NCBI RefSeq assembly: GCF_032362555.1
Contig: NC_083513.1
Span: forward strand, 7,192,001-7,256,000
Reading direction: 5' to 3'
Length of the DNA stretch: 64,000 nt
Source of the DNA: Amyelois transitella
Taxonomy: Eukaryota > Arthropoda > Insecta > Lepidoptera > Pyralidae
Each line of letters opens with the position of its first letter. The stretch's first letter is position 1. Below, piece by piece: positions 1 through 64,000 of this stretch. The position numbers were made by a program, and so were the translations under genes. Below the pieces are notes generated by a model. The model did not search any database. It was not told the DNA's origin and saw only the letters and a list, made by a program, of their open reading frames with translations.

Positions 1-159
1 TTAATTAAAATAAATTTAAGAGTAGCTACCTATCTTTGCTAGAGCAATATATGGATATAATAATTATCTTTTGACTTATTATTTTTTTTTTCTGACAGAT
101 TTGCTGGTTAGATTGATAAAGGTAGTCCTCCATTGCGAAAGGCATTAATAAACTGAAAC

Positions 160-3100
160 ATGTTTACGTTTTCAAGTTTAGTATTTTTGTTGCTTGTAGT
201 ACACAGTATAGGGTAAGTTCAAATTTGTATAAGTAGGAGTGGCTTGTGGACTAACAAAATGTACTAACAGGAAAGAGATTAATCATATTTAAACATAAGA
301 TAGTATTAGGAATAACATTTTTTTCTGTTTTCACCAAATTTTTGTTTTTTATTAGAGTATTTTTTTAGTAATTTAAACCAACTTTAGGCTATTGTTGGAT
401 TATGGTGTTTTTTTTTCTCATAATAAACTTTAAAGACAGTAAAGGTTTTTTTTTACAAATTATAACAGGTAAACAGTTTTTCCGGTAAGCAGGTACCTAC
501 TAATTTGGAATGGACAATTTTTGTCAAAAGTTGGTCTCTAATGGTGACGGAGTTTTCTTTTTGAACTAAGCCTTTCCACTAAAAGTACTTTGCTTTTAAT
601 GTCATAAAGCTAATTATACTTACTATGTATTCAAAAACAATTTCGAAGTTTCTTACGACAATTAAATGAAAAATTAAAATTTTGATTTTAGTTTTGACTG
701 ATTCTGTTACATAAAACCTGATTATTACTAAAAATATAAATATAAATTTTAAAAATTAATTCATCATCATGTAATGAAGTGTCTATTGTGTTGCGTTTAG
801 ATATTATATAAGTAGGAACAAAGTAAGATAACAATCAGATAATTATTATAACTCACAGCATGAAAAAAATATACTGTATTTCGTAAGCCAAAGCGAATGA
901 TGAAATGAAGTGAAAAAAAATGTTATGCCTTTGATAAATTCGAAAATAAAAGGCTTTTTGAAAAATTTTGTGATCGAATGGATTTCTCTAGTAAATATTT
1001 TCCCGTGTTCAGAAACGCCGCCGCCCGTTCTAAAAGCAGCAGAATGCCAGCGCAAGCTATTAAGTTGTACTACTTGCCTCCGTCACCGCCTTGCAGAGCT
1101 GTTATGATGACGGCCAAGGCTATCGGCTTAGATCTGAACATGGTCCTCACTAATATCATGGAGGGAGCTCATATGACGCCAGAGTTTTTGAAGGTACGTA
1201 AAGTTACTTCGTAAATTCAACAGAATGCTTGCACTAAGAGCTATTATGATGACGGCCAAAGCTGTCAAATTAGATCTGAACATGGCGTGAAGGGAGGTCA
1301 TAGTATGACGCCAGAGTTTTTAAACACCCTCTGGACTATTAGGGCTTTGGGGATCAATTAACATATATTTATTATTTATCATCACGATCTCTTAAAACAA
1401 GTCATTGTATGTTGATGCTGTTATAAAAAGTGCCGTGTGGTTCCCGGCACCAATTGAAATAACAATAGGACCACTCTATCTCTTTTTCATGGATGTCATA
1501 AAGGCGACTAAGGGAAAGGCTTCTAAACTTGGGATTCTTCTTTTAGGCGATGGGTTACCTGTCATTATTTGAATCTCAATTCTATCATTAAGGCCAACGA
1601 CTGAACGTACCCTAGCAGTCTTTTCAAGACTGTTGGCTCTGTCTCCCTCTCAAGGGATAAAGACGTGATTACATGTACCTACATATGTATATTGTTGAAA
1701 ATGTCAAAAAGGCTGAATTAAGTTAAAGACTTCTGTACAAGTTACATCACCATTCAGAACAGCGCTTAAAAAGGAGTGTGTCGAGAAGATTTTATGAAAT
1801 TATGATTTCTATTTCAGATGAATCCTCAACATACTATACCAACTATGGACGATAACGGATTCATTCTTTGGGAAAGGTGAGTTCAATAAGTGGGTTATGT
1901 TTTAAATACATACCGAAATTTGACTTTGGAATGTAAGTCAGAAGTCTTCGTGCGGTAGGTAGACTTAAAAAAAACCATCTTTTGTTATGGAAAACTAATT
2001 TAGTCGAATATTCTAAAAATCCTTCATTGAAAAATTATTTCATAGTATCTATCACAGTATTTCTATAGATTATTAGCGAACCCCATTTCTTGAATCAAAC
2101 AACTGAATTACTGCCTGAATACGTATGACGGAAATACAAAAGATGTACTTTTGTCACTTCTGTGATTGTAAAGATGCTGGCAAAGTATATCCGGAACAAC
2201 CCAGGGTAAGGCTTATTATGTATTGTACTGCATTGGCTCTTTTATCTCTCTTTTGCTAGGACTTATATTTGTCACATGATTGTTGAGTGAACTCAAAAAA
2301 AAAAAATGTTAGGAGGAGAAGTGCAAGACAAACGTACCAAGATCTCATCGTAAACGTTCTGGTTAAGAGTACCATAAACCGACGAGCTCGTATGAAAAAG
2401 TGATCCATCAATTCCAAAAAAATAATGGATAAAGCAAAATAGGCAGAGATTGTGGTAAAAAGATATATTGGTCTCTGCTTAGGTTTCTCTCTGAAACAGA
2501 GGCATGATGTATTTAATTTTTTCTTGTTAAAATTTTATTAGTGCCGTGTGGTTCCCGGCACCAATACAAAAAAGAATAGGACCACTCCATCTCTTTCCCA
2601 TGGATGGCGTAAAAGGCGACTAAGGGATAGGCTTTCAAACTTGAGATTCTTTTTTTTAGGCGATAGGCTAGCAACTTGTCACTATTCGAATCTCAATTCT
2701 ATCTTAAAGCCAAATAGCTGAACGTGGTCCATCAGTCCGCTCAGGACTGTTGGCTCTGTCTACCCCGCAAGGGATATAGACGTGATTATATGTATGTAAG
2801 TAAAATTTTATAAATTAAAATTAAGTTTCATAACGATTTCATAAATTCTTTCTAACCAGATTTATTATGTGTTACAGTCGAGCTATCATGGCATACTTGG
2901 TGAACGCCTATGGCCGCGACGACTCCCTCTATCCTAAAAACCCTAGGCTAAGAGCCGTAGTGGACCAACGACTGAATTTCGACATCGGAACACTTTTCGC
3001 AAGATATCTTGGTGTTTATGTAAGTATGGTAGTGTATTGGTTGGTGTATATATAAGTTATTTTTACGTATAATTAGCTATTACCCGCCGTTCCGCCCGCA

Positions 3101-4756
3101 CGGTATTTTGCGTCACCTATAAAAGAATACAGATTCTTCGCAAATGCAACGAGAACTAAAGGATTCATAGGGATGTAATGAACTCTATGTCCTTCTCCAT
3201 ACTTTTAATTATATATATGCGAAATTTCAAGAAGATTCAAAAAGATTGGCTCAGTAGATAACGCCAGAAGAGACAAGAAACAAACAAACTTACTCTCGAA
3301 TGTATAATATTAATTAGGATTTTGTAAGTCCATATGAATTACATACCAAAATTTTCAAGAATTTATCATCTAACTTAGACTGTCAACTTTCCATCGATGC
3401 TTAAATTTCTTCTTCTTCTCAACTAATCTCGGTAATTCTCACCTCTCTAGAAAGACGACCAAGTATGCCTTCTGTGAAATTATTAAAATACAATACAAAT
3501 TAACTAAATTGTTTTCCTTCAACTACTTTGTTAACTTTCGTGAAAAATCGAAAGTAATTTACTGTCTGTTTTATGTTTTTAGTTGCCTGTTCTATTTAAA
3601 GGAGAGGAAATGAGTCAAGAAGCAGTTGACAAATTGAATGAAGCTCTCGGTTGGCTAAATAACATGATTGAAGGCAAAACATTCGTAGCAGGAGACAACC
3701 TTACGATTGCGGATATTGCTATCGTAGTCACTTTTACTAACTTAGAGGTAAATAACTTATTATTTATTGATGTATTATTAAAGTAATAAATTAAATACAG
3801 TACATTTACAATTACATTAGCAATTAATTTCGAAAACTCTTCAAAGCCTCGTTTAACTGAAAGAGTTATTTATGCAAGTGAGACTCAGAAATTGGCAGGT
3901 TACTAGCCCATTGCCAAAATTCTAGCATACAATCCCGTTGCTATTTCCGTGGAAACTTCAGAATACCCTTTCTTGGTTCTGTTTTTCTACCTATATTTCC
4001 AAATTCAGCTTCCTACATCGAGTACTCAGTTATAAGTTGTTCGGAAGTAACTTATAAACCTTATCAACAGCATGCTCTTAGTGTTTGTCCCTTTTGCCTT
4101 AGTCACTATTCTCTTTCATTTCTGCATGTTCCTGGTTGCATCCTCCACATAAGTATTTCGGGGTCCGGGGTCCGCCCTCCGTCTTTTCTCTCTCCACTTA
4201 GTCCAGTTTTCGGCGTCCTCAGTTTTCAGTCCATTGCCTTACTTATGCTTCAGTCACTACTTGTACTAACGTTTGTAAGCTAAGTTCAATTATTTCATGT
4301 TTGGCATAGGTATATATATATTATTTAACACGCATATGAGTAGGAGTGGTTTCCTGTTGTACGCAGTTTGCTTGTGCCTTCAAGATGGGCTTAACCTAGT
4401 ATGACATCTCAATGACTCATGACATTGTATTTCATGTCATAAATCGTTACAACGGCTATTGCGAACTCGCAAGACGAGCATATGTCATTTGTGAACCTTA
4501 ACCTTGTCACACTTATTTGTCTAAATTAACATTTTTCTTCATTGTCAAAAGGTTGATCCACATCATCGTTTGCTCCTCCCAGTAGATCCTTAAACATGAT
4601 GTTTTCTATTTACAGGCATTCGAGTACGATTTTAGTGCATATGAAAACTTAACGCAATGGTTTGCCAGAACGAAGAAGGCTCTTGAACCTTATGGGTACA
4701 TGGAAATTGATCACGCAGGAGGACAAATCTTGGCTTCATTCATAAAGAAAGATTAA
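160..4756 (+). CDS. Delta/epsilon-type glutathione S-transferase, probably with a secretion signal
   Basis: Six coding exons: 160-212, 1013-1193, 1818-1876, 2878-3019, 3583-3747, 4616-4756 (TAA 4754-4756). They total 741 nt, 246 residues, in phase throughout. The body has the two-domain GST plan: an N-terminal thioredoxin fold (LYYLPPSPPCRAV, then [21 protein letters not shown], where the ESRA stretch is the glutathione-binding loop) and a helical C-terminal domain (LYPKNPRLRAVVDQRL; VAGDNLTIADIAI). From Met1044 it would be 218 residues, the usual cytosolic length. Upstream exon 160-212 begins after an acceptor at 97-98 and encodes a Met plus a hydrophobic stretch (MFTFSSLVFLLLVVHSIG), typical of a signal peptide. 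Its two leftover bases join acceptor 1011-1012 in frame with Met1044. GSTs conjugate glutathione to electrophiles; a secreted form could act in haemolymph or sensillar lymph (inference). The core call is firm; use of the signal exon is inferred from phase and sequence only. Confidence 0.83.
1219..1323 (+). pseudogene. Broken tandem copy of the GST exon that starts the thioredoxin domain
   Basis: This stretch repeats 1041-1190 of the functional exon, about 145 bases downstream. Shared runs include TATGATGACGGCCAA, TTAGATCTGAACATGG and ATGACGCCAGAGTTTTT. An internal deletion and a TGA break the frame, and the splice donor at the end is replaced by AAACACCC. It lies in the first intron after the functional exon, so it is best read as a dead exon duplicate. 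Confidence 0.75.
1333..1430 (+). repeat. About 100-bp block also present at 21582-21685
   Basis: The block beginning CTGGACTATTAGG and ending TGTTGATGCTGTTATAAAAAG is nearly identical to 21582-21685. In both places it is followed directly by a plus-strand SINE, so block and SINE behave as one composite repeat. Confidence 0.7.
1431..1690 (+). mobile_element. SINE with (TATG)-type tail, copy in GST intron
   Basis: Starts TGCCGTGTGGTTCCCGGCAC, contains CATGGATGTCATAAAGGCGAC and AAACTTGGGATTCTTCTTTT, and ends GACGTGATTACATGTACCT. It is the same family as the clean copy at 53984-54247, with moderate decay. Confidence 0.8.
2539..2800 (+). mobile_element. SINE with (TATG)-type tail, with target-site duplication
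   Basis: Full-length copy flanked by the direct repeat TAAAATTTTAT at 2528-2538 and 2801-2811. It lies in the GST intron just ahead of the exon carrying ESRA. The near-perfect target-site duplication suggests a fairly recent insertion. Confidence 0.88.
3055..3330 (+). repeat. Degenerate interspersed repeat in GST intron
   Basis: Contains ACCCGCCGTTCCGCCCGCAC and, further on, a stretch (GGCTCAGTAGATAACGCCAG, AGACAAGAAACAAACAAACT) that matches 49085-49200 in the microprotein array. I can assign no coding capacity to it. Confidence 0.45.
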
Positions 4757-4902
4757 CGTGAAAACGATCTTTTATTTGCAAATATAATTTTATTATTTTT
4801 AGCACAATCACATACGTTCAAAGGTGTTTTATTTTTCTCAAATCACATTTGGTTACTTTCACAGGTTACTTTAAACTCGTAAGTTCATATATAGGTGTGC
4901 AG

Positions 4903-5200
4903 CAGTAGTCGAGTGGGTAAGGAATCCGACTGAAAAGAGTGGCCGTAATAGGGTGCACAGGTTCAAATCCCACCGCGACGGCCACGTGTGAGAACTCTTT
5001 TATAAGCTACGTAATTGTATCTGCTCCTTATATTTTCTTACATGGAGGAAAAATATTGTGAAGAAACTTGCGATCGGGGTCCCCACATTCAAGCAACTGA
5101 ATGTATAACCATAACCAAATTTCCCCTACAGGTTCACGAGGTTTATGATAAGTAACTCCTATCCGGTCTGGTGAGTCTGCTCCGGTGACGGAAATATTAA
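4903..5200 (+). mobile_element. tRNA-derived SINE
   Basis: The head resembles a tRNA gene with a Pol III promoter: an A-box-like GTCGAGTGGGTAAGG and a B-box-like GGTTCAAATCCCACC about 50 bases later. The downstream body (ACATGGAGGAAAAATATTGTG, AACTGAATGTATAACC) is shared, in reverse orientation, with 6298-6500, 13408-13800, 25828-26030 and 63295-63545. It is not a functional tRNA because no acceptor stem closes around the boxes. Confidence 0.65.
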
Positions 5201-6297
5201 TTCATTGTATTTTAGTTTCGGCGAAAATCGGGGTTGAGAGCAGGAATTTATATGACTTTTTAACTTCAGAATCCCCTCTCCCAGGGTCCAAGCAGTCTTA
5301 AGCCAGAAAGACAAGGATAGCATTAGATAATCTTCTTCTTCTTTTACAGCGTAATTAATTAATCCAATGCAGAACGTAGAATTTCTCCTATGCAAGCTAT
5401 TTATTTCAGTTTTGTGCTTTCTTTCCTCAAAGCCAATCAGATGTCTTGACGTTGTCATCTCTCCATCTCGCCACTGGCTTTCCTCGGTTTCTGTTCCTGA
5501 TCCTTTGTTTTCAGTCTAGAATTTTCCAGATCCATCTTCCTACCTCTCTACAACTAATGTGGCCTGCCGATGTTCACTTTAGTGTGTCAAATCTTGTGGC
5601 TATATCGGCAACTTTCGTCCGTCGTCTTAATTCCATGTTACGTTCACGTGCGTATACGCATGTGATAATATTATAAGAGATTAGAATATCGGCAATGGTA
5701 AGTACGTAAAGAACTACTGAGAGTCGTAGGTCCTGACGTCATACAGGGATCACTCTAAACAATGACACATACGCTATAAAATTTCAATGTCATGCGCTTG
5801 GGTCAATGCCTCGATCTAATTTTTACTACCTCACTAATAAATTGAATAATCTTCTTGTATTAGAATAAATCAGAATACAATAGTCAAGAACATTACTTAA
5901 CTCAAGAGCTATGAATGTGTACGAAGCGAAACTTCTTTCGCTTCATACTACAATAATATGAAGGGATTGTGAAATGTGTAAAAATGTAGTCTGTGGCTAC
6001 ACTTCCGGGGAAAAGTTAGTATGTACTGTACAGTCATTACAAATTGGTTTGGTACCTACAATAAGGTGTGACCTGTGACCGGTCACCGATCACACGAGGT
6101 ACCCTACACTCAGTGTATGATGCGGCCATAGAATAATAATCATTCATTGAATTAGGTAGAAGAGGTATCGTTGGAACTCAACATAATAATGCATTTATGA
6201 TAGTTGTCGTATTCATCCGATTTAATCAGCAGTTTAATTAAATAGCATAGGATTTTTATTCCGTATATTTCTTTTTGCTCAAAAATAAATCCATCTT
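5201..6297. other. Intergenic stretch, nothing assigned
   Basis: Between the GST and the ACE-like gene. Short open frames occur but none has splice sites or protein-like composition. I see no RNA gene or clean repeat. Confidence 0.5.
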
Positions 6298-6500
6298 CTT
6301 CATCCTCCTCCTGGCTTTAGTACCGGTTGTATCCGCACCACACTGGATAGGGGCCCGGGGTATGCCTTTGACCATGGATCCTGGATTGGGTGGATCAGGC
6401 TTATACACGAAGCGACTCCCGTCCTACCTCCGCAACTTTAGCAGGGGAACCTGACCCATTTTGGATCGATCATGGTAACACATCCAGTTGCCTCAAAAAT
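6298..6500 (-). mobile_element. tRNA-derived SINE fragment, reverse orientation
   Basis: Shares CCATGGATCCTGGATTGGGT, ACACGAAGCGACTCCC and ACACATCCAGTTGCCT with the copies at 13408 and 25828. The tRNA-like head is missing. Confidence 0.6.
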
Positions 6501-6779
6501 TCAATTCAATTCAGTCAAGATATCACGTTGGAGTATTGACAATAATATGCATATAGTAATGAAATAGAAAATTATAAAGATACATAGTTTAGAAAGTCGT
6601 AAATACCTAATTGTTGACTAACACTTGTTGTAAGAGTAAATTAAGTTCAAGTTTTTGTTCGCTCTGAAACTTAACCCGCGGTATGTTGAAGAACTCTGGA
6701 AATCATAAATCATGTTATAATTTTACTTAAAAAATATTTTCAAGGTTACATGTATAAAGATAAGAGTTCCTTCTACAAG

Positions 6780-7066
6780 TTATATATCTATGCCGCACTG
6801 CAACATCGTTTGAACGCGGTCACAGAATGCGTACGTATATTATAACGTGGCCCAACAATGCTAGAAGGCAGGCGGGTCGCGCGAATCATCCAGCCAAGTT
6901 TTCAAAACAAGCTTGTTATTTGAAAAATCCACTGTGAAACGACAAAACAGTGCGTGTAATTCATAACATCAGCTATTACACTGTTAGCCCTTGTTAGTGG
7001 AACACTATGGTGTGATTGGAAGATGTAGTTGTGTTGGTTATGTGTTTATTTGGATTTTGGAGCAAG
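6780..7066 (+). promoter_or_regulatory. Probable promoter and 5' leader of the ACE-like gene
   Basis: A locally GC-richer patch (GCGGGTCGCGCGAATC, GTTTGAACGCGGTCAC) in AT-rich surroundings, immediately upstream of the proposed start codon at 7067. No clear TATA box is seen and the transcription start cannot be placed. Confidence 0.35.
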
Positions 7067-10000
7067 ATGAAGCTTTTTGTAGGTATCCCAGGAGTTTTTT
7101 TTTGTATTTATGAAGTGGTCGATATGTATGTTTGGAAGTTTGGTAAGAACTTAGATACTTGCACGACAAGTACACAAGACACGTATAAAGGTTAAAAGTA
7201 AAGTATTATATAATTATACTTATTGGAAAACAAATTAAAAATGTTTCTAAGAAGTTGTAACGTATTCTCATAATGTGGCTATGTTACTTATAAAAATAAC
7301 GTCATCAAAATCGTTCAAATAGTAGTTGAAATTATACGTTATAAACAAACAAAGAATATTTATTAGAAAAATTTTTATGAATCCTGCAGTGGTAGAAAAA
7401 TTGTGACGTAAAATTTAAAAAAATATTACTATGATATTTTTAGGGTTAAGCCAAAATTCTTAAAGAGATATCAAATATGCAATTTCAAATTTCGATGGTG
7501 TATACCTAAGTATTATAAAGTTATCCACGTTACTCTTTTATGAAAAATATACTAAATGGATACGGATAAACTTTGCAATGTTAGAATAGCAAGAGACGTG
7601 AATTCAAATTTACACGAAAAGCTGCAGGCCAGTGTTTATGCAATGCTTCAAACTCTCTAATGAAAGTTAAAGAAAATTTTTCAATAGTAATATTTCAAAA
7701 AATCAACTTACATAATGTCAACTACAAACACAAATATAATAGTGAAATAAAATCTCGGATCATAACATGATGCTGATAAGGTGAAACTGTCCAGCGGACT
7801 AAAAGTTTCAAATCACATTTATATTTTTTAAATCGACTTTTCTGTGCTTGGCATGTCATATTTTCTATATTATTAACAAACATACGATAATCAAAATAAC
7901 AAGAACTTATTTTCCAATTTGTGAAAATTTGAAAAAGTCTGATAAACAAAATAGTACCCCTAAACAAAAGTTTTGCATTTAAGTAGACTCCAGGTTAATC
8001 TTCAATAGTTAAATTTAATATAATTGACTAGGTAGGTTTAAAATTATCACAATGAGTAAGGATGGGTTTGGATGCCTAATACCAAGAGCAGGATATGATC
8101 ATTATTTAGTTACTACCTACAGTTAGTCTATTGTTATATGCACGTGATACTAGCTCTTGTGTGGCTTCATTGTCCTTAGAATTATCATGCAAACTATCGC
8201 GAATTATTATAGCTACATCCTGTCTCCAGTTCATACCTATAAGTAGAAGCTCATAATTGAACAAATTTGTGTCAATAAAGTAATATGTTCAAAATTTTGT
8301 CTTTGGTTAATCAAATCAAAGGTTCCTATTGTCAAAGTGAACACAGGATGGATGGATAAAAATATCAGCTGATGTCAATTTTTATCTGCGTAATGAATAC
8401 TTATGGATTTAAAATTTATGATGCAACCTAAACAATACTACATCAGCTAGTAAATATATTTTGGGTGCTTTTCAAGAGATAAAGAATTGTCTTTATGAAC
8501 TTATAATATTCTGGTGGATTGTTTTACTAATTGCTTGAAATAAGGTGTTCAAAGAGTGACTGACCCCTTTTTCAAAATGGTAATATAATATGACATAATT
8601 GTTCCAGTATTTGGTAGGTCTGGTTGCAGTAGCAGTCGAGGTTAAGGCAGTGCAATTTCCAACAAATCCTAATTCAGATGTATCTGCAGACGAAAAAAGC
8701 ATACCTAAAAAGAACCAAACTATAGACCAGTCTGATGAAAGTGGTCATGAAAACAATAGCGATAATAGTGAAAATGACGAAAGGGATAAAAAGTTTTTGG
8801 ATTTTGCAATGCGAACTGTACTAGACCCTAATTCAGTTATAGCAAAACCTAGTGACGATGTTGTTGAGAATTTTAAGCAACAATTAGAAGAATTAGATCA
8901 CGACAACATGACATTGCATGTTTTTATGGAAGAAATGGATAATATTAGTTTAGAAATATGTAAAACATCACAACAATCTCTTTGGTCATATGTAACGGAT
9001 ATAAATAATGAAAACAAAAAGAAAAAAATGGTAAGTAACTTCGTTCAAACAATATTATTGCCTTTATCTTTAAATGTAAAACAGTAGAAGAAATGTGTCA
9101 CTTTGGGTGTAGTAAATGAGATGTCGTTAGATTTGAATTAAGCGTTCATTACTTTTCTTGCTTTATTACGTCGCGTTGACCTGATTTGATAAGTTTATCG
9201 CTTTTAGTAAGTTTTCTAAACTTTTGAAACAAAAGACTTCCGTTCTGTGACAAAAATTGTTACGAACTTCGTTCAAATGTTAATATTATAAAATAAACAA
9301 ATTTTATTTTACTGATAGGAGCAGGGAAGTTATCGATGTGAGACAATTTTATGGCGAAACTATGGCAAACAATATAATACTTCTACATACTGATATGACT
9401 TTCAGGTGAAGATTGCCGCAGAAGAAGACGAAATCAAGAAACAATACTGGAACATAATAAAGAAGAAATATTTAGTTGATACGATGATAGCAAATGACAC
9501 AAAACTGCAAAGAAAACTGCGAATAATTAAAGAAAGGGGAACAAATGTACAGATGCCCCAAAGTAAGGTAAAATATTGCTTTAATAAAAAATTGCTCTAT
9601 ACTTATGTTATAAAGAGTTTATTTATAAGTTTTCTTGCTTGTATTCTTCGATAAAACTGAACCAATCTTTTACCTCTAAAAAAATAAATCTATTATATGT
9701 AATTTATAAGTCATGGCGGCCGTAAAAGCATTAGTACTGGTAATTAAAACATTAGTAAAAAAATAATAATGTTCGTCTTGGTATAAAAAAGGGACGAACA
9801 AATAAAGTTCACATAGGTACCTACTGTCAAAATTAAAGTGATAGTAAATACAAAATGTTTTTAATGACACAATTATATTAAGGGCAATGATCTTTGTATA
9901 ATATTTCAGCAACGAGAAGAAATAGATATGATGCAACGCATATGGAGTCGAGTGACGGTGTGTGCGTACAATACTTCTTGTAACTTTGAGGAAAGCATAC

Positions 10001-13000
10001 GTTCTATGAGTGGTTAGTATCAGAAGTAGATGCTTCATAATCAAAATTTTGCCAGACTGCATGTATGCATGCATGCAGCTGTAATATTTAGAAAACGGAG
10101 TTTGAAAAACAAAACACGAACCCACAACTAGCCATGAGTCGATCAAAATTTGCATGTTTTGATGTGGGTTATTGAATAAATCGTAAGCATAGATAAAGCT
10201 AGAACTCTAAATCTGTGCTCTTACGAAATAAGTATCCTATTGATATTTTAATTTTAATTTGTTTCATTTTCAGATATCATACAAATTTTCAAAACAAGCA
10301 ATGACACAAAAGAACTTACATTTTATTGGAAAGCCTATAGAGATGCAACTGGGAGAAAAATAAGGCCGATATTCAAGGATTACGTCATTAGAATGAATAG
10401 AGTTGCCGAATCTGAAAACTTCACTGATGCCGGAGATATGTGGCGATATGCCTTTGAAGATGATAATTTTGTAGACACAGTAGATCGTATATGGTATGAA
10501 GTGAAACCTTTCTACGATCTACTACATGATTATGTTAGAATAAAGCTAAAGCAGTTTTACAATAACGATATAAAGGATAATGATAATACGATTCCCGCTC
10601 AACTTTTGGGTGAGATAATACATCTAATTCTAGTATACAACTTGGTTTTGCTTTACAAATTTTTGCAATAAAGCGATAATTGACTGGAACATTTGTTCTC
10701 GTGGGAAAACTACAACGTGTTACTCTGTTCACGCTGAAACCATGTATTGCACAACCCTGAGATGTTGTTATTTATGACATTTTATCTGCGATTTAATTAT
10801 CAGCAGTTGGTCAAACTGTAGAAAGATTTGTCAAAGTTTTTTTGTGTTCTATGGTGGTAAATTAACTTTTATAATCTTCAACTTAAACTGTGTAAAGATA
10901 AAAAAATATATGTTTATTATTCTAGTATGTAGTAACGCCTCATGGAATTTTCGCTTCAATGTTACAAATCCTAGTTCAATATTGCAGGCAACTTATGGGC
11001 TCAGGAGTGGCAGGCAGTTTATTCAAAAGTGGCCGCTTATCCAAACCGTATGAGGCCACATATTTCTAATAACGAGAGTTTACATGCCAGAGACCTCTTT
11101 GATGCGGTTGATGATTTTCACCAATCTATTGGCTTTGAGAGTGCGAGGGATTCTTATAAGGATATCAGGGAAACCATGATGACTGCCAATTGTTTGCCAT
11201 CCAGTCATGATATGTGTGATGGTGTTCATTATAAGTAAGTTGTATAAAAAAGTGAAACTCTAATTTCTTTCTTATACAAGTACATAATGTTAATTTGATT
11301 TCATCGGTTCATGGAGCTTTATTTTCTTCAATTATAAAAAAGGTATGTTTGTCTGTGATCCATAAAATTTCTAAGAATGTTTACTAAATTATTAAGTACC
11401 TCAAGTTGTTAAACCTTGAATTGGCATATTTATAGATATAAAGGTTACATGGGTTGTTATGAAATAGTATTTATTAACGTAAGGTCAATCATGTTGTTTG
11501 AGTTGTATTGTCACATAATTTTTAATTCTGTTTTGTACCTATTTAATAGGAAAAAATGTTGCTTACACTTATCCGTTTTGTGTATGAATTGGTACTAATT
11601 CAAGTCTTTATCATCAATTTCGTTATAAATGCGAGCTCACTCAATTATTTACTTCTTAGCATTACTTCAAACATGATGATAATAAATTTCAGAATCAAAT
11701 GGTGCGGAGAGAAGGTTACCGACACAATGATCGGTTTATCCAGAGCGGCCAGACTACTTGGTCACGTGCAGTACTTCAAACACTATCGGCATCTTGCCCC
11801 GTTGTACAGGGATGGTCCTAATCCAGGTATTTCTTTTCTTCTAAATATATAATAATAAGAGAACACTGAGTGACTCAACAAGTAGCCTAAATCTCTGGAT
11901 CCAGGGATTAAAAATTTGGTATGTAGTTTTTTTATGTGCGCTCGAGTGCATTAGGAGAGGATTTTCTGGAATTCTAGCGGGAAGGAAATATACAGGATTT
12001 TCTCTTTAAGCAGAACGAGATGCGGGTGTATTCTAGTAAGACATCATGATGTTGTTATCAATACCATGCGATTTATAGATACATACTCCAATTTGTTATC
12101 TGTTGGTAAAATATAATAATATGGGGTCACTACATATAATTACTGTCTTTAGCATTCCACGATGCGATATCAGACATTGTAGCAATCCAACTGACAACTC
12201 CGGACCACTTGGTGAAACTGAACTTGATCAAAGAGACGGGGCCTGAAGTGACAATGAATCACCTCTTGTGGATAGCTTTGGAGAAGTTCCCTCTCATGGC
12301 TTACGCTTATGTCCTGGATAAATGGAGATGGGACGTGTTCTCAAATAGCTCTATGGAAAATTGGAACCAGCATTGGTGGGATCTTCGGTAAGATTTAACT
12401 TCTGAAACCAGTTTATTCATAAGATATTCATATATTTCTCGGAATCAGTTATATAGAGACCAATACTAGTGTAAATTAAAAATATTTTTTTTTCACGTCA
12501 AGACAATAATGCTGGTCAAGGAAAAAAACTTTTGCTTATACGCCATTTTTATAGCTTTTATTGTTTATCTGGTCTTTAATGAATCTTCATCAGGCATTCC
12601 AGTTTTCAAAATAAATTGTACCTATATATTGCCCAGATAAAAACAAAGTCATCAAAATTTCAGTAGTTCATACCAAGTTCCGGAGATAAACCTGTATAAA
12701 CAAGCCTTTAAATGTATAATTATACTAATACCTAGATAAAAACGGAAGAACCTTTATGAAATAATAAAAACCTCAAATTTTAACCTGACTGCTTATTGCT
12801 TTTTTTATTCCACGTGATTTTGATCCTTCGCTTATCAGTAATTTCTCCTTGATCTTTGACACTGAACTTTATAATAAAGGTCTTATTTAATTTGCAATGG
12901 TAAGTTAGACAACGCATTTAACTAGAAATTTTTTATTGCTACATATTTTCTATTCAACACAAAATTACAAAAACATTAATAGTTCAAAGCTCAAGTTTTC

Positions 13001-16000
13001 AACGCGTGCGAAGTTGCGAATTTGAGTAAGTTAGTAATAAATGAACTTGTTTTACTTCTTATAAGTTTAAGGTTTTAATTGAACTTTGATATGAACCGAC
13101 TTTTGTTACCAACTGAACAAAAAAATAGAAACACCATATTTAATAGCATAGCTACTTCCCACTGCCTACAACGATTATTTATTTATTGCGATGTCATATA
13201 TAAGAAGTTTTCCAAATTGTTCTTAGGTCACATTGTTCGTATTTTAGAGCTCCTCGCATCATAACAAAAAGATCTATTAGTCACGTATATAATGCGACAT
13301 TAGGGTCAAAATTTAAATAGGTATATATTATTTAAGTTTATAATTTAGAATAGGTTTCCTTTCTTTTCTTTTCTTCTTATTAAGAATATCATTCCACCAA
13401 TGTTGTAATTGTTCTTCTTCCTCTTAGCTTTTAGTCCCGGTTGCATCCTCACCACTCTGAGAGGAGTCCGGGGTAAGCCTTTGATCATGGATCCTAGATT
13501 GGGTGAGTAAGGTTTTTACACGAAGCAACCCCCATTTGACCTCCGCAACCTTTGCAGGTAACACTAACCTGTATTGGATTCATGGTTATACATCCAGTTA
13601 CCTGATGTGCTGGTTTCCTCACGATTTCTTCCTCGCTGAAAAAGCATTAGTTAGTATTCAAACTAATGAACATAACTTTGAAAATAGTAATTGGTGGAAA
13701 ATACATGGCCGCATAGGATCAGAACCTGTGCCTTTCTGCACTTCTTCTTTCTGAACGCATTTTAACCGGCACCTTTCCAATTCGACCACCGACGCTCTTG
13801 TTCTCGTATGTTGTAACTGTTGTTTAACAGAAATGTTTTTTCTAAATAAACTCATAATTAATTTTAAAATGCAATCGAATCGACTGAAAAGCTCATAAAA
13901 ATAAATAACAAATCAATAAATAGGCTATTTGACTGTATTAAAAATATACATTTCTTTTATGTCATCCGTCATAATATTATTTTTTTGAAGCGATTTGTAA
14001 TAACGCGAGATAAAAATATTGCATTATTTTAACAAAATCCGTCTCAGAAAATTAGGTTTATTTATGCAGCTGTCACGTGACTAAAAACGAACGTGATTGG
14101 CTATTTCTATTATGACGTCAATTATCCATAAACAGACTGTGGATCGTACCGTTCCTTAGTGTTCGCTATTATTTTTCAAGATTTTATAAGTGTTTGATCG
14201 CTCAGGATTACTCAGATAACATAGGTATTTAATAATGAAAACCAATTCCGCGAAAGCTGACAGTCGAAACCTACCAAAAGTGGACGCAATAATGGTTGAC
14301 GTCTTCTTCAAAGACAATCCAGATTTCTATGCTGCCGAACTGAGGAATGTGAAGACATCAATGTAATTATATGTTGGTAACCACTGATCTTAGATCATGA
14401 TCTGAAACCACTTCTTGCGAATATTCAAATCCATCGGCAAAGAAAAAAACAGTTTCGTAGGAGATTTTATTGTTGTATTAGTGCATTGAGGCACTGTACA
14501 ACATTTATAGGAACTCATTTTAATAATTTTCACACATATGACGTGGCACAAGTTAAATAAAACAAGATAAAATCAAAACTTTCCAAACACCAACAAGCTT
14601 TGTATGATATTTACACGAAATTTACGTCACTGCATGCCATGGCCGCCATATTGCTAAAAGTCGCGTTTTGGCGGCATATTTGAATATTTCATTTTCTTTT
14701 TCGATTTTTTAATAAAATAGCTGTAATAAAGGCAGAAAAGTATTTTTGTAGGGCTCCTTATAAACAAATAAATACTCTAAGATAGTTTTTAGAACTTTGT
14801 CAAATAGCCTATTCACATTATTCTTAAAAGTTTTTTCGTGTGTTTACACGGGCTAAAAAGTTAAGTAACTAAGTTAAATTCTAACAATGAAATTGAAGAT
14901 GTATCAGGGACGATAAAGCACAGTAACAAACGTAGGCAACCGTCAAGGAAAGGTTTTTGCGAAACTCTGACGCACAGTTCATGATGGTGCCGACTGTAAC
15001 TGATTTTTTGAGCCTACGGAATACGCAATATGCGCTCAACTCTAACTTGTTTGTTTTTTTTTTTAACATAAACCATACCTCATTATCTACAAACTTTGTC
15101 GACGTTCATCATGAGGAAAATTGACATTTATATAGGTAATGGCGTGCACGTGAGAAAATGCTGAAGTTCCGTTGTATACTTTGTTTTGGATGTGATGCTT
15201 CAAAATGTTGTGCAAATAAAGTTTCTACAATGTTTTAAAATACGTTGAAGGGTAATTAATGAATATCGATAAAGGAACATAAACATATATGATCAAACCT
15301 ATTTCAGAGGGCTGAGCAGTAACTACATCTTTTCACTTGCCATTATCTACATTCGTTGATCTTTTCATGCAGGCACCAGAACGTCCATAAATTCATGGTG
15401 TGTTAGTTTAGGTCATGTTTTTTCGACGTTACTATATTTACCAAAATAAAGAAGAAAGAGAAATAATAAAGATTTTTCTTTCTTTCTTTTTTTCTTTCTT
15501 TCTTACCATTCGTTATCAATAATATAAATGATTTTTTTTTTCAGAATGAAAGAAACAGGAGTCTCGCCACCAGTACCAAGGAACGAAAGTGATTTAGACC
15601 CTGCTGCTAAATACCACGTTGTGTCTCATGTCCAGTATATTACGTAAGTTATTTATGTTATGATTTACTGCTGCATCTCCATGATCTAACCTGAATATAT
15701 GACACCAAAATGCTGATAATTTACGATTCTGATGAACGATGATGAACGAGTTTGAACATATATAATATTGCTTTAAGTAATGAAGGAATTAAACGAGGTA
15801 AACAACAGGGCGGTAAGTCTGCCCATCTACTGGAAAAAATAACATAAAAAGTTGTCATTACGATTCTACAAAGAGATGAATAATTACATATCTTTATTGC
15901 CTATTTCTTATTCCTTGTAGTCATTCGCTTTGCAAGTTGTAAGTTTATGTTTTGTATCTAGCTTAAAGTTTATGTCTATTAATTTTATTTCATACGAGGC

Positions 16001-17213
16001 AACTATCGGTCATTTGCATAGCGTAGAACGATTTATTAAATACGTTTCCTAATTGAGCGAGCCGGAAGAAGAATCTTATGTTATTTTAAATAACAATTCC
16101 TTGACAACTGAAATTTATCGTGGCAGACTAGTTTTGCCATTGCCAATAGCAACTGCATACACGATGTCATCAAAGTATACCTTGATTTCAGTTATTTAAT
16201 ATCGCACGTGTTGGAATTCCAAATCCTGTCGTCTCTATGCAAACGAGCCAACCATACGGGACCTTTACACGAATGTTCCATATACGGTGTGAAGGAAGCG
16301 GGAAAACTACTCAGGTATGCAGTGATGGTCAATGCTCTTGATGAACTTGTTCCATAAATGTTGTGCTGTAGAGTAACGATTTGAATATCTGTATCAGTTA
16401 ATCAGTCAAAATATAAATAAAACTCCCGCGTTACTGATTGATTGGTAATAATTCTCAACAGGAACCATAGTAGCTAGCTAAAATTATCATAAATATATTC
16501 CATAGGGAGTGAAGGGAATTACTAAGGTTTCCTAAAATTCTCAAGACAACGAGAAATGAGAGATTTTTTGTTAAGCACAGGTAGAACCGCGAATAAAAGC
16601 TAGTGATAATATAGAGATTCTTGACATTGACAGTACTCATTATTTCCTTACTTTTAAGGATAACACCTTGTAAGAGATAAACGACTTGTTAATTTTGTAA
16701 GCACGTATTATTAGCAGTAGCATAGTGTTAATGTTTGTAATTTTCAGGTTCATAATTCTGATATAATATTTAACGAGATACATTCTCGTTTGACTTATGG
16801 TTATTTAAATTTCTGTCGAAGTATGTTATTATGTTTTCAGCGACGGAATGTCTCTTGGTGCAAGTGAAGACTGGAGGACAGTTCTCAAAACAATGACGGA
16901 AGAAACTGAATTATCTACGGAAGGAATCCTAGAGTATTTCTCACCACTAAAAGATTTTCTGAAAGCAGAAAATGCAAAGTATTATAGAGAAAAAGAGGAT
17001 ATGGATCAAAGTGCTCCTATTATTGTAGGAATAGTTGTAGTTACTTTAATTGTTATCATTATAGTTCTTTATGTTATTAAAAAACAAGATTGTGGTGGTC
17101 ATATATTGTCATTATGCGGCTTGAGTAAAAATGGATCTTTAGATATAGTCACCAATGATATAACGCCAAGTAAGACCACTGAGGTGAGTGGGGTTAATGA
17201 AGAAAAAGTATGA
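7067..17213 (+). CDS. Membrane-anchored, catalytically dead ACE-like protein (peptidase family M2)
   Basis: Eleven exons: 7067-7078, 8608-9030, 9406-9567, 9910-10012, 10274-10609, 10988-11234, 11693-11826, 12153-12387, 15545-15643, 16192-16314, 16841-17213. All junctions are GT-AG and in phase; 748 residues. Order: signal peptide (MKLFYLVGLVAVAVEVKA), an acidic Asn/Ser/Glu-rich spacer (~30-60), the M2 domain (AYRDATGRKIRP, IPAQLLGNLWAQEW, DGPNPAFHDAISD, PAAKYHV, GVKEAGKLL), one membrane helix at ~683-704, then a ~44-residue cytoplasmic tail. Active ACE has HEMGH plus a Glu 28 residues after the first His. Here these positions are R448-L-L-G-H452 and D476, so the first zinc ligand and the catalytic Glu are gone. 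The substrate-pocket Lys, His and two Tyr remain, while the chloride-binding Arg is Thr. It resembles the inactive insect Ance paralogues, perhaps the Ance-3 type (inference). A binding or scaffold role is possible; function is unknown. Confidence 0.92.
13408..13800 (-). mobile_element. tRNA-derived SINE, reverse orientation
   Basis: A longer copy of the family. Body motifs are CATGGATCCTAGATTGGGTG, CACGAAGCAACCCCCAT, CTCCGCAACCTTTGCAGGTA and TTCAAACTAATGAACATAAC. The reverse complement of 13700-13790 gives a tRNA-like head with a decayed B box. It lies in intron 8 of the ACE-like gene. Confidence 0.65.
13919..14815 (+). mobile_element. Inverted-repeat DNA element (about 0.9 kb) in ACE intron 8
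   Basis: The ends are inverted copies of AATAGGCTATTTGAC (13919-13933 against 14799-14813, perfect over 15 bases). If TA is the duplicated target, the element proper begins GGCTATTTGAC. It is too short for a full transposase but carries a small ORF (14235-14366), so it looks non-autonomous. The family is unknown to me. Confidence 0.6.
14235..14366 (+). CDS. 43-residue ORF inside the inverted-repeat element
   Basis: ATG at 14235, TAA at 14364-14366. The translation is protein-like, with a core KVDAIMVDVFFKDNPDFYAA followed by ELRNVKTSM; its composition is unlike random AT-rich frames. It may be the N-terminus of a transposon-encoded or captured host protein truncated by a stop. I do not recognise it. 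It is in sense orientation within an intron of the ACE-like gene and is not part of that gene. Confidence 0.35.
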   Translation: MKTNSAKADSRNLPKVDAIMVDVFFKDNPDFYAAELRNVKTSM

Positions 17214-18654
17214 TGTAGCAACCATGATTATGTACAGCAGCTTGCTTGAACTTGACCCCTTTGGTTTGTATAAATACAAGAGTTTGTTTGAGAGTCATGT
17301 TTCCTGCAGGCGACTGTACAATGCAGATATGCCTTGTATTGATTAGTCGACAACCTTAAAATTGAATTTGGTAAAACAATTATTATTTTAATGTTCTAAG
17401 AAGTGATTAAATATTCGAATGCAACTTTTATTTGTGGAATAACTTGATTTATGTGATTATGATATAACTAAGTCAAAAATATCTGGTAGAAATTGATTTA
17501 TGAAAACTATTTGTAGTATCGATATGTAAATATTTTTAATGAGAATGCAGGAAGTTAGTGATTTTGTGAATGAATCTAATGAATTAAATCATATAGTTAG
17601 TATTTATAAGCTATTTGATTAAGGGATTATAAAAAGATATTAATAAAAAAATTAAGACATTTTTATGTTTTTTTATTAAGTCCGTGTCGAAAAAAAGTCA
17701 TAAGTCACCTATAGTAGAAAAAGGACACACGAGATTTGTTTGCATATTACATAGATACCCCAATCACACCCGAATGTAAAAATGTTAACCAATAAATTGA
17801 TTTGATTTTGAAATTCAAACTTAGAATATTTCGTCAAAACGAGTTGACCGAGTAACGTTTCGGTCGCATTTGGTAATATGACGCTCTGGTAGAAAATCTG
17901 CAACAAAAATGATAAAATATATAATGGATTGATTGTCAATCTATATATTTAAAGAGAACCCATCGCCTAAAAGAAGAATCCCAATTTCATAAGCCTGTCC
18001 CTTAGTCGCCTTTTACGCCATCCATGGGAAAGGGATGGCGTAGTCCTATTTTTTTTAACCACCACTACACCGTATATATACGAGTACTTATAATTATTAT
18101 TAACAAAAAAGATTTGTATTTTATTTGATACGAATAATTTAAAAAAATCTTGGACCGGTTTTCATGATATCTGGAAAATAGACGGAAAACAATTTCCCAA
18201 CAATCCATAATGCTAACATCCCTCAGTCGCCTTGTACGAATATACATGGAAAAGAGATGGAGTGGCACAAAGTTTTTCGGAATAAATGTCCGGTATATCT
18301 GAAATAGCTATTCATATTATCAAGTCTTTCTCCCTTGCGGGGTAGACAAAGACAACTGGAATTGTGTTTAACCACAATTCCAATTCTGTCTTCAGTCAAA
18401 TAAAAAAGAAAAAAATCTATCATTATTTCACACAGAGAAATATCATATTCTAATACAATTATGCATAAAAATATATTATTAAAGTTGGAAACGATTGCTA
18501 AACTTAGCCTGATATTAATCTGAATCGGTATTCAGAGAAGTTGAGATATTCAAACTTTCAGTTCACCTAAATCGATGTTTGGGAACCATTGGTAAATTTA
18601 AGAGCCTTTGATCTGCTGGTTAAGAGTAGAACTTCCCGCGAAACACTAACAATC
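17214..18654. other. 3' flank of the ACE-like gene with SINE fragments
   Basis: An AATAAA-type polyadenylation signal occurs near 17642. Reverse-orientation SINE fragments lie at 17957-18060 (CGCCTAAAAGAAGAATCCCA, CATCCATGGGAAAGGGATGG) and 18220-18370 (TCCCTTGCGGGGTAGACAAA). The rest carries nothing I can assign. Confidence 0.55.
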
Positions 18655-18815
18655 ACCTAAGAGCTACTCGGCGCGGCGAACGCGCACGCGCATCTCTGCG
18701 GATCGAATTTAAATAATCAAATATGTTGTTCTAACAGAGACTGTACCAATATAAGCGGATGAAACTTAAGTGCTAAGTGATGATTGGTTGTGAATTTTCT
18801 TAATAAATATAAGAG
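18655..18815 (+). promoter_or_regulatory. Candidate promoter and noncoding first exon of the SLC46-like gene
   Basis: A GC-rich patch (CTCGGCGCGGCGAACGCGCA at about 18668) stands out from ~30% GC surroundings. About 100 bases on is a strong donor, AAGAG|GTAAGTAG, at 18815/18816. The next plus-strand coding exon opens with an acceptor at 31668-31669, so an upstream leader exon must exist. Linking the two across a ~13-kb intron is inference. Confidence 0.35.
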
Positions 18816-21227
18816 GTAAGTAGAAAAAAAGGATATATTTTTATTTACACAACATTTCACACTTAGACACGACGACACTCGAACTTGGATTTGATATAAG
18901 GTTTGTTAATTTAATATTTTGAAAATTTTTTGTAGGTAATTCTTGATACTTTTCTGCTATGCTGAACAAATATCTATACATCTATTCGAGATAATATCGG
19001 AAACTTTACTAAGTAACTGAAAAAATCTAAATTTTTAGTTCGGCTTGCAGCTCTGTTATGGTGTTTTTTCTAGTTTCCACTTTTTTAGTTACTTGTTTTT
19101 AGGAAATTGTTGCATTATCAAGCTGTAACTGGAAAAGCCCAAAAACTTGTTACGGAACAAATGAGGTAATTTTAATAAAATCGTAAGATTTAGCAACTAT
19201 TGACCCATTTCTTTGTAAGACAACAATTGACTAAAGGAACAGTCAAAATTATAAAGTAATTAAGATATTAGGTTTCTCAAATATTTTTTAATTTCTCCAT
19301 TTTCATCTGTGACTGATTTTCTCTATAAAATTTTCGTAATAAGATTGAATTTGAATGTCATTATATGGCATTATTATTAAAATGCCTTAATCAGAGTAAA
19401 AACCAAAAGCTATCGAAATTGAATCCCTAGTTTCGCAAAAACATACGTGAGAAGAAGATACAAAAGAGAAACATTCGATAAAAGGCAGAGTCCTGTGTGT
19501 GCGCGAATATATTGATGTCTGTAAAGATTGCGAGGTGGAAACGGTTGCAGAAACTACTGATGCAATTTGCATTTAACCGGTTTCATAATTTTAAGTTATA
19601 TATTTTATTATATGATATTTGATATTTATTTTAATTAGAAAACTTTATTGAGCTTTAACGCAACAAGAGGTGAACGTAATGTACGCTTTAATTGAAATCA
19701 ATACACAATGCATCAAGTTACAAACATTGTTTTGAATACGGCGAGGAAAAAACAGCAGATTCAAGTACATTATTGAATGTTACCACGATTCAATAGGGTT
19801 GAAGTTTTCTTGCAATGTTTGCGGAGGTCAGACTTTCTCACTCCGGGATCGTGGTCACTGCCAGACTCTTCACTCCTCTCCTGAAAGGGAAGAAGTAAAA
19901 ACGTATGTTTGGCTTACTGTGTTACTCGTTCAAAAGATTTCCTGACTGGTAAAGGGATTAATAGTTTTCGACGATTAAAAACACTTTCACTTTTCACTCA
20001 CAAATGCGTCGCATTAAAAATATAAATTTAAAAGGTATAGAATATAAGATTTTCATGTAGATATCATATACAAAACACAAAGTCAAATAAAAATTTTATA
20101 CTAAGTTCTGACCGAAGTTGAAGTTAGTACTTTTGCCGTTATGAGAAGAAACAGCTGAAAGACAACAGCTGAAAAGCAGTATTCGCCATATGCAGCTATA
20201 TCGAAATACTATAATCATTATAATCCTCCTAGCATCAGTCCTAGTTACGTTCTCAGCAATTTGAGAAAGAGCCAGGGGTGCACCTTTGACCACGATAGTG
20301 TTTCAATTTAGATGATATTTTTTTAATAAGTTTGCTGTATACCACTTAAACATATAATTTTGATTGTCGGTATAAACGTCGTAGGTTTGTAGTACATGTA
20401 TTATTGCCAATAAATAGCTAGACTCTAAATTATGAATTAGAAAATTTTAAAAATGAGAATAGCAAAATAAATAAATTTTCGAAATATTAGTTACGGTAAC
20501 GGGTTATATCAAAAATGACCTGTTTATACAGAAAATACACCAATCCTTCACTGTTTCATTGTACCGACATTCAGTTTTAAATCTTTATTGCTACCTTGCG
20601 ATTATTTTATTAGTTGCTACAATATTTATTTGCTCAACATTAATATAAACTGGCCTTTGACTCAGGAAGTCAGGTCTAGTGCAAAAAATAAGCGGCACAA
20701 GTCATTCTGGACAATCAACTTTCAAATAAGTAACTGCAACGGTTTGAGGTACTAAAATAGCGCATGATACGTGATCACTTAGATGTGATTGCAGAATCAA
20801 AACTTCATGGCCCTAACTTTGAGTTCATAGGTTTAATTGGGCGGTAGGAATTAGCTGCTTAGTTCATCACAATTTTTCAAGACCCTTTCAGGCCTTAGCG
20901 CGTAGGTACTGTTAATTTAGCGAAATCTTCAAGCAAAGTCTTTATTCATTATAAACACCTTTCGCTAAATTTACAATTATTCTGTTAGCATAATAATATT
21001 GAGCGAGCATCAGCCGAGTGATAATCCAGGAGAAGTCAAAAAGTAGGTTTGGATTCTATTATATCATAAAATGTCATATATTTTTGTCAAACTCGTAATT
21101 ACCCCAAGCGTGACTAATATAAGAAAAGCTATCAAATTTGGTTATCAGTGCTCTTTACTGGATCGCTACTGTAATGATCGCACTAGAGCGAGCGAAGTAA
21201 ACGAGCGTCGACTAAAATTCCACAAAA
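18816..21227. other. Intergenic or intronic stretch without recognised genes
   Basis: Mostly AT-rich unique-looking sequence. Decayed tRNA-SINE pieces may lie near 20230-20300 (AGCCAGGGGTGCACCTTTGA). No coding exon is supported. Confidence 0.4.
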
Positions 21228-21420
21228 TCACGCCTCTTTCCCGAAGGGGTACGTAGAAAATACACCATTTCAGTTGCAATATCCGCATACTTCTTTTGCT
21301 TCTTCCACATTTCTAACTCTTCATGCAAACTCCAGCTAGGTCAGAACGTCTCCCACTTGATAGAGGTACGTTCATCTGGCCCTCCATATTCCAGCGTTCC
21401 CATTCACACTCCTCTTTTAT
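21228..21420 (-). mobile_element. RTE LINE 3'-end remnant, reverse orientation
   Basis: AATCACGCCTCTTTCCCGAA, CCGCATACTTCTTTTGCTTC and CATTTCTAACTCTTCATGCA match the reverse complement of the 3' coding end of the LINE at 27688-30992. It is 5'-truncated and decayed. Confidence 0.7.
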
Positions 21421-21547
21421 ATTCGCCAAGTCAACCTGCTTTCATTCATTCTCTCCACTGAAGAAACGATCTAATCATTCCCATTTCTATCAAGTTTTTT
21501 ATACTCTACAGGAAAAAAATACGATACTCGTACTACGTCAAGATATA

Positions 21548-21949
21548 TTCTTCTTTTAGGCGACGGTCTAGCAACATACCCCCTGGACTATTAGGACTTT
21601 GGGGATCGAAAAATAACATATATTTATTATTTATCAACACGATCTCTTAAAACAAGTATTTGTATGTTGATGCTGTTATAAAAAGTTCTGTGTGGTTCCC
21701 GGCACCAATTGAAATAACAATAGGACCACTCCATCTCTTTTCCATGGATATAATAAAGGCGACTAAGGGAAAGGGTTATAAACTTGGGATTCTTCTTTTA
21801 GGCGATGGGCTAGCAACCTGCCACTATTTGAATCTCAATTCATTCATTAAGCCAGATAGCTGAACGTAGCCTACCAGTCTTTTCAAGACTGTTAGCACTG
21901 TCTACCCCGTGAGGGATATAAACGTGACTATATGTATGTATGTATGTAC
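21548..21949 (+). mobile_element. Composite SINE copy with the 100-bp block
   Basis: 21548-21580 is a SINE middle fragment (TTCTTCTTTTAGGCGACGGT). 21582-21685 is the block shared with 1333-1430. 21686-21949 is a nearly complete SINE ending TATATGTATGTATGTATGTA. The nesting suggests one SINE inserted into or beside another. Confidence 0.7.
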
Positions 21950-22434
21950 GAAAAGATAAGTTATGGTTGTACAGAGACCATTAAAAAAACGTGCAAGCGA
22001 AACGTAATACATTTTTTGGTAACTAAATAACATCCTTATGGCCAACTTTTTTGTTACTACTTATGTAACATACTTATATTCGAATAATTAATTAATTATT
22101 GTTATAGTATTGACAATTCAAATCGAACATCTTGTTAGGAGTTGGAATACCTTTGGGAAAACCCAGTTACGAGAGATAAATATTAGGAATATAACGATGA
22201 CATTATGTTCACAATAAAAAATGAGGCCATTATTATTCAGCCAGGCAGCTGAGTGGAAAGGGATCATCATTTCATTTTATTCCTTGGAAGTTGAACCTTC
22301 GCAAGGGAAATTTTGAATGAGTTAATATATAACCGATGAAAACGGAAATAAGAATGAGATTGTGTGACGCCTTCAATCGCAAATTTTAATATCTAATACA
22401 TTTTTATAATTATTAGTCATGTCATTAATTAATA

Positions 22435-22500
22435 CAGCTGAACGTGGCCTTTCAGTCCTATGCGAGACTGTTTACGTTCTACTCAGAAAGGGATTAAACT
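22435..22500 (+). mobile_element. SINE 3' fragment
   Basis: AGCTGAACGTGGCCTTTCAG and AGAAAGGGATTAAACTTG correspond to the 3' third of the SINE; the tail is lost. Confidence 0.55.
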
Positions 22501-23777
22501 TGTTATGCAATATTTTACATACAGTTTCCCAACAATTATTTTAAATGTACTTAAATCAATATAAAATCTGCAAAATATAATTATATCACTGTTTGCACTC
22601 TGTGAATCTGTGAAAATGCAAGTTATAAAATTATAAGCCTGCATGATGATATCTGTTAATAGCCGCCACCGACCTTGTGTACATACCGCCATTGTTGCCT
22701 AACTTGTCCACATACTAATTGCTTGCCATTGTGTCCTGGAGCATAATGGTGCATTTGAGTTATCACGTTGCAAAAAAGCAAAACCATCGATTAACGAAAT
22801 GATACATTTAGCTAATGGCTGCGTTTTTATTTGTCACGAATCGCATTCACGTAAGTAGTGATTGTATTTTTGATCCTGTCCCTGCAGCATGGATCGCGCG
22901 ATGCCCTTTTTATCGCGCGCATAATTATCGCTGTTTCTTGAGGATGTAACTGTCTCATACATAAATATTGGTACACATGTCTCAGAAGATACTAGGGCCC
23001 ACTTCCCATGTAGTAATCAAGGCGAGGTGGTGCAGTCATCTACTAAGTCCACTGTACTTTAACTGGGAAGGCAGGCACTTCTTGATTGCTAGCTACATTG
23101 CTCTATGCTACCCACTCCCACTTTTTTCGTGGGGTTGGCACAGAATGTTTTCAAATTGCTTCTGTAACTTGTCATCTCACTAGTCACTCCTTTTCTACTC
23201 ATTCTTCCCTTTAGGCTGTACATCCATCTGGTTTTTTGTCTTGACCATGTTAGGCCATGCGAAAGGATCAGAAAGATGTTAACTTGCCGCTTTACATTTA
23301 ATTTATCGACAATGGTGTCATAAATAGGTTAAACAGTTAAACAGTCATAAATCAAAAATTGATCAGTATTTTTGACAAAACCTCTTCCTATGATCTCAAA
23401 GAAAATCGACAAAGAATACCTATGCTGATGTTTTATTTAGTTGTATGTCTTTCCGATCAGAAAAATCCAGTCTCCTTTGTTCTTCGCACAAAGTTAAGTT
23501 TCTATTTAATATACTAAAGTGACATAGGTACGTAAACATAATTCAGGCAAACTTATGTTAGTGCTAAGTATAGAATGGTTGGAATAGTTCAAGGTTATTT
23601 CTTTTGGATCGTGATAGGACACAGGTGACGCTAGAATTAAATATATAATATATCATAGTGCAAAATGCGATTATAATGTTGCATCTGTGTCAAATACAAT
23701 AGTATTACATTATTTTTATATACGAAAATCAGGTCAAAAATTAAAAACAATATTTTAAGCGCAATCTTGTCAAATCC
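22501..23777. other. Stretch without recognised genes
   Basis: Contains a short GC palindrome near 22892-22922 (GGATCGCGCGATG and ATCGCGCGCAT). No exon, RNA gene or intact repeat is recognised. Confidence 0.4.
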
Positions 23778-23961
23778 ATGAGGCCAAGCAGCTGAGCGTG
23801 GCCTATTTCAAGACTATAAGGCTATACTATACTATACGCCTGCCTGTTATACTATATATATATATATTATATATATATACTATATATATGCCTACTTTAC
23901 TATAGTAGGCTATAACAGGCTCTGTCTACCCCGCAAGGGATAAAGACGTGAATATATGTAT
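23778..23961 (+). mobile_element. SINE 3' half interrupted by an AT-rich palindrome
   Basis: Starts GAGGCCAAGCAGCTGAGCGT and ends GGCTCTGTCTACCCCGCAAG then GGATAAAGACGTGAATATAT. About 90 bases of (TA)n flanked by GCCTGTTATA and TATAACAGGC interrupt it. Confidence 0.65.
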
Positions 23962-24179
23962 GACGTATCTTCTTCATCTTCCTCCTCGCCCCTTCCTATT
24001 ACATATGGTCGGCTTACCTAATCATGCGGAATATTTTCCTATTTTCAAGGCCAAAAACTTTTATGTCTCTCTGGATATTCGTCAGCCAGGTGGCTTGGAA
24101 TCTTCCCCTAACCCTTTATCCAGTTTCACAGACATCATTTTTTCATGGTCATATTGTGGTCTTCTCTTTACATGACTGT

Positions 24180-25537
24180 ACAATTTGAACCTAGATTTAA
24201 AGAGATGCAGAAATAGAATGAATCTCATGGCTGAAGTAATAAAGATGTTAATTCCTTCAAAAAATATTCAGAGACCACGATCGTAACGTAAGAATTTACA
24301 AACACATGTACAACATCTTAATAGAAACATTAAACATTGAAATTCTCGTCGAGGTTTGTTTTCAAAACTTTTTTCCTTTTGTTTCACGCTTCATTATGCC
24401 TACGTGTCATTGATTGAACCGTAATATAGTTACAGATCGTACTCATAGGAGCTTGTCATCTGTGCCCATTTAGATATGAAGACGTTTTTATAATATTACG
24501 ATAGTAAAGATTTTAATTATTAAAAAGATTACTCAGAATTCGAAAACAAGTATCGTTCTTGTTATTGTGTCAGAAGCTTTTAGGGCTAAATACCCGACCA
24601 GGTTATGATAGAAAATCATACTCGTAATAGATGCTCATGAATGTTTATATTATATTTATGTCCTCATCGTCTTCTTGGCGTTGGTTCTGGTAATTTTTTT
24701 AATTTTTTATTGTAACAATTATAACTTGTATAGTATAATAGGCAGACTTAAAGCTAAAAGCATTGTCTAACAGTCAACCATTGGGTTAAGTAGAGAACCT
24801 TTGTGTGATGATAATGTTACATTTTCACCTCTTGAAGAAAAACCCGCCCGTGATCAAGATCCTGGAGTGGATTTAATATTCATCAACTCACTCAATCTGC
24901 GTATATGTCCTTATTTATTTCATTAAAAACTCGAATCCTAAAGGTGAACTGGTAGACAATACATTAGCATTTGGTTTTACTATTTGTAAACAGTCTTCAT
25001 AAGAGTGAGTCCAATAAAGATGAATAAATTAAAAGAAACGTGCAAGCGGGGATGATATACTGAGGTAATCTTGCGAAGTTTATAATAGTGTAGTGTTATA
25101 TTGTTAAGTACCTTATAGGAAATATTACCTTTGCTATTACGCAAGTCCTTGTGCATAACATAGAAAAACAATTATGACATTTATAGGTACAATTAAGGTT
25201 AACTGCTGTAAATATCTATTACAGCAATTCAGTTTGCGGGTCGTTGAGCTGAAGTCAAGTACCAATGGTATCTATAATCTTGGAAACTTATAAATATGTA
25301 TTACAAGGCTGAAAGTCTTAAGTACTGTACGTTCCCCTCTCACTGTACTGACAGAATTATTAAGTGGGTGGAGCTAATATGTATAATTAATTAGTTTTTT
25401 AAAATTACTGATTTTGGCCAAATAAATATACTAAATTATTTATTATATTTATCATGTAAATATTTTCAAAGCTGACTTAGGAATTGAAGTGAAAATAACA
25501 AGCTTATCCCGCCACTCTTTGGGGATAGCATAGACAT
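24180..25537. other. Stretch without recognised genes
   Basis: AT-rich sequence. The ORFs here are short and lack splice signals or protein-like composition. Confidence 0.4.
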
Positions 25538-25546
25538 CGAAATAAT

Positions 25547-25798
25547 ACATACATACATACAATCACGTCTATATCCCTTGCGGGGTAGACAGAGCCAACA
25601 GTCTAGCAAAGACTGATAGGCCACGTTCAGCTATTTGGCTTTAAGATAAAATTGAGATTCAAATAGTGACAGGTTGCTAGCCCATCGCCCTTAAAAGAAT
25701 CCCAAGTTTGTAAGCCTATCCCTTAGTCGCCTTTTACGACATCCATGGGAAAGAGATGGAGTGGTCCTATTCTTTTTGTATTGGTGCCGGGAACCACA
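25547..25798 (-). mobile_element. SINE, full length, reverse, with target-site duplication
   Basis: Tail (ACATACATAC) first, then the body and head GGTGCCGGGAACCACAC. It is flanked by CGAAATAAT at 25538-25546 and 25799-25807. Confidence 0.88.
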
Positions 25799-25827
25799 CG
25801 AAATAATTATAACGAGTATTCGGAATT

Positions 25828-26030
25828 ACTATTGATCCTGGCTTGGGGGAGTCAGGTTTTTAAGCAGTGACTCCTATCTGACCTCCGCGACCTTTGTATG
25901 AACCTAAACCCTTATTGATTTGGGTACCACTTCATTAATGCCTAAATATGCAGGTTTCCTCATGATGTTTTCCTTTACAATAAGAGCTCATTTGTTAGTC
26001 TTCAAACTACGGGATAGTAACTACTATTAT
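25828..26030 (-). mobile_element. tRNA-derived SINE fragment, reverse
   Basis: TTGATCCTGGCTTGGGGGAG, GTGACTCCTATCTGACCTCC and GCAGGTTTCCTCATGATGTT match the family body. It sits next to the other SINE. Confidence 0.6.
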
Positions 26031-26639
26031 CTCAATCTGTGAGATGCGATTTCCCCGTAAAGTTTGAATTAATTAAAAGTTCTTCAGATTATAATTGGAA
26101 TCATTCTATCAGGCTGCAGGTAGGAAGTGAGAGCCAATTATCTACATAGTCTAAGAAGTGCACGTCGTTTCCTTGACCAGCAAGTCAAGGTACTTTTCCG
26201 TCAAACCTCTGGTTGTTCCGTGGCCTTCATTATTCGCATTCACGACAAATATCCCTGAAAGTTTATTTGTGATCTTTATAGCATCATATATATCTTTTAA
26301 TATAGTATCATGAGGTATTTTGGAATTTGTAAGGCCTGTTTTGTTTATCGTTTTTGTATTTGTCATTAAGCTCTAATAAACTTTGCCCAAGTCTTTTCTC
26401 TCTTAAATCTGTGAGCTCTTCTTTTATTTACTCATGAAAATATAATAATGATTCTAATTAAGAATTGGTTTGACCTTAGATTTTGATTACAGAATGAAAT
26501 TTGAAAATTTATTAGTTCAACGCGTTAGCTTTTATCGTTTCGTCGTCATTGATATTCTAAAAAAAGGGTGGGAGTAGTTTTTAACATATGTACCTACATA
26601 TGAACATTTTGTTACGAATTTGATGACAACAATAAAATT

Positions 26640-26951
26640 TTCAACAGTAAAGCAAATTGCCCGACTATTGTGGATAACTGTGCAGACTTAACAAATGCCG
26701 AACCCTTGATCCGTAACACGGAATCAGTTTCCAAGGTCGCAGCGATGACACTGCGTTACCGAGTTTTTGTACAGGTTGTCTCCATTGTGCAGACGTCCTC
26801 TTCACAAATGCCTGTGTCGTCATTCAGACGCATGTCCGTAAACGATTTATATCATAGGCCGGAATCACAGCGTCAATTGAGTGAAAGAGAGGTGATGTTC
26901 CTGTGGCTCGCCTGTTATTTGGTATTAATAAATTTTAATAATATTGGATAG
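26640..26951 (+). other. Unassigned protein-like open frame
   Basis: Opens after an acceptor-like TTTTCAACAG at 26638-26647 and stays open to 26951. It includes NCADLTNAEPLIRNTESVSK and SSFRRMSVNDLYHRPESQRQ. Balanced composition and locally higher GC suggest former coding sequence, a gene fragment or a transposon fragment. No domain is recognised and no partner exons are seen. Confidence 0.25.
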
Positions 26952-27687
26952 TTGATTGGTTGAACAATACAACATCTTTATACAATTATAAAAATTAGAG
27001 CACATTGCCAACCTGCTTTGAGTGGATACAACATGCATTTAGTGTAGTACTCAACTGATAAATATCATCAAAAATAGTTTGATATAAGTAAATAATATTG
27101 ATTGAGCTAGCTTGTACCGAGTTCTCCCAATATAATAAAAAAAATCCTTGAAAAAGACTTTTTTACTTTTGAAAAGTGTTTGTTATAAATTCCCAAACAC
27201 AACATAGGTATTCAATCACCTGTGATTGAAATAGGCGCCGACATTTAAAAACATCTAATTAATATTTGTAGTATCAATAAAAATTATAGAAAAGATACTA
27301 AAAATATCTATAGTATTATGATAACGAAACTGTAATTTTTAAAATCAAGTGACCGTTTCTGAATTATTAGTGAGTGGTTGTGATTTAAAATTGAATGCAC
27401 AAATAATACAATATCATTCTCTATCAATTAAACTTTGAGATTAAAACTAGACTAGATTTTGATCAATGCAATAGACATTGAACATAATTTTAAATTAGAG
27501 ATCAAAAAGAAATATAAACGATAAATTATGAGATCAAAAACAGATTTATTATAATTACTAGTTATATACAATATTAATATTTTGCAAAACCTACATTTCT
27601 GATTTCACACCGAAAAAAAATTGTAATAAAAAGTAAGATGCATTGTACTCTTAGATTGAGAAAAATGTTCAATTGTTCTGGGCTTTG

Positions 27688-30600
27688 CCAATCTAAGGTC
27701 TGCCGCGCCGATGGATGCATGGCTAGGGGCGAGCCTAGTCTCGAGCGTGCCACTTCTGCCATGGGGTTGGGCGACCCCCAGGTAATGGCTAGCCTTACCC
27801 TGGCATGCGGGGCTCTGCTGGGGCGGACAAAATTGTTCCCTTGCGTCTCGTGGGAATCGCATGGATGCAAATTTTTTGAAAGAGCACCTAAATGGCGGCG
27901 ATGGTGTCCGCACCCCATCACGTCTCGTTCCCGGCGGGAGCGGTATGCGGTCTGCTGAAAGCCGCTTTGCGACGATGAATGTAAGAGGAGGAATGAAGGA
28001 TAAAATTGAGGAAGTATGTCAGATGATGGATGAAAGACGGTTGGATGTGTTGTGCGTGAATGAAACGAAGCGGAAAGGATGCGACGCGACGCAGCAGGGC
28101 CCTTACACGGCGTATTGGTCTGGAATTTCCAGTACCAGCCGAGGCTGTCAAGGGGTCGGTCTAATCCTTTCTGCACGAATGGCTGAGTGTGTGAATGAGT
28201 ATGAGTGTGTCAGCCCTCGTCTTCTATGGATTAGGCTGAAAGTTGGAATCACTCGGATTTTCGTTTTAGGTGTTTATGCACCGTGGGATGTGGGTTCGAG
28301 GGGTACAACATCAGCAAAAAGCGAAAACGAGGAGTTCTGGAATAGTGTAAGAGAAGTATTGAAAGTTACCAAGCCAAATGAGAAGATTATTATGTTAGGT
28401 GATTTTAATGGATGGGTGGGTGTAAAGCGTGATGGATATGAAAAGGTGCTTGGTGCGTTTGGTGACGAAAAGGTGAATGATAATGGAAGAAGTGTATTAG
28501 AAATTTGTCTAGAGTGGGATCTTTTTGTGTCGAACTCAATGTTTCAACATAAAGAGATCCACACCTATACAAGAGTGGAAGGTATTTTAAAAAGTATGAT
28601 AGACTTTGTGATTGTAGATGAAAGATTGAAGAACAAAGTGCTGGATACCCGTGCATATCGCGGTGCTGGCATTGACTCGGACCATTTACTGGTGATATCC
28701 CGGATAAGGGGTATCTTCAATCGCTGGCGGCACAGGGTAAGGGAGCAAACCAGCGCTTTGGAAAGAGTGAAAGTAGAAAATTTGCAAGATATGGATGTAG
28801 GTAAGAAGTATATTAATAGACTGAAGGATGAAATTGAAGATTTAGATGAGAGGAGCAATATTGAAGATGGATGGAAGGAATTTAAAGAAAGAATTGTGAA
28901 AGTAGCTGTTGAAGTGTGTGGTGTAAGTAGAAGAAGGAAAGGGAAAAATCACAAAAATGCGTGGATGAGTAAAGATGTGCAAGAACTTGTGCGATTAAAG
29001 AAGAAAGCATGGCTGGATTTGTTAGCAGCAAAAGCTAACTTAAGAATGCAAGAGGTTATAGATGAGGATGTGAATGAAGCACGTAAGGAATATAAAAAAA
29101 TGAAAGATTTGGTTAAGAAAGCTGTGATTAGAAAGAAAGAAAAGTATAAAGAGGATTTTGATAAAAGGCTATCAGAAGACTTCCAGTCAAATCTGAAAGT
29201 ATTCTGGAAATCCGTAAGGTCAGCCCGATGAAAAACTATAACCAGAGAGCTGACTAGGATCAGATGCCAGGATGGTAGCGTTGTGAAAGGAGAAGAATGT
29301 GTGCTAAAGATATGGAAGGACTATTTTGAGAGTTTATTTGAAAAAAAGGAAGAAAATAAGAAAGAGTTCTGCTATAGCGAAGAAAAAGAGAATGAGATGG
29401 AAGGCGAAATTGAAATGTTTGAAATTGTGGAAGCACTTAAGAGTATGAAAGTGGGTAAGGCTGCCGGGTATGATAGAGTGTCGGTCGAGATGCTTAAAGC
29501 AGGAAAAGGCGTCGTAGCTAGACAGTTGTACTGCCTTTTCAATTTGTGTTGGAGAAGCGGCCGAGTACCAAAAGATTGGTGTAAGGCTGTTATTGTGCCA
29601 CTTTACAAAGGAAAAGGGTCACAACTGGACTGCAAAAATTATCGTGGTATAAGCCTGCTTAGCGTCGTCGGCAAATTGTATGCTAAGGTATTGATTAATA
29701 GAGTCAGGAATGAAACTGATGACAAAATATGGGATGCTCAAGCGGGATTTCGAAAGGGAATGGGATGTACTGATCAGGTCTTTTCTTTGCGGTGCATAGC
29801 CGAAAAGTTTTTGGCCAAGAGTCAAAAAGTCTATTGCACATTCGTGGATTTGGAAAAGGCCTATGACAGAGTTGAGAGGAATGAATTGTGGTCAGCACTT
29901 TCTATGCATGGGGTGAGCAGTCTCTTGATACGAGCACTGAAATCCTTATATGAGGATTCGAGTGCTTGTGTCAGGATAAACGGAGCGCACACTGAGTGGT
30001 TTAAGATTGAGAAAGGTGTTAGGCAGGGATGTGTTGCGTCACCGTGGCTGTTCAACCTATTTATGGATAGTTGTTTGACAGATTTGAAAGAGTCTGAAAG
30101 TGGATTAAGGATGAATGAATTACTCGTCAAATGTCTGCTCTATGCCGACGATCAGGTTATACTGGCGTCATCAGCGGAGGAGTTACAGGAGATGGTAAAC
30201 TGTATGCATGAAGCTTTAAAAGAGAAAGGAATGAAAGTGAACGTAAGTAAAACTAAAACACTGGTTTTTGAAATGGAGAAAGAAATGACAGCATGTAATA
30301 TTTTGATTGGAGGAGAAAAAGTTGAGCAAGTGAAAGAGTTTGTATATCTAGGATCAAAGTTTACATCAGATGGCAAGTGTGATAGTGATATTGAAAGGAG
30401 AGTGAACGCGGGGAACATGGTGAATGGAGCTTTGCATGCCTTTATGAGCAGTCAGAAACTATCCAAAAAGGCTCGACTGGCTGTGCACAGGGGCGTGTTG
30501 GTCCCGACATTAATGTATGGGAGTGAAAGTTGGGTATGGCAAAAGAAGCACGAAAGCAGAATAAATGCAGTGGAAATGAGAGCGTTAAGGAGTATGTTGG

Positions 30601-30992
30601 GTGTGAAATTGAGTGACCGGATAAGGAACAGCGTGATAAGGGAATGTTGTGATGTGAAAGAAGATGTAGTTACAGGAATAGAAAAGGGTATGTTGAGATG
30701 GTTCGGTCATGTGGAGAGGATGAATGAAAACAGGTTGACTAAGAAGATATACAAGGAGAGTGTGGAGGGAAAGGTCGGGGTGGGAAGACCTAGACGAACA
30801 TATCTTGATCAAATTAAGGACGTCCTGGTGAAGGGTCAGGTCAAAAGTGCCCGAAACCGCCGAGCTTGCATGAAGAGAGTTATGAATGTGGATGAAGCAA
30901 AGGAAGTATGCAGGGATCGTGGCAAGTGGAAAGAGGTAGTCTCTGCCTACCCCTCCGGGAAAGAGGCGTGAGTTTATGTATGTATGTATGTA
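27688..30992 (+). mobile_element. Nearly intact RTE-clade LINE
   Basis: A ~3.3-kb element flanked by a 14-base target-site duplication TGTTCTGGGCTTTG (27674-27687 and 30993-31006). It has a GC-rich 5' leader (27688-27860), one reading frame for endonuclease plus reverse transcriptase, a very short 3' region and a (TATG)n tail. Length, the single ORF and the simple-repeat tail fit RTE elements. The intact duplication and few defects suggest recent insertion. Confidence 0.92.
27861..30971 (+). pseudogene. LINE ORF: endonuclease + reverse transcriptase, one in-frame stop
   Basis: The frame from ATG 27861 to TGA at 30969-30971 is continuous except for a single TGA at 29229-29231 (codon 457), with ~1,036 residues in total. 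The N-terminal half is an apurinic-type endonuclease: VLCVNETK, LGDFNGWVG and GIDSDHLLV carry the Glu, Asp/Asn and Asp-His catalytic positions. The C-terminal half is a reverse transcriptase: LYKGKGSQLDCKNYRGISLL, TFVDLEKAYDRV, GVRQGCVASPWLFNL and the YADD box (30141-30152). The end, PSGKEA, is followed at once by the tail. Frames on both sides of the stop are identical, so it is a point mutation and not a frameshift. As read, it cannot make full-length protein without read-through. Confidence 0.9.
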
Positions 30993-31686
30993 TGTTCTGG
31001 GCTTTGTACAATATGCATAAACGAATATTTAACGTTTCTTAAACGTATTAATAAATTGCTATCTGAGAATCATTTGTTACTTATTTATTTAAAGAGCCTA
31101 CTCATACTTGTAATCTAGATTAAATTCTATTTTTAGATTCCTAAAACCAGTCAATCAGATCAACCGCTAACTCATTTTTTTGTTAGTCAATTACATAAGC
31201 AAAACAATGACGCGTTGATACTATGTCTCCTCGTAGATTTTATTGTCATGGGAACTTTTTGAAATCAGTACCTATATCTATTTGTAATATGAGTAAATTA
31301 GGTTAAATAAGGTTTCAGGGTTTTACAGTTTTATTATAGGTTTCCCTATCACACATTCGCATCCTGAGCTGCAAAATTTGTATACCTTACACTACATGCG
31401 TAAGAAGTGATTGTGAGGCAAAATATCAAGTGACTCTTCTCAATTTACAAACTATCGTGTCTGGGTAAAGATAATTCGGTCTAACAGCCACTGGCGATTA
31501 CGCTAAGTATGTTGGCAATCATGAAATTATTACAACGTCCGGCACTGGTACACTTACAGACAAAGGTACAAAAGCACCATAATCGGGGGGATGTGAACGA
31601 GTTGACAATACTATAATTAATTTGCGTATATAATCAAAATCACTAATTTAAGTCATGTTTTAATTTCAGATACATATGAAGCAAAC

Positions 31687-34600
31687 ATGGCTGTCTTCGA
31701 TAAAAATGACGAGAAAAATCTTAATAATTATGACTTAAATAAAACAAATGTGACTAAAAATAGTTTAAGTAATGAAAAGTCAGAGAAAGTTCCAAATGAG
31801 AAATCGGAACAAAATGATGGAGATAGCTGGAAAAAGTTGAATATATTTCAAAAGACTAAAAGAATGTTGTCCTTGATAACAGTGGAACCAATATTGGCTT
31901 GTTATGTTATGCCATCCGTCCTTTCTGCCTTGGCAACACAAAATCTCTATTTAGAAAAAGCTTGTCGTGTCAACTTACGGTATGATCATCATATTTGTGA
32001 TGCATTGACACGAAGAGAGACATCAAATTATACTCTTGAAGAAGAAGCTGTCCAGACGTTGGTTGCATCTGTGGCTGGCTGGAAAACAGTTTTACAATCA
32101 TTTCTACCATGTGGAATCTTAATATTTCTTGGAGCATATAGTGACAGAGTTGGCCAGAGAAAATTCTGCATGATTTTACCAATTGTCGGAGAGTTTTTGA
32201 CAAGCGTAGGATTGATCGTGAATACGTATTTCTTTTATGAATTACCTGTTGAAGTGGCAGCAGTAACAGAGGCTATATTTCCCGCTTTGACTGGAGGTTG
32301 GTTCACCATGTTCATGGGAGTGTTCAGCTATATAGCTGACGTGACCACAGAGGAACAGAGGACGTTACGGATTGGAATTGTGAATCTCTTTTATTCATTA
32401 GGAGTGCCAGTTGGTGCTGCTTTAAGTGGGATATTAGTGAGAAAGATTGGTTTATATGGTGTTTTTTCTTTGAGTGCGTCGTTGTACCTGATTAGTTTTT
32501 TCTACGGCTTATATAGGATCAAGGAAGTAAAGAAGACTACAACCACTGTAAGTATAAATGTTTTTATTATAAGCACATTCGTGATGTATTGACCTTAGTA
32601 TTGAATATTTCTCAGTTTACATGTAGCATCGATCATTGTGTTGTAATTAATGTACCTAATTGTGCAAAATGGCTCATTAGATGGAATAAGAAGTGTTTGT
32701 TACTTGATCGTGGTGACGATAGTTACGGTCCAGTTCCTTTTTTAAACTTAATTAACATTATCTTTAAGTATCAAACAAATAACGGATACATTGATACTAT
32801 TTATTTTTAGATAGATAATGTCATTTCATTTGAACGTGTCTTTGTACTTGTTTTGTGTTTGCATGTTGTGTATAAAATACAAAAAGGATTGTCCTACAAA
32901 AACATTATAAGGACCCGCAAGACAGATCTATGTAGACACCCTTTGAGACAGGCAAAACAGTGCACATACATATGTATATGTAGTCATCGCATAGACATAG
33001 TATGCAGTTGTAGTAGATTTCCGCATCCTTGTAATTCTCACATATAAAAAAATTATCTACAACGTTCTCTTTCTCAACATAACAATAAGATAACTTTTAT
33101 TTGTTTGATGTTTGTATGTGTATTATGTCTAGCTGTCGCAAAGTCTAGCAAACCAATGAACCCATTTTTCGGCTTTATATAATTAAAAGCTTCGTCTCCC
33201 GAGATCGTTCTTCTAATCTTGTCATAATAAACTTGCCACAGCTGTATATCTTGCTGGTTAAATATTGCACCTAGTTTGGACTCAACTTATTTCTCTGCAC
33301 AAGTATGTATGTATATAATCACATTTATATCCCTTAAGGGGTATACAGAACCAATTGTCTTGAAAAGACTGGAAAGTCACGTTCAGCTGTATGGCTTAAA
33401 CATGTAATCGAGATCTAAATAGTGACAGGTTGCCAGCCCATATCCTTAAAGAAGAATCCCAAGTTTTGTAGCCTATTCCTTTGTCTCCTTTTATGACATC
33501 CATGGGTAAGAGAGGTCCTGTTTTAAAGTGCCAGGAACGACATGGCACAGTATTTAAAAAAATAACAGACATATTGATAGTTTCCAAGCTTTTATTTTGT
33601 TATATGTATTGTCAGATGCAAGGTTGTTTTGTTTTCAACAATTGTATTTGATGGTTTGAAGATATTTACTTAATGATAGGTCCGTTTGTTTGTTTGGCAC
33701 GATTTCGGGTTGCAAAGGCATTGAAACTTAGCTGGTAATTTTTTATTCAAAACCTTGCTTGAGGTAAAGATGAGAAAAATATAAATGTTAACCTTACGTT
33801 TGCCGTTCACATATTCGTGTCATTGAATCGACGCATATTACATAACAGGTCACAAGTGATTGTGCTATAGGTACTGACTGACAATAAGCCTAAACTGTAC
33901 GCAAGTATGTTCCTTGAGATCGTTGCATACGGCGATGTAAACATATATATATTTTTAAAAACTTCATGATCAAAAGTTACTTTTCAAATATCAGAAAAAA
34001 TGTTGGAATGAAGTGAGATACAAATAAATGTGTAGCTTATAACAGAATGCATGACACTAGTTAAATAAAAGTATAACAAGACATAAATGTTTAGTAAGGT
34101 AAGAAAGATTGCAGTTAATTTCCGTTGGTATACTAAATTGAATTAAAAATGTTAATGATGTTTAATTGTTCGAGGTAAAAATGAGAAAAACTTAACGATA
34201 AATGTACTGTATAAAGAAAACCTTAAGTTTAAAGTTCGGAAGTTCCTTATTTTTCGCTACACTGCAAACTTAACTGCCTCAAATACTTCCTATAAGTTTT
34301 TGCTTAACCGTGAAAAAATATCTTTAAATTTTTTAAGTAGAATCTAAAAACTGATTATTTAAATGATCTTGTTAATGAAGCGTATTATAATTATATAATC
34401 ATCTCAAGTTCAATGACTAAATTAGGCTATCGAAGCGAAGCGGATCAATATAAAAAGTCCATCAACTTGACCCAGATCGGTGTTACACTCGGTTGAGAAG
34501 AAGGGTCTTCGGTGTTATCAAATATTCAAATTAATGTATCAATTCCTTTCTATTCCAAATTGATTAAAGTGACAATATATGGACTTTTTCTTAACGCACC

Positions 34601-37600
34601 AAAGCTAAGAACTAAAAGCAAATGTTGAAACTTCCTTTTATGTAAACTTGAACCAGGAAGATCCGTTAATGCAACATGCGGTTGTTATGTAAGAAAAAAG
34701 AAAGCAAGTGCATTCGTATTTTTTATATGTGTTTCGTATATATCTGTAAAAAGAATCCTATCCTTTTCTCATGGATGTCGTAAATAGCGACTAAGGAATA
34801 GGCTCAGTAACTTAGAATTCTTCTTTTAGGCGATAAGTTAGCAACCTGAACGGGGCCTATAATTCATTTCGGGACTGTTGGCTCTGTCATATACAAATAT
34901 AAATATTCATTTATGTTGATTGCATGAAAATTTCTATTGCACATTTTTATTATGTGTTCATATAGAAATATGACATTGCGTAGCTGCACAAAAATCCTAC
35001 ACAACCATATAATTTAATTGTTAATACTGTGTTAAATTTATTTATTTAATGTTGTTATACAAATTACAAAACATGTGGTTCTAAAGCATGTAGAACCAAC
35101 AGTCTACCATTGGGTTAAGTTATTTATTTTGCATATAATATTTGTTGTATGCAACGAATAATGTTTAATTCGTATTCGCGTTTCACAGAAAACAAACGGT
35201 TGCTGTGAATGGCTGAGGTTGTTCTTCGACATTCACCTGGTGAAGGAGACCCTGATGGTGGCTTTCAAGCAGGGCCCCAACAACAGGAGGCTGCGCGTCA
35301 TCATGCTGGTGATAGTGCTGTGCGTTGTTATCGGCCCTATTTATGGTGAGTCGTGTAGAGTTACTAGCGAAGGAACACATACACATTCATTGAAATATTC
35401 GCCTAATAATAGAACCATTTAATATCATTTCCACGGATATCGTAAAAGGCGATTAAGGAGTAGGTTTATAAACTTGGGATTCCTCTTGTAGGATATAGCT
35501 ATTACTATATGAATGTCAATTCCATCTTCAAGATTTAATTCCATAATAGGTACAGCTGAGAGCCTTTCAGTCTTTTCGAAACTGTTGACTCTGTGTTCCC
35601 TGCAAAGGATATATAGAGGTGACTATATGTAAGTATGTATGATGCATACAAAATAAAACCATAATCAGATGATTGCATGCTAACCAATGTTCACATGTTG
35701 AGAAACAACGTCATGAGGAAACTTACAGATCAGAAAATTTAATGTGTAACCATGATCCAAGCTGGCTTAGATTTCCTGTTATCAGATTTACGAAGACCAG
35801 GAGCGACCCCCTTCGTATATTTTATTAACTAACCAAGATCGTAATCAAAGGTGGACCTCGAACTTCTTTCCTTGGAGGATGCAGCCAGGAAATATGCTAG
35901 ATAGATGTTAACTAAAGGATTAATTTAAGGTCAGCAATGACTTATGCATTCCACTGCTGTAAGGCGGGTAACGTAACATTACCGTTAAATGAACTACTAA
36001 ATAGCATTATACTACGAGTATTATCGTCCTTTAGAATACCAAAATGCTTTATTCTGGGTGCAGTTTCTAAAACGAAAAATGTAGGCAGTGCTAAATGAAT
36101 AATATTATAAGACCGAGTTCCTGTACTGTCTGAAAATTTATATGCAATTGTAAATTTATAGTATACCAATTGTATCGGAGGCGTTCCACACCGCTTCACA
36201 CGCCATAAATAAAGCTGATATCCTTGACAATGAACGATACCATTCGCTTGCGCACATTCAGACTGTCATGGCGGCTTTCACCAGACACTTTCGCCTTCTA
36301 GGTGGAAATCCAACTATACAAATAAGACGCACTTCATAATTTATGTACATAATTAATTTTGGTTCGAGTCTAAAGTCTAACTACTCAATTAAGTTAAATT
36401 TCGTTTGCGATTTGCGATTAATTCTCTACGACGAAGCAAAAACTGTAGAGTAATGGACATCTCCGATGTTAATTATCATTATTTTTTTTATGTTATTTTA
36501 ATTCTTAATTATTTTAAGTGCATCCTTGTTCAAAACAATGGAAATACCTGTGTTTTTGAGATCACATGAACTTGGATATATACGCAGAGAGACTTTTTTG
36601 TGGTGTGGAATGTAAAGGATAGGTAATATTAAAGATTGCTTAGCTCCGCCTGTTTAAAATTAAAAATCTCGTTTGTTCCAATCACAACTCCGCCAAATCA
36701 TTTTCTAGTGCTTACAAAGAAAAAGAATTTCAGAAATTTTGACTTCACGTTATATTTCAGCCACTCAAACAAATCAGTAATGAAAAAGTTTGATATACTC
36801 GTAAATTAATAAAAAAAAATAAGTACTAACGCTCTGAGAATTGCACCTAGGATTAAGCGTGGATAAGCATTACTGAGGTGTTATAAAGCAAAACTTGCTG
36901 ACTTTATAACTAAATACTGCAGATTTCTCTTTAGCCACATCATTACACAATCTTTTGCCAAGTCGTTCTGTTGCAAGCACTAAGTTGTTGGTTTATGTAA
37001 ATACAACCTATTATATCACTTTAAGTACATCGTTTTAGTTTTTTCATATATTTCATATAAACATCTACAAAGACTCCTCTTCTCATCTGTTAAAACATAG
37101 ACATTTAATTTTAGTGACTGAAAATATCCAAATTTTTAATATTCATAAGTATTGACTAATTTGTACATAACTTCTATGCTAAGGTTCCTATCCAAATTAA
37201 AAATTTCTATTCATTTATTGTGAACATCTCTTGTGGGACATTGGGAACATCTCTTTGTCTTTCAAAGACAACATCCCCTTTTGCCGCATTATATTTAATG
37301 AAATTACAATTATTTTCAGGTGAAATGTCTGTGATGTATCTATTTACGAGGTACCGCTTCAACTGGAATGAGGTGGACTTCAGTATGTTCTCCACTTATG
37401 CTATGTGTACTTCATTAGTAGGTAAGACATTTTCAATAATGAATTAAATCTAAGCAATTTCTACATACAATTTAGGCGTTTAAAAATAATAATTGAATAG
37501 TTTATGAAATAATAATAATAATGTAACCTGTTCTATAAATTAAGATAAAATAAATTTTTTTGCCTATAAAAATTTAAAAAATTTACGCCATCCTACGAAT

Positions 37601-40221
37601 ATCATGTTCATAAAAATTACGCGAGAGACACAAAACGACGAACCATGGACATTTTAAGACGATATTTACATATTTTTAGACTTCTGGGATTGCGTTTTGT
37701 GAGCTACATGTATTTTATAAAACATTTAGCTATCACGTAAAGAGCATCATAATACATACTAAAATAATAAATTTAAAAGTAAATTTGTGTGTTTGTTTCC
37801 ATCTAATCCACCCATCTCCATGAAATTTAGTACACATATAATGTAAAGTACGGAGAAGTGGGTACTTTGCACGCGGGCTAAGCTTCGAGCTAGGCTGCAT
37901 ATCTACGCTCTGGAATGTACTGCCCTAATCCGAAGTTTCTAAAGTATTCGTAGTACGAGAATCATATAGTTCCAACTAACATCTGGATCTAAAAGTCGCA
38001 AGAATCGATTTTCCAATAAACATCGATTGTTCCCGTCATTTACCAATTCTTCGATTCAATGGAAAAAACGATGTAGTTTTGTAATAACCGATTGTCAAGC
38101 CGGATTAGAAGTCACAACACAATTTTCATTTTATTACCTACACATACCTGCATGTATTGTTTGAGTTACGCAAATACAGTTTGATAAAAAGGAGATTTAA
38201 CCAGTTTGAGCCATCGAAATAATCAATTACCATAACGTGTACTACGTCATTACAAAGTACAAATCTATTTTTACACGTTGTAATTTAGTTATCATAATTA
38301 TTTTGAGCATCCAGGACAGGTCAATTACGGTTGGGAAGTAAGTTATGTTTGTGAACGTCGTATTTATTATCACAAGGAACAATAAAGTAGTACTTACCTT
38401 ACATAAAAAAATTAAACCACTTTTGTGAACTCGCATTTTTTATCGATTTGACGCAACTATTTTTATACCAAATGAAGCTTGTTTTTGCTTATTCTATTAC
38501 ACAGACATGTTTTAGACATAAGATGATGATGATGAAAGATGAGATCTATCCAGGTTATTTCCAGAAACGTAGTAATGCGTTTGACCTCGGGTTGTTATAC
38601 CTACATACATCATTTATACCTTATCACGTGTTCTTATATTTTTCAGGAACCTTATTTTCGGTAGGCGTCTTCAGCCATTACTTAAAATTCGACGATGCCA
38701 TCATCGGAGTCATATCTTGCACTAGCAAAATATTGTCTGGTTTTATGTATGCGTTTGCTACCAAGACTTGGCATATTTATATAGGTGAGATAACTTAACG
38801 TACCTCAAAATTTTATCCCGTCTCGTACTCTGAACTATAAGTTTAAGAAAGACTTATTGACTGCACTAGTCACGATCCTCTCAGATTTATTTTGTTTCAT
38901 ACTCTTACCCATTAATGGAAGTTTATGGATGTAGTAATAGTATGTTTCACCTGTTTTTTTTTTTACCAAAACGTTCTAAACGTAAACTTTCCTGATGAAG
39001 TACGTGCGTTATGTTCTTTTTTCCAATGTTCCTATTTAGTTATACTTTATTGTTGGGATTTGCTTTAAAAAGGATTTTTAGATTATAAATTGTTCTTGAG
39101 GATCTGTTGTGTGCTTAATATTTAAAATTAAATTTATGATTTCAGCTCCTTTGATTGAGATATTCAATGGAACTTCGTTCATAGCCATGCGGTCCATGGT
39201 ATCCAAATTAGTGGATAAAGATGAATTGGGTAAGTTTTATCATCAAAAACACATATCAACATATCAAAATACTTTGGGTATAGCAGGCAGGCAAGCAGAA
39301 CAAGCAAGCAGTCAGAGATCCTAAAATAAAAATTATAATTATAAAATACAATTTAAAAAAATTATATTGTAAGTAAAATATATGGTCGTATCATAGAAAT
39401 CGGAATAATTGGTCCCATATCATTTAGATTTTTTGGTATTCGACTTTTCTGAGATAAATTTAGTATTTACAAATATGCTAACATACTGCTAACTAAACGT
39501 GTGCTTTCAGGAAAAGTGAACTCTTTCTTCGGCCTCGCGGAAGCCATGATGCCGCTGGTATACGCGCCCATGTACACCACGGTCTACACAGCCACACTCA
39601 AGAGCTTCCCCGGTGCATTCTTCCTACTCGGCGGAGGATTAACTGTACCAGCGGTTGTTATTTTCTTGTAAGTATTTTTGATTTTTATTATTTGCTTCGG
39701 TAGTAGCTTCCTTTATGTATAGTACTTAAAAATTTTTACTTCCCAGGTTTTGAATTTGAATACGATTTAGGTAAATCATATCTGTGTGTAGTATGGTAGC
39801 ACCTTATAAGGCTCGGAAAAGTCATATAATTTTACGCAATGATCACATAAACATGGATGTAACAAAAATGTTTTTTGTGTAAATGTGTTACTTTTATGGA
39901 GTAAGCCCCCCAATTAAATCTTTCTTATATTTCTACAAATGATAATTATTGGTTAACTTAAAAATTTTCAGGTGGTTATATTTGGCAAACAAAAAGCATG
40001 GCACACCTACATACGATCCCAAAGGACAAGACGATTCTGTTATAACCGAAAAACCTGAAAAGATTGGCGTAGAAAATAAGGCTTTCCAGGCAGACGAAAA
40101 ACCAGCGGCTAAGGAAAAACCTCAAAATCAACAGGATGTAGCAACAGACAAAGATGACGTAAATCAATCTCAAATTGAAATGGGATTTACTGAAAGTATG
40201 ATGTGTACTAGTAAATTATAA
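31687..40221 (+). CDS. SLC46-like major-facilitator transporter
   Basis: Seven coding exons: 31687-32547, 35189-35345, 37320-37421, 38647-38784, 39146-39229, 39511-39667, 39972-40221 (TAA 40219-40221); 1,749 nt, 582 residues, GT-AG and in phase. The first exon has a strong start context (AACATGG) after an acceptor at 31668-31669. A weak out-of-frame ATG at 31676 opens a 20-codon upstream ORF overlapping the start. Order: polar ~60-residue N-terminus; TM1 (VEPILACYVMPSVLSALATQ); a loop with two Cys; the MFS loop motif GAYSDRVGQRK after TM2; further helices (TGGWFTMFMGVFSYIADVTT, IMLVIVLCVVIGPI, GAFFLLGGGLTVPAVVIFLW); and a charged ~70-residue tail. This order matches the SLC46/proton-coupled folate transporter family. 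The substrate cannot be read from sequence. Introns hold several SINEs. Confidence 0.87.
33302..33548 (-). mobile_element. SINE, decayed, reverse
   Basis: Matches across most of its length (AATCACATTTATATCCCTTA; GAAGAATCCCAAGTTTTGTA; CATCCATGGGTAAGAGAGG) but has many substitutions. It lies in intron 1 of the SLC46-like gene. Confidence 0.7.
34755..34895 (+). mobile_element. SINE fragment
   Basis: CATGGATGTCGTAAATAGCG, TTCTTCTTTTAGGCGATAAG and GGGACTGTTGGCTCTGTC are the middle and part of the 3' end of the SINE. Confidence 0.65.
35424..35641 (+). mobile_element. SINE, decayed
   Basis: ATTTCCACGGATATCGTAAA, ATAAACTTGGGATTCCTCTT and GTGACTATATGTAAGTATGT. Head missing, tail present. Confidence 0.65.
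35690..35850 (+). mobile_element. tRNA-derived SINE body fragment
   Basis: AACGTCATGAGGAAACTTAC and AATGTGTAACCATGATCCAA match the body of the family seen at 4903-5200. The tRNA-like head is not recognisable. Confidence 0.5.
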
Positions 40222-41122
40222 GTTTATATTCATAAGAGTAAACTCTACAAAGATATCATTGAAGTGGCTTATACATAGTTATACTGACTTTGAATAAGTC
40301 TCGCCAGAATAAATAATATAAAACCAGTGGATGACTACCAAGCCGTCCGATTAGTTGTTGACAAAAACTTAAAAATAAATTATTTGTTTTTTGAAGAGGT
40401 ATGTAAACTCTTAAGTTTTGCTGTAAGCATCAACATTAAAATGTATAGAAATAATTATACCTCTCATGATTTAAATAGATGTGATATTGTTTTAAAAATT
40501 AAAGTTTAAGTATGGGTAATTATGTAGGTCAAAATTAGTTTATGAAAATTTTGCGTAAAGAGATTAAGCAGCTGGCATGTTTTTGTATCTATCACATCCT
40601 CAGTGCTTTACGAGATATAAAAAAATGCATGTAAAAAAGTAAATGGTTAATTAAAGAAGACTTTAAAACATGCCGAATTGAGCTGTAAACTAAACAGGTT
40701 AATCAAAAAATAATTAAAGACTTTCTGGATAGGCTGTTGCATATGTGAAAAGATATACCCATAAATTTATCGACATTATAGTTTAATGGCAGCCATATCT
40801 AACTAAATGAGTGAAATTAAAAGATTATTAAGTATAGGAATATTATTTTAATTGTTGACAGGTTAGGTAGGTACTTAAGTTAAATAAATCCTAGTAGCGT
40901 TTAGTTATATCAACAGTAATGAGTACTTATAAGGATATAAAATTGTGAATACTATTTTGAATAAAATTCTGATTAAATTAAGCTACTTTTATTTCATACA
41001 GTACTTATTACAAGTGAAAGGTTCTTGAAATTACCGCAGTAGCAAATCTTTTCTATCGACTACGAATTTGATGAATTTTATAAAAGGGTAAGCTTATTAG
41101 GAAACAATTTATTCTTAAATAA
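40222..41122. other. Gap between the convergent SLC46-like and DM9 genes, left part
   Basis: 3' flank of the transporter, with AATAAA-type motifs near 40309 and 40961. I see no further exon or repeat. Confidence 0.5.
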
Positions 41123-41384
41123 ACATACATACATACATATGGTCACGTCTATATCCCTTGCGGGGTAGACAGAGCCAACAGTCTTGAAAAGATTGAATGG
41201 CCACGTTCAGCTATTTGGCTTAACGATAGAATTGAGATCCAACTAGTGACAGGTTGCTAGCCCATCGCCTAAAAAAGAATCCCAAGTTCGTAAGCCTATC
41301 CCTTAGTCGCTTTTTACGACATCCATGGAAAAGAGATGGAGTGGTCCTATTCTTTTTTGTATTGGTGCCGGGAGCCACACGGCA
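41123..41384 (-). mobile_element. SINE, full length, reverse
   Basis: Tail CATACATACATACATATGG, then ATATCCCTTGCGGGGTAGAC, ending GGTGCCGGGAGCCACACGGC. It lies between the convergent SLC46-like and DM9 genes. Confidence 0.85.
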
Positions 41385-42213
41385 ATAAAAATAAATAAAA
41401 ATGAAAGTAATTGTAAAAAGAATATTTATTTGCAAGAAAAAATATATAAAAAAAAACATAATTGAAACAAAGCACACATTACAAACATTTGTAATAAATT
41501 TTGTTGGTATGGTTTGAGCCGAGTTCATTCTTGGCTGCAATAATGAACTTATTTAAGATAATTGTATATTATCTACAGATATTTGAAACTTGTTTTATGA
41601 AACAACGAAGTACCTACCTACTACGGAATAATTACTTAATATTTCAAAATTCTTAAAAAATATGTATTTCTTTAAATACGCAACAAGTATCATTCTCTAT
41701 AACAATAACTCTAAAAATACTTAGTTGGGCTTGTTTTGGCCTTAATAACTCCCCCTTCCTTAAATATTACTTAAATTAAGGCATGACCTGTATACACTTA
41801 TATAATAATATAAGCCACAGTTGAGAATACTTTAAAATGTTGGCTTGTTTTTAGTCTCGATTATGAGATTTTTTATTAAAAAAATGGAACAACATTTCTT
41901 TATATATTAATAATGAAATGCAAGTTAATAGTATAAATAATATTATGCGGCTGCGATCTGTACAAAAAGTGACTATACTTTACCCATCTCGATGCAAACG
42001 CATTTTGAGCAAAAAAGACTTTTTGCATTTTATAAATTCAATTTGATCGGCAAAGTATTGCCATTTTTTTTAATAACAAGATTAAATTAGGCGTCTACAA
42101 GGTTTAAGACAATGGAAAAACCAACAGCCGACAGATTACACAAAGTGCAAATGCATTATTCATTTATTCCTATGATCAACCCAGACGTCTGTGCTCTGTG
42201 GTTCTTAGAGTCT
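41385..42213. other. Gap between the SLC46-like and DM9 genes, right part
   Basis: AT-rich sequence including the 3' flank of the DM9 gene on the minus strand. Nothing else assigned. Confidence 0.5.
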
Positions 42214-45200
42214 TTAAGCTGTGCACAAAACTTCGTACACTGAATGAGGTATTTCTTGCCCAGCAAAAGAAATATAGAGTACCTTGTGACTCTGGTGAAT
42301 CTGAAAGAGATAAAAATAATTAAAAAAAACAAAGGTTGCAAGGTGATGTTAAGTACTATTCAAAAAAAATATATTAAATTCTGGAATTTCGTGCTAATGC
42401 AAAATTATGAAATGTTTGCTTCCTTAGCAAAATTAATTGCACAGTTAATATTTTCCCGCTCTTGCTCTGAGTGTAAGGTTAATTTAGTTTAATTTTTATT
42501 TAGAGGTTGGCTATACAATACATCTCTGATGTAGTGACTAGCAACTATCGCTAAAAAAACAAAGTCTTTTCTTTGATTGACTTTTAAAACCGCGGAAAAA
42601 GAAGCATTTGGCACAAATAATTTTTTCTTCACTAATTGCATTATCGTCAAAGCCGACAAAGGGAATCGGCTTATTCAATCTAGTACTACTACATCCAATA
42701 GGTATCAGTAAGCCTTATGTAAAGGTTGCAGAGGTCAGTCGAAAGTCCCTTCTACCCAAAACCTTATTTTCCCAATCAAGGGCTCCTCTCCGGAAAAAAA
42801 GATCTCAATCGCCTCTTATGACATCAATTGGAATATTTTATTTTTGTAAGTATGTGTTCTTTTATAGTTTATTCTATTAAAAAAAAATATCTATTTAAAG
42901 CAATAAAGTTACAACAACAACGGAATGCGATACAAATTACTGGGTTACACACGTAAATTTTAATTATAACTGTAGTGTTTGTATCTAGTAATGGATACAA
43001 TACGCTGTCTCACACACACAAGTCGGTATTATAAATGTCAAGTTGACAGTTGCGTGCGAGCGGCAATCGCAGACAGACGTGTACTCGTATTTGGTGTGGT
43101 AGTGAGCCGGTGACTGTACGTAGTAAAAATATCACATATTTTACAATAACCTTACCTTCCCCGGAGTCAGGGAGCCCTGTTGTTTGGCCCTGCCCACGTA
43201 CAGAGGCTCCCCCTCGTCCGTGGTGCCCGCGGCGACCGCATTCGGCGGCACGTGGCCGTCGCGGCTCTCCACCCACTTCACTGTTTCTGGACGAGCACAG
43301 CAGACCTGAAATATTAATAAAATATTTAAGTCTTTGTGGTTTATTTACAAGGGTTTGCACAGCAGGCAGCGGTAGATTAAATGGCTGTATCAGAATAAAA
43401 ACTAGTCCTTGAGTGGCTTCATTCGCATACATTTTTGTTTGACGCTTTTCAGTTAGAGGAGAGTTTCCGAGATTAAACGTAATTAATGTCCTCTCAATAC
43501 TCTCAATAGTATTATTTACGTTTAATGTGCGTGCTACTTTTCATTGAGATTGATTAAGTAATAATAGTGTTGTTAAAAAATATTTATATATTATGTGTAC
43601 TTCTCAGCCTAGAATTTTTATCTCTGGACAAAATTAGAAATGTTTACAAATTTTGACAGGAGCAAAGGACCCCGACAAAAGCAAGTCACAAATTAAACTT
43701 TTGACAACAGCGCATTTACCTCTATGTTCTGTACTGGATTTTCTTTTCCGCCCCACGCCACATACGCTGACTTGTGTTTGATAGCCAATTTACCAGGGAT
43801 CAGGTCACCTTCGAACCTTGCTCTGATGACCCACAATGGGCTACCATCGTGGCCTTCGTAGCCAGCGACTACGGCCCTGTCGGCGAGGGATTGCGCTGTG
43901 GTATTGGTGCTTGGTACCCATTCGACAGTGGCTGAAAATATTAAGAAAAAATGTGAAGAAATATTTATTTTAACATTTTATTTCAAGAATTGGTTAAGAC
44001 AACTAAAGTTTAGTCAAGTGTTAAAGTGGTCAATCAGAGCTTTCTATGAAGTCTTTGCTTCTTATTTAAAACTACTTTTAGCCGATGGAATGGCAACATT
44101 ATCTAAATGTCTTTTCTTTCATGCTATAAATGTGGACTTCAAATATATAGTGTTGGTTCTGAAATGAAGTAATAGTAGCTAGCTACTACTGTTTTCTTTG
44201 CCTTGCTGCATCTATCTTACTTATAAGTATTTTTATATATTCTGTGTTTTTGTTGTGACGTTCAGAACCTACACAGTAGGTACCTTATTAAATATCATTG
44301 ATTATTATATCATCAAAGCTAGAACTAACTAAGTATACTTTTTTAGCCAGAGCAAAGTTTCAAGCTCGAAAATGAATGATGAATTTCTTTTCCAAAAGAG
44401 AAATGATGCTAAATTTCAACAAGATATTTGTTTGGTTACCAGGTAATTTTATAAATAAATAAATCATAATTTATAACATTTGTGGTTCCCGGCACCAATA
44501 CAAAAACAATGGGCCACTTTTTCTCTTTCCCATGGATGACGTAAAAGGCGACGAAGGGATAGGCTCATAAACATGCCATTAATTTTTGAGACGACGGGCT
44601 AGTGACCTGTCAATATTTGAATCTCTATTCTATTATTTCGCAAGGGTTATAGATGTGACACATGACACGATACGGTCTAAATGTGAAGGAGAAGTTTGAG
44701 GAAGAACCATTATTAAATCGAGATATGAATAATAAGTAATGCATTGCACAGATGTTGGTTGATATTTTCTAGTAATTACACGAGGAGTGACATCACGATA
44801 TAGATTAGTCACCAAAGGTCAAAAAGTTCATATGAAACTGTAACATGAGAGTTATTTGTATTGATAATTTTACTGAGAATAGTTTGTACGTCACGAATCA
44901 TAATTTAATAATAACCATGTTATCATTGCATGTTTTGAAATGCAGTAAAGTTATCTGTCATTAATAATCATACCAATGTACAATCACGTATAAATCCCTT
45001 GTAGGGTAGACAGAGCCAAAATTCTTGAAAATACTGTTAGGCCACGTTCAGATGTTTGGCTTACTGATAGAATTGAGATTCATATAACAGGTTGCTAGCC
45101 CGTCTTCTAAACCCCTTAGTCGCCTTTTACGACAACTACTGGAAAGATATGGAGTGGTCTTATTCTTTTCTATTGGTGCCGGGAACCACACGGCACTGCC

Positions 45201-46919
45201 GTGCACGGCCATTAATAATATTCTCATTAATTCTTCCGTTAACTGATTTTGCGATAGAGGGACTATCAGGCAACCACAAGGCAATGGTCAGCCGAAATGG
45301 ATGCAGGGATTTTTGGGATTACAGGGTAGCATTCATTGGATCAATACAAATCTAAAGAAATAATGAAATCTAGACACAGATGGACACTTGAACGAATGAA
45401 GTGAAAATAAGAAGAAATATTATGTCATTTATGTCATCTACTCGTACTAATTAAAAAATTAATCTCCTTTAAAAAAAAGAAGTGAAAGAAAAATAAACAA
45501 CAAAGATATTGAATGTAAACACTTATGAATTGTCTTTTAAAGAAATACATAATTATTTGTGATAAATACCTACCTAAAGTTATTCACTCTTTATGACAAC
45601 TGTTAATTAATATTGCTTTTTCTTTCATGACTATAAATTAATTAAAAAATTTATATTAATTAAAAAGTCGCATCAACATTATCTTTATTTCAGTACCTTA
45701 AGAACTATTAGAATATAAGTATGAATGTTATTGAAGAAAGTTTTTTCAACTAAGTATTTGATAAAACTTTGCACATTTTGTAGGGAATCTGGTACGTCCT
45801 GATGTGAACACCTCTTTATTACACACTATATAAATAGTAAATTCAAACTTACGCGCAAATGTTGGTTGTTGAGGAACCCCAGGATACGCAGGGTAAGCAT
45901 ACGCTGGAGGCGGGGCTGATGGTGCGGCTCCAGCTAACCCTGGGTACGACATCGCACTAATTGGAGGCTGACCCATAGGTTGACCAGGAACTTGACCGGG
46001 TTGCATGCCATATGGACTAAAACCAATTGGGTAAGGGGCTCCAGGGACAGGCGCTCCTTGAGGTGGAAGCCCAGGGTACATCTGACCTGGTGGAGGGTAA
46101 TACCCTGGTTGGTTGTTGAAAGGATCTGAAATTGATAGGGAAATCTAGTGTAGCTTTTTCTGGTGAGTCATCACAACCGCAATTGTTATCTTCATCTTTT
46201 TAGATACGATACTAGGAATAATCTCAGTTCTGTAATACATAATTATTTTACTAGATATATTTACCAACAAAGGTCTATTTTTATAATTACAAATGGACTA
46301 CGATTTGAACCTTGAATAAGAAAATCGTCACGACATTAAATTTTCCAACGATTAAGCAAAGCGAAACTCTTAGTGAAACTATGTACATAGGCAAGCATCA
46401 ACTGTGTTGACATAGGTACCTACTTCAATTATTTACTGATATTAGAAATACCTACCCGTCGTTTGAAAACATTTTCAAACTTTAATTTCTAAATAAACGT
46501 CGACAACAAATTAGTGAAAGAAACATTATTTTCAAGAATTTATTAAATAAAGATTGTTAATTTATTTAAGTTAATAACACAAACTATAGTTAAAAAATCT
46601 TGGCCATTAACTAAAAACAATATAATAACGCTGTTGTGTTTTTGGTTCTATAATTTCGTTTTTATATCTACCTGCATGTGAATAGCATACAACATTTTTT
46701 TCATAATTAAGTATATAAGTTATCACGACTTTTCACAAATACATAGGTTCTATATTAATTACTATAACTTCAGTAGATAAGAATGACATTGGACAATTAA
46801 AACTAATTTTACCGAGTTTGCATTCGCAGTGTTAAGAAACCGGAACGAAAACTATAGTTTTTAGACACTGCAATTACTTAAAAATATAATTAAAAGAAGT
46901 TGTACTTACATCCAGACAT
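42214..46919 (-). CDS. DM9-repeat protein with Pro/Gly/Tyr-rich head
   Basis: Five exons read leftward: 46919-46910, 46125-45853, 43931-43720, 43305-43156, 42300-42214 (stop 42216-42214); 732 nt, 243 residues, all GT-AG and in phase. The first exon codes only MSG plus one base. Residues ~4-94 are low-complexity and rich in Pro, Gly, Tyr and Gln (NNQPGYYPPPGQMYPG, PPPAYAYPAYPGVPQQ). Two DM9 repeats follow: VEWVPSTNTT... DRAVVAGYEGHDGSPLWVIR... GDLIPGKLAI... AYVAWGGKEN, then VKWVESRDGHVPPNAV... GEPLYVGRAKQQGSLTPGK... LYISFAGQEIPHSVYEVL. DM9 modules occur in insect and mollusc proteins linked to carbohydrate recognition and immunity. There is no signal peptide, so a cytosolic location is likely. 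The ligand is unknown. Confidence 0.9.
44480..44660 (+). mobile_element. SINE, decayed, in DM9 intron
   Basis: TGTGGTTCCCGGCACCAATA, CATGGATGACGTAAAAGGCG and CGCAAGGGTTATAGATGTGA. The 3' third is partly deleted. Confidence 0.7.
44969..45209 (-). mobile_element. SINE, reverse, with target-site duplication and extended head
   Basis: Flanked by CATTAATAAT at 44959-44968 and 45210-45219. Read in the sense direction the head includes GCCGTGCACGGCAGTGCCGT ahead of GTGGTTCCCGGCACC, longer than in other copies. It lies in DM9 intron 2. Confidence 0.8.
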
Positions 46920-47875
46920 GACCAGGTCGATTCTTATATAATCACAGTGTAAAAATTACTCCTTAGAAATGTAGAATAACAGTATTATTTTGTTTTAACC
47001 CGTAAATGCGTTGTTATAATCTGATACTAAACAGTGAATGGCGTTATGCCATGCTGAGAGGGAATGACGCGTTGCGTCATCATGGATCGCCACATCGTTG
47101 CAGAGTGAATGAAATGAACGAACACGTAGTTTGTGAGGTTGATTGACCTCACTCATTTCGTCATGTCTGGGCGATGAGTATGATTTTCAATTTCATCATT
47201 TTATTTGAATTATCTGTTAACCGCAATTCTGCCTGAGTTAAACTTACATAAATACTTATAATCACGCCTATATCCCTTGCGGGGTTGACAGAGCCGACAG
47301 TCTTATATAGACTGAAAGGCCACGTTAAAGTAAAGTTCTAGCTTTTCCCGTTTCCAGAAAAAGAATCTCGATTAATTCTCTGTATCAAATTTCGTTAATA
47401 AAAGCAGGTTTAATAAGTAAAATACTAATCTTTATTATTTATAATACTTAGAACTTATGAATAAAAACAATATTCAATATCAATAGTAATAGTTATTATA
47501 CTATTAGGTAAGTTGGCGCCGTATAAATCGGTATCTATCCTCTATTATATCTATCCTCTATAATCCTCTATTATTCTTATGGTTGGAGCCCTATTTATTC
47601 ATGTCTACTATTAAGTAGGTACCTACTCCTGTTTCGCAAGCAGATGTTGTGGTTACTTTTCTAACTAATAACAATACTTGCAGATCTCTCTTGCTGGATC
47701 TTAAATCTTCACTTTTTTTTGTTTTCATTTAACTATAGCTGTAACAAAGAATTGGTTAAAAAAATTGATTAATTCACCTTTTATTAAGTTTTTTACTTTC
47801 GCCAGCTCAGTACCTAAAATCTATTTAAACTTTTATATTTCATTTAATCGTGATAGCAATCAGATCCCTGAAGTC
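46920..47875. other. 5' flank of the DM9 gene
   Basis: Holds the presumed promoter of the DM9 gene (minus strand, rightward of 46919; not locatable) and a SINE 3' fragment in reverse at 47261-47330 (ATATCCCTTGCGGGGTTGAC). There is a short repeated TATCCTCTATTATA motif near 47530-47570. No other gene is seen. Confidence 0.5.
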
Positions 47876-48071
47876 GATGGGGATTTTATCATAGTATAAA
47901 ACAAAGTCGCTATTTTAGTCTGTTTGTCTGTATGCTGAAATCTTTAAAATTACGCAACGGATTTTGATGCGGTTTTTTGTAACAGGTAGAGTGATTCAAG
48001 AGGAAGGTTTTTATGTATAAAAACATTTATAATTTTGCACCCGTGCGAAGCCGGGGCGGGTCGCTAGTTTA
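47876..48071 (+). mobile_element. Helitron-like terminal fragment
   Basis: ACGCAACGGATTTTGATGCG is followed by a GC-rich hairpin-like end, CCCGTGCGAAGCCGGGGCGG then GTCGCTAG, before a T. A 3' hairpin followed by CTAG-type termini is characteristic of Helitrons and very common in moth genomes. Only this derivative is present, without coding sequence. Confidence 0.55.
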
Positions 48072-48135
48072 TAATAAGGTATTGTTGTTGTGTGAACTAA
48101 AATTGCTGCGAAAATTTATATGCTGTTTGTATATA

Positions 48136-48192
48136 GTCATATATATAATCAGGTTTATATCCCTTTCGTGGTAGATAGATCAAACAGTTAAG
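48136..48192 (-). mobile_element. SINE 3'-end remnant
   Basis: ATAATCAGGTTTATATCCCT and TTCGTGGTAGATAGATC are a decayed reverse copy of the SINE end. Confidence 0.5.
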
Positions 48193-48482
48193 TTTAGTAT
48201 ACTTTTATAAAATTTCTTAATATATTAAGAATAGACTGCAGAAAGTATTATAATTAATTACTGCGACATCTGTGAAACTTCACGGTATTATTTAACTACG
48301 TTAAAGCACATTTACTTTACGTAGTTGGGTAGCTACCTGTTACTGACTAGCCTAAGTAGTTCCGAGCATTTATAACAGATAGCGCTGGTTAGAATACGTC
48401 TGTTAACTGTAAAAATTGACGAAACTCGAAGACATAAGTTAAACCCTATGATGAGTTTCCAATATTTTTTTACACCATTGGT

Positions 48483-48760
48483 GGTTGTGTGGTTAAGGCA
48501 TCCGATTTGAAAAAAGTGTCCGTTTTAAGATGTGGAGTTGGGATGTGATCATGTAGGCAGAATGCATTATATTTGAACATTCCCAGCTTTGTACTTCAAA
48601 TACCACCAACGACTGTTCGGAGTTATCATAATGATAGTCAGCCGATGTGTGTGGTATGTGGGATAAAATTTCGGGGAAAAACTGCACATTCAGGCAACAA
48701 AGGCAACTTGATGTACATCCTCGCTCCAAGGTGGGTTAAGATCCTCTTCTAAAAATCTCA
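48483..48760 (+). mobile_element. tRNA-derived SINE, decayed
   Basis: GTTGTGTGGTTAAGGCATCC is an A-box-like head related to 4903. TGCACATTCAGGCAAC belongs to the family body. The B box is degraded. Confidence 0.45.
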
Positions 48761-49079
48761 TTAATCTTATCTTAATCTTAGACTCATCTAAAAATCTGAC
48801 TTACGTACCCAGCGTACCTACCTATTCGTAGTCACAGAAGGACCACGGGCATATGAGAATGAATAGAACCCAGATAAACGCCAGGATAATAATGAGTTTA
48901 CGTATATTCCCATCACTTTTCAAATTCAAATTCAACATTTTAATAGGACATATCAAACTATACCATTAACTTATATCAGTATCAGTCAATCTGAAATTAA
49001 TAATTTCTTTCGTTTAATGAATAACAAATAGACAACATGCAGCCAAAATGTCTAATCCTAGGACGGGACTAGTTTTTAC

Positions 49080-49200
49080 TGGGATGAAAAGTATCCGATG
49101 TCCTTCTCCAGACTTCTTATAAGGAGTCTTACATATACCCATTTCAAGATAATTGGTTTCATAGATAACGCGTGAAAAGACAACAAACTAATATACTTAC
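49080..49200 (-). repeat. Interspersed repeat related to 3170-3290
   Basis: TCCGATGTCCTTCTCCAGAC and GATAACGCGTGAAAAGACAA match the repeat in the GST intron. On the minus strand it directly follows the transmembrane exon of the leftmost microprotein gene and supplies its stop codon. Confidence 0.5.
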
Positions 49201-49989
49201 TGTCCCATTTGTACGAGCACGATACGGTAGTATGTGGTGGGAAGCAACAAAAACTAATGCAGATAGGATGGCCACAAAAATTATTAACGCAATAAGTTGG
49301 ACGCAGGAATTGCATAAACAACTAAAGAGAAAAATACATGAATTAAATGTAGGTACATACATTCGTCACGTCTCTCTCCCTCATGGGGTAAACAAAACCA
49401 ACAATCTCGGGAAGACTATAAGGTACGCTCTGTCATCCAGGCTTAATGATGACATTGAAATTCGGTTCTATTAACGTTACCTAATTCCAGTTACTGCCTT
49501 CCTGGGACAGAGCCTTGGGTGCGCCTATCACCTTGATCCAGGACAGGGTAAGTCATGTTCTTCATAAATTACATAAGACAACATAAATCAAGATTGTTGG
49601 GTTAATTATTTTTTGTGAATTCTCTTAGAAGTCATTTACGACATCCACAAGAAAAATATAGCGATGGTATTCTGAGGTGCAGTTTACCAAGACAACTCAC
49701 TGATTTTTTTGCTTTATTTAAGAAGGCTTGGACGACGAATTCAATTTAAATAGGCACAAGATTCACTCTTGTTACCTGTTGTAATAGTTGCAAGGGAAAT
49801 TATAAACAAAAAAAAAAACAAACATCTACCATTCGAAAAAGACGTTATTATAAATGTGGGAAATTGAGGTAGGTACCTATATTATAAATCTTCTCCAATT
49901 ATTAATGGATTTTTCTGCGAAACTCTGGTTGTGCAATTTTAAATTTCAGGAACTCAGGCATGAAAAATCTACGAGAAAACTTACCACAT
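49159..49989 (-). CDS. Array microprotein 1: Met-Cys plus one transmembrane helix
   Basis: Exon 1 is the five bases 49989-49985 (ATGTG) before donor GTAAG; exon 2 runs 49321-49159 after acceptor 49323-49322. TG joins T to give Cys, so the protein begins M-C-C-L-C-N-S-C and is 55 residues. The helix is QLIALIIFVAILSALVFVA, followed by HHILPYRARTNGT. The last 13 residues (VSILVCCLFTRYL) come from an inserted repeat, and a GTAAGT donor lies exactly at that border (49200-49199), so the original gene may have spliced onward. A TATAAATA sequence (50018-50011) lies 29 bases before the ATG. Promoter, start exon and helix exon are paralogous to the gene at 52990-53695. No known family recognised. Confidence 0.55.
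49352..49470 (-). mobile_element. SINE remnant in intron of array gene 1
   Basis: GTACATACATTCGTCACGTC, ATGGGGTAAACAAAACCAAC and GGCTTAATGATGACATTGAA follow the reverse SINE consensus with heavy decay. Confidence 0.55.
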
Positions 49990-50560
49990 TGTAATAACAC
50001 AAGCTAAACTTATTTATACTTTAATTACCCAATTAATTGTCATTAACTTTATAAACTTATTTATGTGTTCGCTTATTGTAAATATTTTCTTTAAGAGAGT
50101 TTCAAAAGAAATATTGTTCTTTGAGGTTCTCCTCTTTTCATTTCAATGACAATGACATGATTGGAGATTTCAATTCAAGAGTTTCAAATTATTTTAACAA
50201 GTGGAAACTCTAAGGTTGCGAACAACTCTTGCACCTATGGTCAGTTCTTAGTTTTTATTTTTTTATTTTATCTTGCTGTAGGTGGTTTCAACACAAAGCA
50301 ATATTTAGGAAGGATTAATGTTATACCAATAAGTATACAAGAGAAGTTTATACATCATTAAATTATTGTCCCGAGTTATAAACATTAAATTCTCTTTACT
50401 TTGTAAGGGTATAAATGCATCTGATTTAAATTAAAAAAAAAAAAAGTTTATGAAAAGAAAAGCAGTTTAGTTTATACAAACGTTAACGCTTTAGGAAACA
50501 AGAACCACTATAGGTCTATCACAGAAAGAGTACAGCATTCTTTAAATTGGGTTTAAGAAG
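49900..50560. repeat. Segmental duplication, left copy (partner 53600-54545)
   Basis: Shares TTTCAAAAGAAATATT, CTTTGAGGTTCT, CAATGACAATGACATGATTG, AGTTTATGAAAAGAAAA and AAGAGTACAGCATT in the same order with 53600-54545. It includes the start exon and promoter of array gene 1. It lacks the SINE present in the right copy. Confidence 0.85.
50011..50018 (-). promoter_or_regulatory. TATA box of array gene 1
   Basis: TATAAATA on the minus strand, 29 bases before the ATG at 49989. This spacing puts the transcription start close to the start codon. In the paralogue at 53.7 kb the same site has drifted to TAAATAAATAAG. Confidence 0.4.
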
Positions 50561-50672
50561 TAGGCAAGAAAAGGTATGGGTACTGGAAAGTCTCAACCAT
50601 TAAAAGGTGCAACAAAATCATTTTATTTTAACAACATAAACGCAGCGCTTTAAAATACTGCTTATATTTCAC

Positions 50673-50775
50673 TTATATTAAACCAAATATCCATAACGCA
50701 ATTAAGATTATAATTAGAACAACAAGTAAAAGGAAGTAAAAACAGAATAGTCGCCCAAGAAGATTACACATGACA
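50673..50775 (-). CDS. Array microprotein exon without a visible start exon
   Basis: After acceptor TTTTCAG (AG 50777-50776) the exon starts with one base, then 33 codons and TAA (50675-50673). It reads VMCNLLGRLF then FLLLVVLIIILIALWIF and GLI. The entry phase is the same as all other array exons. The region to its right has no ATGTG|GTRAG exon. A similar ATGTG near 50952 is followed by GATAGG and belongs to a LINE remnant. It is either an orphan exon or one served by a distant start exon. Confidence 0.4.
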
Positions 50776-50936
50776 CTGAAAAGAAAAATATACAATTTAG
50801 TTTTACAAACTACAGTTCTCATTCTCTCATATTTGCTTGCCCTAGTTTTTTAAACAGATTTTCTTAATCAGGCTGTCTCATATTATTAAATTTCTAGATT
50901 TTCTTAAGCTGACTACCATTTGAAAATTACATAAAT

Positions 50937-51010
50937 TTCACGCCTCCTATCCACATCTTTTTGCTACGATTCCTGCATACTTCTTTCGCTTCATACTCTC
51001 TTTATGCAAG
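50937..51010 (-). mobile_element. RTE LINE 3'-end remnant
   Basis: TTCACGCCTCCTATCCACAT and ATTCCTGCATACTTCTTTCG match the reverse complement of the 3' coding end of the LINE. Confidence 0.6.
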
Positions 51011-52177
51011 GGATTAATTAATTCCCATAGAACTTCTTCACGGCCCAGGATATAGTTGGGCCACCGAGCAGACGAAGTGAGGAAAGGTATCTCCTGAGCC
51101 TACCGCACCACTTGCTCAGAATGAAATCCTCTCTTTCTGAGCAAGAATAAGGGTATGTATTTTCTAAAAACACTTTTCGCATGATTTCGTTTTTTTAATA
51201 AGCTATCCTATGAGGTATTTTTACCTACACTGATTGGAATATAATTTACCTTAAAATTACGATTACCTATTTAAGTTTATTTCAGATATTTTCTCTGTGT
51301 AAATCTGTATTATGATGATGTTGTCAATAGAATGACGGTTGCATGGCTTGGGTTTGCTTTTTTGCTTTTTTTCTTATAGTTTAGACAATGAGAAAGCTCA
51401 GAAAACGTTCTTTCAACTTCCAAAATCCCTTTTTAAAGTTGTCTAAAGCGATTATAGAAGGAAATATCCACTCGGAACATTTATTTTTTATATTTCTTTT
51501 TTATTGTTTTGTAAACAATTAATTGGCCATAATCAAAAAACAACCGAAAGTGATAACTTTCATAAAAGTAGAAACTAAATTGACTAACAAGATTTTTTTC
51601 TTTCTTTCTAACATATTATAAACGCTCAGTAAAAACTTGGATTAAATGTTTGTATGAAACATTCGGCTTTTAGGTCTTTATTTTCAGGTCATGCGAACAT
51701 CACTAGATCAATTTTGAATAGTACTAGTGATGAAAATGATTATCAGCAGTTCCATAATGGAACTGTACCTTGGTACTTATGTCAAAGAACGGTTACTCTT
51801 ATCTCTCAAAACGGAAAAAATAAATAATTCAAAAGGGTGTCGATTCGTGTAAAATCTGGTCCACTAGTCCCAATGAGTTGTCCCATGATAGGACTAGAAT
51901 CTAATTTACATACTCCAGAATTCGTAGTCGCACACAGACTCTATGGATAATATGAGGATACAACCCGGAGTAACCAGTCATAAAGACGAATGAGTTCAGG
52001 TATATTCTAATCACCATTGCAGACGCTCCGAGGAAGGTATTTTACATGAAAAAATAGAATAAGCCATTCCTATTAAAAAGCATTGTTTTGACTTAACTAA
52101 TACATTTAGAAGTTCCGCTATCATACAAAGTACACGAAAACTTTATCACCGAGCTTACTATCGAATGCCATTCTTCT
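51011..52177. other. Array spacer
   Basis: 51720-51770 (TACTAGTGATGAAAATGATT, GTTCCATAATGGAACTGTA) is repeated at 54562-54610, marking the duplicated segment. 51840-52030 looks like a decayed tRNA-SINE body. No further array exon is found. Confidence 0.5.
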
Positions 52178-52227
52178 TTATAAAAGCTCTTGTTGGAGCA
52201 TTTTGTTCATCAATTTTGATGAAGTAT
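52178..52227 (-). pseudogene. Possible orphan tail exon of an array gene
   Basis: Acceptor TTTTTTACAG, then AT, fifteen codons (TSSKLMNKMLQQELL) and TAA. The layout (2 bases + 15 codons + stop = 50 nt) equals the tail exon at 56298-56347. No helix exon with a fitting donor is evident in front of it. Confidence 0.25.
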
Positions 52228-52493
52228 CTGTAAAAAAATAATATTAAAATAATTACAAGCATGTGTAGTACATTGAGTTTCAATCAATAAAAAATTATTC
52301 AAATCTCTTGCGTTACTGAGACAACATATAGCCGAAACTTCTGAGTGTAGGAAGCTAAAATTATTTGGGTAGTGAAAAAGAGGAGTAACATTCCAAAATT
52401 CACGCGGAAACAGGATTAGTATACTGAGAATTGAGATGAGTTTCACGCGGGCGAAGTCGTATGATCTAAAATAAAAAATTGTAATATCGCATA

Positions 52494-52660
52494 CGTACAT
52501 ACATATCACGTCTATATCCCTGGCAGGGTTCTTAGAGCCAACAGTTCTGAAAAGGATGATAGGCCACGTTCACCTAGTTGGCTTAATGATAGAATTGAGT
52601 ATCAAATAGTGACATACTGCCAGCCCATTACCTAAAAGAAGAATCTTAAGTTTATGAGCA
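52494..52660 (-). mobile_element. SINE 3' part, reverse
   Basis: CGTACATACATATCACGTCT, ATATCCCTGGCAGGG and GGCCACGTTCACCTAGTTGG. The 5' half is lost. Confidence 0.65.
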
Positions 52661-52669
52661 TATACTAAA

Positions 52670-52745
52670 TGTATAATATCACAGATCGACGAAAGCCCTC
52701 TGATTAAAGTACTGTATGGAATTTTTACAGTATTAAGTTTATCAG
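52670..52745. repeat. Duplication marker paired with 56036-56107
   Basis: TAATATCACAGATCGACGAA and AAAGTACTGTATGGAATTTT correspond to TAATATTACAGACCGACAAC and AAAGTACTGTATGGAAGTTT at 56036-56107, showing the duplicated segment extends this far. Confidence 0.75.
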
Positions 52746-52989
52746 TGAGTCAGAAAGAAGAAAGAAAGTAATATAGATCTCGAAAATATAATTTTTAGTT
52801 GACAAACACAGCATCCTTGTAAATATTTGTTAGTATATGTTTTTAATCCTTTTAAAATTTACAAAATATCCAAATTACTTTATTTCAAGAAAATCACTAG
52901 AATAATCTTAAAAATAGTTCTATCGCATATAACTTACCGTTGTACTTACTTGCGGTTTAATACTACGCGTATAGTATTATTAAATAATT

Positions 52990-53695
52990 TCATTCGTAAA
53001 TTATTATATATGTACCATAAACTAATACAACTATGATGAATAAACAAATTAATAACGCAATCAGTTGGCAGCAGCAATTGTATAAACAACTAAAAAGAAA
53101 CACAATTATATTTTTTATGTATCTACATAGGTACATACATTTTGTCACGGCTTAACAACATACACACATATAGTCACATCTATGCCCCTTGCGGGGTAGA
53201 CAAAGCCTTGAGAAGACAGGTAGGTTACGTAGGTACAGCTTTTTGGCTTGATGATAGAATTGACATTCAAATAGTGACAGGTTGCTAGCACATCGCCTTA
53301 AAGAAGAATCAAATGCTTTGCCCATCCCTTTTATGACATTCATGGCATAGAGAAGGAGGGTTTCTATTCTTTTTTTTAGTTCAGGGAACCTGGAATTGGA
53401 ATTAAAAAATAACAAGTTTCTAGCCCATTGCCTTAAATAATCCCGAGTTTATTCGCCTTTTCTTGATATGCAATCTGCACGAGGCTTGGGGCAGTTTCTC
53501 TAAACCTCGTATTTTAATAACTGCAGGCGAGATAAAAAATAATAAATTCAAACTTCGATCAATCAAAAATAGGTTCTTTTAAAATGAGGGTTTGGGTACT
53601 TTGGTACTTTTACACTTCTCCAGCGAAACTCTAGTACAATTTTGCATTTCAGGAATTAAGGCATAAAAGTCTATAAGGTGAATAACTAACCACAT
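52990..53695 (-). CDS. Array microprotein 2: Met-Cys plus one transmembrane helix
   Basis: Start exon 53695-53691 (ATGTG, donor GTTAGT) and exon 2 53089-52990 (TGA 52992-52990); 34 residues beginning M-C-C-L-Y-N-C-C-C. The helix is QLIALLICLFIIVVLVYGTY and the end is IIIYE. The first residues align with array gene 1 (CLYNCCCQLIAL against CLCNSCVQLIAL), as do start exon and upstream DNA, so the two are duplicates. The intron holds a decayed SINE. A second SINE sits 0.3 kb upstream of the start, which may affect its promoter. Confidence 0.52.
53155..53400 (-). mobile_element. SINE, decayed, reverse
   Basis: ACACACATATAGTCACATCT, CCCTTGCGGGGTAGACAAAG and AAATAGTGACAGGTTGCTAG. It lies in the intron of array gene 2. 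Confidence 0.7.
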
Positions 53696-54545
53696 TGTAA
53701 TTACACAAGCTTACACTTATTTATTTACTTTTTTTGACAACTACTTTATAATATTATTTATGTTCACTTATAGCAATTAGGTATAATAATATATTTTTTG
53801 AATGTGGGAACTGTTAAGTTTCAAAAGAAATATTTTTCTTTGAGGTTCTTCACTTTTTATTTCATTGACAATGACATGATTGGGATTTTAACCACAAATT
53901 CAATTCTTAATTCTTCGACGTCAAACGTGAGTTCAACTTCAAAGCAATATTCGTGGAGGATTTATGTAATGCAAATAAGTATATGCCGTGTGGTTCCCGG
54001 CACGAATAGAAAAAAGAATAGGACCACTCCCATCTCTTTCCCATGGATGTTGTAAAAGGCGACTAAGGGGTAGGCTTATAAACTTGGGATTCTCTTAGGC
54101 GATGGGCTAGCAACCTGTCACTATTTGAATCTCAATTCCATGTTAAAGCCAAACAGCTGAACGTGGCCTATTAGTCTTTACAAGACTGTTGGCTCTGTCT
54201 ACCCCGCAAGGGATATAGACGTGATTATATGTATGTATGTATGTATGATGTAAATAAGTATACAAAGGAAGCGCAGACTTAAGAACATTACACAAAAGAC
54301 GCAATAAAAATCATACACTAGATACATATGTATATCATTGACATTAAATTCTCTTAAATTTATATAGTTAAGTGTATGCTGTCTTAAATTATCGAAAAAT
54401 TTAAGTTTATGAAAAGAAAATCAGTTTAGTTTATGCGATAGTTTACGCGTTAGTAAACAACAAGTAACAAAAGCTACTTAAGTCTACAGTCGTATACACA
54501 CAGCAAGAGTACAGCATTATTGAAACTAGTTTTAAGAAGTAGGCA
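53600..54545. repeat. Segmental duplication, right copy (partner 49900-50560)
   Basis: Same order of blocks as the left copy, enlarged by a 264-bp SINE. It then joins directly to sequence matching 51720-51770, so the counterpart of ~50560-51720, including the orphan helix exon, is missing here. Confidence 0.85.
53984..54247 (+). mobile_element. Reference copy of the SINE, with target-site duplication
   Basis: 264 bp from TGCCGTGTGGTTCCCGGCAC to the (TATG)n tail. Flanked by ATGCAAATAAGTATA (53969-53983) and ATGTAAATAAGTATA (54248-54262). The left segmental copy has a single related site near 50330 and no SINE. Few substitutions against other copies suggest a young insertion. Confidence 0.93.
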
Positions 54546-54941
54546 AAAACGTGTCGGTAATTTACTAGTGATGAAAATTATTACCAATAGTTCCATCATG
54601 GAACTGTACTATGGTACTAGTGTGAACGAATGGTTTTCTCCATCTTTCATAAGAAAAGGCAACCGAACTGTAAAAAGTTTAAACAAATAGAAATTTCAAA
54701 TAACAGTACAATTTTTTGAAAATGTTACGCTATTTGGGACTTTTTTGGATACAACATTCTGAAAATTCAACTTTTTGCAAACTCGAAATTTTAGGAATTA
54801 AGCTTTAACATCAACTTTATGCTGCTAAATAAAAAAGACCTTTTCCTATAGTCTTCCACAAATTGTTCATGTCTCTCGTCTATTGATAGAGAGCCATAAA
54901 AAAGCTGACAAAAACCAAAGTGGATAATATGATCACTACGT

Positions 54942-55126
54942 TACATACATACATATAATCACGTCTATTTCGCTTGCTGGGCAGATAGAGCCGACAATCT
55001 TGAAATGACTGATAGAATCGAGAATCTAATAGTGACAGGTTGCTAGCTCGTCACCAAAAAGAAGAATCCCAAGTCTATAAGCCCTTAGTCGCTTTTTACG
55101 ACATCCTTGGGAAAGAGAGGGAGTGG
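54942..55126 (-). mobile_element. SINE, decayed, reverse
   Basis: ACATACATACATATAATCAC, TTGAAATGACTGATAGAATC and CATCCTTGGGAAAGAG. The head is lost and there are internal deletions. Confidence 0.7.
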
Positions 55127-55364
55127 TCGCGACGTTACAAAAATAAAATAAAAGACGCATATGGGACCAAACATTTAATAAGTTATGAGACATATAAATA
55201 ATTATACTACACGAATCAAATACAATATTTATCTTTTAAAGTTATTTTAATTCCTAAGGTTACTTCATAGTATCACAATTTTTATAAGTTAATATTTTAG
55301 AACATAATAAAAAGTAGACAAGGGTTAAAATTGTACAAATAAGAGCTAGCTCTTAATTATAACA

Positions 55365-56212
55365 TCAACGGAATAACCAACCGTAAAGCCATGTAGTTAT
55401 GAATATTATCCCTACGACGAAACACGCCACTATGCTGAATACCAGGAAAATTCCTTCGCAACTGAAAAGAGAAATACATACATATAATCACATCTTAGTG
55501 ATATTGAAAGAGGAATGCGAGCCTTTATGAGCAGTCAGAAGTTGTCCAAAAAGGCTCGCTTGGCAGTGCACAACACTAATGTATGGGAGTGAAAGTTGGG
55601 TGCGGCAGAAAAAGCATGAAAGTAGAATAAACGCGGTGGAAATAAGAGCGCTTAGGAGTATTATAGGTATAATTTTAAGTGACAGCTTGAGGAATATAAT
55701 AGGGAATGCTTTGATGGTTTGTTCAGGTCAAAAATACACGAAATTGATAAGATTGCATGAAGGGTGTTATAATTGTCAATGAAGTGAAAGAAGTATGCAG
55801 GGACCTCAGCAAATGGAAAAATTATGTAGTTTCTGCCTACCTTCCGGGAAAGAGGCGTGATTAATTTATGTATGTAATCACGTTTATATCCTTTGCGGGG
55901 TAGACAGAGCCAACGATTTTGAAAAGATCGATAGCTTTCGTTCAGGTGCTTGACTTAATAATAGAATTAAGATTCAAATAGTGACAGGTTTCTGGCCTAT
56001 CGCCCAAAAGAAGAATCCCAAATTTATAAGCCTATAATATTAATAATATTACAGACCGACAACCCTTTGATCAAAGTACTGTATGGAAGTTTTCCAGTAT
56101 TAGATTCCATAATTAGACCTTTTTCTTGGCATTTCCACAAAGTTTAATTATGATTTAGAAATTCTTATCCAAATATTTCATAAATAATCGCATATTTTAT
56201 TACTTACCACAT
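55365..56212 (-). CDS. Array microprotein 3: Met-Cys plus one transmembrane helix
   Basis: Start exon 56212-56208 (ATGTG, donor GTAAGT) and exon 2 55461-55365 (TGA 55367-55365); 33 residues starting M-C-C-E-G-I-F-L-V. The helix is FLVFSIVACFVVGIIFITTW, ending LYGWLFR. Exon 2 is 97 nt, the same as in the inverted gene at 57817-58290, with related residues. No Met occurs in exon 2, so the start exon is needed. The intron contains a LINE fragment and a SINE fragment. Confidence 0.52.
55497..55868 (+). mobile_element. RTE LINE 3' fragment
   Basis: GAGCAGTCAGAAGTTGTCCA, TGTATGGGAGTGAAAGTTGG and TACCTTCCGGGAAAGAGGCG match 30446-30975 of the intact LINE with internal deletions and a stop. Confidence 0.85.
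55873..56036 (-). mobile_element. SINE 3' part, reverse
   Basis: Shares its tail with the LINE fragment before it: TTTATGTATGTAATCACGTT, then CCTTTGCGGGGTAGACAGAG. It ends within the SINE body. Confidence 0.7.
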
Positions 56213-56297
56213 AAAAATAAAAATTATATTTTCACAGATGAGTATGAGTACTAAGTTAGCTATAATGGCTATACTGACTTAGCTATAGCTCCTGATA

Positions 56298-57163
56298 CTA
56301 AATCCAATCATTGCCATACTCCTGGTTTCTGTGTAGTTGGTCATAATCTGCGTTTTCTATAAATACAAACAAACATAATTGATATTTGGTTAACATGTCA
56401 CTTAAAAGAGAAATAACTACAATAATTTTGGAAATATCAGTTAAAATCACGGTTCTTGCAAATACAAGCAATGAACCATTATCTTATGAATTCCCAGCAT
56501 ACAAAATCGTTTCGCTCAAATCCCGTAGGATTTCAATTCACTGCGCATGACTGACTACTAGACTACAAAAAAAGTGATTAAATAGGAAATTGTAATGCAA
56601 TAGAAGCAAAGCATATACTCGAAGTAGTGCGAAACAGTGCTTGCTCCTCTAAATATGCCTGACCATGACTGCTGTGACAAAAGCATACGTAACAGAAAAA
56701 TAAATCTTCTTAGGTAACTAACAAATCGTTGTTAAGTAAAACTTACAGCTAAATATGAAACCAAAAAACCAGCCGACAAGCGCTGCCAATCCGATCACGA
56801 ACCCAAAGCAGCACACACATGCCATGAAAACTGCCCAACTAAAAGAAAATCAATTAATTAACAAATAGGTAGGGCAAAATTAAAAATAAGCTGAGACGCG
56901 CTTGGAAAAATTTCATGCAACGTAAATAAGAAAGAATTAACAGTAGAGAATGCAACAAGCATTAGACGAGAGAGAAAAAGCATGCAGTTATATTGTGATT
57001 TAAAGAGAGAGCGCTTCTTAGTCACAAGACGTCGGTTGGGTTCCCTGAACAGGTCATGATGGCATAGTTTTTAATATAATTCTACTAGCGTTAGACCCGG
57101 TATTGACTTCAATATTCAACCGTTTTATAAACTACTTTGTCTCTTAAATAACTCTTACCACAT
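56298..57163 (-). CDS. Array microprotein 4: Met-Cys, transmembrane helix and short tail exon
   Basis: Start exon 57163-57159 (ATGTG, donor GTAAGAG), helix exon 56838-56747 (donor GTAAGT), tail exon 56347-56298 (TAG). The sum is 147 nt, 48 residues: M-C, WAVFMACVCC, FGFVIGLAALVGWFFGFIFS, then YYDQLHRNQEYGNDWI. If the upstream acceptor at 56358-56357 is used instead, a stop follows at once and the protein ends FIFS. The helix exon aligns without gaps to that of the plus-strand gene (AVF.A..C.....V.G......WF). Two Cys pairs near the membrane face could be lipidated (inference). Confidence 0.5.
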
Positions 57164-57432
57164 TTCATCAAAATCTTACTGTCGAACATTCGGTACATTG
57201 TTCTAATTGCAATTCGATAGAAAAGCTTAAAATGATTAAATATTCAAACTGCATATTCAACATAAAAATACGTATGTATTAAATTTATGTAAAAGTAACG
57301 ACAATCATCATCATCAATGGACATCAAATCACTAATTGTCATTGCTTTTTTGTCATTCCAATTGTCATTCCGATTAAATAACTTGTTATAAAGTTTTATA
57401 TAGCTACTCCTTTGTGCTTCTTTAGTTTTCTT

Positions 57433-57526
57433 CAGCTTCTTCTTTATTGGGGAGCGTTAGGATTTTATCTGACACATTTTGCATCTTTAACTGAGATCCA
57501 GATGCGGGGCCGGGAGAATTTTTAAT
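57433..57526 (-). other. Protein-like orphan frame
   Basis: On the minus strand an open frame NSPGPASGSQLK then MQNVSDKILTLPNKEEAEEN ends at TAA. The composition is more like a C-terminal tail than chance AT-rich sequence. No acceptor fits well upstream, so it may be a decayed exon. Confidence 0.2.
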
Positions 57527-57786
57527 TTAGTAGATTATCAGGAGGTAACTACATTCTTTTATAGGTACCCGCCATAAATACCTAAACCTATGAGGGATAG
57601 TTTATTTTTAAAGGCGTCTATTTACAGTTGTCACCATTGGCTCTGTCACCATGACGTGGTGATAGAACTACAAATAACTAACCTATCGAGTTTGAAGTAT
57701 ACGATACAATCATAAAACTATATTAAATATGATTTAAAGTAAATATTAAGTGGACATGTATTTGTAGAGTGTTAAATTATGATTAA

Positions 57787-57795
57787 TATATAAAG
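57787..57795 (+). promoter_or_regulatory. TATA box of the inverted array gene
   Basis: TATATAAAG, 28-30 bases before the ATG at 57817. The spacing matches array gene 1 and points to a transcription start at or just before the start codon. Confidence 0.4.
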
Positions 57796-57816
57796 AAAGT
57801 AAATAAAAGAAAACCA

Positions 57817-58290
57817 ATGTGGTAAGTTGGGGTTGAAATAGAAAACTACAGAATTTAGGGAAAAGAATAGGTACTTCCTTACATCGACGACTTTACATAA
57901 AAATAGTGATGAAGGTGAATAAAGAATTTAGGGATGGGAATCGTGGCAAGTAAAAAGATGTCTTCTCTTTCGGGAAAGAGGCGTGATAATAAAATATTGT
58001 ACATTTATTTGATCATACTTTTTTTTAGAATGAATAATTATGATCCAAGCTGAGTCACAATTCCCATGTTAAAAAAGTCTCTCAGAGACGCAACGGGGTG
58101 AAACCTTAAATATATATCTAAAGAAATAAAACCAATACATACCTAATTATATTATCTACAATCATCATCAATTATTTTTGTTTTCATTTACAGTGCAGCA
58201 GTTTTTACGGCTGTATTTTGTATCTCTGCTCTAGTAACAGGAGCGTACATAGCTATGAAATGGTTCTGGAATTGGTTAACAAATGCGTAA
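57817..58290 (+). CDS. Array microprotein 5, inverted orientation
   Basis: Start exon 57817-57821 (CCAATGTG, donor GTAAGT) and exon 2 58194-58290 (acceptor TTTACAG, TAA 58288-58290); 33 residues: M-C-A-A-V-F-T-A, helix VFCISALVTGAYIAM, ending KWFWNWLTNA. It is the only member on the plus strand, yet has the same five-base start exon, splice phase and exon-2 length as array gene 3. A LINE remnant lies in its intron. This independent pairing on the other strand is the best internal support for the two-exon model. Confidence 0.55.
57905..57990 (+). mobile_element. RTE LINE 3' remnant
   Basis: GGGAATCGTGGCAAGTAAAA and TCTTTCGGGAAAGAGGCGTG match the last ~80 bases of the LINE. Confidence 0.6.
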
Positions 58291-58329
58291 TTTAACTTTA
58301 CTAAGTTCACATAAAGGTATACAGGAGTA

Positions 58330-58450
58330 CCTGACACCGTCGAGTTTGAATGAGCATGAACATAGTTGTAAATGTGAAACCAAAATGAAGCTGCATACTT
58401 GTTCTAATCGTGGCAAGTGGAAACTTATAGTTTTATGTGTGTATGTACAA
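58330..58450 (+). mobile_element. RTE LINE 3' remnant
   Basis: TGCATACTTGTTCTAATCGT and GGCAAGTGGAAACTTATAG resemble the LINE near 30905-30945. Weak copy. Confidence 0.45.
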
Positions 58451-58490
58451 TCCTATAAAAGAAGCACAGTAAGATCATAACTTCCTAACT

Positions 58491-58747
58491 ACATACATAC
58501 ATATGGTCACGTCTATATCCCATGCGGGGTAGACAGAGCCAACATTCGTGAAGACTAAATGGCCACGTTCAGCTATTTGGCTTAATGATAGAATTGAGAT
58601 TAAAATAGTGACAGGTTGCTAGCCCATCGCCTAAAAAGAATCCCAAGTTCGTAAGCCTATCCCTTAGTCGCCTTTTACGACATCCATGGGAAAGAGATGG
58701 AGTGGTCCTATTCCTTTTTTGTATTGGTGCCGGGATACACACGGCTC
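58491..58747 (-). mobile_element. SINE, full length, reverse, with target-site duplication
   Basis: Flanked by AACTTCCTAACT at 58479-58490 and 58748-58759. Tail, body and head (GGTGCCGGGATACACACGGC) are all present. Confidence 0.9.
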
Positions 58748-58759
58748 AACTTCCTAACT

Positions 58760-60116
58760 AATTTAAGATTATTCTACATATAAAAGGACCATGAGTAAAA
58801 ACATATGTGTAACATATATTTCAGGAAATAGGTGATGAATATAAAGCCTTTGACAAAGAAGATCACATCTACTTTATTTACCCTAAGGATATTTATAATT
58901 CTGTTAGTGATGTCATAACACTTATGTAAAATAAACTTACTTACGTTTGTCCTTTGCTTTTAATTATTTTACAATTATTTTTGAACACTTCTCTTTTTTA
59001 AAATTTTCAGATATCATTCTTCTGCTCGGTAACATACTTATGTTTCTGCCCTGGGAGTGCCCATAACTAGATATTATTCGTAAAAAGAAAGTATGCTATT
59101 TGTGACAATGAATGTAACAAATTATTTTAACAACATTGACATGTCAGTAAATGTGGGTTCAGGCGCAGGCTTTAGTTCCTATTTTTAAATGCTGTCTATC
59201 ATCTTATAGCTGTTAGTGCCAGTAATAAAAAAAACAAAGGGTAGCAGACATATTAATGTTCAACAATTAAGAGAAATAATATCTTTTACGACATTCTTTG
59301 TAATTAGATTCAAATGTTGTTTCTACGGGATCATATTGCACCTAATTTAAGAATCAAACGCAAAATGAAGGTTGGCCATTAGAAAAATGGGCTCTATGGC
59401 CTTAACGAGTCCACACTACTGTGGACTCATCTGATAACGCTATGGTGAAAAGACGTATCAAATCACACCAAATCAAAATTCGAGGGTATCCAAATTTCCA
59501 CACTAGGTGCTATAATGGATAATGCAACACCGTCTAGTGGTAAATTATTCTTAGTCATATTAATATAAAGAAAACAGTGGATGTTAAATGTATTTCCATG
59601 CTAGTATGTCTTGTAGTACTAGTAGTAGTAGGGTCTTGTTAGTTTTATAACAAGCTCTTTAGATAAACTTTGAGTAAAAAAATTAAAAGGTATATTTTTA
59701 AATGTTAATTAATTTTATTACCATGATCAAGTTGAATCAAGTTATATTATATTATTGCAATTAATAGTAATTACCATTCTTTCTTTCCTACATTTATCAT
59801 TCTAATTAATAACTAGATTTTGCTCGCCTATGTTTGAAGTCCAGATTAGCTATATAGCCAGATTTTTATGACATTTCTACCCACATGCTTATCCTTGCAT
59901 TACAAACAGACTATAATAATTTACGAAATAGTTCGCAAAGAAACCATCAATTAGTTAAAATATACTCAAATATAAAATATAATTCTATAATTCAAGTCTA
60001 GATACTTAAGCGTAGTTCAAATAATATTGTTGTTTATCATATTTTATTTATCTTCTGAGCATATTTGTAACTTTTATTTCACAGCCTTATTTTCTGCGAA
60101 TATAAACAGGAACTAG
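58760..60116. other. Stretch without recognised genes
   Basis: AT-rich, no array exon found on either strand. An acceptor-like TTTTCAG near 59010 is followed by a short frame, but no partner is visible. Confidence 0.4.
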
Positions 60117-60313
60117 TCATAACGTGTACCTAAATGTAGGGTACTTATATTTTTCATATATATCCTGAAAATAAATTAGAAAAAAGTGATACATAAGTGT
60201 ATAATAAAAGTTTCCATCTGGCTGGAAATTCCCTCTCCGCTTCTTCTGGGGTACAGAGTTTCCCGTGACGGAGTTGGCATTATTTGAAATTGTCTTTGGG
60301 GTGGGTACCCCAT
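60117..60313 (-). other. Candidate tail exon of array microprotein 6
   Basis: A protein-like frame after an AAG acceptor (60315-60314): AT, then GVPTPKTISNNANSVTG and NSVPQKKRRGNFQPDGNF, ending TGA at 60119-60117. Its phase fits the donor at 60714-60713. The polypyrimidine tract is poor, so this is weak. Confidence 0.25.
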
Positions 60314-60466
60314 CTTGTTAATCAGATTGTGGTCAAACGTCAATTTTTTTTTGTATAGTAGTACAACACGCAATACGCTTGTTTTATTAATTCATTATAT
60401 ATAAAGAATTGATGAAACAGTAATACATTATTAGTACAATTAATAAAACAGGGATAGTTCCTATGT

Positions 60467-60660
60467 GCTTTCCTTCCCATATATATTGTAAAAGTCAATC
60501 AAGGGAAATGCTTATAAACTTGGCGTTCTTATTTAAGGCGATGGGAAAGATACCTGCCACTATTTGAGTCTCAATTCCATCAATAAAGCCATACAGCTGA
60601 ATGTGGCCATGAGGTCTTTTTGAAATTGTTGGCTCTATCTACCCCCTACGGGATATATAT
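60467..60660 (+). mobile_element. SINE, decayed
   Basis: TTCCCATATATATTGTAAAA, TATAAACTTGGCGTTCTTAT and TTGTTGGCTCTATCTACCCC. Head and tail are lost. Confidence 0.65.
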
Positions 60661-60714
60661 TCTATTGAATTGATACATGTTGGTCTTATCTACGAAAATG
60701 AAAGATACACTTAC

Positions 60715-61339
60715 ATTTTTTTGTTGCAAAATACGAGATAATTATTATGAGTACTACGAACACTATGATTATACCAATGATGCGCAAACCCCAGCAAATG
60801 CTGTAAAAAAAAATAGACGACAAACGATAAGAACGTTAGAAAAAGGAGACTGCTTGTTGTTCTATGGCAAGAAAAGGCACTGTTTGAGGTTGCATGTATC
60901 ACATTTTGATTACATAATTCTTCTATCAATTGGATTATCCTTTTAAGCGTTGGGCTAGCAACTAACACTATTTGTTAATTTCGTAATTAAGATATACAGC
61001 TGAACGAACCTTTTATTTTTTCGAGATTGTTGGCTCTATTTACCACGTAAAGGTAAGGCCCTGATTTTACGTAATTAACTTTCATCCGGAAGATTGAGGT
61101 CAAAGACACTTAAACATTGACAAAAGGAAAAGGATAAAAAGATTAAATTATTTTGTTACTTTACAATTTATGGATTTAAGAGTTTCACTCACCTAGTAAC
61201 GGGGAAAAAACTAAATGCATCGAAATAGTAAGTACTTACGTACTTTAAAGTTTGCTGGCTTAAAACATTGAGTGTAAGTATTGTAGATTAATACAATACA
61301 GATTTGAATAAAACACTGCTTCTTCATTACTTACCACAT
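60715..61339 (-). CDS. Array microprotein 6: Met-Cys plus one transmembrane helix
   Basis: Start exon 61339-61335 (ACAATGTG, donor GTAAGT) and helix exon 60800-60715 (acceptor TTTTACAG, donor GTAAGT). TG+C gives Cys; the protein begins M-C-I-C-W-G-L-R, with helix IIGIIIVFVVLIIIISYFAT and KK. It may splice to 60313-60117 for a ~60-residue basic tail, or read through the donor to end CKCIFHFRR at 60686. The helix exon has no Met, so the start exon is required. Confidence 0.5.
60937..61056 (+). mobile_element. SINE fragment, strongly decayed
   Basis: TTAAGCGTTGGGCTAGCAAC, ACAGCTGAACGAACC and GATTGTTGGCTCTATTTACC. It lies in the intron of array gene 6. Confidence 0.5.
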
Positions 61340-63117
61340 TGTCTTAGTATACCTTAATACATCATCATATTTATCATATTAAGTTATTCAGTTTCAAAAT
61401 TATCAAGAGAAATAACTGAGATAAATATATATTTTAGTCCGGTCTCAGTTCCTATAATTATGGTCTCAGTAGATTTTTTATACATCACAGTGACAGACCA
61501 GTGTGACAATGACAAAATATCTAAGAAATTGGAGAGATTTGAAAGGAACAATTTTCAACCTCAGTATACGGTAAACGTGTATTAAAGAGGTAATTCAGAT
61601 CATTCATACCAAGGAATTTTTCAGACCTAGAGAATTCCGAAATATTGTGAAGTAGAAGTGAATACTGACAAGTGAAGGTAGGGAATTTATATAAGCTACT
61701 TCCTAAATGCTTTTTGGCTATTACACTTGTCTTAATTTAGACTAATCCGAGTCTTCAACCCTCAAACATTAAATAAACCCTTTCCTAATACCCAATAAAA
61801 AATATGTAAGTTTTTATATTAAAAAAAAACGAATAAATTGGAGTTTCTTGCTCATACATACATCTTTTCCCTTTCGGGGTAGACATAGTGTTGGCTATAC
61901 AGGCTCAACAGACTTTTTGATATCATATCTAAATTATTCTTTTATGATAATAAATTGGCATAGAAGCACGTTGAATGTTTGAAATAAACAACAAACTTAT
62001 AGTTAAATTACATTTATTTTTGGTTGGGAACAACATATGTAAGTAATTAATTACAATATTAATGTAAAAAATCTCATAGAATATAGCGTCCTCAATATAT
62101 AATTGTATCAAATTCTTGATGAATGTATATGAATATATACATGATCAAAAATATCGATATGAGAATATATTTTATATTCTAAGAGTAATTTATTTGAATG
62201 GTCAAGTTCAGTAGCTATAAAACTTCGAGCCAATATTAGTCCACAATTTTTTTTTGCTCTATCAGTCCCATGACATTATATTTACAAAACTGTGTAGAAA
62301 ATAATACCGTATTTATGCCTATAAGAGTTATACATAATAAAATATCTTTTTTCATTATATATACACATATTATGATAATTCATAAATATTTATATAAATT
62401 CATATGAAAAAGTATTCATCTTAGTATTTAAATAAATTAAGTTCTTAAGTGTTGTAAATGTACGTAACGTAAAAAATGAGGTTAGCATTATATGGAAAAA
62501 CTGACGATAAAACATTTTTCATTTTATAAAAAATGTTATATGTGAAGTTTTCCATTTACGCATAAATTACTTAAAGCTTAATAGGTATGTGCGTATCAAA
62601 GAAAATATATTATGTAAAGTCGTGTATACACCGGGCCAAAGAACGTTAGCGTTTGATTTTCGAATGTAGGCTTTGGCGTCCGGCAAAACATCAAAACAGG
62701 ACACATAAAGATTAGCGAACACTACTGCTTTGTCATTGTTGGTTCGATTTGTACACATCTTATAAATTATGATTCTCATCCCAGATGTCTTAGACCTAAG
62801 GGTCAGACGTAAATTTACGGAACTTTTCCGGGATCGTAGTCATATGCGGAGGATGATGATGATTAAAGACAAGATGATAGATTTAAGCCTCAAATACTAT
62901 TATTTTGAGCGTGCAAACGGATTATTAGTTCTTATTCTAGTATTATGAACAATATTTTTTTTGTGTTTTCTCGCTAGCAACCTTATCGGCATAGCTTGTA
63001 AGAGTGAGAAACACAGTGTACTGTTTCATTTTGGTGAACTGAAGTGAATGAGGTAACAGGATCTGATTTCTTCATTTAGGCTTAATGCATTTGAGGCTTT
63101 GTTAAATTTAACTAAGT
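61340..63117. other. Upstream region of array gene 6 and spacer
   Basis: A SINE 3' remnant lies at 61853-61900 (TTCGGGGTAGACATAGTGTT). On the minus strand near 62620-62760 a GC-richer block ends in TTGGCCCGGTGTATAC, resembling a miniature DNA transposon end; unproven. No array exon is seen. Confidence 0.4.
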
Positions 63118-63711
63118 CTATGTAGTCCCAAAGTGTTTGAGTCCAGCTCCGGTGACGTCGTTCAAAAATCTCTGGTTTCCTGAAATAAGATAAGTAAAGA
63201 AACAAATTATCAAATTATCCTATATTCCATAATGCTTAATTTAGAATTCTGTTTTTGAACGGAGAAAAATTTAAACTGAAAATAAATGAAGACTGAACTG
63301 AACTTCATGAACCTCCTGACATCAGTTCCGGCGGGTAAGTCGGGGTTTTACACGAACTGACTCCTATTTTCGCTCCGCAACTTAGCAGACAAAACCTAGC
63401 TATATTGGGTCCTGGTAAAAATCCATTTACAGGTTAACGCAGGCTATTATCCCTCACCATAAGAGCAACAGTTAGCAATCAAACTAATGCACGTAAGGCA
63501 GAATAGAGTCATTCACACGTGGCCGAGTTAGTATTGGGATCTACTAGTGTTTAGTACAAAATTATTTTACTAGTACGTACCGGTGGTGGTCGCGGGGTCG
63601 TCATTGTTGAACAAAACTCCTACTCCCCATAGAATGAGGAGAACCACTGCCACTATGAACAACAGTGATACTAGGAAACTAAGTATTTTGCATATTAAAC
63701 TGCACACACAA
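63118..63711 (-). CDS. Array microprotein 7 (start exon off the window)
   Basis: Helix exon 63711-63581 (acceptor TTTTCCAG, donor GTACGT) and tail exon 63179-63118 (acceptor TTATTTCAG, TAG 63120-63118) join in phase. The visible part is 63 residues: CVCSLICKILSFLVSLLF, continuing IVAVVLLILWGVGVLF, then the acidic NNDDPATTT and GNQRFLNDVTGAGLKHFGTT. Entry phase is the same as all other array helix exons, so a TG-ending start exon to the right of 63979 is expected. It is the longest member and has the clearest hydrophilic tail. Confidence 0.5.
63295..63545 (-). mobile_element. tRNA-derived SINE, reverse, decayed
   Basis: GTAAGTCGGGGTTTTACACG, AACTGACTCCTATTTTCGCT, AATCAAACTAATGCACGTAA and GTGGCCGAGTTAGTATTGGG follow the family body toward the tRNA-like head. 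It lies between the helix and tail exons of array gene 7. Confidence 0.55.
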
Positions 63712-64000
63712 CTGGAAAAGAAAGTTTTTATACATTAATGAAGTTTAAAAGTTCAATCTCTTTGATAAATTGGCCTAAACTGGCAGAACATTGTTTTTTA
63801 TATTCTCCTATATTTATACTTCTATTATCTACACTTGGCGTCTTTCAAGCGTTGTACTCGTACTACGACTAGTACTCTTTTGTGTTTGCTTCGAAAGTTC
63901 AAACGGAAGTGTTGAGAAACAAAATGATAGTTATTTTTGTAACTTGACTTCCTTCTGTCGTAAACAGTGTCAATTTTAACTTATGATGAAATTGTAAGTA

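Follow-up and report, generated by a model that had tools for sequence, protein, structure and literature searches.

Organization of the array

The analysed window, a stretch of 64,000 nucleotides from Amyelois transitella, carries toward its end an array of what are probably small moth protein-coding genes, at least seven and probably eight in number, labelled here a to h. In seven of them, exon 1 would hold the first five coding bases (ATGTG) at its end and be followed by a phase-2 intron of 0.3-1.9 kb, while exon 2 would supply at least one Cys near its start and one long hydrophobic helix. All six exon pairs proposed in an earlier sequence-only reading of this DNA were present at their positions. 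Gene a (minus strand) has the coding part of exon 1, ATGTG/GTAAG (the slash marks the splice donor), at 49985..49989 and an exon 2 reading MCCLCNSCVQLIALIIFVAILSALVFVASHHILPYRARTNGT up to a GTAAG donor in phase 0 at 49201..49321; its unspliced reading runs to 55 aa. Gene b (minus strand), a duplicate of gene a, has ATGTG with the non-consensus donor GTTAG at 53691..53695 and reads MCCLYNCCCQLIALLICLFIIVVLVYGTYIIIYE to a stop codon at 52990..53089. Gene c (minus strand) combines ATGTG/GTAAG at 56208..56212 with an exon 2 encoding MCCEGIFLVFSIVACFVVGIIFITTWLYGWLFR to a stop at 55365..55461. Genes d and e are arranged head to head: d (minus strand) has ATGTG/GTAAG at 57159..57163 and an exon 2 at 56747..56838, running to a GTAAG donor in phase 1 (unspliced reading MCWAVFMACVCCFGFVIGLAALVGWFFGFIFSCKFYLTTIC to a stop), and e (plus strand) has ATGTG/GTAAG at 57817..57821 and an exon 2 reading MCAAVFTAVFCISALVTGAYIAMKWFWNWLTNA to a stop at 58194..58290. 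Gene f (minus strand) has ATGTG/GTAAG at 61335..61339 and MCICWGLRIIGIIIVFVVLIIIISYFATKKCKCIFHFRR to a stop at 60686..60800, with a possible GTAAG donor after 60715.

For gene g (minus strand), exon 2 at 63581..63711 encodes MCCVCSLICKILSFLVSLLFIVAVVLLILWGVGVLFNNDDPATTT + G, and its ATGTG/GTAAG exon 1 lies outside the window at window coordinates 65615-65619. A candidate exon 3, ending in GNQRFLNDVTGAGLKHFGTT and a stop, is located at 63118..63179 behind the acceptor ttacttatcttatttcag, where the tail expected from Spodoptera homologues could be encoded. The helix exon h (minus strand, 50673..50775) reads (M)CVMCNLLGRLFCFYFLLLVVLIIILIALWIFGLI to a stop if entered in phase 2, and no ATGTG/GT partner was found for it.

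The last bases of exon 1 are 49985, 53691, 56208, 57159 and 61335 on the minus strand and 57821 on the plus strand, 57817 being the A of the gene e ATG, and the acceptors open the second exons at 49321, 53089, 55461, 56838, 60800 and 58194. Five of the six donors are GTAAG, that at 53691 (gene b) being GTTAG. Splicing would create TGT at the joined codon in five of the six pairs and TGC in that of 60800 (gene f), in agreement with the proposed Met-Cys start. Likewise, the claim of at least eight helix exons entered one base before a full codon was borne out, since eight are open if entered in phase 2 (those of the six pairs, 63711 and 50775). For seven of these eight, an ATGTG/GT exon of their own lies 0.3-1.9 kb upstream in the same orientation. 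As spliced by hand, the products measure about 33-65 aa, against the roughly 33-60 residues first proposed.

The description of the genes as two-exon genes holds for the split start and the location of the helix in exon 2, but the homologues of gene g have a tail past exon 2, for which there is a candidate exon at 63179-63118; gene g therefore probably consists of three exons, the third adding a polar tail. Its donor is at 63581, and a possible acceptor opens a short frame at 63179; similarity in the tail is weak and six other acceptors are listed. GTAAG donors at or just past the helix are also found in the exons opening at 49321 (a), 56838 (d) and 60800 (f), and therefore further members may have three exons; the candidate lists for a third exon of a, d and f held none that was convincing. 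In b, c, e and h a stop lies inside exon 2. The coding part of exon 1 is indeed five bases long, but this exon presumably also carries 5' UTR and would thus be no five-base microexon. The expectation that gene finders would miss such genes fits a-f, as far as searched, but annotations of three other species include gene g, so that gene finders sometimes succeed on it.

Frequency of the split-start signature

The string ATGTGGTAAG occurs in five copies at 49-64 kb and in none at 1-49 kb of the window, against 0.02 copies expected at 49-64 kb (order-2 Markov model, 200 simulations, maximum 1); this window count ignores the choice of pattern, because the pattern came from the same stretch. Over the 204 kb around the site, six copies of ATGTG/GTAAG were found, every one within 15.6 kb. 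The sixth, the sole addition to the other five in these 204 kb of real sequence, is situated beyond the window at window coordinate 65619 (minus strand), 1.9 kb upstream of the gene g helix exon at 63711. This match is independent of the choice of pattern. Moreover, this exon-1 partner of gene g was located after exon 2 had been called, and thus represents an out-of-sample match.

Complete units (ATGTG/GT plus a helix exon) numbered seven in 204 kb, against a mean of 0.03 and a maximum of 1 in 200 order-3 simulations, a comparison that is partly post hoc because the hydropathy cut-off of 2.0 was fixed after the weakest member (2.04) was known. The seven comprise six units in the window, including the GTTAG-donor gene b, and gene g, whose first exon falls outside it. 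A strict filter for Cys-plus-helix exons was passed by four exons in 204 kb (a, b, g and h), all in phase 2 and all in the array, with none in phases 0 and 1; c, d, e and f fail this filter. Four ORFs in 204 kb combine a Met-Cys start and a hydrophobic stretch in a single exon, h among them. A further candidate exon at 54976 was excluded from the count because, by reading of the sequence, its acceptor sits inside a dispersed repeat.

Protein properties, homologues and kinship

The 19-residue hydropathy maxima of the helix exons range from 2.04 to 3.44, and the products fit the size of single-pass microproteins, with fewer than 100 residues and one hydrophobic helix each. For the S. frugiperda homologue of gene g, AlphaFold2 predicted a helix at residues 3-36, with block pLDDT values of 95 and 91 at residues 11-30. 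In line with the earlier statement that no known family was recognised, none of seven products (a-g, g as its 48-aa unspliced reading) scored above the Pfam cut-off, the best being TrbC (E 0.0022, g) and OAD_gamma (E 0.0039, f). The S. frugiperda homologue gave three weak matches to solved structures, the best to Sec61 beta (E 0.29), and no family; in viral contigs, 177 stretches matched a pattern, none of which was confirmed as a relative. A search of the whole window against Rfam gave 0 matches.

Annotated homologues of gene g were identified in Spodoptera frugiperda (SFRURICE_001874, 63 aa), S. exigua (an unnamed protein, 63 aa) and Helicoverpa armigera (B5X24_HaOG201997, 73 aa). These entries, examined at the protein level, are labelled 'hypothetical', 'unnamed' or 'uncharacterized', without a function. 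All three start with MCC and have one helix followed by a tail that differs between genera. Gene g shares 28 of its first 30 residues with both Spodoptera proteins, positions 1-13 and 16-30 being unchanged, and has the features of the homologue family: an MCCVC-type start, Lys at 10 and a helix conserved to Trp30. At the level of its predicted protein, gene g is strongly conserved between Amyelois transitella and Spodoptera. A search with gene g and the two Spodoptera proteins yielded 14 candidates at E <= 10, including all three homologues, with E values of 2.5e-37 and 1.6e-37 for Spodoptera, both of which belonged to the query alignment, and 7.9e-16 for Helicoverpa, which did not. With a mixed query of the paralogues a-g, two gene g homologues were found among 53 candidates at E <= 1 (Spodoptera, E 1.5e-6 and 3.9e-5). 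No annotated homologue of a-f was found in the homologue searches (a-g mixed; c-f), the search with c-f giving two candidates, none at E <= 10.

Among the members, three blocks align between genes a and b, the first covering the upstream region and exon 1 (286 bp, 71%), the second exon 2 (85 bp, 80%) and the last 52 bp long; elsewhere the two are poorly alignable. The family accordingly includes at least one duplicate pair. Of 28 codons compared, 14 are changed and 13 of these 14 changes replace the residue, a replacement-rich pattern that would fit diversifying or relaxed selection, not simple constraint. After removal of Met-Cys, the number of 300 shuffles reaching the observed score was 0 for a/b, g/h and c/g, 1 for c/d, and 3 each for c/e and d/e; gene f had no detectable similarity to any other member past Met-Cys in this test. 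Between subgroups, 18 of 23 comparisons were at chance (5% level, uncorrected). Genes a, b, d, e and f are without the gene g family residues (MCCVC-type start, Lys 10, Trp30). The closest member to h is gene g, and h aligned weakly with the gene g homologue family (E 0.038 in a single comparison).

Interpretation and comparison with known systems

A chance origin would hold that AT-rich DNA gives rise to hydrophobic readings and that the ATGTG/GTAAG matches are coincidental. In its favour, 18 of the 27 candidate hydrophobic phase-2 readings fall outside the array, and the pattern was chosen on the same sequence. The signature count, the 204-kb real-sequence control, the complete-unit simulation and the annotated gene g homologues in three species stand against this explanation, which was rejected as extremely improbable and is already contradicted for gene g. 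It is rather unlikely, if more conceivable, that the array contains fewer genes, with some helix exons serving as alternative second exons, or that some are dead copies. Exon h, which has a strong acceptor and an intact reading yet no ATGTG/GT between 50775 and 53089, i.e. within 2.3 kb, would then perhaps be spliced to exon 1 of b; b and h may be pseudogenes, and the functional core may be g, perhaps with c, d, e, f and a. The GTTAG donor of b and its stop, earlier than that of a, together with the lack of a found exon 1 for h, indicate that either may be decaying. However, sharing of first exons sits poorly with the same-strand ATGTG/GT exon that seven of the eight helix exons have for themselves, and an internal ATG-TGT could start a Met-Cys product of h (possible start MCNLLGRLF...) without exon 1.

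Insect effector arrays often look like this one, with replacement-rich change and strongly hydrophobic products, and the products could be immune or gut effectors, i.e. membrane-active peptides disrupting microbes or acting in infected cells and diversified in an arms race. The array with its replacement-rich pair a/b and strongly hydrophobic products would suit this proposal, as would the STAT-like motif TTCN(3,4)GAA, found upstream of a, b and d (two each, six in total against three expected). On the other hand, reading the products by eye revealed no signal peptide preceding a distinct mature peptide, only a and f carry more than a few positive charges, no antimicrobial family was matched in Pfam, gene g is almost unchanged relative to Spodoptera, and the kappaB-like motif GGGRNYYYY lies upstream of none of the seven genes (one expected). 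We regard effectors as unlikely.

The earlier claim of an array with a split Met-Cys start and one hydrophobic helix is supported. The genes very probably form a real uncharacterised family, and there is a high probability that its products are Cys-capped single-helix microproteins inserted into membranes. Tentatively, and as the likeliest mechanism, they could be S-acylated helix-packing regulators of larger membrane proteins. The N-terminal Met-Cys-(Cys) would be S-acylated beside the membrane, the helix would be placed in a cellular membrane, and it would pack against a channel, pump, receptor or trafficking factor, which it would tune or hold. The copies would come from duplication in place, retaining hydrophobicity while altering other residues. 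A bolder and somewhat more doubtful proposal is that this split-start moth family, multiplying in place and diversifying its helices, supplies alternative regulators acting within the membrane, whose partners may be shared or may differ. It would then be the insect equivalent of the regulins, with g conserved and the other copies changing fast. The element TTGTCA occurs 10 times upstream of the genes against 1.64 expected (post hoc) and is absent from c and g; if truly shared, it would make most members co-regulated.

No paper on this family was found by title or abstract opening among the matches listed, nor by the locus names of two gene g homologues. The signature ATGTG/GTAAG with a phase-2 helix exon is simple enough to be searched for in the genome of any lepidopteran. 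For six of the eight members (a-f), the homologue searches turned up no annotated protein, and an array of split-start genes, several of fewer than 40 codons, would help to show how many short genes annotation misses, besides offering a testable set of adjoining membrane microproteins.

The moth proteins of the SFRURICE_001874 type match gene g in the MCC start, the single helix and 28 of the first 30 residues (both Spodoptera), while the homologue searches gave no annotated relative for a-f. Other insect genes, e.g. cuticular protein genes, also place an intron after a very short initial coding segment; there the intron, a few codons past the start, interrupts the signal peptide of a secreted protein. 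In contrast, the introns of the array split codon 2, and the hydrophobic part resembles a membrane segment. Sarcolamban and the regulins are helper peptides that regulate SERCA, and they share the mode of action proposed here, one helix packing on a larger membrane protein. Hemotin-type microproteins are not known to have a five-base first coding exon, a Met-Cys start or a multi-gene array. Drosophila transmembrane microproteins of this type, compared here (with Hemotin/Stannin in mind) for their mode of action, resemble the proposed array products in being small and membrane-bound, with membranes or larger partners as their targets; Hemotin itself is an 88-aa protein of the endosome (PMC11475943).

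Exon pairs and their clustering

Re-derivation of the claimed junctions by script, on both strands of the region, located all six proposed pairs of an ATGTG first coding piece and a phase-2 helix exon where the sequence-only reading had placed them, i.e. genes a, b, c, d and f (exon 2 starting at 49321, 53089, 55461, 56838 and 60800, minus strand) and gene e (58194, plus strand). The donor is ATGTG followed by GTAAG in five pairs and by GTTAG in the remaining one (53691). Every joined product starts with Met-Cys and carries a single strongly hydrophobic stretch, as had been claimed, and the proposed minimum of at least eight helix exons agrees with the eight found in the array: the six paired ones and those at 63711 (g) and 50775 (h, for which no partner was found within 2.3 kb), both on the minus strand. 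Genes d and e are oriented head to head, with 0.65 kb separating their starts.

The signature ATGTGGTAAG occurs five times in the 49-64 kb array and is absent from 1-49 kb (both strands). Order-2 simulations (200 runs) gave a mean of 0.02 and a maximum of 1 copy in 15 kb, an expectation that ignores the choice of the pattern, which the reader had drawn from the same stretch. After addition of 140 kb of flanking sequence to the window (contig C9, 7192001-7256000, of the 327-Mb genome), the 204 kb contained exactly one extra copy; it lies on the minus strand at window coordinate 65619, and the g helix exon follows 1.9 kb downstream of it. Since this exon had been called beforehand and was partnerless inside the window, the copy provides out-of-sample confirmation. 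Complete units were defined as ATGTG followed by GT[AGT]AG, with an acceptor no more than 2.5 kb away and a product of 28-85 residues whose hydropathy is at least 2.0, a cut-off set after e had been seen at 2.04. The real 204 kb contained seven of them, versus a mean of 0.03 and a maximum of 1 in 200 order-3 simulations.

Phase-2 hydrophobic exon candidates numbered 27 in the 204 kb, 18 outside the array and nine within it, namely the eight helix exons and a candidate at 54976; the latter was set aside and is not counted among the eight. With hydropathy of 2.7 and two early Cys, thresholds chosen afterwards, seven array candidates were retained (all except e and 54976) and none outside. Under a stricter Cys count, phase 2 yielded four candidates (a, b, g and h), all inside the array, while phases 0 and 1 yielded none in the 204 kb.

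Relations inside the array and neighbouring features

Genes a and b form a duplicate pair spaced by about 3.7 kb and can be aligned in a 286-bp block surrounding the start (71%), in exon 2 (80% over 85 bp) and in one 52-bp block, with little else. Fourteen of 28 codons differ, 13 of them replacing the residue; the first, second and third codon positions account for 7, 9 and 3 differences, and reading frame and hydrophobicity are preserved. This pattern does not point to strong purifying selection and fits diversifying or relaxed selection.

All 28 pairs of members were compared with Met-Cys removed, using 300 shuffles and no correction for multiple tests. The scores of a/b, g/h, c/g and b/e were matched by none of the 300 shuffles, that of c/d by one, and those of c/e and d/e by three each, which delineates the subgroups a/b, c/d/e and g/h; f resembled no other member in this test. 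Between subgroups, 18 of 23 comparisons were at chance level (uncorrected); for b/e and c/g, composition or a more distant relationship may account for the scores. The seven 300-bp stretches preceding the starts contain TTGTCA/TGACAA 10 times by a post hoc count, versus 1.64 expected: three copies for d (start 57163), two each for a (49989), b (53695) and f (61339), one for e (57817) and none for c or g. This excess is only a lead, because the motif was first picked by eye and a and b are duplicates.

By reading, copies of a dispersed repeat containing 'gcggggtagacagagcc' are scattered in both orientations through the introns and spacers between 49 and 61 kb (for example at 53140-53330, 54000-54250, 55880-56060 and 58490-58740), and gene neighbourhoods cross-match each other. 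The 54976 candidate was set aside because its acceptor, by reading, lies inside a dispersed repeat. The intron of c contains a fragment (about 55531-55782) resembling a non-LTR retrotransposon at 27786-30971 (plus strand), whose endonuclease domain was found by scan and whose second open frame reads as reverse-transcriptase-like. Adjoining the array, the region 43696-46144 (minus strand) carries a DM9-repeat exon (Pfam DM9, E 1.3e-13) and, upstream on the same strand, a Pro/Gly/Tyr-rich open frame without Pfam match. Three further features lie on the plus strand: an angiotensin-converting-enzyme-like gene at 8599-17213 (Peptidase_M2 in two of three scanned open frames), the end of which appears by reading to be the frame 16809-17213, where a hydrophobic segment and a short tail can be recognised; a Major facilitator superfamily transporter at 31621-40221 (MFS_1, E 1.1e-16, in the first large open frame; later exons assigned by reading only); and, by eye, a glutathione S-transferase-like start at 909-1211, without Pfam match at E 0.01.

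Predicted products and their putative role

The predicted products have 33-65 residues and a single predicted hydrophobic helix, and Pfam returned nothing above cut-off for the seven scanned. In the AlphaFold2 model of the Spodoptera frugiperda homologue, residues 3-36 form a helix, for which confidence is high over residues 11-30, and the tail shows a second, weak one. The Cys adjoining the membrane helix suggests that the products would be S-acylated and thereby anchored. Charges vary among members, so topology may differ too. The leading, still tentative, proposal is that the helix packs against and regulates a larger membrane protein; a putative effector role for the array products is a possible but less likely alternative.

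Homologues in other moths

In a collection of 5.8 billion protein sequences, a profile of a-g (53 candidates) identified two proteins, from S. frugiperda (E 1.5e-6) and S. exigua (E 3.9e-5), and a profile built from g and both of these brought in a third, from Helicoverpa armigera (E 7.9e-16); all three entries are gene predictions. Of the eight members, the searches covered a-g. No annotated relative of a-f was found at profile-search sensitivity (mixed a-g profile for a and b; this and one more for c-f).

The homologues of g extend beyond the helix. Together with a donor at 63581 and an acceptor and short frame of matching phase at 63179-63118, this indicates that g probably has three exons, so the description of the genes as two-exon probably does not hold for g. 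Seven acceptors are listed for g, and the tail is poorly conserved versus Spodoptera, as it is between Spodoptera and Helicoverpa.

Met-Cys, encoded by the five-base exon in the A. transitella genome, is present in all three homologues, and judging from the protein start such an exon would exist in Spodoptera and Helicoverpa. The Spodoptera proteins start with MCCVCSLICKILSLIVSLLFIVAVVLLILW and the Helicoverpa protein nearly the same, with one extra Cys; 28 of the first 30 residues of g are identical in both Spodoptera proteins.
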